In this document: piece by piece, positions 1-64,000 of the stretch | How the letters are laid out: each line of letters starts with the position of its first letter | How positions within the stretch are numbered: position 1 is the stretch's first letter | Assembly (NCBI GenBank): GCA_015039365.1 | Contig: WION01000013.1 | Span: 682,001-746,000 of the forward strand | Direction: 5' to 3' | DNA: 64,000 bases | Source: Amanita rubescens | Taxonomy: Eukaryota > Basidiomycota > Agaricomycetes > Agaricales > Amanitaceae | Made by a program: the position numbers and the translations under genes | The notes under the pieces: generated by a model | The model's database searches: none | What the model saw: only the letters and a program-made list of their open reading frames with translations | Told to the model about the DNA's origin: nothing

Positions 1-2159
1 CATGGTTTCCCTTGACTATACTGTCCATCTTGGCATCGTACCAGGCCGCTGACATTTGCCTCGCATGATCCCGGATATCTTCAAATCGCGCTACGACGTC
101 AAGATTAAACTTGTTCAGCAAGCCACTTTCCGTGACGTGATCCAAAATTGTGAGAAAGTGTTCAATGTCGGAAGGTTTCAATGAAGGAAGCTGGTCCATA
201 GAGTGATACAAATAAGACATGAAAAGGGTAAAGAGAGCTCCGTAGACGTTGGATAGGTATTCGTACTGTGAATGAAATCGTTGAGATTTGTTGGAGAAAG
301 GGAGAGAAAGGGACGCACATCCTGAACCATCAGGTTATCAACATCGGTATCGCCCACTGTTCTAACCACACCACTCAACGCCTCGGGGACACACTGGATA
401 GGTATACTCTCCCTCTCGAAAAAGTCTTTTACAAGGTCCAAAAAGCACACGGCTCTATACGCATGCCCTATCCTCCACCGCAACGCACACTCTGACAACA
501 AGTCTAAATGAGGCTGGGTCAGGATTCCCAGCGAGACTTCCTCGTTGTCCGGTACATCAGGGCTCAACATCCTGTCAAGGTCTTCTTGAAGACAAAGCTC
601 GAGAAGGCGTTTGTAGTACTTGCGCGGACTTGGCGGGATAAAAGTAAAGTGATGCCCAACCTCGAGCTGCTCATCGTCATTATCTTCCGTTCCGCTAGAG
701 TGTGTGAACTCGAGGGAGTTGTATATCGACTGTCTGACAGATGCAGTTCTCGACGTTGTGCGTTCTATTGGGGAGTCTATGCCACTGGGGCCGTATATAG
801 ATCCAGGTCGGCCTGATCCAGAAGTGGGTGATGTCGAGTCAGAGGTGGTCTTGGCAAGTTCTGGTTTGGCTTGAACCATCGCTACCATGAGTTGTTGAAG
901 GACTGATGTCTCGAGAGACCGCCAGTGTTGCCATCCAGTGTCACTGTCGAAATCTTCTCTTCGGCCTGGGAAGGCGGCGCCTGCATTGATGTTTTTCAAA
1001 CATGTCTATTGACAATTAAAACTTTAGTATGCGATAGGGAAAAAAAAGTCACCTTGAGATCATTTATCGCAGCCTGTAATGTAAAGAGTTGGTGAACGAA
1101 CATTGAGGCATCGTGAAGGCTCTCACCTTTTCCGTCACTGTCCCTTTCATCTGATCTACCTCTTTCTGAATGGCTTGCTCTGGAATCTTGAACAAGTCCG
1201 AAACCGTACGCACAAGCCGCATATCCGCCACGCTCAACCCAGATGCCGGTGGCACCGTAAGCGAAGAACCGACATAAGAATCTCGATCCCTCGACGTCGA
1301 CGCGGAGTCATATCCAGAGTCGCTATACGCCGAGGAAGAAGTTTGCGGGGTCAACTTGGCTGCATAATTGTCCAACCGCGATAACAGCTCTGGCGAAACA
1401 TGGTTCATCCCCCGCAAACACTCCCCGAGCATCTTGACAAACTGCGCAATGTGATTGTTAAGCTCTATTTTCCACCCATCGAGCGCGAGCGTCGGCTCCT
1501 TCTTGAGTACGGCCGTGGCATGGGTGGCGAACATGAGAATGAGTTCTTCGATTTTCCGGTTTTCTTTCATCTGCTTCTTGAACGAATCGTCGAGGAACTG
1601 ACCATAGAATTTAGCCATGGTACGTCGGACGAGTTGATCCGAGTAGCTAGAGGTGATATAATATCTTGGTCAGGATAGGACGACGGAGAGGATGATCGAG
1701 GCGACGTACGCAGGATTCTTGCCCAGAGCTATGTCCTGCAACTTTTGCTCGAGGACCTTGAGGAGTTTTTCGGGAAACTTGACACTCTTTGAACCATCTC
1801 TAAAGTCTTTGAATAGATCGCCGATAGAAAAGTTTGAGAGAGCGGAAAGTCGTAGATGATGTTCTCGGTTCTCGCGGGTATCGGATGGGGATGGTTTGGG
1901 TGATTCTTTTGGAAGCAGTAAATAACTGAGGACTCTGTGGAGAAGGGTTGGATTAAGATGAAAAAAAGATGAATAGAATAGAGAACTACTAACGCTACTC
2001 TGAGAATATAGCTGGTAAAAGATGAGAAGGAATGAGAATGTTGTTGGGTGTCGGGTCAAGACAGACGCACTTGTAGAGGTCGTCGTCTGAGACGAAATGC
2101 CTTGAGATGCGTCTTTCTTGAGCAGAGCCTACGTTGCTGGCGTAACTGCGCCGCGACAT
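1..2159 (-). CDS. Munc13-like / DUF810 (MUN, MHD1) domain protein, N-terminal part, runs off the left edge
   Basis: The first exon begins MSRRSYASNVGS at 2159 and reads to DDDLYK. After an intron ending in CACAG the protein continues VLSYLLLPKESPK, then KFPEKLLKVLEQKLQDIA and NRKIEELILMFATHATAV, DGWKIELNNHIAQFVK and NHVSPELLSRLD. Further blocks are YYKRLLELCLQEDLDRML, LLSECALRWRIGHAYRAVCF and, at the edge, LKPSDIEHFLTILDHV. This order of motifs matches the fungal Munc13-homology (DUF810) proteins, which act in vesicle tethering or exocytosis at the plasma membrane. A Ser/Thr-rich linker lies between the blocks. The C-terminal MUN and C2 parts lie outside the window. The start is only about 80 bp downstream of the LHS1 stop on the same strand. 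Family assignment comes from recalled sequence pattern; exon ends inside are approximate. Confidence 0.72.
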
Positions 2160-2237
2160 GGCCAACGTCGGTTGTGGCAGGCGGACTTGCCGTAATAATA
2201 ATAATCACAAAATCACGTTTAGTATTACTAGTTTGAT

Positions 2238-5236
2238 CTATAGCTCATCATGCTCCTGTTTCGTATCTGCCTTCGCATTCGCCTTTTTAACCTTGGGAAC
2301 CCTCCTCCGAACTAATCTCTGCAAGTGTTGTTCAAGTACCTTGGCACGCGCCTTCATCTCCGTCGTCTCAATCACTGGATCTTCATACGACTTGACCTTT
2401 TTCTGCTTCTCTACCCACTCATTCAACCACCCCTCGTGCTCTCGCAAAGTCTTTTCTAGTCCCTCTAATTCATCCTTTGTCCACTTTGAGGGTTGTCCCG
2501 CCTCTTCTTCAGCAGTTATATTCTGCCGCGCTTCTTGCAGGAATAATCGCGTGCTCCAATTCCACATCTGACTGTTATTGAGCGCCTGTGGGAATGCTTC
2601 TATCTCTTGGTATCGGTGAATGATCGGTCGTTCCATGGCCTCTAATACTACACGTTTATCGAGCAGCTGAGATGTCTCGGCCAGGTCACCCATCTCGAAC
2701 AGCCATGTGAATGAATCGTCGAGTTTCTCAGAAATCGCTCTTCTCTCAGACTCTTGAGAGCATTTCTTGAATGGCGTCTCCGTGTTGTAAGGGTCGAGTA
2801 GGTCGCGTAGTCGATAGAGATATCCCTCGAAAGAATTCCGTGCTTCCTCTCGGCGAATTTTGCTAGCTTCTTCAGCATCCAATGCGCGAAGCCTGACGAA
2901 CATGGGTTGATGACAGTGTACACGGCGCACAACTCACCTGTTACGGGATTCCTTCTTCTCTTCTACTGACATCGGTTGTATAGATATAAAGTAGGTATTA
3001 ACGGTCAACGGAATCGTTTGCTCTTTCTGTAAGATCTTTTTGACTTCCGCCGAGGGCGAGGGAGTGGGTATTGTTGCTTCACCCGAGCTCGATGGCTCCG
3101 CTTCCGCAGAGGATGAAGATGAAGGAGATGCCGCGTCTGAATCAGAATCCGATTCTCTAGGCGGCTGATTAGCGACCGACTCCGTTGTTGTGTCTTCAGA
3201 GGAACTTGCTGCAAACAGTCCTTTCAGTTTTCCTATCCAATCGTTGGCGTACTCCGCAGCCTAGACACCGTACACGTACCTGTGAGGCTATCATCCTTGA
3301 TCTCTCCGTACGCAATCGCATCGGACACGGATACAAAGCCAGACTCGGAGAGCGTCACGGTGGTTTTAACCACAGGATCAACGACTCCCAACTCGGTCAA
3401 ATTCGCGATAGCTTCAGCAACTCCAACGATTTCCGCCTCGAGTATACGTTGAGGGAAGTCACTGCAATGTAATGAGTAATTCATCAGAGTTCACCGGGTA
3501 AGATCAACATACGGTGCGACATCCTTGTAATCAAGACTGATTGTGAAGTCATCCCTTCTCTTGAATGTCATCGTCTTCTTCGTGCCTACCCTAGATCCAG
3601 CAGGGAAGACAAGGGTCGTGATTGTGCGAGGCTTGCCCGAGGTAGTAGTGGATCCAGCAGAGTAGGACGCTTGCACGTCATGCGTAGCCATGTCGGATAC
3701 TTTCATGTTCTTTGTCCTGAATTGAGCGCTTAGACTTGCACCGCGGAGCGCAGCACCTGTAGACACCATTGGTTAGCTTATTGGTGAAGTATCGGGAACA
3801 GATACTGACCAAGGACGGCTGCTTCATCGGCATTGACGTTTTGAGCAATTTTGCCTCTGTGGGCGAATAGGTTAGCTTGGAACGGGGATAAAGAGAAGGT
3901 GGGACTTACTCCCCGACAGCTCCTCTTATGGCAGCCTGAATCATCGGCGTTCGCGAGGCACCACCAGTCAAAATAACTGATGACACGTCGTTCTACCAAG
4001 CCTTGTTAGCAAAGTGAACAAAACATCAAAAAGACATTACTTACCATCGTCAAACCTGCATTAGCCACCGCGTCGTGAATTGGCTTCGCAAATCGCCCCT
4101 TCATATCATCGCATGACTTCTCGAACATTTCCCTCGTCACCTTGGTCTTCAGATCTAAATCCCAAGCGATACTCTCGACCTAAAAACGTCAGAACACCAA
4201 CGCAGACCTGACTGGCATATTAATTCCCCACCTGTGCAATAGCATCCGAATTCGCGCTCAGGACCACCTTGACGCGCCCAGCTTCTTTCCAAAGCTTCGC
4301 CATCCCCTTCGCGTCCTGACGAACATCCCTCCCATGCTTGGCATTAAAACTCTCAATCAAAATCTCCCTCATCCGCCTATCCAGCTCAATCCCACCCGTC
4401 CGCCTATCATACCCAACACCCATAACCGTCACCTGCGGTCCCTCCACACCAGCGCTCCCCTTCTTCCCATTTCCATCCAAACTCCCCGTCGAAAACTGCA
4501 CAACCGTCGCTCTAATCGACGACGCGCCCGCGTCGTATATCACATGAACCTCCGGCTTTGCAAACGTTCTCGTCATAGCGTAGTTCACCGCAACAGCCGT
4601 TCCATCATTGATCAACGCAAGGGTTTTGAGCCCCGCGATCTCGATGGCGTCCACCATCGCGTCCCGCTCGAATTGGGTATAGAAAGGGGGCACGGTGACG
4701 ATCACGTCTCGCACTTTTTCACCGTCCGCGTAGCTCTCGGCGAAGATGCTTCACGTACGAAAGTTGCATTGCGATCAGGTCCTCCACCGTGAATGGTCCC
4801 CCGGAGGACGGAAGGAGACTGACGGTTTTGCGGGAGGTAGGAGAGAGAGGGCAAGTTTGTATTTGTCTATAGAATCGTGTTATTTCCGAGTCGTATGGAA
4901 CGCCTTGAAGGTATTTCACGTATGAAAAAGAATCTTGAGGGAATCGAGCAGCCTAAGTGTAAGATTAGAAGGTTAGTATTTTTTTTTGTTGGGGGGGGGA
5001 GTAGAGGAGCGACGTACGAGGTTGAATGCGTCTTGACCGAAAACCCGGTCATCCCTTTTCCATCCTACGGAAGCTTGGATCTTCCGTTTCGAGTCCTTGT
5101 TGAGGAGAACGTCGAATGGAGTGCCGGGTTTTACGAGCGAAGCTTTAATCCATTCCGAGCCATAGTCGACGGCTAAAATGGCCGCGAGGGCTGATTGGGG
5201 TATTAAAAGAAGTGGTAAGAGGGCGAAAAGCCGCAT
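2238..5236 (-). CDS. LHS1: LHS1/HYOU1-type ER Hsp70-family chaperone (Hsp110/Grp170 class), with one apparent frameshift
   Basis: This is an ER-lumen Hsp70 relative that acts as a nucleotide-exchange factor and holdase for BiP. A signal peptide (MRLFALLPLLLIPQSALA) is followed by the ATPase phosphate-1 motif AVDYGSEWIK. The connect and adenosine regions follow (VTVPPFYTQFERDAM, VIYDAGASSIRATVVQF, VILTGGASRTPMIQ), then a low-complexity Ser/Glu loop near 3,020-3,180. A long helical C-terminus ends in HDEL, an ER retrieval signal. Exon 1 is 5236-5018 and exon 2 starts at 4952; about seven introns follow. At about 4,743 one extra base (CATCTTCGCC) shifts the frame between LSYVKH and the following GEKVRDVIV. 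The truncated copy at 54.9 kb has CATCTCGCC and is in frame there. Either this copy carries a real lesion or it is an assembly error. Otherwise all blocks are conserved. Confidence 0.88.
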
Positions 5237-5572
5237 GCGCTGTTGAGTAAGATAGGTTAGTTGTTGGTTGAAGGAAATCCGGTCATCGACAACGGTCGAG
5301 CAACTTGAAATCTGTGTGTCGTGGCGGACACGTCGAGCGGGAGGTCACGTGGATTACGGCCATGCGCCGAGATGAAATCGGGGATGGAATGTTGCTCTAC
5401 TCTCCAAGCGGTAAGTTCCACCAAAGGACATGTAACTGGTTCATCGCGCGCAATAGGGGGAAACGCCATGTCTAATAGCCGCAGCGCGCACGGAAGGAGA
5501 CGCCGTGCGGGGGGAGACTGAATTCGGCCTGCCAGAAACAGATGCTTTGCGGCCGCCTTGTGCCTTGCCTCC
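5237..5572. promoter_or_regulatory. Bidirectional intergenic region between LHS1 and the NACHT-WD40 gene
   Basis: These 336 bp separate the divergent starts of LHS1 (5236, minus) and the NACHT gene (5573, plus), so both promoters must lie here or inside the genes. I see no convincing TATA box or known operator. Open reading frames in it look like chance. The two outer ends of the inverted copy at 54.7-61.0 kb both map to about 5,420-5,430 in this region. Confidence 0.5.
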
Positions 5573-8500
5573 ATGGATGACAGTTCCTCGTTCACTGCAG
5601 CAAAGAAATCGAAGAAAAGCGGAGGCATAGTAAATTTCCTTCGAGATCGGATTAAGCGAGACAAATCAGCCAATGCCTCTCCAAATTCGACGCGGGTTCC
5701 TGTCTCTTCAGCATCTAGCGCTCACGACCTTGTTCCAGGAAACGACGCTTCAGGTATATTGGGGTCATCTTAGTTTTATCTATGACCGCTCAACCTTACT
5801 CCAGGCAGCAATGCAACCTCGCATCAGGGTATGTACTGTCCTAGATTCCTACCTCACAGACTCAGCCCACCATCCAGACCCTACCACCGCAAGACCTCCT
5901 TCACCAAGCGTTCCAGATCTGTTGGGTTCCGCCGTGGGTCAAGGTGAGATAATACGCTGAATCTTCGCATCCGACTCATACTCGAAATCGACAGCCAAAG
6001 ATGTACTCGCAGTCGCTTGGACTGGTATGGAAATGTTGCTCAAGAAGGTCGAGGGATGTCTCGATGGAACTCTGGCAAAGGCGCCCATTGCCGCTGTTAA
6101 CGCCATCATCGACATAAAAAATGTACCTTGTCAGTCTCAGTGGACCACATACTTACTGATTCTCCGCTTCAGGCGGTTCAAGACAACAAGGGTGCCATCG
6201 ACAAACTCGTCATTCAGACTGCTGAAAGACTCCTCGCTGTGGATAAGGCAGTGGACCAAGGTATCCCCGACTCTGCAAAGCCACGAATGACGGCCTTCGC
6301 TGGGTAAGCCATTCACTTAGCAAAATCAAAGACAATAACCAATATGCTTGCAGGATCCTTCGGGATGAAATCCGCGAGCTAGAGCAAATGGGGTCGAAAG
6401 GGACATTTATACGGGTATTGGAGAATGAAGCAGACAGGGGAGCCATAGAGGACATATTCAAACGGATCGATGAGGCTACGAAGACTTTCCAGGTCAACCC
6501 TAACCTCCTATCAAATTACCAACTTGCTCATCCGTTGCATCCAGCTCGACATCGCCTGGACTACCGAGAGACAGGTGAATGTTATACTCTCTGAGATCAA
6601 GGTAAACATCAAATCTTCTACTATGACGAGCACTGATCATCCATCAGCTGATGCAACTTGACCGTATTCGCGCAAGGAAGGCAATTTACAATGCTGACTT
6701 GGGGGCCAGGGCGACGGTGACCCGCGAACCATGCACAAAAGAAACGCGCGAGGAGATTCTAAAGGATATAATTGAATGGGCCGACTCACCGGACAGCTCG
6801 TCTGTCTTCTGGCTGACCGGCGGGGCTGGCTCCGGCAAGACGACCATCGCATATACCATTGCCCAATACTTCGACAGGCTTGAGAATACTGGACGACACA
6901 CTGTCTTGGGCGGCAACTTTTTTTGCTCCCGCCAATTTGAAGAGACGAGACGACAAGTTCATATTATTCCCACCCTTGTATACCAGCTCGCTCGAAAGTC
7001 GAGATCGTACGCCCACGCTTTGCATGAATCGGACAAGTTCGACTCGGTCGACAAGTTGACCGAGCAGATGGAGGACCTCCTTGTTGGTCCATGGCGGCAG
7101 TCTGAACCTCGACGTCATACGGAGCTCCCACCTTACCTCATCATTGTCGATGCACTGGACGAGATCGAGGCCCATGGAGGGTCCATGTTTCTTCAAGACA
7201 TAATCGAGACAATCGACCGATGTCCCCTACAAGGACTCAAGTTTCTTTTCACAAGCAGACCAGACCCTCGTGTCGTCGAACTCTGCAAGCGTAAACCCTT
7301 CTCGTCCAACGCTGTCTATCGCTTGCAAGATGTACCAATTGAGCGTGTAGGATCAGACATCACCAAGTACCTGCATGTCAAGCTTCCAAACTTTGCGGGC
7401 AAGCCAGAGCTGACGACCATGGCACAGCTGGCAAACGGTCTTTTTATTTCCGCCGCAACCATCGTGAGGTATTTGACACCGCATCAAGGGATCACAGTAG
7501 ATGAGCAGTGCAGGCTACTGAGTAAGCTGCATGTCCAGCAATCATTTTCAGCGAGTGGTGCACGGCGACCGTTACTCATTGACGAGCTATACCAGCAAAT
7601 CCTGCATGACGCCTTTTCTGGCCTTGACGACGACCTCTTCAACTCTCGTCTGTGCATCCTCCATACCTTCCTCTGTACATTTGAACGCACATCGACATCT
7701 CTTGCTGCTGCCCTCCTCTCTGAATCTGATGCAATTGCGATCGCTGTCTTGAACGAACTTTACGCAGTTCTCTATTGCGAAGATGACCAGGTCCTTTGGT
7801 ACCACGCATCATTCCCCGACTTCATCTTCAGTCAGACTGAGACACGATCGACATTCGAGCTCGACGGTCGTCGGATTTCCATGTCAATTAACAAGGCCCA
7901 TCACCATGCCCTTCTCACAAAAAGTTGTTTCGATGTCATGAAGTCGCTGCGCTTCAATATCGGTGACATTCCATCGTCGTTTGTACTCGATGCTGACGAT
8001 CCAGAGCTAACGAAGCGGATTGATACCAATATCAAAGTCGTCTTGAGGTACGCTTCTCGGCACTGGGCTCATCATTTGGCCCAGACCGATGGAACTAACC
8101 CCGATGGCGAGGATCTCGGTGCTTGTATCACAGACTTCCTCCGTATCCGCATTCTCTTCTGGATAGAGGCCATGAACCTACTTGGATCCAGCAGTCAGTG
8201 TACCACAATGCTTCAACGTGCGCGCGAGTGGGTCTTGAAGGTGAGAATATTGTCACTTCGGATGCACAGTTTCTCATGCTGGTCAATCAGAACGCGAACA
8301 AGCAACCCGAGCTTGCTGCCAACATTGCTGAAGCAGCCAATTTCACTACTTACTTCACTGGGAATCCACCGGCTTTGTCTACACCGCACCTGTACATCTC
8401 AGCATTGGCGACCTGGTCAACAGGATCCACTCTCTCTCAACAGTGGAGAGAGCAGTTCCCTCACATCCCTTCCTTCACCCATAGGAAGGCCAGTGATTTG

Positions 8501-10585
8501 CCATTGATGACTATACAGGCCGGGAGTTCCAATATATCCGCCGCCTTCTCTGCTGATGGCATGCGCATCGTCTCCGGCTCAGACGACAACTCAGTGCGGG
8601 TGTGGGATGCCTCAACTGGAGCTGAACTGGGGGCATTCCATGGCCACACCGAGCGTGTCTCTTCTGTTTCCTTCTCCACTGATGATACCCACATCGTCTC
8701 CGGCTCATATGACGCGTCTGTGCGGGTGTGGGATGCCTCAACTGGGGCTGAGCTGAAGGTGCTCAATGGCCACACCGGGGACGTCTGGTCTGTCGCCTTC
8801 TCCCCTGATGGCATGTACATCGTCTCTGGCTCAGATGACAAGTCAGTGCGAGTGTGGGATGCCTCAACTGGGACTGAGCTGAAGGTGCTCCATGGCCACA
8901 CCGAGCGCATCAATTCTGTCGCCTTCTCCCAGCCTGATGGCACGCGTATCGTCTCCGGCTCAGGAGACAACTCAGTGCGGGTGTGGGATGTCGCAACTGG
9001 GGCTCAGCTGAAAGTGCTCCATGGCCACACCGAGGACGTCTCTTCCGTCGCCTTCTCCCCTGATAGTACGCTCATCGTCTCTGGCTCATATGACGAGTCA
9101 GTGCGGGTGTGGGATGCCTCAACTGGGGCTGAGCTGAAGGTGCTCCGTGGCCACACCAAGAATGTCAATTCCGTCGCCTTCTCCTGGCCTGATGGGACGC
9201 GTATCGTCTCCGGCTCTGGAGACACCACAGTGCGGGTGTGGGATGCCTCGACCGGGGTTGAGCTGAAGGTGCTCAATGGCCACACCCAGAACGTGAATTC
9301 CGCCGCCTTCTCCCCTGATGGCATGCGCATCGTCTCTAGCTCATATGACGGGTCAGTGTGTGTGTGGGATGCCTCGACTAGGGCTGAGCTGAAAATGCTC
9401 CATGGCCACACTGACCGTGTCTCTTCTGTCGCCTTCTCCCGTGATGGCACGCGCATCGTCTCTAGCTCATACGATGAGTCAGTGCGGGTGTGGGATGTCG
9501 CAACTGGGGCTGAGCTGAAGGTGCTCAATGGCCACACCGGGCCCGTCTCTTCCGTCGCCTTCTCCCCTGATGACACGCACATCGTCTCTGGCTCATATAA
9601 CACTGAGGAGTCGGTGCGGGTGTGGGATGCCTCAACTGGGGCTGAGCTGAAGGTGCTCCGTGGCCACACCGAGAGCGTCAATTCCGTCGCCTTCTCCCAC
9701 CCTGATGGCATGTATATCGTCTCTGGCTCAGATGACAGGTCGGTGCGGGTGTGGGATGCCTCAACCGGGGCTGAGCTGAAAGTGCTCAATGGCCACACCG
9801 GGCCTGTATTTTCCGTCGCCTTCTCACCTGACGGCACGCAGATTGTCTCTGGCTCACGGGACCAGTCAGTGCGGGTGTGGGATGCCTCAACTGGGGCTGA
9901 GCTGAAGGTGCTCCATGGCCACATTGAGGCCATCTATTCCGTCGCATTCTCCCGGCCTGATGGCACGCGCATCGTCTCCGGCTCATATGACGCGTCTGTG
10001 CGGGTGTGGGATGCCTCGACTGGGGCTGAGCTGATGGTGCTCAATAGCTGCGCCCGCGTCTTTTCCGTCGCTTTCTCTTCTGACGGTACGCACATTGTCT
10101 CCGGAGGCTCTGACCAGTTAGTGCGGGTGTGGGATGCCTCAACTGGGGCTGAGCTGAAGGTGCTCGGTGGCCACGCTGGGCCCGTCTTTTCTGTTGCCTT
10201 CTCCAATGATGGCGCACACATTGTCTCCGGCTCAAATGACAACTCTGTGTGGGTGTGGGATGCCTCAACTGAGGCTGTGACAGATTTCGACACACATTCA
10301 GTCAATTCCATTACCTCCGAGTCCCCAATTGATAGCACCTCCATTACCTTAGATGAAGAATCTGTACGGTTGTCCATTGTAGGTTGTGCGTACCCTGCTT
10401 GGACTTTTGATGACCGGGAAACACACTGGATCCTTTCGGTCCCTGGCGGTTATCGGCTAATGTATGTGCCAGAGCTGGCTTATCCATACAGCGTCATCAT
10501 CATTTCCTGCAAAGGATCTGCTTTGATTAACTTCCGAGATTGCAAGATTGGTCATGATTGGGCTGGTTGTTACATAGCTAGCTAA
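5573..10585 (+). CDS. NACHT-WD40 NLR-like protein with 14 near-identical WD40 repeats
   Basis: The start MDDSSSFTAAKKSKKSGG leads a basic N-terminus. Short helical exons follow (5.8-6.6 kb), then a NACHT domain with Walker A GGAGSGKTTIA (about 6,820) and Walker B LIIVDALDEIE (about 7,137). A winged-helix-like linker follows. Fourteen WD40 repeats run from about 8,520 to 10,280, each about 126 nt and ending in forms of SVRVWDASTGAELKVL-GH. The C-terminal tail ends GHDWAGCYIAS. The architecture is that of fungal HET-E/HET-D-type signal-transducing NTPases used in non-self recognition; cytosolic location is inferred. At about 8,240 the NACHT frame (…REWVLK) must join FLMLVNQN across only 29 nt bounded by GTGAG and ACAG. 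This is either a very short intron or a frameshift; the paralogue has the same 29 nt. The high repeat identity suggests ongoing unequal crossing-over. Confidence 0.85.
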
Positions 10586-11029
10586 GCATCGTAGTTTGTA
10601 GTAAATGTTCTGTATATATGTGATAAACAACTTATGTGCTTGTTAGGAATGTTCCTCCCAGAGAGCGAGTCTCAAATGTGCATCTGCTGAACCCCCGTTT
10701 CCCCCTGAGTTTCTCGAAGAATTAATCGACAGGCGACGATGTGGAGGTCGACGGTGCAGCTAAGCGTATTCGTCGTTATCCTGAATCTCGTCATTGTCAA
10801 TGGTGTCGGAGGATTCAACCTCCAATGTGATCGTTTTGCCTGCGAGGGTGATTGTGTTCAAGGCTGGAAACGGAGTTCTTCCGTGATGGGGATGGGCAAC
10901 GCCTGCAGAGTTGCGAGCTTACGCTCGAGTCGACAGCAGGTGGCGAGAGATGATTAGATTTGACTATCTATAGGTAATTACATAGACACTGCTACGTTCA
11001 AGTCCTTCAAAGAGAGGCATGTTGATGGG
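10586..11029. other. Intergenic region between convergent NACHT-WD40 and Crinkler genes
   Basis: This holds the 3' flanks of two convergent genes. A 72-codon plus-strand ORF at 10,739-10,957 starts with a hydrophobic stretch. The equivalent stretch in the paralogous block (56.5-56.75 kb) has a deletion, so it is probably not coding. I see nothing else. Confidence 0.4.
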
Positions 11030-13243
11030 TTACGCGAACAGAAACGATGCCATTTCGATGTCATGCTGTTTGGTGATGAACCCGCCACCCTCCACACCAT
11101 CCGGGCGCCTCACAGTTATCTTGTTGACATCAGCCGGGTACTTGGCCTCTCCAATAGACCCGGCCCAATCGAAGTCGATTAGGTGAATCTTCACATCATC
11201 AGATCTCAGCGACTCCTTTTCAATAAGAATATTGGCTTGTCGAATGTCCCCATGAACAAACCCCTTTTGATGTAACATTCGCACCACGCTCGTCACTTTA
11301 TGTCGCACCTTCTCGTTGTCCTCATCAGAGAGTATTAGATCAAATGGCACTAGGTACTTTGATTTGTCCATGATGACCGCGATCCAATCCGCAGATATTC
11401 GAACGCATCGCCTAAGCCTCGGCGCTAAATCGTAGGATGCCAGATAGTTATGCGTGTCCTCCGAATACCAAGGCGTGAACTTGACAACGAATTCGCTAGA
11501 ATCAGGCTGGTTGACAATGGAGGCAGAGAAGACAAGCTTTTCGTCATGGAGCCGCTCGTTGTACATGAAATTTATTTCCTGCCCGTTGTCTTCGTAGGAT
11601 GTCAAGAACGGATATCCGCGAGCTTTCTGAAGGTCAAGATTGTACCCCTCTGGTGGGGTTGGATTCACCTTGGCCTCGGCTTCGATTGACTTGTAATGTG
11701 CTTCAATACTGTTAGCGGCAACCATAAACGCATCGAGGGAGGCTGCAATCGTCCATCTGGCTTTGGTTTCCTTCCAATGGGTTGACAGATCGAAGATGTG
11801 TGTCAGAGGTTCGACCCTTACGCGCTTCCCGTCCCATACTGCACCGTAAAATCCCAAATAGGAACCTGAATATACCATGAACAAGTGAACCGACAATAAA
11901 TGAGCAGACGTACCCATATCTATCATGAGAATGCTCGGAAAACGTGTGTTGAAGTTGTAGAAGCGACGGGGATCCCTATGTGCTTTGCTCAGAAAGTTTG
12001 CATAGTATAGGATGACCTGGTTGAGAACATCTCCGTGCTCTTTCTTGCATGCTCGGATAGCTGCCGGCATGACGATGACGAGAAGGTTTCCATCAGTCAT
12101 GAATTCGGTACCCGGGACCGTCTGCTCGTGGAGCCGGAGACCCATGTGCCGCTCGAGTATGAACTGAATTTCCGTCCTCCGCTCGAGCTCCAGACCGTGC
12201 CATTCGCAGGCGACAGGGGCAAGTTCACCGAGACAAATGAGTGCTCGCTCCGAAGGTGCCTTTTCACACCTATCTTTGAAGATTGCAAAAGCTTCGTGAA
12301 GTAGCACGAGAGGGATCGTAAGGGGTTCAAACGGACGATTGAGGGCAATGGCACGTTCTGGTCCCACAATTTGTTTGAACCGGGATGCATCCGCTAGGGT
12401 CGACGGCGCGCTCGCAATGTCCATCCTCAGACGCTTAAGTGGCGGATGGCCGTCTTCACCATGTTTGCGCTTGTCCTGCTGGATATCTACATGGTAAATC
12501 ACTTGCATATAACAGGATTGAAAGAGAGTACATACTAGGCAGCTGTACCAGCAGCATCTCATCCGGTGGCATCTTGAGTTTCAACACATATTCCTCGTCA
12601 GGGAGCCGCTTGGCGTGCTGATTGTTAGAAAGGTCGAAGGTGCGGACACGTGCCTCAAATGCTTGTTTGCCTTCTTTATTTCCTTGTACCTTCAGACCAC
12701 TGCATCTCAACACCGCGGGCTCGTTGAGGCCAATTTCGATACCGACCTTTGCTAAGACCACCTCCTTCACCTTCAATACATTGATCCCAGGAAATACGGC
12801 GACAGAGAGGAGGCGAACAGGCTTCTGATCAAGATCGACGACGAGGCACCAGAGGGGACCTGACATGACAGTGGTAAATCACTTGAATATAGCAGGGTGA
12901 AGGAGAATATATACTGGGCAACCGTACCAGTAGCCTCTCATCCCCTTGCACACCGAGGCTCGACACATTTCTAGCCGGACCAAGTATACGGGCAGTCTTC
13001 TTGTTGGAAAGGTCGAGCCTGAGGATAATTTCTTGGAGTACTTTTGGATCGTCATCGTCGGATGCCAGGGCAGTGCATTTCCACACTTCGAGCATGCCGA
13101 TGTCGACGTCGCCAAAGACCATTGGTTCCACATCCTTGAGCAGCTGCTTCAGTGCTAGGATAGTTGTTTGAGGAGATATGAGCACAGCGGTCGCAAAGAT
13201 ATTCCTTCATAGCATCGATAATGATGCATCCGACGGATGACAT
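11030..13243 (-). CDS. Crinkler-type protein: tandem ubiquitin-like headers plus kinase-like C-terminal domain
   Basis: The C-terminal exon (12,49x-11,030) encodes a protein-kinase-like fold with the catalytic loop FVHGDIRQANILI and a DFDWAG motif in place of DFG. Upstream sit two header exons of the CRN N-terminal type. Header 2 starts MSGPLWCLVVDLDQKPVRLL at 12,866. Header 1 lies at about 13,243-12,915 with DIGMLEVWKC and RLDLSNKKTARILGP. The introns after the two headers are similar (GTATATATTCTCCTTCA and GTATGTACTCTCTTTCA), so an exon plus its intron was tandemly duplicated. Header 1 is disturbed near its start: MSSVGCIIIDA is out of frame with NIFATAVLISPQTTIL, so translation may really begin at header 2. 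A 48-nt intron lies at about 11,912-11,865. CRN proteins are effectors or intragenomic conflict proteins. No signal peptide is visible. Target unknown. Confidence 0.7.
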
Positions 13244-13293
13244 GATGGTGTTACGGCCGTTGAATTGCCCAAAAAAGGTATGGCGATCATTGT

Positions 13294-14120
13294 GTGATGC
13301 AGATGTGTTCCGAAATCGCTCTCAATGTTGTCCGTATTATTAGCATCGTCTCTCTTGTGCTCGTGTTTGCAAGTAACATTGAGACGCTGGTTCATGACGT
13401 CGTAGCCGTCAATGAGTTTATTGCTGCAGCAAAGGGCTCAGGTCCCATTGCCAATAACACACAGGTGCAGGACTCTGATTATATTTTGTGCGTTCACTTG
13501 TTCGACTCGCTGCGTCTACCCTGCCTTCCTGAAATTGATCATGTGCAGGGGAAGCACAGTCCCCAACCAGCCTGCAGGCGCGTTTTGGGCCGTTCTCAAC
13601 AGGTTATTGATTATCGGACAAATGATTATTCTCTTCCTCTCCGAGTTTGGCTGGCCATCGGTGTTCTTTGAGCGATTTTTCCCCATATTGGGGAAAGATT
13701 TTGGCCTAGGTCCACTGGGGTTGATGCAATGTCTATTCGTCTTTCTCTTTTCTCATGGCCAGACTACAATTGATCGGCGCAGCCGTGTTATCCCACTATG
13801 TCGATACCTTCACCCTTGACTCGGCTTTCCTCGTCTTCTCGGTTGGTTGTCTCCATATATTATTGGGCCTCATATTCGGCTCATCTGCGCGTGCAAAACG
13901 ATCTGTCACTTCCTGGCGGGACCAATTGGAACCACCGCTTCCAAGCTATTCCCCCGGTTCTGCGACACCAAGGACGCTAGGTAGTCCGCCATCGCTGGTT
14001 TGGGGTGACAAGAAAGCAGGTGGTTCCGACTCCAGCTCCGGGCCTGGAATGGGATTCGAACGACAGGCAGAGAAAGCTGCTTTGTACACGTCGAGATATC
14101 GGTGTTGTCAGGCTATTTAA
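13294..14120 (+). CDS. DUF7598-type four-helix membrane protein
   Basis: The protein begins near MCSEIALNVVRIISIVSLVLVF and has about four hydrophobic helices. Characteristic stretches are STVPNQPAGAFWAVLNRLL, FGLGPLGLMQCL and LSHYVDTFTLDSAFLVFSV, followed by a Ser/Pro-rich cytosolic tail with PSYSPGSATPRTLGSP. This matches a fungal integral membrane family (DUF7598) of unknown function. Exon 1 is 13,294-13,487 and exon 2 starts at 13,549. A second intron lies around 13,735-13,780, with the acceptor not settled. It is divergent from the Crinkler gene with only about 50 bp between the proposed starts, which again suggests that Crinkler translation starts at its second header. Confidence 0.68.
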
Positions 14121-14582
14121 TTTCAAAACCACTTGACACCCTACGGCGCTATGCGCCTAGAGCGTCAGCAAGTGCAAACCGTGGCACCACGCAATGATGA
14201 CCACGTCTGTTGCTTGTCGCGGGAAAAACAAGTGCTAATATAGACATAGATATATATTGTAACGACGAGATGATGCGACACGACATAGCAGTATTGTTTG
14301 TATTATTACTATGGTGGTAAGAATAGGCGTATTTTGATTTGAGGGCATTCCTTCCAAGGCTGAATACACAATGTTGTCGAAGTTCGAATCAAATATTTTA
14401 TCCACATTTCATCTCATGAGCAACAGAAAGTCAGTGACAAATGATATATGTTTCTGCTAAATAATCCAATCACACTATGTTGCATATCCAGGATATTCCC
14501 CATGTATGCACACACAAAACAGTCAGAGAAACCAATTTTTAGATTTTTTTCAGAGTTGTAGATATTTTCACTAAAAACCCAT
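14121..14582. other. Convergent intergenic region, no gene seen
   Basis: AT-rich 3' flanks of the DUF7598 and PAN3 genes. The short minus-strand ORF at 14,414-14,635 overlaps the last PAN3 exon and lacks any recognisable feature. Nothing else is seen. Confidence 0.5.
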
Positions 14583-17287
14583 CTACCGATACCCAGATCT
14601 TTGTTTTGCAGACGAGCTATTCCGTGCCAACTCACTATATACTCAAGTAGTCAGACTTGTATAACCCGATGGAGGTGAAGGAAAGACATACACAAATGCC
14701 GACTCGATGCACTGCTTGACATCCTTGTAGCTCACAACCAGACATGACTGTTCGTCCCTCGCAACCAACATGATTTTTTCCTCCGTCCCAGCGTCGAGCT
14801 GTGACGTTAAGTAACAGTACCAAAAACGGGAAATTGAGCCGCGAACCTTGTTCAGGCAAGTAAGCACGTGCGTAAAGTTCATTACCGGGTTACCATTCTC
14901 GTCCACTTGATGAAACACATAATCCCTGAACAATTTAATGATGTACCGATCCCCTGTTTCGGACCACCGCGGATCTCGCGCGAATCTGAACAGGGCAAGG
15001 GGAAAAGCACAATGAGCGGCGGAGAAAGCGGTGACCGAGAGGAAAACGTACTCTGGCCTCTCGTTGATAAATCCAAACTTGCACAAGAGCCGCACCAGGC
15101 GGGCATTTTCCAACTCGCTCAATAATTCGTTTTCGAGTCGATCTGTAGCGCTGCCGGAAATTCCTGCGTCAATAAAAAATGGAACACTTTTGAGAAGGAC
15201 ACGGAGAACTTTACATCAACGCGTCATTTAGATCAATTAAGACTTTACCCCTTATCATATCCAAAAGTTGATCGATCGTCTACACACGCCTTGTTATTAT
15301 CGTTTATAGTGCAAAAAAAAATAGACACAAAGCTACTCACGCGATGTTGACCACCTTTGCTCATCAGAAATAGGATTGCGTTTTTTAAATCATGGCTGTA
15401 CTGTCTCCCGATGGTGTCCAAACTCTTTTGAAAGACGGCGCCGTTCGTGACGGCCAAGGTGCTACAGCACAGAACATACAGCAGCCGTCCGAACATGACC
15501 AAGTCGTCCTGTTGAAGATTCGTGATATCCTGAGGCGTGTCATGCGTCAAAATATCGATGAGACCACATGAGCCTATGCGAACTCTGGGCATGCCGAAAT
15601 TTTAAAAAAAGGTCGAAAAGGAATCACCAACGTACCGGTTCTGACCCGTGACTAGAATCTTGGTCGCGTCGACAGTCCGAACGGCCAGCCTCGCATCATG
15701 AACTTGCTTGATCGCGGAGCTAATCTGGACGACGTAGGTCCATATGACGCGCTCGGGGATCAGCGGCTGTCCTCCTGACCCAGTCCCAACGCCACTGACA
15801 AGCCCCGTCCCCGTGGGGTTCCCACCAGCAAACGAGAATCCGGACAGCGATCGCTGTGACTGGAACCCGAATCCTGATGTCGATGAGGAAGCGGGCTGGT
15901 GCAGTTGTTGTTGTTGTTGTGCCGCTTGGGATTGGAAAGCGGCTACCTTGGCTTTAAGATGGACATCAAACAGGGTGCGTGCATTGGAGTGGTGTGTGTA
16001 GCACACGACCAGGGCTACACGATGGAGATGGTTAGATACATCAGATAACCAAGCGAGGAAATACGTACAACTGTCATTGAAAGCACGTGTGGTGAAGGCC
16101 TCATGCACAGAGACAATGTTCGGATGTCTAATTTTGGACCAAGTTTCGATGGATGCGAAAGCCGATAGAGCAGTTTGCTGAGTGAGTCTGAAGTCTATAC
16201 GTCGCACGTGTTAGCCAAACCTCAAGCTCAAGCAATGCCATTCCCACTTTCGACGCGTCGAAGCGTGTACGGCAATCCATCTGACGTCCGGATGGCTCGG
16301 TACACGATCGAGTACCAGGTAAGGAATTTGCGGCGTTCATTTTGCGAGCTAATGTTCTCCAGCGGAACGAGGGTGTGATAACCTTGTAATTCATCTGGGA
16401 GCTCCATTCCGATCGGCGCTACATCTCGGATGGTCTCGCTGCGAGACTGCAAAGTTTGCCGCAGATCATTGGATGGTGGGATAAAATGCGACCCTGTAGT
16501 TGATGTTGTAAAAGGAGCGGGTATGGCAGGCGTGTACAAATGGTAATTTAGCTACGGCCGTTAATATTAGCAAGAAAAAGAGGGTAAAAGATAAGCAAAC
16601 TTACGGGTTGCCGAAGAAAGACCGGTGCAGCGGCGTAAGGATATGGAGCAGCCGCATCATATTCTCCTTGATAGGGATTGTATTGAGATTCGTCATAGAA
16701 TTGTGTGTCGAGCTAGGGAACTGTGAGTGGGTGTGTGTGTATCAAGATCAGAAAGATCCGCACGCTTTGCATCTGATCAACGACGGAGCCAACGGAAGTA
16801 TCACCGGCATTGAAGGAATAACTTTCAAGCGGTTCATATGTACTGGTGGGCTCGGGAGATGCAGGGATAGGGCTAGTAGGTACGGTGGGGGCGGCATTGG
16901 ACGGGGGAGGGCTGGCTGGGACGGGAGTGCTTGCAGCCTTGGGGACAAAGACAGGGGCATTGATGGCTTGTGCAGAGAGCGTGCCTGTGGAAGGGCCGGA
17001 TGGGCTGGAGCGGCTTAGATGGTCAGCAGATGGGGGTGGAGAATTGACTCACGTTGCCGGGGAAGAAGGTTCTTGAGATTTGGGGTGATAATAGATACAG
17101 CCCTTGTCCTGGAATTTACAGTAACTTCGCACAATCAGCATAGAAAGAAGATGTACACGGAATCGTATACCCGTAGATCATGATATTCCTACATTGTCGT
17201 TGAATTGCATCTGAGGTTGGGTCAATAGGGATATACGAGAAGAATGTAATTGCAAAAGAAAACCTTTTCTATTGGGTCTAAGATCAT
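14583..17287 (-). CDS. PAN3: PAN3, regulatory subunit of the PAN2-PAN3 poly(A)-specific deadenylase
   Basis: A CCCH zinc finger, split by an intron, reads CRNIMIYG then [18 protein letters not shown] Pro/Ala-rich linker and a pseudokinase follow, with [40 protein letters not shown] and [20 protein letters not shown]. The C-terminal knob has [58 protein letters not shown] sequence and [21 protein letters not shown]3 recruits PAN2 to poly(A)-binding protein and trims poly(A) tails in the cytoplasm. The canonical [11 protein letters not shown] junction is interrupted by an intron at about 14,800-14,855. The gene has many short introns, and the pseudokinase holds a poly-Gln insertion at about 15,905-15,930. 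The ATG at 17,287 is a candidate start; the exon between it and the zinc finger does not resolve cleanly, so the 5' end is uncertain. It is divergent from the next gene. Confidence 0.85.
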
Positions 17288-17447
17288 CTTGTGTGGTTGT
17301 TGGATCAACGATTTTAACTGCTTGAGATTGAGGACGAGCAAAGAAAGGCATGATATGAGACAGCCAAATAAGGCTACAGCGTGACTGAACTCTGGTTCAT
17401 CAAAAAAATCTTGCAATTTCGTTCGTCCTCATGTTACAGTTGCTCAC

Positions 17448-20000
17448 ATGCCTTCCCCTCAGAATCAAGTTCCCCTTCCTATGGACGACGATGACAATGA
17501 CATATGCCCAGTATGTGATGGCGATTGCACTTGTCGTCCTCGACCCGTAATACTCGACACCTCACTACAACATACACCTCTTAAAATAAAGCTCACAGTA
17601 CCACAGAGTATGCTTGCAAATCGACACAAGGTACCCCCAATAGCTCACCAATCAGACATCGAAGATCCTGGATCATCATCTACAGCCTCAACGGCACCCC
17701 CACCCCCTCGTCGTAAACGTCGTCCCCCCAAAGCTCCCCGATCACACATCAAATGTAAAAACATCTTTGTAAAACAAAAAACTCCCCTTACAAGATCAAG
17801 ACTTACAAAAGACAAACAAGCCGCTGTCGCAATATCCAGAAAAGTTGCCGCTGCAAAAAGGCGCGGACGTGATCGCAGCGAGACTGTTGACTCACGCGAC
17901 ACCTATGATGGCGACGACGACGATGATCGATTTCCTACTTTTGTCTCCGCATCTGCTCTTTCGTCTCTTTCGTCCGATTCGGACTCGTCTTCTACAGACG
18001 CGTTCGAGACGGACTCTGAGATCGAGGCAGAGGAGGAAAATTTTATTATCCACCAGGTTAGGGACAAGGCCCGTGTCAGGCGCGAGCTGCTTGGCGACGA
18101 TTGCCAAACGAAAAGGATCCCAAATAATAATTGGGTCATACGGCCTCGGAAAAAAAGTGTCGGTCCGAGCGATGGCGAGATGGACGTCGACTCGGACGCC
18201 ACTGTAGATGACGATGACAATGACGAAGAAGATGGAGACGAGGACGAAGAAGACGATGAGGACGAGACAGATGTTAGGGGAGTCGGTGCGGGCTACGTCG
18301 GGCTCGCCACCGGCTGGTCAGAAGACGACGAATCAAGCTTTGATGCTGATCTCTTCTTCGCCAATCTCTCCGGCTCTGATTCCTCCTCCACCCCCACATC
18401 CGACGCTGAAGATGACGCCGACCCATCCGATATGGAATCTGTATCAGCCACAGTGACCGATCTACTCCCACACCTCCGCCAAGGCTTGGAAAATTTGCCG
18501 TTTGAAGTAACAGAAAGTTGGGATGGCCAGATCGTCTTCACAAACGGGCTCAGAGACGGCCAAGGCGTCCTCGACATTGATTTTGAGATTGATGCTGCCC
18601 AGTTCATGGTTTACTCGAGTCCCAGCTCGGGAGACAGCTATAGTGACGTAGACATGATCCACTCCGACAGGGGGTACGAAGAAGATCTCGACTGGGGAGA
18701 AGGAGATACGACGGACGAAGAACTGGTGGGGGAGAACGACCTCCCAAATGAACGTGCAATGCAGCTTTTTAGCTTCCCCCTCAGCGTGTCCGCCATCAAT
18801 CCCCTGTCTACGGTTAGTCCTGCTGTCAGTCCGGGCCCACGGTCTCGCCGGCCACTCACCGGCGTCCTCTCGTCTCCCAAACCTGCCGACATACTCGCTG
18901 GTCGAGTGTTTTGGGAGTCTGACGAGCTCGACGACGTGGACGACACCGCTCGGAAAGGCACGGGACCCCGAAAAGGCTGCTTCGCTCCCAACTCGGAGAC
19001 GCGTACCGCGGTCATAGACGACTCCCACAAGGCTGTGCCTTCTCCTCACCCAAGCTTCCGCCGTGATAAATTAAGACGTATGGGTCTGGTTAACGTGCGT
19101 CTATTTGTCTCGCGTGCCCATAACCGATGAGGTACTGACTGGTACTTCTATATATAGCCCTTTCATCACCGTCACCATGCATCGATCACTGATATGGCTT
19201 CCAGCAGCCCCGTGGCGGACCGTTCGTCTCCATTTGTGTCGTCCGCAGATACCACTGGCCCAATCGATATACCGTACTTTCCCTCCATCGCACTAAACGA
19301 CGTGCTCGAGCCGTCGTTTTTGGACCCTGAGCCTGACCTCATTGCTGTAGATCACGCTGAAGAGCCCCCTTGCTCATCTAGCGCGGCTACGTCTGGGGTC
19401 GAAAGCGACGCCAAGGGGTTGGGGTTCAATCGATGGGACCTTGTTTCGGTTAGTGCGGATGCGTTTAGGCAAACAAGAGAGACGGGTACCCCAATTACCG
19501 ATAGTGGGTGGCGATCTGGGAATCCGACGACGAGCCCGGTCACCGATTACGGCAAGATGATCAGGGCCAGTCCGTTTACAGCCATGCGCGACATGTTGGC
19601 GTCATCCTCTTCTTCGCTTCCCAGGAGAAGCAAAAAGAAGCGCGTGAATAGGATGGTGGACATTTCGCCTGTGATCCTCCCACGAGATGGAGATCGGACC
19701 CCGACGAATATGCACCTCAATTCGAGCCCGCCGAATCACCCACACCACACTAATCAACAGCAAAAGAGTCGAAAAGAACTTCGCCGCGAGCGAAAACTAA
19801 AACGAAAGAGTGCTGCGCAGACTGCACACCAGCAGCAGCACCAACATCGCCAGTATCGTCATCACAATTCGCCAAACAGCCAACATTATCAACATCATCA
19901 TGCTCATCGGCATTATCCAAATTCAAAATCGCGTGGGTTGTCGGCGGTGCAGAGGACTGGATTTGGCTCCTCGTCGTCTGTACCGCCTTTAAGTTTGTGA
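17448..20000 (+). CDS. Acidic, Ser-rich nuclear-type protein with an N-terminal CPVCxGxCTC motif
   Basis: Two exons: 17,448-19,094 and 19,158-20,000 (549 + 280 codons). The N-terminus holds DICPVCDGDCTCRPRP, a compact four-cysteine motif. A basic patch (PPPRRKRRPPKAPRS) and very acidic runs around 18,190-18,270 follow. The C-terminal exon has GFNRWDLVSVSADAFRQTRE, VDISPVILPRDGDRTPT, a basic KSRKELRRERKLKRK block and a His/Gln-rich tail. Low complexity, basic signals and acidic tracts suggest a chromatin or transcription protein. The short Cys motif reminds me of fungal Ifh1-like co-activators, but I would not name it on that. The two-exon model keeps the frame exactly. Function unknown. Confidence 0.6.
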
Positions 20001-20526
20001 AGAGGAAGAAAAAAGAAAGATTAAGGCCTTTGTATGATGTATTTCGTTCTTCTTTCGTTTTTTTTTTTTGCTACCTACCACGATGCCAGCCAACAACTCA
20101 CACACGCGTTTATGCTTTTATATCTGTTCCATACCTCGTCCATTTGCATCAAAGCGTTATATACGCCTTTTCCCTCCCTTTTTTTCCCTGCCTGTTTATC
20201 ATGTATGCTGATGATGACGACGACGACGACGACGAAGATGACGGTGGTGGTAATAGTGCATATATATATTGTCGCTTGCGATGTGTATGTATGTTACTAG
20301 TACTTTGGTATACATGTGTATTTCTATTATACTTGTTCTTGTCTCCTCCCGTGTAACATGTGAAGAAGTTGTGACTATAATTTGTACTGCTATTGCTCTC
20401 GAATATTACTTTGGAGCTGGGCTTTTTGACTGCGCATCTTGATTGATCCGTTCATTAACAAAGGTACAACGGAGATAGGTATAGGCGCTCAACGCGTATC
20501 GTAGCAACCACTTCCGGACAACCTGC
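20001..20526. other. 3' flank of the acidic-protein gene, with a GAC microsatellite
   Basis: Contains T-rich stretches and a (GAC)n/(GAT)n tract at about 20,207-20,240. No supported coding sequence. The tract would encode poly-Asp in one frame, but no flanking codons look conserved. Confidence 0.5.
20207..20240. repeat. GAC/GAT trinucleotide microsatellite
   Basis: Tandem GAT then GAC units of about 11 repeats in non-coding 3' flank, visible directly in the sequence. Confidence 0.85.
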
Positions 20527-21347
20527 TTAGGCGTATATCGCATCATATTGGCGTGGTCCGAGACGTTGGTATACATAGTTTCGTTCATTGTTACTCCTAT
20601 AAAAAATCAATGCGCGTTCCAACAAACTCGGGTTGAGATATATACTCACACTGAGATACGGTGCTCATCCCTACACTGATCAACATAATTCTGCCGCCGG
20701 CGTCCTAAAGGAACCTCCGAGTCTTGTGCGTCGCCCGGGGACACGGGAAGAACGCCTACCCCGTAAGAAATAACGATATAGTACGTTTTTTCTCCGGAGG
20801 TTTCGGTCTTGAACCATCCGACTAGAGTATTGAAATGTTGGTGGACGTAGATCTTGCGGAAAACTCGAAGTAATTTGCTAGGATTTGCTCGAGGATTGCG
20901 TACTACGATTCTTCTGACCAAGGGAGTCACTTTGCCCTTTCTGATCGCGTTGGATGGACGGATAAGATACGCTTCGTCGTTCTCGTCGCCTACGAGCCGG
21001 CGATTCGAAAGTCGTACGGTACACGCTTGCCTGACGGCAGAATCGGATATACGGTCTCGGCGGGCGTGATCGAGCAAAGTATCTAAACTCAACCCGATCG
21101 GTGGGTGTGATGGAGGTTCTTCGGCTTCACCTGGTGGTCCAACTAGTTCAACCTGAGGTTCACTGCCTTCAAGTCCGTCATACAACGAAGGGGCGTGTTT
21201 AAGTCGTTTCTAAGAAAAGTTGTCACGATCTGGTAAATTGGTGAGGAGGATTCAACTCACCGAGAGGGTCGAATGATCATGGTTATGGTGTGACCCGCAC
21301 ACGGTGTTGAAAATTAGAAAAAGGGGGATAAAGGCAGAAAGACGCAT
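20527..21347 (-). CDS. Predicted small secreted protein, family not recognised
   Basis: The start at 21,347 gives a clear signal peptide, MRLSAFIPLFLIFNTVCG, followed by SHHNHDHSTLS. An intron (GTGAGTTGAATC … TTTTCTTAG) leads to a second exon KRLKHAPSLYDGLEGSEP. The rest is a mixed-charge domain with IRPSNAIRKGKVTPLVRRIV and TYYIVISYGVGVLPV. A third short exon after an intron near 20,590-20,650 most simply ends at 20,527 (…RQYDAIYA). An alternative splice phase would give a different tail ending near 20,406. No Cys-rich effector pattern is visible. Secretion is inferred from the signal peptide only. Confidence 0.55.
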
Positions 21348-22048
21348 GTGTGTCCAGCCGCCCCGGTTGAATCAAGGTCGATATCGAGTGCATCGTGAAG
21401 TTTTATACCCCAGCGGCTAGCGCTGATACCTGAATCACTGATGTTTTGAGACGCGATCAAAGCCCCAACTCAAGCCTTGGAAACCGCTTCCTACTTGGAC
21501 AACCAAAGGGCCCAATAATGACGTACATGGTCGCGACAGGAACTGAAAAGCGGGGAAGCTCGGATACCTAATTGCTGCCGTTAGCAAGGGGTATGTCATG
21601 GTTCATATAACCAGAAGGGTCATTTCAGCCAGGGGGAATAGCTGGTGTGGAAGATACCATGAGCGGAACAGGAAAGAGCACATGCTCCAGCACAAACGTT
21701 TCTGTTCCAGCGATGTAGTGCAAAATATTTCTTTTTGCAGGCTGCCATGTACTCGTGATTCACGGGTAATAGTATGCACGACGCACGTACTTTCGTTGCA
21801 GGTGCTAGCGCTAACATCTGTTCTTTCGTACGTTGAGTCCTTCGGATGTATTTTACGCGGATGCTGAGCGCTGAGCGCTGATGCCTATCATGTGCGGATG
21901 TTGATTCATCGACGCACGTTTACATATGGCACACATGGATTTCACTCAAAGATCGCACGTCAACACTAAATTCTAACTGCCGACACTCCCATGCAAACAC
22001 TTAAATGTAGCCCCCCAGTGCATGGTCTTTTTCCTGCGCAGATTGGAT
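21348..22048. promoter_or_regulatory. Divergent intergenic region between the secreted protein and the acid phosphatase
   Basis: About 700 bp with no supported gene. It must hold the promoters of two divergent secretory-pathway genes. I see no motif I can name with confidence. Short ORFs at 21,598-21,867 on both strands look like chance. Confidence 0.45.
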
Positions 22049-23707
22049 ATGAAAATTCCAACGTCGTTCTCCCTGGCGGTAGCCGCCCTTCTTCCCCTCT
22101 CTGCCGTTGCAAATCCAGTAATCAATGAAACTGCAGTGTTGCCAATGCAGATCCGACTCGCCTACGCTGGCCCAAACGCCATGTTTGTCAGCTGGAACAC
22201 TTATACTCAACTACCGCAGCCGACTGTTCGGTTTGGGCGTTTCTCTCGGGCTCTCGACCGGACCGCGTCGTCAGACGTGTCCGTGACGTACCCAACGTCG
22301 ACGACGTACAATAACCATGTCAAGATCACTGGTCTTAAGCCCGGCACCAAGTACTACTACCTCCCCGAGTTCAGTAACACCAGGATTCCGTACTCGTTCA
22401 CGACGAGCCGCGTCGCGGGTGATCAGACCCCGTTTACCGTGGCGTACGTTGCGGACTTGGGCTTGATTGGACCGGATGGTCTCTCTACTACTGTTGGAGT
22501 TGGCGCAGCGAACCCATTGGGACCTCATGACCACACTACAATCCAGATTTTGGAACAGAATGTGCCGCTTTTCGACTTTTTATGGCATTGTAGGTTTTTT
22601 TTTTTTTTTTTTTTTTTTTGAATTGTCGCGACAAGTGCTTATAAATGCCTTTTAAGCTGGTGATATCGCGTATGCGGACTACTGGTTGAAGGAAGAGATT
22701 CAGGCTTACCTTCCCAATACGACAATTGCGGATGGGCACAAAGTTTATGAGATGTTGCTCAATCAGTACTACGACGAGATGATGCCTATTACCGCGTACA
22801 AGCCGTACATGGTCGGACCTGGCAATCATGACTCAAACTGTACGAAACGTTTATTGTGCCTGAGGGAGTGGCAACTGACCTTTTGGCCGAAATAGGTGAC
22901 AATGGCGGTACAACGAACCACAACACCAACGTATCTTATACCGTATCTATCTGTTCGCCTGGTCAAACGAACTTTACCGGCTTTATGCATCACTTCCGCA
23001 TGCCAAGCGCCGAGTCTGGGGGTACGGGCAACTTTTGGTACTCGCATGACCATGGAATGGTTCACTTCGTCCAGTTCGACACGGAGACGGATTTGGGCAA
23101 TGGATTGGTTGGTCCTGATGAGCCAAATGGCGGCGACGTCGAAAACAGTGGACCATTTGGAAGCTACCCAAATGCTCAAATAGACTGGCTGAAAGCGGAT
23201 TTGGCATCCGTTGACAGGAAGAAGACGCCGTGGGTCGTCGTGGGTAAGTAGCTTTCCTCTGTTTCGATAAGAGTGCTTATCATCTATTTTCGTGTAGCGG
23301 GTCACCGACCGTGGTACATCAGTGCCGGGTCTGGCGATATATGCACCGATTGTCAAGACGCTTTTGCTACGATCTTCCAAGATTACTCTGTTGATCTGGT
23401 CTTGACTGGCCATTTCCATGTTTATGAGCGCAATGCGCCTATTCTGAACGGTGCAGCTGATCCGAATGAGTTGAATAATCCATCTGGGCCTTGGTATATT
23501 TCGAATGGCGCTGCAGGCCATTACGATGGTTTGGACCCGCTCAATACGCCTCTTATGGACTACTCGAGGTACGCGCAAGACTCGGCGTACGGATGGAGCA
23601 GGTTGATTTTCCATAACTGCACTCATTTTACTCAGGAATTTGTGGCAAGTGCAAATGGGTCGGTTTTGGATACGGCTACACTATATAAGGAGAGGAAGTG
23701 TAACTAA
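22049..23707 (+). CDS. Secreted purple acid phosphatase (metallophosphoesterase)
   Basis: Four exons (22,049-22,589; 22,657-22,839; 22,896-23,243; 23,298-23,707) give a 493-residue protein in frame throughout. The start at 22,049 is chosen because it begins the signal peptide MKIPTSFSLAVAALLPLSAVA. An N-terminal fibronectin-III-like domain (FVSWNTYTQLPQPTVRFG, ITGLKPGTKYYY) is followed by the metallophosphoesterase domain with all metal motifs: VAYVADLG, GDIAYADYW, GPGNHD, VVAGHRPWY and TGHFHVYER. It hydrolyses phosphomonoesters at the cell surface or outside. Several NxT/S sites (VSYT region, IHNCTHF) fit a glycoprotein. Nothing odd except a 25-T run in intron 1. Confidence 0.92.
22595..22619. 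repeat. 25-T homopolymer inside intron 1 of the acid phosphatase gene
   Basis: An uninterrupted T run just after the splice donor (GTAGG). It may be a real polypyrimidine tract or a length-variable microsatellite. Confidence 0.85.
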
Positions 23708-23974
23708 AATTGTGTTTTTTTTTGTTCCGAAAAAGACGTATATTATTGTGTGAGCCCTGGTTCCTGGAGCGTGGACTAAGTTGCCCGTAAATCGGATTAC
23801 ATAGTAGAACGTGTAAGAGGACAAGGGCTGCCGAACGGAGCCGACTTAGCGTGGAAGAAGTGGTTTGAATGTGTTTCTAAACTCGGTCGCCAAGTCCTCC
23901 TCCTCCCTCAGGACAAGCCTCCAGCTGGTCTGAAGCCTTTCTGCTAGCTGTTAGCTCTCTCTCTCTCACTTGCC

Positions 23975-26900
23975 ATGGCGTTCACACAGTCATTGCCTCG
24001 CATGTCCTATCGCGATCCCATTCAGCACCACCCAGTGCCTCATATTCATCGTAGGCATGTTCCAAAGCAGAGATTCATCGCAGACCTTTCCCATTGTCTC
24101 TTTGAATTCGTAATTCAGCTTCTGCCCAGCCAAGAAGAGATAGCTGTCAAGGAAGACGTCAGGAAGCTGCTCGAGAGGCTCATCCGGACCATTGAACCCG
24201 ACAGTCGCCTTCTTTCCTTCGGCAGCACTGCCAATGGCTTCAGCCTTAGAAACTCGGGTAATTCTTACCATCTCATTGGCTATCTGTCTACCCACTCACG
24301 ATCATCCTTGCGTGACATCTCAGATATGGACCTCTGTTGTCTAATAGATTCAGATGATAGACTGTCAGCTACTGATCTCGTCACCATGCTAGGTGATTTG
24401 CTCGAACGAGGTACGCTCCAAAGTCTCTATACTCGCCACCCCACGACTCACTTTCTCTCCCAGAAACAAAGTTCCACGTCAAACCCCTGCCGCTTGCCCG
24501 AATACCTATCGTCAAGCTCTCCTTGGACCCCTCACCTGGTTTGCCACTGGGCATCGCGTGCGACATTGGCTTTGAGAACAGATTGGCGCTTGAAAACACG
24601 CGCCTCCTCATGTGCTATGCGATGGTGGACCCAACACGGGTCCGGACTATGGTTCTATTCCGTAAGTCGCTTCAACGGCTTCTAGTACTACCCCTCTCAC
24701 ACCTCTCTAGTCAAAGTATGGAGTAAACGAAGGTAACCCTGCGTCCAGCGCCCATCTTCGTTAACCGACCGCTCACCACTTGCCTCATAGAAAAATCAAT
24801 TCACCATATAAAGGAACTCTCTCATCATACGGCTACGTTCTACTTGTAATTTACTTCCTCGTTCACGTCAAAAACCCTCCAGTTTTACCTAATCTACAAC
24901 AAATGCCGCCTGTGCGACCAATATCAAAAGTGAGCCCTTGTAACGTTATATATCTAGGGTCGTCGCTGATCTGGAAGCTAGGAAGAGACACATGTTAATG
25001 GATATAATACTTGGTACGCAGGAACAGGTAACTCTGGGTATTCGCTGACGGGGTACCGCACAGGTTCTTTGATGACATTGATTTGCTGCGTCAACGCTGG
25101 CGCTCGGACAATACCGAATCCGTGGGCGAACTGCGAGTAGTCATCAGACGGACTTCCGAACCGACGCCACTAACACAAGTCTTGGCAGATTGATCGATTT
25201 CTTCCGCTATTTTTCGCGGGACTTTTCCTACAACACAGGGGTAGCTTCTATCAGAGCTGGGTTAATCAAGAAGGAGAGCAAAGGGTGGCAAAATGACGTA
25301 TGTTTTTTCCTTCTTGGATAGGCTTCCAAGGTTCCGATTGATGTTGTTGTTGGTTGTCAGCTATCCGCGGGACGATATAATGATGCAAGAGAGAGAAATA
25401 GGCTCTGTATCGAGGATCCCTTCGAGATGGACTACAATGTGGCTAGATGTGTCACCAAAGACGGGCTTTACACGGTGCGGCTGCCCGTTCGAATGCCTGC
25501 GTTGACCGACTTATGTCCTTTTTAGATTCGCGGAGAATTTATGCGTGCAAGCCGCATTCTCGCCACTCGCCCTGAACGTGCATGGCTCGCCTTGGCGGAA
25601 CTGTGTGATGAGCGAAAAGTCGATGATTTGGTGTCCGCTCCTCCGTTCGCTGCTTCTCGTCTGCCCCCTCAAACGCCGTTCCCTGTAGGAAGCCAGTCGA
25701 TGCAGGCAAACAGGGTGCCGCCACCTGACCGTCTTTCTCCGACGGCGCAGCCAGCGGAACCTACCAACGGATCACCTGCACCAGAAGTTCCGGAACGACC
25801 TGTCCCGGAGCACATGGCACCTAAACGCAGTAAATGGACTAGCCCGCCTCCGCCGGAGGCCCCTTCGGAAGACCATGCTTTCTTCGACGCTCAGCTTGGG
25901 AAAGGCATCGAATTAGCAACTGCGTCCACCGAGGCGCGTGAAAAAGAGTCAACGAGCAATTCGTCGTCAAGTAATAGTGAAACGCTTACAGACGAAGCTC
26001 GGTCAGAAGCTGCCGAGTCGGACGATATCACGTCTGTACGGTCCTTCACTGAGGGAACTAATATAGAAACGGTCAATGGCCCGACACCCGTTCGAAGGCC
26101 ATCGTGGCATGTGCAAGATGGTGCTGTACGAATACCCCAGAACAATATTCATGATGGGAATGTTGTTTCACCTGAATTCATCTCGTCTTATTCCCCTCGT
26201 CACATCGCTGCTGGTGGTGGACGGAGATACATTCGCGACAAAATGACAGATTTTACTCAACGTTTCCAACGGGATTTCCAAGTCATGTCTTCAAGAGCAG
26301 GTGCTATGAAACGACCTATACCCGGTTCTTCTAGAGGTATACAAGGAACGACGGTATCATGGTCCCCCATTCTTTCATCTTCTATATCCTCATCGCCTGC
26401 ATCTATTCCCCTTCCTGCTTCACCGGACCTAGTATCGTCGATTGATTCTGCTGTGGATTCTACTACTGTATATTATCAAACTACCAGGTCACCACGGCCA
26501 ACCTCTATGCTATACCCCGGTTCTACCTCCGGATCCCCACAACATCTCTCTCCCCAACATAACGCATTTCTTTTCCAATTCCATCAACATCAGCAAGCTC
26601 AACAAGCCTTTTACCTGAATAATGTGCCCCAAGATATTTTTCCATCGAATATGCCCCCCGCCATAACTTCGACCTTAAGTAGCCCCAATCCTGGTGGTGG
26701 CCCTTCGAGTCACGGTTTCCAGCAAAGACATGCGGCGGAGGCAAGACGGAGTGATGTGGAAACACCAACTCCGATGTCGCAAGATCGACATAACCCCCAC
26801 CATAACTATAATCACCCCCATACTCACGCTCACTCACATTCTGTTACAACTGTGACTGCCACAACCCCGCCTCCCGGTCATAGTCCAGTTATTAATCCTG

Positions 26901-27526
26901 CCACTACGAGGCTTTCCGTCCAAGTGCGCAGTAGCTCTCCCCTGACAAGGGCTGCTGAGGTATACAGCTGCGATATACGCTCATCTCCAAGACAGTCCTC
27001 ATCACCTTCAATATCTTCTTCACCACGAATACATTCGTACTCACCAGCATCATCACAAACGCAGATAATGGTCACGCAGACGCCGACCAGATCTTCTGCC
27101 AATCACAATGGGAAAATCAATTTGACCTCTCCTCAGCCCTCCTTGACAATATCGAACGAGAGTTCTCCGGCGTTATCGTCAGGGACTGGGTATGAGAGCT
27201 CGATATCGAGGTCGCCCTCGCCTCATTCACCCCGATCGCCTCCGACGGCTGTTCCTATAAATCGAGTTATGGAGCTTCTGAGCCGGGCAGGAAAGAGGTC
27301 GGAAGGAGGGCAGCAAGAGAACGACGGTGCGACGTTTGCGTCGTTCGCTGCTTTGGACTTGAAAGACGAGAACCGACCGACGTTGCAAAGCTTGAACAGC
27401 CATCATCGCTGTCTGCCACGTCATCCACGTCATCTGGTAACGGCCGATCCGGCAGTATTGGAGGTTGCCCCCTCTGTCCACCATGCCGTTGTCCATCACG
27501 TACCTGAAACCGCACCTGCACTGTAA
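23975..27526 (+). CDS. Cid1-like non-canonical poly(A)/terminal nucleotidyltransferase
   Basis: The catalytic domain has the pol-beta motif LLSFGSTANGFSLRNS, then after an intron DMDLCCLIDSDD (the two catalytic Asp). The third acidic position is in GIACDIGFENRLALENT. The central domain follows with LKVWSKRRKINSPYKG and LSSYGYVLLVIYFLVHV. The PAP-associated part has LLIDFFRYFSRDFSYNTG, DPFEMDYNVARCVTKDGLYT and IRGEFMRASRIL. A long Ser/Pro-rich, probably disordered tail (25.7-27.5 kb) follows. Such enzymes add U or A tails to RNA 3' ends in cytoplasm or nucleus. There are about eight exons; I checked the donor/acceptor pairs at 24,255/24,325 and around 24,410 and 24,665. The tail is unusually long for the family and may be regulatory. 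Confidence 0.82.
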
Positions 27527-28883
27527 AGAGAAGATGCTAGATCAATTGCTATGTGACTGATTTTGGGCGCTTTTTTGAGGTTTGCTAGACGAGGTTGTGT
27601 GATATTGTGTAAGTTTGTTTTAGGGGAGGTTTGGAGTTTTTTGGTTGGGGTCGCGATCTGACTGCCCTGCCCTGCCCCGCCCCTTCCAGTATCGCGACGC
27701 CGTCGCTGCGAGGAGTACAATAGGCCCGTGTACTGACTGCATGACGAAGATAGGTCATCATACAATACGCCCAACGTTACAACTCTTCGATGTTTACAAC
27801 AGTCTCGTCTAGATCAAAATTGTCGATTCCCTCCCCCTTCTTAATCCATTTCCACGAGAATCTAATGGTACTACCATCTTTCCTCTCTTCCCCCCCTTCC
27901 AATTAGTTATCGCGGTCTTCGCAATTACTTCCTGTCATTTTTCGTATGGGCGATTGAAAGGGGGAGAGACTTAATACATGTCAGTTGCTCCCCAAGTCAA
28001 TCACGCAACTATGTAATGGTGTGGACTATCATAGGTTCATAATGCTTTTACTAGTATCACTTGACATCGTGTATCTGAAGAGAGAAGCAAGCTACCAGAG
28101 ACATATGTAAGAATGAGGTGTAACATGGAGGGGCTTGGGCCATTTTCTTGGAATGCAATCAACACTTGTTAAATTGATATCGACATACCAGGATGATCAA
28201 GTTGCATAATACCAATGATAGGAGAAGTACTCTTGTTCAAAACCTGTGTAATGTGTGAATCCAAGTCACTTAGAAATGCACAAGTCAGATAAGTTGGCAC
28301 ACACGGTGTCTTCCGAAAGTAGTACCCATTCCAAATAATGCCGATATTGCTGAAAAACATCACAATAACCAGTCCACCGTAGGCCCGTCGTGATCCAGCG
28401 TGAACCGCCGTGAACGTCAAGCTACCCTGGTAATTAGCCATATGCCTCGTGAGTCACGGTGTTGGTTTAGGGTCCTGGGGACCTTTGATATCCTTCTACG
28501 CGGACCTCAGATTTGAACTCGCATGAGGGATTTGTCTAGTCGAATAGTATTCAAGTCACCGCGTAGTATCTTAAACCCGCTAGTAGTTGACTGTGTCCGC
28601 CTGTTCTACACGATGTCATTGCAATGGAGACTCGACTCTGCTTCTATACAAGGGTCCGCAACGAGGCCACCCTTCCGCAACAAATTCTAGCTGATACCGA
28701 GATGACGACAGACACAGCATCCCCGGAACGATGGAATCGTGATATTCTTGAGGGAGAGGAAGATTTTTGACGTCTCGTCGTATAGACTGCAGTTCAACAA
28801 CGATTGGTATTGATTTGTGGGCCGTAGCTGTGTCAGGAGCCCGAGCGGGCAGTGAGGTGAGTGTAATACCATGTGCCCTGACG
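27527..28883. other. Intergenic region, one doubtful membrane-segment ORF
   Basis: About 1.36 kb between the nucleotidyltransferase and the HET gene. A minus-strand ORF of 90 codons at 28,169-28,441 encodes a hydrophobic stretch (GGLVIVMFFSNIGIIWNGYYF). It vaguely resembles a transporter loop-helix and could be a relic of an MFS permease, but I cannot support that. Otherwise nothing is seen. Confidence 0.4.
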
Positions 28884-30850
28884 TCATGACCCGGGTCTGA
28901 CGAGGTTGGCGACGTTGATGGGCATAGGCCCCGCTTCCTCGACACCGAAGCGGACTCTGTCACCTTTTCCAAGGCCTCCAACACTGAACTCCCGCTCGAC
29001 CCAAGACCAACGAGCAGTCTTTCTTTCGTCGACTAGGTTCTCCATCCCAATGCGATGATACAATTCTTTGCCTTCGGCGTTGCATCCGTGTTTCTCGACA
29101 AACATCAAGACAAGCTCAACAATCGCCGGAAAGGGCTTATCATGGTCCCACACCGAAATGCGGCCGGTAGCTGGGTCCCGGTTATGTTCTTTCTTCCGTC
29201 CTATCATGATCGCCCAGGCGTGTTCGACTTTTAGCAGATGCATGTCAAATTGTAGGTCGGCACCCGCTATTACCAAACGAAACACATACCTCCAAGTGCA
29301 GGCGCACCCTTGGCGGAGAACGTGAAGTAGCCATCGTCAGACATGACGCCTTTCGGGGCACCATGCGCCCTCCATGGCTCCTTCAAGCCAATCTCTTCGA
29401 ATGCGAGCTTGAGGCCTTCGGACGTGCGGATCATGGCCCGGCCACTGACAGATGTTTCTGGAAATACAGGCAAGATGGATAATTCAGGGGAGGGGGGCAG
29501 TTCCGGCGCGATGAAAAGCCATACAGCAGGTTCGCCCCGCCCGAGAAGCGTTTGGATGAGCTTGATAGTGGCCCCTTTGCGGTCGTTCACACCGAAGTCA
29601 GCGACTTGGAGCTGTACACCCACGAGGCCCATGAAACTAAAGATCATGTCCACCGGACGAGACGAAGTGCGCACGAACGCCGACATCCAGAGGAGTTGAC
29701 GATTGACACTCCGGTCCACTTTGAGGGCCTGCCTGAGCAAACTCGCGGCTGGTACTGATATCATACGGACAGGTAGGTTGCAGTAGTCCTTCGAGAGCAC
29801 AGGATCAGCGAAATCGAAAGTTTCTGACATCCAGTGGATGTGTAAGATGAAGTCAAGCAGATCGCAAGCCGCAGAATGCCCAGGCTCAATAATGTGCTGC
29901 ATGAAAATCTGGTAGTCGGACTCGGTGAGATTACTACGGAACGATGCAGAATAGTTGCTGAAGTTTGGAAGGTTGCGGGCAAAATCGGGGAACGTGGTGT
30001 GGGGGAATGCGTACACGCATTTGACTGCCTCGCGAATCGGGTTGGCCGCCGCTTCCTGCAAAGTCCATGCGCGGTCGATCCATGTCGTTGGTTCGTTCAA
30101 GTGTGCGAGGCGGACGAGTCCTCCAGGGAGGACAAGACACGGATTTGCGTGAGCGTACACCGTGGACATGCGTGTGATCTGCCAACTTTTTTCGGGTTTA
30201 CTGGACTGAATCATACACAGGCGATCGAGCCATAACAAGGATGCGCCGAACTTGCAGGCTGCTATGCATGCAGTGCGCAGAACACCAACGGTGATCGGAT
30301 CCGCCTCCTCGGCTCCGTGCACTCCAAAGCATCCCAAGGAAAGATGAGTGCCCTCAGAAAGCTGTAGGTCTCGCCAGGGGTAGGAAATAGCAGCGTAAGA
30401 CAATTCTTTGGGAAGAAATTCTGCGTACTGAACGACACGGAGAAGGTGGAAGTCGAGAAATGCATTGCAGTCAATGAGACGGAAATGCCCAGGTATTGCT
30501 CTTTCTCCAAGCTTGATGATGGATCCATCGAGGGAGGCAAGAGGAACGTCGAGAACGATCACCGACTGAATTCCAGGGGTGTTTAAAGTATCATTCGCGA
30601 CGAGGCGATCACGTACGTGGGGAACCTCACTGGATCTTATGGACTGTTCGTTGGTGTGACCTCCGCTCCCAAGATCTGTGATGAATGAATGAGGGTCCTT
30701 TGTCGTACGGCGTTTGGGTTCCTTTGGTTCTAGCTTCTTTGGCGACTTCTCTACACTTGCAAAGGCATATGGAAAGATTAACAAAGTCGCAAGTGCTGTA
30801 ATGAATATGGCGAGGACGCCCACAAGAATATTCAGTGGGAAAGACATCAC
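28884..30850 (-). CDS. HET-domain protein with an N-terminal membrane anchor
   Basis: Two exons, 30,850-29,290 and 29,227-28,884, join in frame through a 62-nt GTATGT…AAAAG intron to give 634 residues. An N-terminal hydrophobic helix (LNILVGVLAIFITALATLLI) is followed by the heterokaryon-incompatibility core: LSYAAISYPWRDL, LLWLDRLCMIQSS and WIDRAWTLQEAAANP. HET domains act in allorecognition cell death in fungi. The anchor would place it at a membrane, which is inferred. No break is visible, so it looks intact. Immediately upstream starts duplication C, which carries the 5' part of a different HET gene. Confidence 0.8.
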
Positions 30851-30934
30851 TTCGACTGGATTTGGAGGCTTGGCTAACTCTGTCAGCGTTAGCCTTTAGC
30901 AGGATGTGCTGTTCTCGGATGTGAGCAGCGAAAT

Positions 30935-31755
30935 GACGAGAGCTCAAAGGGTAACTGCAGCAGTTAGTGTTTCATAGAAGGCATTGTAGCCTCACCCGAT
31001 CAGCATGCGTTTTGGACTAGTCTCCCGTAGTCAGACCAATAAATTCGGTCTTTTTTGACGTGATGCACGACGACACTCATATTGGACGCACTAGTAAAGT
31101 GTGACAAGCTTAAATCATGGTGAGCATCCAGTGATGCTGTTCTGGAGGTGTTATTAAATTTCCACCTATATCATATCAGCAGCGCTCACCGGTGACCTCG
31201 CTTGTAGGTTATTAGAACAACGAGGCCGCTTGCATTCACCTGGGACTCGGAAGTTCGCATAGCCACGCTATTTCAACATTTGAGCACGAGAATACTGAGC
31301 TGTGCCGATCCATGAGCAGCTCTTCCCAGGTCACCGACAACAGTATCATGTTTTTCCAATTTCTTTCCTCTATCTGGAGGCGCATTAAAAGTTTAACAGC
31401 CTTCTTATGTGAGCACTCTCTCGCAACGATCCGTTGCCTATGCGACTAAACTCGACTCTCGGGGGACTTTTAACCTCTTTTGGGGGGACTTGCCTCGTTA
31501 CCCCCTCACATTAATACGTGGATCAAATATAATGCACCAGACAATGACACTAATTGTTTCCGAAGCAGTACTGCTCCGCAAACATGCCTTCCCGTCCAGA
31601 ATTCACCCCGTTCACAATTCCATACCTCTGTATGTCCACGTCTTATGATGGGAAAGGGTTCTGGACATATCCAGAGTGCCACGGTTGGATCATACACACA
31701 AAGGACCAGAAATGCCATGTCCTCTGTCCACCAGGCATGTTGACCGAATGAACCG
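30935..31755. repeat. Segmental duplication C, copy 1 (promoter plus start of a HET-type gene)
   Basis: Matches 41,155-42,037 in direct orientation with scattered indels. Shared landmarks are GAGAGCTCAAAGGGTAACT, CACCCGATCAGCATGCGTT and the first 50 codons of the HET-type gene. Homology stops just after CCACCAGGCAT…GAATGA, close to the start of the ubiquitin-fusion gene. Confidence 0.88.
31584..31751 (+). pseudogene. Truncated 5' end of a HET-type gene
   Basis: Encodes MPSRPEFTPFTIPYLCMST then WIIHTKDQKCHVLCPPG and stops after 55 codons. The same start is found in the longer copy at 41,865. The rest of the gene is missing here. Middle-to-late HET sequence reappears about 2.2 kb downstream after the ubiquitin-fusion and transporter pieces. 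Its upstream region is preserved in both copies, so it may still be transcribed. Confidence 0.65.
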
Positions 31756-31824
31756 ATGAAAATCACGTGGTTGCCAGGCTGTTGATTATATTAGTAATAC
31801 ATCGTGTTTCACCACCTCACCACA

Positions 31825-32796
31825 ATGCAGATCTTCGTGAAGACATTGACTGGAAAGACACTTACTCTTGAGACTGAGCCTTCTGATGCCATTTGCGATG
31901 TTAAGATCAAGATCCAGGCTAGAGAAAGGTGGGTTTTCAGAGACTTCCCAGTGGCCACCAGTTAATCAATCATATTGTAGCATCTTCCCAGATCAACAGC
32001 GTCTGCTGACCTGCTTTTCATTATCTTGTTTCACTAATGCAGCCTAACTCTAGGTCTCATTTTTGCTGGGAAGCAGTTAGATGATGGTTGTCACCTCTTG
32101 GATTACAACATCCAGAAGGAGGCAACCCTCCATCTAGGTTATTGTGTCCTACTAGTAGTATGATTAATGCTGATGCTTTGCTTAGTCCTCCACCTTCATG
32201 GTGGAAACTACCCACAGTATATTCTAGCTGAAGCTGGTGATCCTGAGCTGAATTCTGAGCACGAGAGTGTCAGAAACAAGTTTTTTGGCCTTTATCTCAT
32301 GATTTTACACTATTGGTTCCCCCCAACTGAAGGCTATGTTGTCTGCCCCAAGTGGACCATTCCAGATGTTGAAGAAACCCATGACTCCTCAGAAACTGGC
32401 AGCTCCACTATTGCATTTGTTATCAAGCATTCTCACCACCCACTGTTGCTTGTCGAGATCATGCCTCCTTCAGACTTCTGTTCAGACTTGGCACGTAGTG
32501 CTGCCATTGGCAAAGCCATTGAGCACCTCGATGTGGTTGGTCCAACCAACCAGTATGCAGACCACTTGTATGCTATTTCTGCAATTGGGAAAAAGTGGAG
32601 GGCATGTTATGCCTTGAAAGGCAAAGGTAGCAAGGATGGTCACCCTGTACTGGATGTTGCTCCAGCAGACTCTTTGAATGCTGCCAGCCCAGATTGTTGG
32701 AATGCTGAAATCACGTCGGACGATTCTTGGGCAGCTCTCAAGAAGATTGTTGAGACAATCAAGAGCTACATTGCTCCCCAAGAGACAAACCAGTAG
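31825..32796 (+). CDS. Ubiquitin fused to a PD-(D/E)XK nuclease-like domain, copy 1 (active-site residues lost)
   Basis: Exons 31,825-31,928, 31,981-32,000, 32,054-32,137 and 32,186-32,796 join in frame to a 272-residue protein. Residues 1-76 are a complete ubiquitin from [20 protein letters not shown] to LHLHGG. Lys 6, 11, 27, 29, 48 and 63 and the Leu8/Ile44/Val70 patch are kept; Lys33 is Arg and Arg74 is His. The C-terminal domain starts [16 protein letters not shown]. It has a helix, a strand STIAFVIKH, a strand [12 protein letters not shown], a long helix and two strands ([18 protein letters not shown]). In copy 2 the matching positions are D and E-x-K, the PD-(D/E)XK signature. Here they are Ala and E-x-Met, so this copy is probably inactive as a nuclease. 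The fold assignment is inference from motif order. Confidence 0.7.
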
Positions 32797-33020
32797 ATCA
32801 GAATTACATCCTTGATTCCTTTTATCAGCAAAATGCACTTTTCCTTGTCACTTTTGTATCCTGTGTTGCTTTTGTATGGTGCATGAATTAAATTGTCTTA
32901 TGCTAGTATCCCTACAAGTGACTCAAAAGTAAAAGGTACAAAAAGGTAATTAAAAAGTAATTCAAGGAACAAATAGGAATAAATAGGAAAAATGTAAGGG
33001 AAAGTACCCTCAGGGGCAGT

Positions 33021-33905
33021 ATGACTCTGGGTCCTCACCAACCACTTCTGGCTCGCCATCCCTTTCAAGTTCTGGGGACCTCAATAGCACAGATCGGCGA
33101 CTGCCTCTGCCACGTCAGCCTCCTCTTTTGTCTTTTGCTGGCAGTTCAGCACCCACCGCCGGGTTGTTGTTGTCAATATCGACCTCCGAAATCCGAACCT
33201 GCGAGAGCAAATAGGCGCAGCAACAAGCCGGGCAAGCAAAGGAACAGCAAGAGCAGTTCCGACGGGAACGGGAGCGCGGCGTGCAGCGAACGGCATGAAC
33301 AAGACGTTATCGGAAAAGGAGGTGATCCACTTTGGCCCCAAGGAGAACTGTACCGTACAAAGGTGATTTTGTCCATTAAGCGCCAGAGCCTAACTAATAT
33401 GCTTATAGTGCCGCAACGGCTGCAGGTGGGCTGGGAATTCTTGCCGTCAGCGCCATCCCTGCCATGTGCCGACTTCATCTGTTGTCGGCGGAACCACAAC
33501 AAGATGTTGGTAGACTTATTGCTCTCCCCTTCTGCGCTGGTTTATTTGGCGTCAAGGCGTGTTCTTTGTCATTCCCCTCCGGAAGTATTATATTGTGCAC
33601 CAGAAGCTGACTTTCCCAACACCGGCTGCACCCGGGCCAGCACGCCCGTCGTATAGATATCATTTTGAAACTGCTGATCGAAGCTACAGGCGTACACCAT
33701 TCGCTCCCTGCACAGCGGCAAGTCAGGTGCTATTGCTGCTAAAAAGAAGTCCGAGCTCGCTCTACTTTGGACCTTCATTGCGTCTTTCCTCTATAAGGTG
33801 TTGAATGGCTAGTACGCTCCCGGTATCGTGAGTATTTGGCCGATCTTCATATTGATCAATTGCAACTTTGTGGATGTACCAACCAATCTTTTGGTCAATG
33901 CGTTG
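33021..33905 (+). pseudogene. Relic of an OPT/YSL-family oligopeptide transporter, copy 1
   Basis: After an intron-like GTGATTTTGTCC…TTATAG, one frame reads TAAGGLGILAVSAIPAMCRL, then GRLIALPFCAGLFG. Another frame gives IPLRKYYIVHQKLTFPTP, YTIRSLHSGKSGAIAAKK, LLWTFIASFLYKVLNG and APGIVSIWPIFILI. These are transmembrane and loop patterns of the OPT superfamily (proton-coupled peptide or metal-chelate uptake). Frames change several times, and a TAG after LNG is shared with the second copy, so the damage predates the duplication. The 5' 380 bp are low-complexity and not recognised. At 33,905 the sequence passes directly into HET sequence. Confidence 0.62.
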
Positions 33906-34680
33906 TCACAGGACAAGTTCCGAAACTGTGTATTACTGAGCAGTTGGAGTTATGAGTGGTTGTGGAAGACAACTACCCATACATCACGTTCTCATGTTTG
34001 TAAGTACTGTCTATTTCGGTCTTCTCCTTCCTCCACTGATCTTCTATAAGGGGCCGATGGGCTCGGAAACCCGCACACAAACGCACTTCCTAGATGCCAG
34101 CTTCGCCGATTACGGGATCATGCAACCGAACTAGACCGCATACACAATCTTGCATCAACCTCTGAATCAGCTGACTTGCCAGTTGCACTTTGGCTAGATA
34201 CACTTTGCATACCCGTCAATCCAAGCGCAAAAGCGTACCGTAAGAAAGCCATCCAGCTCCTAGGGAAGACTTTCAACGAAGCAGATGCAGTCTTGGCTCT
34301 CGATCATACTAGCCATGTGATGTTTGTCTTCGTTAGGCGGACTTTCCAGTTTGCTCGTCCAACATCCAAAAGGAGTCGTGCCATGCAGACCTTCGTCAAG
34401 ACACTCGCGGGATTGTTCAGAAACGACTCAAACAAGTCAATTGCTAACTCCATACCTGTCGAGACGTTAGAGTTAAAGGTGCTGTTTACGGTGCAAGTAA
34501 CGTCCGAAGATAACAAAATCCATGGGCGAAGTGAACATCAATAGTACCTCGTCAAAAACTTGCTAGTGGAAGCTGGCAATATGGTGAAGGTTATTTGGGA
34601 GGCAAATGAGAAGTACTATTTAGGTGTCCGCGGTGAGGATTTTGGTTATTTTCTTCAGGCCGGTGCACACAAGAGGTGAG
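33906..34680 (+). pseudogene. HET-domain gene fragment (middle part) with unrelated tail, copy 1
   Basis: Reads QVPKLCITEQLEL, a stop (TGA at 33,953, where copy 2 has CGA), then VVVEDNYPYI. An intron (GTAAGTACTG…CTATAAG) follows, then ADGLGNPHTNALPRCQLRRL and DLPVALWLDTLCIPVNPSAK. These are the SHVWADGLGNP and LWLDTLCIP signatures of Agaricomycete HET proteins. After VLALDH the HET sequence breaks off into unrelated codons. A second stop, TAG at 34,542, is CAG in the other copy. It lacks its N-terminus, whose likely counterparts are at 31,584 and 41,865. Confidence 0.65.
34361..34411 (+). pseudogene. Possible polyubiquitin relic (repeat junction)
   Basis: Encodes NIQKES, and 4 nt later MQTFVKTLAG. 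In polyubiquitin genes NIQKES is followed by TLHLVLRLRGG and then [10 protein letters not shown] of the next unit, so this looks like a unit junction with the 11 codons between deleted. It sits inside the HET relic tail and is also present at about 63,544-63,594. Short, so chance similarity is not excluded. Confidence 0.4.
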
Positions 34681-36418
34681 ACATAAGTTCCGAGTAAAAC
34701 ATTGGTGACCCACCTAAAGGGACTTGGACGAGAGTCAAGAGACTCCAGAACCTCGAAAGTCAAAGTTTCGACAGTCACTCGGGCGTCGAAGGCCCCACTT
34801 TGTGAAAACTTCTGCTGCGAGGCAGATGGAACTCCCTCCAAGCCCTTCTGCTCCCGATGATATCTTGGGGGGGATCGTCGCTCACGAAGGACTTCTGATC
34901 CGAAGCCTTCCTCTCATGGTGGTGATACCTTCCGTGGGGTACTACTTGATCACTCGTTTCAGCACACGAGAATCTTTGGGAGATACATTTTAAAACCCCA
35001 GCCTGACAGCGGTGGGAAATTCCATCATTTAATGGCTGTAGAGTTGACCTTGGCTACACCTTCACACACACGATTCTCAAGTTTTATTCTTGACATATGC
35101 TTCGACATTGGCATAGTGGACAACGTTACAGCTCGCGGAGATCAGGAAGGTTATACGCAAACCAGTTTCTTCCTTGAATCCCATGTCTCAACGGCTCCGA
35201 ACATCTGTTCTGGTAATAAAAGCAGCCAGGCGAGTTGGAAATTCCGAGAGGATCAGGCCGGAAGCGGCCTTCAAACGACATACCTTCTTCAACTGGAGGT
35301 CGACAGTAAACCATTATTTGTTGGATACAGTTTGTGCACAGATTTCAAGGATGACCATAAAGAAGCGAACCGTAAGTTCAAAGCATCTGAAATGTGTTGC
35401 CTGTACGAGTCAGAAATACGCCGCCGGATTCCGTAAGTGACCAACATTGCCTCTCTCGAATCTTTTCTTCTGAAGCCAGTCCTTCATGCCAAAGGATGGT
35501 CATGTTATAGCTAAGGCTTCCTGCCTTGAACAAGTCAACTTCCCACATCTCGAGAGGCACATGAACATTCCCACCTCTCTCTTCAAATTCTCCGTTTATT
35601 GTTCTGATGACCGCAGTATGACCTTGTCACCATGGCTCGTTTCATTGTCTTTTGAATTGATTCCAAGCCTTACCTTCAATTTACCTACTTTCACCCCCAA
35701 ATCCTGTAAACATGAGACTTGAATGTATGGTGTTTTGAGCTATCCATTTTGTTGAAAGAGATGCTGCTAGTGGCTGTGCAGAGTGTCACGACACCGCGGC
35801 TCCCGACAAAATGATCCCGCCGAAAATCTGTCCTCCCCTCGTACTCGCCCAAGACCGTCTGACTGCGACATCTTCTGGTTAGACCTCGTGCTTGTGTCTC
35901 CTGTCGAACACCACGACCCACGAGCGATACTACGAAATCCTCTCGACCATCCACCTGCAGAGCCTATGATTCTATGCCTCCCTTTTTACCGCACTCCCTT
36001 CAACGGACCGAAGGAGCACATCAGGAAAACGTCCTTCTCGACTTTGAAGACTTGAACTTTCACACAGGTACTATGCAGAGACCCTTACTAACCACGCTGC
36101 TGCTTTCAGTCAATTAGTCTATCATATACTTATCCGCGGACGAAAATAACTCGGTGGTGGCAACTCTGATTCAAGCAAAACGATGTAAATGGGCCAACGA
36201 AGAGTGCCCCTTGCGTGCGGACTGCTCTGCGGCGATGTGTACTCTCTCATTGGACTAGTATCAGTTACATGGTTTTCTCATTATTCTCCTCCGAGCTTTA
36301 TCGGATGAGCGAAAGCGGTTACAATACAATACAAGGGTATTAGCGCAACTCGACCTCATTGTTCGTCGTCGACTCGTTGTAATACAGATAGGGGTTGTCG
36401 TCCAGATCAATTGGATCA
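34681..36418. other. Gene-poor stretch with unrecognised short ORFs
   Basis: Plus-strand ORFs at 34,724-34,993, 35,032-35,436 and 35,783-36,055 have no motif I recognise and no clear splice links. The first continues the end of duplication B. Composition is mixed and stops are frequent. I see no RNA gene or known repeat. The stretch could contain eroded exons of one gene. Confidence 0.35.
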
Positions 36419-37406
36419 TCACCATTCGGCCTCCGGCGTCAAATTTGACATCGCCATCTCCAAGACGTACTGGAAGCACCCCAGCACAGTCGACAAGTCT
36501 CCGTGGATGACATTAAGCAGCCTGCTCTGTTTGAGGACCCCTTCATCTGTAATAGTTACGAAGACGTAAGAGAGACCATCGGTTGCAACGCCATGGACGG
36601 ATGTATCGCTTCGTCCTCCATTGACGCGCGATTGACGGAGACATGCCAGATACACGACGAGTTGGGTTAAAACGTTGTCAAGGTTGCCATGGAAGTTGGC
36701 CTCGACGCAGAGCAGGAGCGAGTAAAAGAGCCGATTGGATCTGATTCCGACGCCATAATCAACACGACCGTAGACAACGGTCTTCGGGGTTGTCTCCATT
36801 TTGTGGGTGAATGAAACGTCGCAGTGTACTTTGACAGTATCCCAAGGTGTTGGCGTACGTCGGCCGACGTCAGTTGACTGAGTTGCTGAAATGCCAGAAA
36901 CCTCGTCTCGCTGAAGGTTTTTGTGTTTAAGTAGAATCTGCCAACAAAATGTTTAACCAACTCACTATTGCCGCTATGCACTCGCACAGAAGGAAGTCCA
37001 CAGCAAATCTACATGCCGTCTTGCTCGATCGATCGTAGATTTCAGTATAGTTTTCCAAGAGCGACACTAATAAGGCCCTTCGTCAAAGTTGCACGATTGA
37101 ATAAAATCAGGGAGAAATTTTACCAAGGCACGCCGATGGCTGAAAGGTCTTGACGTCTGGCAACACCTCAATCTTCCACTGATCCTCCAGTGCGCGACTG
37201 TACGCGAGGTCAAAGTCCAGAACAGCCTCGTCGAGTGTGAACTCCTTTGGGGCCTTGCGTATGCACTCCTTTTCTTCAGCTTCTACCCGACGTTTCAACT
37301 CCTCAATAATGCTCAGAGCAACGCCGTCTGCAAGCTTGGAAGTATTGGCGATAGCGAAGAGCCTTTCGAAGAACAAATCCGTAGCCTTTGAATGCATGGT
37401 GAGCAA
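36419..37406 (-). CDS. Fungal PD-(D/E)XK-like protein of an expanded basidiomycete family, probably degenerate
   Basis: A first segment (37,406-37,107) is helical, with LSIIEELKRRVEAEEKECIR. A middle segment (about 36,980-36,800) carries HFVGRFYLNTKTFSETRF. The last segment (36,799-36,419) has TVVYGRVDYGVGI, LLLCVEANFHGNLDNVLTQL and VATDGLSYVFVTITDEGVLK. The VDY…VEA pair resembles the D and E-x-K of PD-(D/E)XK nuclease-like domains common in basidiomycete genomes, but the Lys is Asn here. Joining the segments needs two introns that I could not place exactly, so frameshifts are possible. Substrate unknown. It lies between the HET/Ub block and the H+-ATPase relic. Confidence 0.5.
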
Positions 37407-37710
37407 CAGAAAGTGCCCTATGACCAGTCACATCACGTCAATCGAGTGCTGTACAAGAGTAATATTTCGGCAATCGTGAAATCGTTCCCTGCCTGTGGTG
37501 TAAGTTTCCTCCTTGTATTAGACTGCCCTTGTACGGTATTACTAGTTCTTTGATTTCCGTAAATGCAAGAAATCTGTGCAGTAAATTTCATATATGCCTA
37601 GTAGTTCGTGAAACGTAAGAGTCGTGAGGTAACGGAAAGTTGAAAAAAGGATATATGCCAATGTCGTGTGAATAGGATAATGTCATGAATTATGGTGTCA
37701 AGGGACGCAT

Positions 37711-40495
37711 CTAGTAATAAACGATCATTAGTAGTTGATCCTTTTCTCTATGCGCCTGTCCGGCTGGGGTGACGCTTTCGCCCATACGTTTTGCTTGAAT
37801 ACTGCTGAACCTCTGCAACTCTTCTGGTTTGACGGACACCTTGCCCCCCAAACCAGCCCTCCAGGTAGCCCGACGAATGAAAGAAACACGGTTGGAATAC
37901 AAGGACTCCTGAATGGATGTAGCGCGCGACTGAGTTCGCACCTGGTGACGCAGCCACTTGATGATAGTAAACTTCATCCCAAACTTCATCCAATCGAGAG
38001 GAATGAACCAGACAATGTTCTACCAGCTCGTTTCAGTCCTGCCCTAAAGATTCAATGAAAACGACATAACAATGCCGATCCATCCACCAGAGATGGCTGC
38101 AATGTCAGTGAAACCCCAATTACCATAGGCCGCAATAATGGACGAAATAAGCTGAGAAAAGCAGAACGCGCCCACAAGTGCATATGAAGGTTGCTCCATG
38201 AAGAAGAATCCGTGTGAACGTGTAACAAAGATGAGCGCCTGAGAAATAATGGAAACTTGAAGGTAGACAATCATATGAAGTTGACTATCGTTGGCCTTCG
38301 GGGGATCGCTTTCGAGAGCAACACCAAACTTGTCTTGGAAGAATTGTGTCTTGAGAATGATTGCAACCAGTGCAATACTAAGAGGGAGTCGTCAACTACA
38401 ACTCAAGTTGAAAGGCAAGAAACTTACGTCGACACGGCAAGGTACAGACCATAGGCAATGGCGTAAGCGAAAACTTCCCTCAGATCCCACGAGTCTAGCG
38501 TACTCGACGGAAGCACACGATCGAGAGACAGGGTCATGATGGAACCGTCGTTGAGGAGGGCAATAATCAGCACCATAAATGTTGGGAAATCAAACTTGAA
38601 AGCGAAAGCCAGGATGGAGAAGCAGACAACGATACGAATAGTGACGGCGCAGGCGTAAATGGAGTAGTTGCGCATACGTTGGAAGATAATACGAGATCCG
38701 CGAATGGCGTGGACGAAATGGGAAAGACCTGGTTCAGTCAAGACAATATCGGCTGCGCCACGGGCAGCGTCCGTAGCACCCTCGACAGCGATACCGACGT
38801 TGGCACGAGAGAGAGCTGGGGCATCGTTGGCACCGTCACCAGTCATAGCGCAAAGATGACCGAGGCCTTGAAGACGCTTGACAATTTCATACTTGTGGTC
38901 GGGGAATACGCCAGCGAAACCATCTGCATCAAGAATCAGGTCGTCGAGAGTGCTGAATTTGCCGCCGGGGGGTGGACCGTCCTTCAAAACTTTGACAGAT
39001 CGCCGAGACCGAGACGACGTCCCGTTTCCTGGGCAATAGCTAACTGATCACCAGTGATCATCTTGACCCTGACGCCGAGAGTAAGGGCATCGTCGATTGT
39101 CGTTTTAGTATCTTCGCGAGGTGGGTCGATGACGGGGAGCAGACCGATGAGCTCAAAGCTATTGCCTTCGGCTTCCGGATCATCACCTTCCAATTCTTCA
39201 TATGCGACGGCAAGGGCACGGAGACCACGAGAAGCGAATTCCTCGACGTCGGCCTCGAGACGATTTTCAATCTCCTCGGTCTTGTTACGTGTGCAAAGCT
39301 CAATGATGATACCCGTCATGCCCTTCGTGACCCTCTTCAGTTTACCTGTTCCTTCCTCGCGGTAGGTGGCTTCCGTGCGTTTGTCAACATGGTTGAAGGG
39401 CTTGAAGTCCAAAATCTTGATGCCAGCGCGGGCACGCGGCAAGTCACCCAAAGCGGTTGTAACGGCGGCATCGATGGCATCCTGATTCTCCGTACGTGAT
39501 GCGTATGCGGATAGGAGAATGATGACCTGGCCTCTGCTGAGAAGGGTCCGTATGTGCGAAGGGTATTGCGATCAATGATCAATTTGTTCGTCGTCAGAGT
39601 GCCGGTCTTGTCGGAACACAAGATGGTAACACCCGCCAATTCTTCAATGGCGGTGATACGTGTGACGATGGCCTTGTGCTTTGCAAGTTGTTGCGCACCG
39701 ACGGCCAGTGTGACGGATAAGACGGTCGGCATGGCAATAGGAATACCACCAATCAAGAGGACGAGGATATCGTTGAGACCACGGCGGTACTTGTAGCGGA
39801 ATCCAGCGTACAAGCAGAAAATTTCGTCGATGATAAAGATACCGATGCTAGCAATGCAGAACGTTCCAATTTGTGCCAAAATCTTTTGTAGATGACCAGT
39901 ATTATCGTCATCGTGACCAACAAGGGATGCAGCACGACCGAAGAAAGTGTTGGCACCAGGAGAGATGACGATACCCTTCGCTTCACCTTTTTTACATGTT
40001 GAACCGCTACGAATAGAATGAATAAAAACACTGAACAAAGAACGACTTTAGAAACATTGGTCACCCACTTTCTTGGACTGAGAAAGTGATTCACCGGTGA
40101 GCGCAGCCTGATCGATCGACACATTGACAGCCTCGCTTAGACGACAATCCGCGGGAACAATGTCACCAATTTTGAATGCAATCACGTCACCAGGCCCGAG
40201 ATTAGCGGATTCAATTTCTGACCATGAGCTGTCGTGTTTAACCTTTGCTTTGGGAGCAAGCGAATCCATGAGCGCCCTGACAGCATTACCAGCATTGTGC
40301 TCTTTGTAGAAACCAATCGCACCAACGAAATCTTCCCAATCTGGTGGGCTGCCATCACCATTGGATAGGACGATAGCAACTAAGGCAGCTGCTTCCATGA
40401 CCCAAGACAATGGATTCCACATGAAACTCTTCGCTCTCTAGTTGGTTGGGACCGAAAATTTGAGGGAGTGTTCCTAGCCGCTGTTTTGACACGAG
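37711..40495 (-). pseudogene. PMA1: Plasma-membrane H+-ATPase (P-type, PMA1) relic
   Basis: Conserved stretches run in order: [40 protein letters not shown] with LTGES, the phosphorylation site [46 protein letters not shown] and [21 protein letters not shown]-terminal membrane helices follow, then a regulatory tail with KPEELQRFSSIQAKR ending at 37,711. The protein would pump protons to energise the plasma membrane. The N-terminal ~100 residues are missing. The second transmembrane helix is shortened ([13 protein letters not shown]), with most of it deleted. A deletion at about 38,990 joins GRRLGLGD to [11 protein letters not shown] out of frame. A GTTATG…GGTAG intron near the C-terminus seems intact. 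Broken, though most motifs survive, so loss is probably recent. Confidence 0.85.
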
Positions 40496-41154
40496 TGGCA
40501 AGCATTGGGATGCCAGAGTGGGAGATAGCGGGAGAGCTCCTGCTTAAAAGTACTTTAATCGCTACTCTCGATGCATATGTATGGATACACTCACGTCAAC
40601 CACAGCGGGTTTAAATTCCCTTTCCCAATCAGACTTTGGTTCGGAGCCGTACGCATCCACAATTTCAGCAACGGCAATGACGAGCTCGTTCTCGACCACG
40701 TTTCTGCCACGTCCTGCGTTGAAAGCCTGTCCTTTGTCGCGCTTCATTTTCTCAACGTCTTCTATGCCCAGAAGGAGACCAGTCAAACATGCCAAGTGCA
40801 TTATGGCCTGGCCGCCTTGCAAGCCCTTCACGATGTCTATTGCCCATTGAGCGATAGTACTCTGGGAATCTCTGGAGAAAAGAGAAGCTACAGCCTACAG
40901 TTGACTGTAATTCAAAAGCTTTTTCGAATACTTGTAATTTGAGGTGAACCGCGTTTCGGAATGCGGTGGATAGTGACTGGAGTGAGATCTGAGGTCGTGA
41001 AAAATACAATGGAGATGATACATACTGCAGCAGTAGCTAATGGAGTTGGAAGAGGTTGAATATGAGCAAGGTGATGTGAAAGTGTTGCTTGGACAGCTGA
41101 AAGTGACGCTATGGACTCATGTTAAAAATACAGTAGCCATGTTAATAACATATG
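40496..41154. other. Unrecognised minus-strand ORF fragment upstream of the H+-ATPase relic
   Basis: A minus-strand frame at about 40,880-40,590 reads STIAQWAIDIVKGLQGG, then GRGRNVVENELVIAVAEIVD. It looks like real helical coding sequence, but I cannot name the family and see no proper start or end. It could be an exon of another captured or eroded gene. The rest, to the start of duplication C, is unremarkable. Confidence 0.35.
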
Positions 41155-42037
41155 TGAAATGATGAGAGCTCAAAGGGTAACTAGTTAGTGTTTCACGACG
41201 AGGCATGTTGGCATTGTAGCCTCACCCGATCAGCATGCGTTACTAGTAAAGTGTAACAAACGTGACAAGCTTAAAGCCGCACGTACTACGTTTCGGACGT
41301 GCCCTGTCTCATGGTGAGCATCCAGTGGTGCTGTTCTGGAGGTGTTATTAATTTTCCACCTATATACCAGCAGCGCTCACCAGTGACCTCGCTTGTAGGT
41401 TATTAGAACAACGAGGCCGCTTGCACCCGGTTACTTCCACCTGGGACTCGGAAGTTCGCATAGCCACGCTATTTCACCATTTGAGCACGAGGATACTGAG
41501 CTGCCGATCCATGAGCAGCTCTCTCTCCTGCATAAGTATTTATCAACTAGTACTTCCCAGGTCACCGACAACAGTATCATGTTGTTCCAATTTCTTTCCT
41601 CTATCTGGAGGCGCATTATAAGTTTAACAGCCTTCTTATGTGAGCACTCTCTCGCAACGATCCGTTGCCTATGCGACTAAACTCGACTCTCGGGGGCTTT
41701 TAACCTCTTTTGGGGGGACTTGCCTCTCCCAAGTTACTCCCTCACATTATCAGAATAATACGTGGGTCAAATATAATGCACCAGACAATGACACTAATTG
41801 TTTCCGAAGCAGTACTGAGTCAAGGATCGATTGGTGTCTGACCATGCCTAACGTCTCCGCAAACATGCCTCCCCGTCCAGAATTCACCCCGTTCACAATT
41901 CCATACCTCTGTATGTCCACGCCTTATGATGGGAAAGGGTTCTGGACATATCCAGAGCGCCACGGTTGGATCATACACACAAAGGACCAGAAATGCCATG
42001 TCCTCTGTCCACCAGGCATTTGCCATGACGGAATGAG
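41155..42037. repeat. Segmental duplication C, copy 2
   Basis: Direct repeat of 30,935-31,755. This copy is longer, with insertions such as CCGCACGTACTACGTTTCGG and a longer stretch before the HET start codon. It contains the 5' flank of the HET-type gene with a TATA-like CTATATACC near 41,360, and continues into that gene. Confidence 0.88.
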
Positions 42038-42806
42038 CCTGGCAGACCTTTCTAACCACACGAGACAAGCCCAACCGGCGATACTGTCGCGTGCCGATGG
42101 AATCCCAGTCACTGCCGGTGACAAAGTTGCGTTCTTGCAAGCTTGGCTCTTCTTTGGAGTCCTCACGGAAGTCTCCGCTTTATGCGGACTCGGGATTGAT
42201 GTCGGAGCAGAGTTCATTGTTGACGATGGATCTATCTCCACTGCGAAGCTCAACGGCTTACCGGGGAAATGGTTCGCGGCTGCAGTGAAGAAGAATCGAG
42301 CAGGCGATCGTGCATTCATGGAACAAATTCTATCGATCGCGCGACACGCAGTTTTGATGCTTTCCGAAGAGCTCACCGAGGATGGTTCCCGGGCATTCGA
42401 GTATACATACACCGAATGTCGTGTCCTGCACTCTCTCGACATCACCGCCCGAATCGTCGCTCTACACCTGCTTTTACACGTATATATGCCCGGATTTATG
42501 GTGACCGATGAGAATGGATGGGTCACAACAGGATCTTGAAAAGCGTGGACTGGACCAGTCGGGAATGCGAGGGATTGGACCAATTGTCCGATATAGCACA
42601 GACAAAACTCGCAGAACAAGGCTGGTGCGCGAGCGAGATTGACCTACTAGCACCTGCCGACCTGGCCTTCGCATCCCTCCTCAGTCGTCCGAGAATCACG
42701 GATCATTCTGGCTGTGGGGACGTCATTTGCAATGCATAGACAGATGAGACGACTTACGTTACGGTGCAGGACGGAAAGGAGTGTAAAACTCTTACGGCTT
42801 GACCAA
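41865..42806 (+). pseudogene. HET-type gene, N-terminal half, truncated and fused to separase sequence
   Basis: Begins MPPRPEFTPFTIPYLCMST and continues in one frame through HVLCPPGICHDGMSLADL, VTAGDKVAFLQAWLFFGVLT and LDITARIVALHLLLHVYMPG to a stop at 42,539. In a second frame, DWTSRECEGLDQLSDIAQTK, LAEQGWCASEIDLL and HSGCGDVICNA follow. A TAG replaces the expected Tyr codon, then TDETTYVTVQDGKECKTLTA. These are the N-terminal and GWC…GC…C elements of an Agaricomycete HET subfamily. The HET core itself (SHVWADGLGNP) is absent here but present in the fragments at 33.9 and 63.1 kb. Sequence then changes to separase without a spacer. Confidence 0.65.
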
Positions 42807-45800
42807 GAGAAAAGGAACTCTAGAATCGAGGTCAACATTGCCAATTACGTACGATGTGTTTCTGGAACATTTCACAACTTGGCCGGGACGTTGTACCAAG
42901 CTGGGAGATATGGAGCGGCGATCAGCTTCCTGGTCAAAGGTTGCAAGTTGGGGCAGGAAGCGTTATCATTGCATGCGACCGAGCCGCACAGGAATGGAGT
43001 TTCAGATGGTTCTGGGGAGAGTAATACGACTGATCAGAGAGAAATGGAAGGGTGGAAACAGCTAGAGGAACAGCTATACAGTGTACAGAAGATGGGAGTT
43101 GTTGGGCGTATGTTATGTCAAGATTGGTGACCGTAAGGTACGTGTGAGTGTTGTCGTGGGCTCAACTTTCTTGACTTGACACATCTCGCAGAACGCATAT
43201 AACGCATTCGTCAGGTGCATCAGAAATTTCCCGTATAATGCTTCTGGATTTGTGGATAAGGCTCGGCGGTTAAGCGTGACTGCTTTGTTCGAGGCAACTC
43301 AAGCGCTGAAGCCGTTGTCGACCGAGTAACCTATATGGCGTCGTGCGAGCTCCTTCTGAGCCCCTCAGAAGTGTCACTAGCGCGGGATTCAGTGTGGGCG
43401 AACGTGGAAAGACCAGCGGATCCCGTCCTAAACACGTTGTTGGAACGCCAAATCGGAAGCTTGGAGGCAAGCAGGTGGAAGCCACATGTCAGGCTTATGT
43501 TGCGAAGCTCCTACGTGCCGGAGCACTTTATCGAGCAGATGTAAATCCGGTGCGGAGAGCGAGGGTGCTTCTGGGGTGGCTTGAATTCAAGTATAACGCG
43601 GGCATGGATGAGGATGGCGATGGAGAATTGGGTCCTGTAGCGGATGTGGCAGAGGAGATCGAGTCTCTATTAACGCATGAGGTTAGTTTCTCAGTTTTAC
43701 GCCAGAGTAACACCCTGAAAGGCCGTATTATAGGAGTTGGTGGACGACAAAGACCTCGCAGGGTTCGCTTCTCAATACAGGGCCTCGGCTCAACTCTGGT
43801 GCGCATTACACGCTCACCGCAGGGTCGACACAAACCAGACCACACTAGTTGCTCAACACTCAGAACGGCAAGATCTGGATCACGCAAATCGTCATCTAGA
43901 GTCTCTGTTTCTTCCTCACCGAAGAAAACCCCACCGCTGAGGAGAGTTGGGTCAGCAGGTAGGAAAGTTGCTGCCGGGACCGCTGCTCCTCGTACACGAG
44001 CAACGAGAAAGGTAGTTGTTCAAGAGCCCGCGACGCCAAAGCCGAAGACGGGAACAGGTACATGCCCCTATCTCCCCCTTTAGGGCTGCGCTGATGGCCG
44101 TCGTTTATAGCGCTGCAAGCCATCCCGCTCACTATAGCAACGCCGACGAAGGCTTCACCTTCTGGATCCAATGCTAATTATCTGGCTTTTGATGATTCCG
44201 ACAAATTTCTCAAGCTGCTCCGTGAGTGATGCGACCGTCCTCGGCGACACCTTGAGCAGAGACGACTGCCCGTGTTCTCGGCTTTATGGCTCTTATTCTT
44301 CCTAAAGTCCACGTCCTAGACGTCACGCGGAAGATCTGTGAACGGTGCTTGGGCGTTACTAGCGATGGATATATATCGGCTTCTATTGACTTGGCACACG
44401 AATATGTCAAGTTGGGTAAGCTGCGCAGAGCTAGCGCCATATTCCGTTCCTGAGCTCTTTGACCGAATCAGGTACGAGAAGATGTACTTCTCTGAGCCGT
44501 GAGACCGAACAAAACGATTAGCCATTGCCCTGCCCATGGGGACCAGCAAACGAGGGCGTGCAATATCTCCCACGACTCAAGACTTGCTTAATATCTTGGA
44601 CAATGCTGCGAAACTGTTCTGTACAAGTCTCTCACTTGTCGCAAATAATGGATGCGTCCCTGACGTAAGGAATGCGACGATCTCATTGGCTTTGATTAGC
44701 GCGTTCCGTACCTCCCTTGGTAGGCCTGGGAAAGGTGAAGCTACTATAGCTGCTGGATTGCTCGGTGAGCTCAAGAGTACTTGCCCATACGTGTAACTCA
44801 GACGCGCATGTACGCAGATGCCTCATCGGCCATCACACTCCGATGGGAAACACTGGAAGCAATACAGCACAAGTTCTTCGACTTGCGCTCCCTCGATGAC
44901 CTAGAATGGCCCATTATCACCGCCGAGGAAAAACCTCTTCCACGACCTCCAAAGAAGTACGCAGGGTTCATATTTAATACCTTCGATGGTAATGACGAGG
45001 ATTCGACCGAAAAGAGTCTAAAAAGCTACTGGGACCATGTTCAACAGAAATATAAGTCTCAATCCTACGATGCAGGATCTTTATCGCCAGGCACCGCAGG
45101 ACAACTTCCTCCGAACTGGACTGTTGTTCATATTAACGTCACCAGCGATAAGAGCACTCTATTCATATCGCGGCAACGAGGTGGCGCGGAATCCTCGCCT
45201 CTTATTTTCTGTATCCCCCTCAAAGGACGTCGAGATAATGGGGCCGGAGACGAAGATGAGAATCATCTAATGCTTGAGGACGCGCTAGACGAGCTGCGAG
45301 ATATTATCCGACTAAGTGATCTAGGTACAAGGGCAGCGGTTCATATCAATCCGGAGGACGAGCTTGCGAGGGCGAATTGGTGGAAAGAAAGACGAGACCT
45401 GGACCGGCGGTTGAAGGAGCTTCTAGACAACATTGAGTTTTGCTGGCTGGGCGCTTTCAAGGCGAGTTTTAAAGAATACTCCGCGTGCCAACTACCTTAC
45501 GGATGATTAGACCATCCTCAACCCGATACCCAACCATCCTACGACAATATTGACCAAACTTCGCGTAAAATTAGAAAGACTCTTCCAACAGTGCCTGGGT
45601 ATACGTGATAAACACGTCAAGTCGCGCAACCAAAAGAACGCCGACTCAGCGCCATCTGTGATACCTAGCGAGCTAACACTTGACGACACCCTGATTGAGT
45701 GCTTCTCGACGCTTTCCCCCAAGTGCCGAGATGAGGAACTCGAGGACCTTTTCTACTTCATCCTCGACCTATATCAATTCCACGGGATACGAGTAGCGGT

Positions 45801-46255
45801 TGCGGAGATAGACTTAATTCAGCTCATAGTGGACCTGCGAACGGTACTAGAAAAACACACGGGGCGAGTTCGCAAATTCGAGCAAAAGATGCATCATCCA
45901 AGACAGGGAAGACGGCGGCGATCTTGCGTGGAAGGAGCTTCAGCCGGGTTCCGGGCCTCGATTTCTTGCATGATAGAGTCGAGTTTGCCATGCGCCGCCT
46001 CGCCGCCTCGCCCTCATCTCTTCGTTTAGATGATTCTCGTCTTTTTGGTGCACCTGTTGATCCCCGAAAAGGGTATTATGTCCTTAATCCGAGTGGAGAC
46101 CTCGGGCGAACGCAAGAACGATTCATAGATTGGGTCAGAGACATGGAAAAAGTGGGGTGGCGCGGAACTGTTGGCCACCCACCAAGCGAGCAGGAGTTCC
46201 TGGATGCGCTGCAGAGACAAGAATTGGTTGTGTACGTATACGTCAGTTGTCATCA
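42807..46255 (+). pseudogene. ESP1: Separase (separin/ESP1) relic lacking the N-terminus and the catalytic centre
   Basis: Separase is the CD-clan protease that cleaves cohesin at anaphase. Recognised blocks in order are NIANYVRCVSGTFHNLAGTL, LLGVCYVKIGDRKNAYNAF, VVDRVTYMASCELLLSP, RRARVLLGWLEFKYNAG, ITLRWETLEAIQHKFFDL, PPNWTVVHINVTSDKSTLFI, ARANWWKERRDLDRRLKELL, NIEFCWLGAFK and finally KGYYVLNPSGDLGRTQERFI with WRGTVGHPPSEQEFLDAL. The next family motif, the catalytic FGHG and the later Cys block, is missing: the sequence turns to VYVYVSCHH. A 7-nt insertion (AGTGTAC) at about 43,080 shifts the frame between EEQLY and RRWELLG, and at least two further frame changes follow. The N-terminal half of the protein is absent. 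It cannot be active. Confidence 0.82.
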
Positions 46256-46754
46256 TGTAAGTTCCCTACTAAAACCCTCGGTGATGAGAATTTTCACGCA
46301 TTTAATAGGTAGCAAGGATAGACTACACAAGGCCAAGACGATAGACCTTTGTCAAAATCCCTTGACAGTATGTCGGGCCCTATGCAAATTCGTGGTATAT
46401 GCCAACAGCTTACACACTGTTTGCAGAAAGAACCCAAACTTGCTCGCGCGAGACAGATACCCGAATGGGAAGAGTATGATGCTGAAATAGCAGGGTTTAC
46501 AAGAAAGCTTGCGGAGGAGGGCAAGATTCAATCTGGGCTGGCTACGGCGGATGTGAACTCATTGGCAAACACAGGAAGTTCACTTTCTGCTAGTGAGGTT
46601 GAGGCAGATGCACGTATTGAAACAGCAATGGTTCGTGACGAACTATAAGGGACTTGTACTTTACCAACAGGCCGTAATATTAAAATAATATTGACGCTGC
46701 GCGCATTGTTAGTTGTACAGTCACATCGTCTTCCATCTCACCACCTCAATCACA
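46256..46754. other. Short unrecognised ORF and 5' flank of the second Ub-fusion gene
   Basis: An open frame at 46,349-46,648 (MSKSLDSMSGPMQIRGICQQ…, ending MVRDEL) follows the separase relic. It is helical and charged, with no recognised domain, and may be another captured exon. The flank before 46,755 shares only the last about 35 bp (CATCGT…CACCACCTCA) with the other Ub-gene promoters. Confidence 0.35.
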
Positions 46755-47701
46755 ATGCAAATCTTTGTGAAGACATTGACTGGAAAGACACTTACTCTTG
46801 AGACCGAGCCTTCTGATGCCATTTGCGATGTTAAGATCAAGATCCAGGCTAGAGAAAGGTGGGTTTTCAGATACTTCCCAGTGGCCCCAGTTAATCAATC
46901 ACATCATATTGTAGCATCTTCCCAGATCAACAGCGTCTGCTGACCCACTTTTCCACATTATTGTTTCGCTAACGCAGCCTGACTCTAGGTCTCCTTTTTG
47001 CTGGGAAGCAGTTAGATGATGGTTGTCACCTCTCGGATTACAACATCCAGAAGGAGGCAACCCTCCATCTAGGTTATTGGGTCCTACTAGTAGTATGATT
47101 AATGCTGATGCTTTGCTTAGTCCTCCGCCTTCATGGCGGCAACTACCCACAGTATATTCTAGCTGAAGCTGGTGATCCCGAGCTGAATGAGCACCAGGGC
47201 ATTGAAGCCAAGTTTTATGGCCTTTATTTCATGATCCTGGACCACTGGTTCCCTTCAGCCGATGGTTATACAATTCGCCCCCAGTGGCCTATTCCCAATT
47301 CTCACAGAACCATCGACTTCGCCGTCACTTTCCGATCTAATATGCCAGGACACCATAGCCATGTGCTGTTGCTTGTTGAGATCAAGCCACCAGGGCACTA
47401 TCATCAGCATGCACAGCGCCAGGCTGCTATTGACCAAGTCATTCACCGCCTTGATGAGGTTGGGCCGACCAACAACTATGCACCTTGCTTGTACGCTATT
47501 TCTGCAATTGGGAAAAGGTGGAGGGCATGTTATGCCTTCAGGGGCAGAGGCAGCTGGCATGGTCGGCCTGTAAGAGGTATTGGGGCACAAAACTCTCTGA
47601 GATCAGCCAACATGGCATGTTGGAACAATGATATTACATCAGACCATTCTTGGGAGGCTCTCCGGAGGATGGTTGAAATAATCAGAGGCTATGCTGTTTA
47701 G
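46755..47701 (+). CDS. Ubiquitin fused to a PD-(D/E)XK nuclease-like domain, copy 2 (active-site residues intact)
   Basis: Exons 46,755-46,858, 46,915-46,934, 46,989-47,072 and 47,121-47,701 join in frame to 262 residues. Ubiquitin (1-76) ends LVLRLHGG, so the di-glycine and most of the LRLRGG tail are kept and a deubiquitinase might release it. The C-terminal domain has helix [17 protein letters not shown], strand TIDFAVTF with Asp135, strand [11 protein letters not shown] with Glu156 and Lys158, then helix [19 protein letters not shown] and strands [18 protein letters not shown]. This alpha-beta-beta-alpha-beta order with D…ExK is the PD-(D/E)XK pattern. The only copy here with D, E and K together. 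The ubiquitin-like header plus restriction-like nuclease layout is known from Crinkler-type effectors, but those headers are diverged, whereas this is near-canonical ubiquitin. Confidence 0.72.
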
Positions 47702-48150
47702 AATTAGATCTTCTACTTTACAAAATACCAACATCATCAGGAAAAACATTGATGGCCATTTAGACCCAATAATCTCTACTTACATTTAATGCGACTAATA
47801 AATGTAGTAGCCCAGATATTCAAGTCTAATTTACTAATAAATCATACAATGTTTTGTCCAATCTGCTTAGTTAAAAAGAATAGTGTCTGGGATATTGAAT
47901 GGATTGGCAAGGAAATGACCAACATTGTATCACTACTTAAGTCCTGAGGTATTGTATGACCGACCAGGAAGGGCACGCATTGATATGCAGACGTCGACCG
48001 CTGCAGCAGGGAGCGGCCATACTAGCGCTACAGTTTGCGATGTGCAATGGGGAGATGTGGTTCATGTTCATATCGCCATCTGCGTCGTGTTTTCGTTCTT
48101 GATGGTAATAGTACTCTCGGATTTACCACTGTGAACATGCTAAATGGACG
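47702..48150. other. AT-rich 3' flank, nothing recognised
   Basis: AT-rich sequence with poly(A)-signal-like AATAAA-type words (TTTACTAATAAATCA) after the second Ub-fusion gene. The ORF at 47,925-48,134 shows no known motif. Confidence 0.4.
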
Positions 48151-49484
48151 ACATTCTAGGATGAAACAAATATACTCACATTTCCTTGTCGGCGGCCGAG
48201 ACCTTCTTGGTGTCGATTCAAACGTGAATGCGACTTTGATTTGAGGAGCACCGCCAGGAATACGGTGAGTTCGAACTTGCCGAGGAAGTTGCTGTCCTTT
48301 GTAAGCGAACGTTCACCCTCGAAGACTTGGATGAGGACAGTGGGTTGATTCATGATACCACCAAGGACTCAGGGCGTGACGTCGAGTAGAAGAATATCTT
48401 CCCGGCCAATACACCGCCTTGAATAACTGCACCAAAGACGGCCTTGTCGGAGTCGACACCCTTGCTAGATTCATGTCCAAATAGTGTTTTGTTGACTTTG
48501 GCGCGAGTCTGGCCACCGACGAGGACGACCTCGTTAATCTCACTTGTCTTGACACCAGCATCACTGAGAACCTTCTCACACGAGTCAATGGTTCGTTGGA
48601 TAAGGGGGGTCAACAAGGGACTCGAACTGCGACCTTAGAGCTTGGTATTAATGTGCTTTGGCCCAGTGGCATCCGTAGTGATGAAGGGCAGATTGATTTC
48701 CGCCTGGGTAGTCGCCGAAAGCGCAATCTTCGCCTTTTCTGCAGCTTCACGAATCCGTCTGCATTCCGAGGATAGAGATACCAAAGGTACACCACCAAGG
48801 TCATAGACAGCGATGACGGCAGTTTCTGCCTTGTCTAGACCATAAGCGAGCGCAGCGGCGGTAAGGTTTGTTGATGACACGAAGAACCTCGAAACCAGCG
48901 ATTTGACCGACATCCTTTCGTCGCCTGCCGTTGAGCATCATTGAAGTAGGCCGGTACCGTTACGGCTGCGTGACTGATTCAAGTTAACTTTCGGATGATG
49001 TGGTTCATTGGCGAAGACTTACTTCACTGGTTTGTTGATGCATTGACTCACGGTGTCACACATCTTGACTAGGATCATGGAAAATAGTTCCTTGGGGGAC
49101 TATATCAAGACTGAGTGGTCTGATTTATGGAGATGACGGTGAAACATACAAATTTCAAGTTCTGTCTATGTCTGATCAATCGTTTGAAGGCAAAAACGGT
49201 ATTAGTAACGACCACCTGACATTTTTCAGGAAGACCGTCAAGTTTCGTGAAGGCGACAGCTGACGGAGTTGTCCATTGGCCTTTCGACGACTCGAGCCGT
49301 CTTTCATTCCATTATGGTTACCCACATTTGAGTCCTTTCTGAAGTAGTCCTTGAAAAGTTGCCGAACCTTGGGAACACGAGTCGAACCGCCGACGAGGAC
49401 GACTTCGTCGAAATCCTCCTTCTTAACATTGGTGTCTCGGCTACCGAAAGCCGAGCCAATCAGAGCAACCCGTGACCTGTCCAT
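48151..49484 (-). pseudogene. Hsp70 mosaic: mitochondrial Hsp70 (SSC1) pieces flanked by BiP/KAR2-like pieces
   Basis: At the 5' end (49,484-49,320) a BiP-like segment reads [20 protein letters not shown]. From about 49,280 the sequence is mitochondrial Hsp70: [80 protein letters not shown] sequence, [50 protein letters not shown] and [10 protein letters not shown]. The last part (48,353-48,151) is BiP-like again: [17 protein letters not shown] and LGKFEL. Many internal deletions and frame changes make it non-functional. The two Hsp70 subfamilies lie in register within the family's domain order, apart from the repeated VGGxTR region. This suggests a composite formed by insertion or recombination between paralogues. 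Confidence 0.72.
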
Positions 49485-52400
49485 ACGGGTTCAGTAAGGA
49501 TGTGTAAGTTACCCTGACCCCACCCGTACCTTTAGTTTTCCAAGCGCAGAGAAGCGGCACCAGGCCACACATCCTGACAACGGTGACGACGTACATGTGT
49601 TGAATCAGATTGATCTCTCACAAGTCTCACTTCTCACGGTCACTGACAATCTCAACTTGTTTTGCTTCACACTGTTCGACTTCAAGCTTCAACGTTCAAC
49701 GTTTCAACACCCACTGACTTCGATCTTTCAATTCTCATATGTTGTCCCACTCGCGAACGGTCTTCAGATAATCGTACAGTACTGCAAGCCAGCTAGCTTA
49801 AAAAAGCGAGTTGTTTCATGCCTCAAGGCAAGACAGCGTCAGATTTGAATTTTAAAGGGTACTAATGAGATGCCAGAATGTCAGGAAAATATAAAAACAG
49901 TTATTGTTCCAGCCCATTAAAAAATCGTATGTGGCACATCGTTTCGATGTCTATCATTCAATTATATCCATTTTTCAGGGTACCGGCCACAAAGCAAGAA
50001 GGCGAACCGAACGAACATGATAACGAAACAAATGCCATATGAAGACATGTACCGATTAGTCGGTGGTGAAGGTGGCGATTTGTATAACAGAGCAAATTTG
50101 GAAAAAAAACCTACCGTTCAACGAAATGAACGACAATTACAACTGGGATGGTGCAAGTAAGTATCGTACACCGTATAGCCGCAGAGTTATTCATAATACT
50201 CAATTTTACTGTAGGTTCAGCACTCGCCAAAATTGCATCCGAGTGTGCGCCAAATAAAGACTCTTTTTTTGCAACTATCAGAAGTAATGAAGGCAGGTGT
50301 ATTTATCACCACTATAAAATGAGAACAATTATCATATAATTGTGTTAGGATCGACAATGGGCTGGAAAATTCACAGTCATGAAATTGGACATCCAGACCC
50401 TTCATCTGATCTACCCGATCAAGGAGAATGAGCCGTCGGAGGAAGTTGTGTTTGTGATACAAGGTATAATTTGCAGACAAGATCTCCCTCCTTTCGATAA
50501 GCAAATATCGTATGTTGAACAACCATCTTATTCTAGTCGTAAACATTTCTCATTATCATTTCGTGTAGAGCCCCTTCGCAGATCAGATATCTTCGACAAG
50601 GTGTATCTCTTACTGGACTAGGCACACCACTTTTCGATTTGTCCATTAAAGCGATAATGGATATATGCCCTTTTCAGCCAGTCGGTACCACGGGAAAAAC
50701 TGCAACCCTGCTCGTTTATCGATCACTATGGCAAATACACAGGGATCGAAATGTCAAACAGGTATTTTTCACCGAGAAAAGATTTCCCGACCAGCAAAAG
50801 TGTCCCATTCAGCAGCGACATAGACCCTGAACGAGAGCAGCAGGGACAAATTATGTACATACAGATCACAATGTAGTTTCATACTACGAGCGTTCAGTGG
50901 GATCAAATGGCAATACGAGGTGCGTTGCACAAATTTGCAAATGAAAAATTGTTGTCGAATGGAATTTATAGCTACAAAGAAATTACACCTGTGAACTTTT
51001 GCGTCGGAGATCTTGTCGAAGTACAATTAACTCTGATGTTGGTACCATTAAGAGGAGGGCAATACAAATTAGCACCCGTATTGCGGTGCTTGACAATGCT
51101 AGACTCGAAATTTTCTCAGGTGAATAATAAATCAAGCATCAATCATAATTATTAACCCACTCATAAACTCATCAAGTTATCGTTAGTAGCTAATGTATCA
51201 AATCGAGTGAATGTACGGCCACTCGCTCACTCCACATCGATCATTTCATTTAAGCGAAAGGTCGGTTACACCAACCATGAAAAGGTATTAGGAAGAATGG
51301 AAGTTGACGATACCGGCGAGCGACATCACATCGTTATACATACAGAGGGAGAAAGGCATTCGTAGTATTATTGAATATTACGTTGATACTTTATTATGCT
51401 TATGTACTAACGTATGCTCCTGCATAAACGCTACCGATAACTGGACAAAGATAGTGGGTGTACCAACACTATTGTATCATCATGGGTATGAACGACCATC
51501 ATGAATTGTATGTACGCGACGAATGCGCGCGCAGGCGCAGCCAAGAACGAATGCGGCGGCGTGGCCTTCCCGCAGACTCAAAGTCACGAGAGCAAAGGAA
51601 AGGCGCTTCAAGAAGGGGGCTTTGCGGCATTTGTGATGCTTGTGGTGCTCCTTTTTGCGGCGACGAGAGACGTAGGTTGACCAGCTAGCAAGTTTGGAAA
51701 TAGGTGGTAAGAGTACCACCTCGAATTCCGGTAAGTACTGGTTGGCACTGGATTGAATAGCATGACGTCATAGGGACATCGCCTGGTTGAGCCGAGACTA
51801 CTGAGGACACAGCCTGGCTGTGCGTGGATGATTGGGCCAGCCGGCGCGAGGAGGGTTGGATGAGCCAGCGTGGGATAAGCAGATGCAGGCGGATAGCGCG
51901 GCGAGGGAGCTGCAAGAGGATGAGGTGAGCGTGTGGCGGCACTTGTATCGATTGGCGCATTGGCGGCATCGCTGGAATGCCGCCAGAGTGTGGCGGACCA
52001 GCCGTGTAGTAAATTACTTGACCAGGTATAGGGTTGCATCAGCTGGCGTGGATCCGGGAAGGCGCGTTTCAGCTGGGGCATTGAATCGGATTGTGCATTG
52101 GCAGAGCGGTGCGGCACAGGGATGTGGAGTAGTGCAAGTGCTGCTGTGGTATTCCGCGAGGATGTTTCCTCGCATCTGCTGATTTATATGTTGGCGAAGG
52201 TGGCATAGACCCGCCGTTTTCACCCGAAAGAAGGTTTTGGGCGCGGGTAAAGGGATGGGACACGATACATTCTTCAGCTAGGAGCGGTGCAAGGGTCTGT
52301 ACAGGATTGGTGGATACAGGCAGGTAGGGTGGCGTGGTGTGGTGGCTGCGTTTGAAGCGAGTGAGCAAAGATTTATGGTGTTGCTGCCAGCATGTAACTC

Positions 52401-53154
52401 GTGTCGCCGGGTGTCTGCCTTGGCATGCAATCCTTATACACATAAGGGCTTCTTCAACAAGCTCGCTCTCGTTGAGAGCTTCAGCTTGCCGTTCTGAGCG
52501 GCCTTCCCGGACTCCGCCATCGGAGAAGAGCGGCATGGGTCCAGGACACTTTGGACCGGACTTTTGGTAGGGAGCGGGGAGCTCGCTGGCTCTCGAGGTC
52601 TTGGGCTGCTGAAGAGCAACCTTGAGATGGACAGCCGAGGATCGCGCCGGGGTCAGATTCAGGTTCCGAGGCTGCTGAGTGCGAGTCCGCGCTGGTGCTA
52701 GTTTATCTCTTAACGGCGTTTAGGGCCTGTTGCCTGGATGCGGACTCTGGCAATGGCTCCGGATGCAGTACCAGCTGCAGAGGTACGGACTCTGAACACG
52801 TATGAAGAAACAGCGAGTGTTGCAGCCAGAATTCGTCTGGGATGGTAAAATGAGATTATAAATGAAACTGGCGAGAGAAAACACATACCGTTGTATGCTA
52901 AGCAGCCGGCGGTGAGTCGCAGCCATAACACAACCAATTTTCTTGTAGGGTTCCCATCCATGCAAACATGATGAGCAGCAGCACTGGGTTTCACCCAGCA
53001 ATTGAAGCTAAGGCAAAGGTGCCGTGCAGCACCTACGCATGCACAGTGGTCACTAGTCACTAGTGAAGAGAACGGAAAATTTCGATTTTGACGTGGCAGG
53101 CGCAAAGTACAAATAATTGCAAACAACCCACCTCACACTCGCGCGCATATCGAC
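49485..53154. other. Long gene-poor region: AT-rich then GC-rich
   Basis: From 49.5 to 51.5 kb the DNA is AT-rich; from about 51.5 to 53.0 kb it becomes GC-rich with no recognised family in any frame. I see no terminal repeats, tRNA-like structure or transposase motif. A doubtful multi-exon relic at 50.0-51.1 kb is listed separately. ORFs at 51,458-52,570 on both strands overlap each other heavily and look like a consequence of high GC content. Confidence 0.4.
50040..51155 (+). pseudogene. Fragment of a repetitive Agaricomycete protein family of unknown function
   Basis: The clearest part (50,907-51,155) reads NGIYSYKEITPVNFCVGDLV, then LTLMLVPLRGGQYKLAPVLR and CLTMLDSKFSQ. Proteins with the pattern VGDxVExQ…VPxxGGxYKLxPVLRxLxxLD recur many times in mushroom genomes, often in repeat-rich DNA. 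Upstream frames at 50,040-50,621 may be its earlier exons; an intron-like GTAAGTATCG…TTACTGTAG lies at about 50,157-50,215. No catalytic motif is visible. Family recognition is from memory of the pattern and is uncertain. Confidence 0.35.
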
Positions 53155-54651
53155 ATGCTGAAGGAATATGGCATATATTTTCGCAAGATGTTGCCGATAT
53201 TAAACTCTAATGATGATTTCTGCTCGCTTCTTAGCGTCGCCGTAACGAAAGAAGAAACCAGCGCTTGCGTAACTCATCTGATTACCATTTTTGATGAAGT
53301 CGGCGCTCCGGCATCTGCGTACAGCGATAATAATGACATATTCAGCACATTCCTATCCTACTGCAATCTTGCATCATCCACACCACACATAGGACAAAAT
53401 TTACGTCAGGCTATTAAATCTCGAAAACGAATATGTGCATTCCGCCGAAACTACCACCGCAAAATTATACGAGACGCAGGTCTAAATTGGAAATCTCCAA
53501 AACAAAAGATTTCCAGAGACCAAAGATTCGAAAATGCTCGCAAAATATATGCCCCATACCTTGATATCCCTTATCCCCCACGTGGAGAATGGGTCGTCGA
53601 GCACCCCGATGTCATGCATTTATGGAAGAAATACCTCACGAAGCGAAAGCTTCCTGACAAACGAGGATCCCATGCACCACTACACATGATCGACATGGAT
53701 TCTCTTTTTGCTTCGATAGGTCCCAGTGAAGATGCGATCGTATATGACAAAGACACCGGGGAGGTTGTCCTTGTCGTTTATCGTAACATATGTGCTGTCG
53801 AGGAACTTGTCGATAAGGCAGATTCTGTGGTGATCCAGGCGCTGGATATGTTGAAAAATTGTCGCGTCAGTACAAATTTCGAGTATATATCGCTATTTAA
53901 AACGCTAATTCGTTATCCAGCTCGAAGACACTGGCTCTATAGTTCAAATAGGATATTCGACCGGAGCTCGCTGCGCTCCTACGTTCGATTGGGCTCGCAA
54001 TATTATATCTAAACGTACAACAAAACAGCTCATCGAAAACCTCGACGTCGCGACCAGCGCTGTTTTTGCTATGTTTTGGAACTTATGTCGCGCATGGTTG
54101 CCATGTTTCGTGATCCAAGACATTGCAAACTTTACCAGTCCAAATCAAATGCCCTTAATGGATGGGCATCGCCAAAAAGACACAACCTATGGAACATATA
54201 CAGTTAATATAAACGACATCGAGATCGAATTTCATGACGCTCTTCTTGCACCACCATCTGGAGTCATGTCTTCAAACTATTCCAGGTAAAGTCATTAAAA
54301 CGATTGAAACTACAGTCTTAATTTATTAGAGTGATACATCGAGAAGATCAACCTCACAAATGGTCGATCTCATGGACAACTGAACGAACACGCGAGGACG
54401 ACATAGGTGGAGCATTTTACGATGCTCAATATGGTATACGAATTTCAGGTGCCAAGAATACTCTCATCGCATGGCAACCGGATCATTTTCATGGTACAAG
54501 CCTGCAACTCTTCTCCCCTGTCGACGATAATCCAGAATGCTGTCAAAGAGGCTTAGCGATCGTTACTCCTAAGCGACTACCATATGTATGGAGAAAATAC
54601 AAACAAAATGAGATCACCCCGACAAGAAGCGACACGTATTATATACCGTGA
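53155..54651 (+). CDS. Agaricomycete-specific protein with a C-terminal double-stranded beta-helix-like region
   Basis: Exons 53,155-53,865, 53,921-54,285 and 54,330-54,651 join in frame to 465 residues. Both introns are typical (GTCAGT…CCAG; GTAAAG…TTAG). The N-terminus is basic and helical; KIYAPYLDIPYPPRGEWVVE and MIDMDSLFASIGPSEDA lie in the middle. The C-terminal part has ALLAPPSGVMSSNYSR, HREDQPHKWSISWTTERTRE, a GGAFYDAQYGIRI strand and IAWQPDHFHGTSLQLFSP. This layout is shared by a multi-copy Agaricomycete family without assigned function. GG-x-F, YGI and HFHGT suggest a double-stranded beta-helix such as 2OG-Fe(II) oxygenases have, but I do not see a convincing HxD. It ends about 50 bp before duplication A'. 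Confidence 0.55.
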
Positions 54652-54892
54652 TGAGGAAATAGAGTATTAAACGCTAGCTCTTCCTAGTAGAAACGTATAT
54701 AAAAATGTCGGCCTGCAACTTGCTTTTTGGAGAGTAGAGCAATATTCCACCCCCGATTTAATCTCGGCGCATGGCCGTAATCCACGTGACCTCCCGCTCG
54801 ACGTGTCCGCCACGACACAGATTTCAAGTTGCTCGACCGTTGTCGATGGCCGAATTTCCTTCAACCAACTAACCTTTCTTACTCAACAGCGC

Positions 54893-56037
54893 ATGCGGCT
54901 TTTCGCTCTCTTACCACTTCTTTTAATACCCCAATCAGCCCTCGCAGCCATTTTAGCCGTCGACTATGGCTCGGAATGGATTAAAGCTTCGCTCGTAAAA
55001 CCTGGAACTCCATTCGACGTTCTCCTCAACAAGGACTCGAAACGGAAGATTCAAGCTTCCGTAGGATGGAAAAGGGATGACCGGGTTTTCGGTCAAGACG
55101 CATTCAACCTCGTACGTCGCTCCTCTACTCCCCCCCCCCAAAAAAAAATACTAATTTTCTAATCTTACACACTTAGGCTGCTCGATTCCCTCAAGATTCT
55201 TTTTCATACGTGAAATACCTTCAAGGCGTTCCATACGACTCGGAAATAACACGATTCTATAGACAAATACAAACTTGCCCTCTCTCTCCTACCTCCCGCA
55301 AAACCGTCAGTCTCCTTCCGTCCTCCGGGGGACCATTTACGGTGGAGGACCTGATCGCAATGCAACTTTCGTACGTGAAGCATCTCGCCGAGAGCTACGC
55401 GGACGGTGAAAAAGTGCGAGACGTGATCGTCACCGTGCCCCCTTTCTATACCCAATTCGAGCGGGACGCGATGGTGGACGCCATTGAGATCGCGGGGCTC
55501 AAAACCCTTGCGTTGATCAATGATGGAATGGCTGTTGCGGTGAACTACGCTATGACGAGAACGTTTGCAAAGCCGGAGGTTCATGTGATATACGACGCGG
55601 GCGCGTCGTCGATTAAAGCGACGGTTGTGCAGTTTTCGACGGGGAGTTTGGATGGGAATGGGAAGAAGGGGAGCGCTGGTGTGGAGGGACCGCAGGTGAC
55701 GGTTATGGGTGTTGGGTATGATAGGCGGACGGGTGGGATTGAGCTGGATAGGCGGATGAGGGAGATTTTGATTGAGAGTTTTAATGCCAAGCATGGGAGG
55801 GATGTTCGTCAGGACGCGAAGGGGATGGCGAAGCTTTGGAAAGAAGCTGGGCGCGTCAAGGTGGTCCTGAGCGCGAATTCGGATGCTATTGCACAGGTGG
55901 GGAATTATATGCCAATCAGGTCTGCGTTGGTGTTCTGACGTTTTTAGGTCGAGAGTATCGCTTGGGATTTAGATTTGAAGACCAAGGTGACGAGGGAAAT
56001 GTTCGAGAAGTCATGCGATGATATGAAGGGGCGATTT
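54893..56037 (+). pseudogene. LHS1: Truncated LHS1 copy (first half of the ATPase domain)
   Basis: Starts with the same signal peptide and AVDYGSEWIK motif as the full gene and keeps the intron after FGQDAFNL. It reads through LSYVKHLAESYADGEKVRDV without the frameshift seen in the full-length copy. It breaks off after DDMKGRF at 56,037 and continues into Crinkler sequence. The equivalent of the downstream intron (…AIAQ|VES) is present. It lacks the rest of the ATPase domain, the C-terminal domain and HDEL. If expressed it would make a secreted ATPase fragment fused to a short kinase piece. Confidence 0.85.
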
Positions 56038-56038
56038 C

Positions 56039-56421
56039 GGCGATGCGTTCGAATATCTGCGGATTGGATTGCGGTTATCATGGACAAATCAAAGTACCTA
56101 GTGCCATTTGATTTAATACTCTCTGGTGAGGACAACGAAAAGGTGCGACACAAAGTGACGAGCGTGGTGTGAATGTTACATCAAAAGGGGTTTGTTCATG
56201 GGGACATTCAACAAGCCAATATTCTTATTGAAAAGGAGTCACTGACATCTGATGATGTGAAGATTCACCTAATTGACTTCGATTGGGCCGGGCCTATTGG
56301 AGAGGCCAAGTACCCGGCTGATGTCAACAAGATAACTGTGAGGCGCCCGGATGGTGTGGAGGGTGGCGGGTTCATCACCAAACAGCAAGACATCGAAATG
56401 GCATCGTTTCTGTTCGCGTAA
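56039..56421 (+). pseudogene. Crinkler kinase-domain fragment
   Basis: Matches the last about 127 codons of the Crinkler gene at 11,030-11,412. It includes FVHGDIQQANILIEKES and HLIDFDWAG, and ends MASFLFA. An in-frame TGA at 56,170-56,172 replaces the source CGA codon (VVRMLH), a C-to-T change at CpG. The headers and the N-lobe are missing. The LHS1 frame does pass into the Crinkler frame at the joint (KGRF|RRCVRISADW), so a fusion peptide up to the TGA is possible. Confidence 0.82.
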
Positions 56422-56866
56422 CTTTTTTTTTCTATCAACATGCCTCTCTTTGAAGGACTTGAACGTAGTAGTGTCTATGTAATTACCTATAGATAGTCAA
56501 ATCTAATCATCTCTCGCCACTTGCTGTCGACTCGGGCGTAAGCTCGCAACTTTGCAGGCGTTGCCCATCCCCATCATGGAAGAACTCCGTTTCCAGCCTT
56601 GAACACAATCACCCTCGCAGGCAAAACGATCACATTGCGGCACCATTGACAACTCCAAGATTCAGGATAACGACGAATACGCTCAGCTGCTCCGTCGACC
56701 TCCACATCGTCGCCTGTCGATTAATTCTTCGAGAAACTCAGGGGGAAACGTGGGTTCAGCAGATAGATGCGCATTTGAGACTCGCTCTGTGGGGCAAGAA
56801 CGTTCCTAACAAGCACATAAGTTGTTTATCACATATATACAGGACATTTACTACAAACTACGATGC
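56422..56866. other. Inverted copy of the Crinkler/NACHT intergenic region
   Basis: Corresponds to source 10,586-11,029 in inverse orientation, with deletions. No gene is supported. Confidence 0.6.
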
Positions 56867-59800
56867 TTAGCTAGCTATGTAACAACCAGCGCAATCATGT
56901 CCAATCTTGCAATCTCGGAAGTTAATCAAAGCAGATCCTTTGCAGGAAATGATGATGACGCTGTATGGATAAGCCAGCTCTGGCACCCACATTAGCCGAT
57001 AACCGCCAGCAACCGAAAGGATCCAGTGTTTTTCCCGGTCATCAAAAGTCCAAGCAGGGTACGCACAACCTACAATGGACAACCGTACAGATTCTTCATC
57101 TAAGGTAATGGAGGTGCTATCAGTTGGGGACTCGGAGGTAATGGGATTGACTGAATGTGTGTCAAAATCTATCACTACAGGCTCAGCCTCAGTTGAAGCA
57201 TCCCACACCCACACAGAATCGTCATTTGAGGTAGAGACAATGTGCGTGCCATCATCGGAGAAGGCAACATAAAAGACGGGCCCAACGTGGCCACCGAGCA
57301 CCTTCAGCTCAGCCCCAGTTGAGGCATCCCACACCCGCACTAACTGGTCAGAGCCTCCGGAGACAATGTGCGTACCGTCAAAAGAGAAAGCGACGGAAAA
57401 GACGCGGGCGCAGCTATTGAGCACCATCAGCTCAGCCCCAGTCGAGGCATCCCACACCCGCACAGACGCGTCATATGAGCCGGAGACGATGCGCGTGCCA
57501 TCAGGCCGGGAGAAGGCGACGGAATAGATGGCCTCAATGTGGCCATGGAGCACCTTCAGCTCAGCCCCAGTTGAGGCATCCCACACCCGCACTGACTGGT
57601 CCTGTGAGCCAGAGACAATCTGCGTGCCGTCAGGTGAGAAGGCGACGGAAAATACGGGCCCGGTGTGGCCATTGAGCACCTTCAGCTCAGCCCCAGTTGA
57701 GGCATCCCACACCCGCACTGTGGTGTCTCCAGAGTCGGAGACGATACGCATCCCATCAGGCCAGGAGAAGGCGACGGAATTGACGCCCTCGGTGTGGCCA
57801 TGGAGCACCTTCAGCTCAGTCCCAGTTGAGGCACCCCACACTCGCACTGACTTGTCATCTGAGCCAGAGACGATGTACATGCCATCAGGGGAGAAGGCGA
57901 CAGACCAGACGTCCCCGGTGTGGCCATTGAGCACCTTCAGCTCAGCCCCAGTTGAGGCATCCCACACCCGCACAGACGCGTCATATGAGCCGGAGGCGAT
58001 GTGGGTGTCATCAGTGGAGAAGGAAACAGAAGAGACACGCTCGGTGTGGCCATGGAATGCCCCCAGTTCAGCTCCAGTTGAGGCATCCCACACCCGCACT
58101 GAGTTGTCGTGTGAGCCGGAGACGATGCGCATGCCGTCAGCAGAGAAGGCGGCGGATATATTGGAACTCCCGGCCTGTATAGTCATCAATGGCAAATCAC
58201 TGGCCTTCCTATGGGTGAAGGAAGGGATGTGAGGGAACTGCTCTCTCCACTGTTGAGAGAGAGTGGATCCTGTTGACCAGGTCGCCAATGCTGAGATGTA
58301 CAGGTGCGGTGTAGACAAAGCCGGTGGATTCCCAGTGAAGTAAGTAGTGAAATTGGCTGCTTCAGCAATGTTGGCGGCAAGCTCGGGTTGCCTGTTCACG
58401 TTCTGCTTGACCAGCATTAGAAACTGTGCATCCGAAGTGACAATATTCTCACTTTCAAGACCCACTCGCGCGCACGTTGAAGCATCGTGGTGCACTGACT
58501 GCTGGATCCAAGTAGGTTCATGGCCTCTATCCAGAAGAGAATGCGGATACGGAGGAAGTCTGTGATACAAGCACCGAGATCCCCGCCATCGGGGTTAGTT
58601 CCATCGGTCTGGGCCAAATGATGAGCCCAGTGCCGAGAAGCGTACCTCAAGACGGCTTTGATATTGGTATCAATCCGCTTCGTTAGCTCTGGATCGTCAG
58701 CATCGAGTACAAACGACGATGGAATGTCACCGATATTGAAGCGCAGCGACTTCATGACATCGAAGCAACTTTTTGTGAGGAGGGCATGGTGATGGGCCTT
58801 GCCAATTGACATGGAAATCCGACGACCGTCGAGCTCGAATGTCGATCGTGTCTCAGTCTGACTGAAGATGAAGTCGGGGAATGATGCGTGGTACCAAAGG
58901 ACCTGGTCCTCTTCGCAATAGAGAACTGCGTAAAGTTCGTTCAAGACAGCGATCGCAATTGCATCAGATTCAGAGAGGAGGGCAGCAGCAAGAGATGTCG
59001 ATGTGCGTTCAAATGTACAGAGGAAAGTATGGAGGATGCACAGACGAGAGTTGAAGAGGTCGTCGTTCCAGAAAAGGCATCATGCAGGATTTGCTGATAT
59101 AGCTCGTCAATGAGTAACGGTCGCCGCGCACCACTCGCTGAAAATGATTGCTGGACATTCAGCTTGCTCAGTAGCCTGCACTGCTCATCTACTGTGATCC
59201 CTTGATGCGGTGTCAAATACCTCACGATGGTTGCGGCGGAAATAAAATGACCGTTTGCAAGCTGTGCCATGGTCGTCAGCTCTGGCCTGCCCGCAAAGTT
59301 CGGAAGCTTGACATGCAGGTACTTGGTGATGTCTGATCCTACACGCTCCATTGGTACATCTTGCAAGCGATAGACAGCGTTGGACGAGAAGGGTTTACGC
59401 TTGCAGAGTTCGACGACACGAGGGTCTGGTCTGCTTGTGAAAAGAAACTTGAGTCCTTGTAGGGGACATCGGTCGATTGTCTCGATTATGTCTTGAAGAA
59501 ACATGGACCCTCCATGGGCCTCGATCTCGTCCAGTGCATCAACAATGACGAGGTAAGGTGGGAGCTCCGTATGACGTCGAACTTCAGACTGCCGCCATGG
59601 ACCAACAAGGAGGTCCTCCATCTGCTCGGTCAACTTGTCGACCGAGTCGAACTTGTCCGATTCATGCAAAGCGTGGGCGTACGATCTCGACTTTCGAGCG
59701 AGCTGGTATACAAGGGTGGGAATAATATGAACTTGTCGTCTTGTCTCTTCAAATTGGCGGGAGCAAAAAAAGTTGCCGCCCAAGACGGTGTGTCGTCCAG

Positions 59801-60900
59801 TATTCTCAAGCCTGTCGAAGTATTGGGCAATGCGATGGTCGTCTTGCCGGAGCCAGCCCCGCCGGTCAGCCAGAAGACAGACGAACTGTCCGGTGAGTCG
59901 GCCCATTCAATTATATCCTTTAGAATCTCCTCGCGCATTTCTTTTGTGCATGGTTCGCGAATCACCGTTGCCCCGGCCCCCAAGTCAGCATTGTAAATCG
60001 CCTTCCTTGCGCGAATACGGTCAAGTTGCATCAGCTGATGGATGATCAGTGCTCGTCCTAGTAGAAGATTTGATGTTTACCTTGATCTCAGATAGTATAA
60101 CATTCACCTGTCTCTCGGTAGTCCAGGCGATGTCGAGCTGGATGCAACGGATGAGCAAGTTGGTAATTTGATAAGAAGTTAGGGTTGACCTGGAAAGTCT
60201 TCGTAGCCTCATCAATCCGTTTGAATATGTCCTCTATGGCTCCTCTGTCTGCTTCATTCTCCAATACCCGTATAAATGTCCCTTTCGACCCCATTTGCTC
60301 TAGCTCGCGGATTTCATCCCGAAGGATCCTGCAAGCACATTGATTATTGTCTTTAATTTTGGTAAGCGAATGGCTTACCCACTGAAGGCCGTCATTCGTG
60401 GCTTTGCAGAGTCAGGGATACCTTGGTCCACTGCCTTATCCACAGCGAGGAGTCTTTCAGCAGTCTGAATGACGAGTTTGTCGATGGCACCCTTGTTGTC
60501 TTGAACCGCCTGAAGAGGAGAATCAGTAAGTGTGTGGTCCACTGAGACTGACAATGTACATTTTTTATGTCGATGATGGCGTTAACAGCGGCAATGGGCG
60601 CCTTTGCCAAAGTTCCATCGAGACATCCCACGACCTTCTTGAGCAACATTTCCATACCAGTCCAAGCGACTGCGAGTACATCTTTGGCTGTCGATTTCGA
60701 GTATGAGTCGGATGCGAAGATTCAGCGTATTATCTCACCTTGACCCACGGCGGAACCCAACAGATCTGGAACGCTTGGTGAAGGAGGTCTTGCGGTGGTA
60801 GGGTCTGGATGGTGGGCTGAGTCTGCTAGATCTGTGAGGTAGGAATCCAGGACAGTACATACCCTGATGCGAGGTTGCATTTCTGCCTGGAGTAAGGTTG
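56867..60900 (-). pseudogene. NACHT-WD40 paralogue with 8 WD40 repeats and a frameshift after Walker A
   Basis: Inverted copy of the gene at 5,573-10,585. Helical N-terminal exons, NACHT (GGAGSGKTTIA, LVIVDALDEIE) and WD40 repeats are all recognisable. A 7-nt deletion just after Walker A (ACCATCGCATTGCCC against ACCATCGCATATACCATTGCCC) shifts the frame. The first exon with the start codon is missing. A second disruption lies near 59,060, where the frame changes within SFSGTTTSSTLVC. Repeats fall from 14 to 8, consistent with deletion of six units between repeats 4 and 11. The same 29-nt gap before the WD40 part is kept. Unlikely to make a full NLR, but the WD40 block (56,867-58,570) is open. 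Confidence 0.82.
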
Positions 60901-61043
60901 AGTGCGTTGCGGCTATTAGACATCCCCCTATTGCGATGAACTATTTGATCATGATTGCCAAGTCGCGAGTCGGTATTTGCCACTACAGTTCGGAGCGACA
61001 ATTATATTAGTAATACATCGTGTTTCACCACCTCACCACCACG

Positions 61044-62049
61044 ATGCAGATCTTCGTGAAGACATTGACTGGAAAGACACTTACTCTTGAGACCGAGCCT
61101 TCTGATGCCATTCACGATGTTAAGATCAAGATCCAGGCTAGAGAAAGGTGGGTTTTCAGAGACTTCCCAGTGGCCACAGTTAATCAATCATGTCATATTG
61201 TAGCATCTTCCCAGATCAACAGCGTCTGCTGACCCACTTTTCCACATTATCTTGTTTCACTAATGCAGCCTAACTCTAGGTCTCATTTTTGCTGGGAAGC
61301 AATTAGATGATGGTTGTCACCTCTCGGATTACAACATCCAGAAGGAGGCAACCCTCCATCTAGGTTATTGGGTCCCACTAGTAGTATGATTAATGCTGAT
61401 GCTTTGCTTAGTCCTCCGCCTTCATGGCGGCAACTACCCGCAGTATATTCTAGCTGAAGCTGGTGATCCCGAGCTGAATTCTGAGCATGAGAGCGTCAGA
61501 AACAAGTTTTTTGGCCTTTATCTCATGATTTTACGCTATTGGTTCCCCCCAACTGAAGGCTATGTCGTCTGCCCCAAGTGGACCATTCCAGATGTTGAAG
61601 AAACCCATGACTCCACAGAAACTGATAACTCCTCTGACTCCTCAGAAACCAGCAGCTCCACTATCACATTTGTTATCAAGCATTCTCACCACCCACTGTT
61701 GCTTGTCGAGATCATGCCTCCTTCGGACTTCTGTTCAGACTTGGCACGTAGTGCTGCCATTGGCAAAGTCATTGAGCACCTCGATGTGGTTGGCCCGACC
61801 AACCAGTATGCAGACCACTTGTATGCTATTTCCGCAATTGGGAAAAAGTGGAGGGCATGTTATGCCTTGAAAGGCAAAGGTAGCAAGGATGGTCACCCTG
61901 TACTGGATGTTGCTCCAGCAGACTCTTTGAATGCTGCCAGCCCAGATTGTTGGAATGCCGAAATTACATCGGGCAATTCTTGGGCAGCTCTCAAGAAGAT
62001 TGTCGAGACAATCAAGAGCTACATTGCTCCTCAAGAGACAAACCAGTAG
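61044..62049 (+). CDS. Ubiquitin fused to a PD-(D/E)XK nuclease-like domain, copy 3 (active-site residues lost)
   Basis: Exons 61,044-61,147, 61,204-61,223, 61,280-61,363 and 61,412-62,049 join in frame to 281 residues. Ubiquitin has His24 (DAIHDVK) where the other copies have Cys, and ends LRLHGG. The C-terminal domain is close to copy 1, with an acidic Ser-rich insertion ([14 protein letters not shown]) before the first strand. The catalytic positions are Thr (STITFVIKH) and E-x-Met (LLLVEIMPP) instead of D and E-x-K. The reading frame is fully open, so loss of the active-site residues did not lead to decay. The fold assignment is inference. Confidence 0.7.
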
Positions 62050-62215
62050 ATGCAGAATTACATCCTTGATTTCTTTTATCAGCAAAATGCACTTTTCCTT
62101 GTCACTTTGTATCCTGTGTTGCTTTTGTACGGTGCATGAATTAAATCATCTTATGCTAGTATCCCTACTACAAGTGACTCAAAAGTAAAAGGTGTAAAGT
62201 ACCCTCAGGGGCAGT

Positions 62216-63090
62216 ATGACTCTGCCTCACCGACCACTTCTGGCTCGCCATTCCTTTCAAGTTCTGGGGGCCTCAATAGCACGGATCGGCGACCGCCTCT
62301 GCCACGTCAACCTCCTCTTTTGTCTTTTGCTGGCAGTTCAGCACCCACGTCCACCACCGCCGGGTTGTTGTTGTCAATATCGACCTCCGAAATCCAAACC
62401 CGCGAGAGTGAATAGGCGCGGCAACAAGCCGAGCAAAAGGAACAGCAAGAGCAGTTCCGACGGGAACTTAACGGGAGCGCGGCGTGCAGCGAACGGCATG
62501 AACAAGACGTTATCGGAAAAGGCGGTGATCCACTTTGGCCGTACCGTACAAAGGTGATTTTGTCCATTAAGCGCCAGAGCCTAACTAATATGCTTATAGT
62601 GCCGCAACGGCTGCAGGTGGGCTGGGAATTCTTGCCGTCAGCGCCATCCCCGCCATGTGCCGACTTCATCTGTTGTCGGCGGAACCACAACAAGATGTTG
62701 GTAGACTTATTGCTCTCCTCTTCTGCGCTGGTTTCTTTGACGTGTTCTTTGTCATTCCCCTCCGGAAGTATTATATTGTGCACCAGAAGCTGACTTTCCC
62801 AACACCGGCTGCACTGCTGGTATGCCTGTCGTATAGATATCATTTGAAAACTGCTGATCGAAGCTACAGGCGTACACCACTCGCTCCCTGCACAGCGGCA
62901 AGTCAGGTGCTATTGCTGCTAAAAAGGAGTCGCTCGCCCTACTTTGGACCTTCATTGCGTCTTTCCTCTATAAGTTGTTGAATGGCTAGTACGGTCCCGG
63001 TATCGTGAGTATTTGGCCGATCTTCATATTGATCAATGCACTTGCAACTTTGTGGATGTACCAACCAATCTTTTGGTCAATGCGTTGTCA
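62216..63090 (+). pseudogene. Relic of an OPT/YSL-family transporter, copy 2
   Basis: As the copy at 33,021, with better continuity: MCRLHLLSAEPQQDVGRLIA, then FFVIPLRKYYIVHQKLTFPT in a single frame. It then passes through a GTATGCCTG…GCTACAG intron to YTTRSLHSGKSGAIAAKK. The TAG after the LNG codons is shared with copy 1. The C-terminal half of the transporter is absent; the sequence continues into HET. Confidence 0.62.
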
Positions 63091-63862
63091 CAGGACAAGG
63101 TTCCGAAACTGTATTACTGAGCAGTTGGAGTTACGAGTGGTTGTGGAAGACAACTACCCATACATCGCGTTCTCTCATGTTTGTACGTACTGTCTATTTC
63201 GGTCTTCTCCTTCCTCCACTGATCTTCTATAAGGGGCCGATGGGCTCGGAAACCCGCACACAAACGCACTTCCTAGATGCCAGCTTCGCCGATTACGGGA
63301 TCATGCAACCGAACTAGACCGCATACACAATCTTGCATCAACCTCTGAATCAGCCGACTTGCCAGTTGCACTTTGGCTAGATACACTTTGCATACCCGTC
63401 AATCCAAGCGCAAAAGCGTACCGTAAGAAAGCCATCCAGCTCCTAGGGAAGACTTTCAACGAAGCAGATGCAGTCTTGGCTCTCGATCATACTAGCCATG
63501 TGATGTTTGTCTTCGTTAGGCGGACTTTCCAGTTTGCTCGTCCAACATCCAAAAGGAGTCGTGCCATGCAGACCTTCGTCAAGACACTCGCGGGATTGTT
63601 CAGAAACGACTCAAACAAGTCAATTGCTAACTCCATACCTGTCGAGACGTTAGAGTTAAAGGTGCTGTTTACGGTGCAAGTAACGTCCGAAGATAACAAA
63701 ATCCATGGGCGAAGTGAACATCAACAGTACCTCGTCAAAAACTTGCTAGTGGAAGCTGGCAATATGGTGAAGGTTATTTGGGAGGCAAATGAGAAGTACT
63801 ATTTAGGTGTCCGCGGTGAGGATTTTGGTTATTTTCTTCAGGCCGGTGCACACAAGAGGTGA
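63091..63862 (+). pseudogene. HET-domain gene fragment with tail, copy 2
   Basis: Reads ITEQLELRVVVEDNYPYIAF, then SHV|W across a GTACGTACTG…CTATAAG intron, then ADGLGNPHTNALPRCQLRRL and DLPVALWLDTLCIPVNPSAK. The stops of copy 1 (33,953 and 34,542) are sense codons here, so this is the less damaged version. A one-base indel just before ITEQ puts the upstream part out of frame. The tail ends ENYYLGV-type sequence and FGYFLQAGAHKR at 63,862. The 5' half of the HET gene is missing. Confidence 0.66.
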
Positions 63863-64000
63863 GACATAAGTTCCGAGTAAAACATTGGTGACCCACCTAA
63901 AGGGACTTGGACGAGAGTCAAGAGACTCCAGAACCTCGAAAGTCAAAGTTTCGACAGTCACTCGGGCGTCGAAGGCCCCACTTTGTGAAAACTTCTGCTG

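Follow-up and report, generated by a model that had tools for sequence, protein, structure and literature searches.

The window analysed here is a stretch of 64,000 nucleotides from Amanita rubescens (C35:682,001-746,000), and the assembly searched with it comprised 75.7 Mb in 786 contigs. Towards its left end lie two ORFs in two different frames (6,651-8,507 and 8,123-10,585), which together hold matches to a NACHT domain and to 14 WD40 repeats, and a kinase-like ORF on the minus strand (11,030-12,562), of which only the 3' part falls within a duplicated stretch whose second, rearranged copy is found near the right end of the window (Table 1). The window's genes are fungal; the best named match of the receptor ORF was Laccaria bicolor at 71% (among the best 120 of 812 matches), and that of the ORF at 25,541-27,526 was Amanita phalloides at 67% (among the best 120 of 288 matches).

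Table 1. Source locus, permuted copy and insertion site, in window coordinates.
Feature	Position	Strand	Basis
Source block A-B: upstream stretch, HSP70-like ORF 4,220-4,714 (minus)	4,090-5,420	+	BLAST; paralogs on C124, C405 and C46 unbroken across 2,197-5,330
Opening point B/C in the source: bases missing from both copy ends	5,421-5,438	+	18 bp, or at most 34 bp with the left end at 5,406
Source block C-D: NACHT-WD40 gene and 3' part of kinase-like ORF	5,439-11,412	+	BLAST; kinase-like paralogs unbroken through 11,412
Left acceptor part, repeat family with copies on C683, C162, C321, C680, C257, C640 and C177	52,952-54,704		Paralog searches
Copy of block A-B (source 4,090-5,420)	54,714-56,037	-	BLAST and base-level reading
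Closing joint, 1 extra base between source 11,412 and 4,090	56,038		Spanned once in the assembly
Copy of block C-D (from source 5,439-11,412); 301 bp and about six WD40 repeats missing	56,039-60,938	-	BLAST and base-level reading
Right acceptor part, same repeat-family sequence	60,937-60,988		14-37 bp from the left part in seven paralogs

When the window was compared with itself by BLAST, we observed three inverted matches: 4,090-5,420 with 56,037-54,714 (97.3%), 5,789-9,515 with 60,902-57,181 (94.6%), and 9,299-11,415 with 58,156-56,036 (91.7%). At base level, the copy at 54,714-60,938, read on the minus strand, runs from source 5,439 to 11,412, passes through one extra base at 56,038, and then runs from source 4,090 to 5,420. 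The source of about 7.3 kb is thereby present as an inverted copy about 43 kb away, and the source order A-B/C-D has become B-A/D-C, which is a feature of circular-DNA-mediated duplication. The self-comparison and the base-level reading both bear out the permuted inverted duplication claimed in the preliminary description of this DNA. That description had the second part of the copy reading from 11,412 to about 5,420; base-level reading puts its end at about 5.44 kb, and two losses within the copy, a 301-bp deletion and about six WD40 repeats, had been missed.

The extra base at 56,038 is C on the plus strand, G in the reading direction, and an equally good reading of the joint carries the source sequence on as far as 11,415, with a 2-bp overlap (AA) plus one substitution. 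The base-level reading confirmed the earlier observation that the source ends 4,090 and 11,412 are joined to each other at 56,037/56,039 with a single extra base. A closing joint of this kind, without homology and with either a 1-bp insertion or a 2-bp overlap plus a substitution, is again characteristic of circular-DNA-mediated duplication. We found no repeats shared by the surroundings of 4,090 and 11,412 through which a circle could have been closed: the longest exact direct match between the two 200-bp surroundings was 7 bp, compared with a mean of 9.3 in 200 random pairs. The two surroundings are thus no more alike than random pairs, which argues that closure did not proceed by homologous recombination. 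Among the 19 matches in the assembly only one place, 56,038, spans the closing joint, and several differently permuted insertions of one circle were not found among them.

The left outer end of the copy lies at source 5,406-5,420, with a match that is clear up to 5,406 and patchy up to 5,420, and the right outer end lies at source 5,439-5,441, within a 54-column match (5,434-5,487 = 60,946-60,904). The claim of a single opening point hangs on this 54-column match, because plain BLAST stops the right side at 5,789. Its score was 22, which none of 3,396 control 73-mers from elsewhere on the contig reached (maximum 15), and across 174 kb from C35, C407 and C126 the right-end stretch had no better non-self match (E 3.8e-4). 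The preliminary description had placed both outer ends at one source point, which holds in that they nearly coincide but not in that they share the same base; base-level alignment put them 18-34 bp apart on the source, not hundreds of bases apart, and the described permutation survives. Near-coincident ends of this kind, pointing to a single opening point with a small loss, are a further feature of circular-DNA-mediated duplication, and the chance of independent ends falling within 18 bp is about 0.5%, and within 34 bp, by hand arithmetic, about 1%. Just inside the right end, source 5,488-5,788 (301 bp) is deleted from the copy at 60,902/60,903, and the right insertion joint permits a 2-bp microhomology (GT).

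On C683 the left and right parts of the acceptor adjoin, and both flanks were present in all seven paralogous places that reach the left-flank edge, with spacings of 14, 14, 14, 14, 28, 19 and 37 bp. All of these empty sites are paralogs inside this genome, as opposed to the corresponding locus of other species, and fewer than seven of them are independent, because C683 and C162 appear to be allelic. Since the outer edges of the block meet within one empty site in every one of these paralogs, the permuted block entered pre-existing sequence as a unit at a single site; one acceptor site, empty in paralogs, likewise belongs to the features of circular-DNA-mediated duplication. Several unrelated insertions at differing times or places are not favoured, given that a single empty site accommodates the two outer edges. 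The block is not supported as a transposon, its ends not being repeated at the seven empty sites and both coming from the middle of one source locus, and a transposon at 52,952-54,704 abutting the block was rejected, because the repeated sequence resumes beyond the block's far side.

Paralogs of the left part are unbroken across 2,197-5,330, and thus through 4,090, on three contigs (C124, C405 and C46), and kinase-like paralogs are unbroken through 11,412 on at least six (C5, C396, C457, C220, C178 and C439), with 32 of 108 candidates scored in this second search and contig counts accordingly being lower bounds. At the joint, the left part of the copy was 99% identical to the source locus vs 90-94% to the paralogs, and its kinase-like part 96% vs 84-88%. 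Because paralogs cross both 4,090 and 11,412 and both pieces are closest to the 4-11 kb locus, that locus is the ancestral donor, and the permuted form at 54.7-60.9 kb is the derived one. Ancestral and derived copies that can be told apart are also a feature of circular-DNA-mediated duplication.

The copy holds eight WD40 matches, about six repeats fewer than the source, and the WD40 arrays span 13.8 units of 126 bp in the source and 7.7 in the copy. The matched receptor region of the copy is split into three frames where the source ORF is one, and the copy is therefore probably not a working receptor. Even the source receptor gene is spread over two frames, and the corresponding region of C407 is more disrupted still. 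Read by eye, the stretch deleted from the copy, 5,488-5,788, probably contains a first exon of this gene, with an open reading from 5,573.

Many stretches occur on two contigs with equal scores, and the assembly was therefore taken to hold two nuclear haplotypes. Between window coordinates -6.7 and 80.9 kb, the second haplotype contig, C407, matches C35 at about 98%, and it is without the block where the two are aligned. The source is single in C35 and C407, and single in C126 as far as that contig reaches. Copy and source differ at 20/1,302, 68/2,601 and 42/1,112 aligned bases in the three parts (1.5, 2.6 and 3.8%, chi-square p = 0.003), and the C35 and C407 alleles differ by 0.85, 1.96 and 1.70% in these parts (p = 0.035), which is uneven but less so than the copy. 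This unequal divergence of the parts of the copy counts against a single simple event and requires that conversion, a recombinant donor or uneven constraint be invoked. In an outgroup-polarised alignment, private changes numbered 45 in the copy, 10 in the C35 source and 14 in C407; 12 sites set the alleles apart from the copy, and 14 fall in other groupings that include the copy (the largest, C407+C126+copy, with 5), with C126 present in only two of the three parts of this alignment. The copy is probably older than the split between C35 and C407, with the signal blurred by recombination or conversion, and either an old polymorphism or a later loss would do for the absence of such an older copy from C407.

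The block lies in heavily rearranged surroundings with many duplicated pieces. C35 carries a direct repeat of U (31,785-42,775) and U' (61,001-71,936) on either side of X (42,776-61,000), which contains the block; in C407 there is one U, and X is absent. Over the first 2.4 kb, 75 of 2,403 aligned bases distinguish U from U', and beyond that the difference is about 0.5%; C407 sides with U at the left end (67/75) and with U' at the right end (7/8), switching between the two. This pattern fits a loss of X from C407 through recombination between U and U', and a gain of X and U' by a C407-like form predicts the same ends equally.

We consider it probable that the copy arose through a DNA circle. 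The stretch 4,090-11,412, with the NACHT-WD40 receptor gene, the end of the kinase-like gene and the stretch upstream, would have been copied or released as an extra fragment, which would have closed into a circle when its ends were joined without homology (giving the joint at 56,038). Opened anew at about 5.42-5.44 kb, with the loss of about 18-34 bp, this circle would then have been joined in inverted orientation into a break in repeat-family sequence about 43 kb away; later, 301 bp at the start of the gene and some six WD40 repeats would have been lost from the copy, and its frame would have been disrupted. A circle closed and inserted by end joining, and opened once, would explain all of the joints and the near-coincident outer ends with one assumption. 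The reinserted circle that had been proposed from the outset is thus supported by the block order, the joint and the near-coincident ends, from which we infer the physical circle itself.

The main rival is template switching (MMBIR/FoSTeS), in which a break in the acceptor would have been filled by copying the source from 5,420 to 4,090, jumping to 11,412 and continuing down to 5,439, with no circle. Such repair leaves patchworks with short scars, this region is full of duplicated pieces, the right insertion joint permits the GT microhomology, and the insertion step is called compatible with MMBIR in PMC7450558; however, a second tract that ends 18-34 bp from the start of the first, in the same orientation and without overlap (about 0.5-1% if independent), would go unexplained, and we regard this route as unlikely. 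More improbable is a tandem duplication at the source, creating the 11,412|4,090 joint, followed by inverted transfer of a linear piece one unit in length. Duplication in tandem is a common event, and an array of this type would contain the same joint, but among the 19 assembly matches the joint is found at 56,038 only, the C35 and C407 sources are single (C126 also, as far as it reaches), and the length of the piece would have to equal one unit to within 18-34 bp, which is a coincidence unless it left as a circle. The preliminary description had named a similar mimic, a tandem duplication with trimming and inversion, as needing more steps and a coincidence at 5.42 kb.

The heavily rearranged surroundings would suit a plain inverted copy whose blocks were afterwards swapped, or inverted twice with exact breakpoints, at the same spot; several extra breaks would however be needed exactly inside the block while both of its outer edges stayed clean in the acceptor, and PMC7450558 argues likewise against two inversions; we think this very improbable. 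We give just as little credence to an error of assembly, whether at 56,038 or at the outer ends. The joints are read from the assembled contig sequence, and C126 and C407 end within this repetitive region; against this, each part of the copy has differences of its own from all alleles seen (45 copy-branch changes) and fits nowhere else in the assembly, the joint contains no repeat, and the seven empty sites agree with the outer edges. The reinserted circle stays our preferred explanation.

Previous studies have described comparable rearrangements (general background: PMC9562144, PMC9779921, PMC8150848 and PMC9694575). Human circular-DNA-mediated segmental duplications (cSDPs) turn A-B/C-D into B-A/D-C with non-tandem placement, their closing joints have a 1-nt insertion or 1-2 bp microhomology with no homology at the joints, and small gains or losses of 1-27 bp occur at the opening or the acceptor (PMC7450558). 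The mushroom block is like them in block order, closing-joint scars, small losses, absence of homology and non-tandem placement; it is unlike them in being from a fungus, in its size of 7.3 kb (cSDPs are >20 kb; 22-3,918 kb in Table 1 of that paper), in the 18-34 bases lost at the opening vs 1-27, the upper estimate exceeding the published range, and in being missing from the second haplotype contig seen (PMC7450558). Region B of wine yeasts, a segment from Zygosaccharomyces bailii, is similarly fungal, with a circularly permuted gene order and integration without homology, showing 2-3 bases of microhomology at integration; it is foreign DNA with a working replication origin and is found in up to eight forms in 28 strains, unlike the one insertion from a native locus here (PMC3053389). 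In the cattle colour-sidedness translocations, a circle closed by end joining was reinserted elsewhere, the same closure and reinsertion as proposed for the mushroom block, but the cattle segments are far larger (492 and 575 kb) and have a visible phenotype (via PMC7450558 and PMC9694575). Takahashi and Innan reported duplications mediated by eccDNA, in which a circle is cut at a new point and reinserted, with three human candidates at 95.3-97.0% identity; these are about 20-130 kb long and the donor is unclear in C1 and C2, whereas it is clear here (PMC7188851). Since the testable defining features of human cSDPs are found at this locus and the repeated integration of region B is absent, we assign the block to circular-DNA-mediated duplication, which it appears to fit, now in a gilled mushroom and with a NACHT-WD40 gene aboard (PMC7450558, PMC3053389).

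Yeast, cattle and humans already provide examples of this process, and no paper on circle-mediated duplication in Agaricomycetes was found in the open-licence literature among the matches listed. In the present case all three joints are readable, the ancestral locus is identified and several paralogs show the empty site, and the case raises the question whether the receptor-gene clusters of mushrooms shed circles. Further, we offer as a speculation, and a doubtful one, that mushrooms may regularly spread, shorten and reshuffle NACHT-WD40 (NLR-type) receptor genes through circles that are shed by repeat-rich clusters and reinserted by end joining into nearby repeat families, after which recombination between direct repeats such as the 11-kb pair flanking this insert would add entire blocks to haplotypes or remove them.

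The contig holding the window, C35, carries an 18-kb segment that is absent from C407, which we take as the second haplotype contig of the region, and this segment, which includes the permuted copy, lies between two 11-kb direct repeats, U and U'. Over the 2,403 bases aligned at their left, the two repeats show 75 differences; elsewhere they diverge by about 0.5%, and the single copy on C407 is a mosaic of both. A ubiquitin-like reading, read by eye from the sequence, opens the left end of U (31826 onward) and of U' (61042 onward), and comparison of the window with itself placed a relative at 46.7-47.7 kb. Judged from sequence, the stretch that precedes the block (42774-54704) is itself a patchwork (Table).

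Table. Features of the region (bare coordinates are window positions; C-numbers denote contigs of the same assembly).
Feature	Location	Remarks
HET (heterokaryon incompatibility) domain ORF	29270-30850	minus strand
Direct repeats U and U'	31785-42775 and 61001-71936	sequence comparison
Patch	42,774-46,240	matches C650/C175, 88-92%
Separase-type peptidase C50 pieces	44.8-46.5 kb	inside patchwork
Patch	47.7-49.3 kb	matches C255/C557/C673
Patch	49.8-54.7 kb	matches C683/C321
WD40 repeats, source and copy	8537-10277 and 57181-58156	126 bp each, highly alike
Third contig with source region	C126:1-17422 (L018, L019)	98-99% like C35 and C407
Further broken receptor-gene piece	C35:634884-636486 and C407:180394-181996	92-93%

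The source region was also found on a third contig, C126, which starts inside the WD40 array and may either be left over from assembly or represent a third haplotype. Both haplotype contigs, C35 and C407, carry the additional broken receptor-gene piece, which lies upstream of the source at a distance of about 50 kb. The HET-domain ORF lies 19 kb from the NACHT-WD40 gene.

Source and copy differ in the number of 126-bp WD40 repeats, with about 14 in the former versus 8 in the latter. Similarly alike WD40 repeats occur in fungal receptor genes whose repeat numbers change fast.
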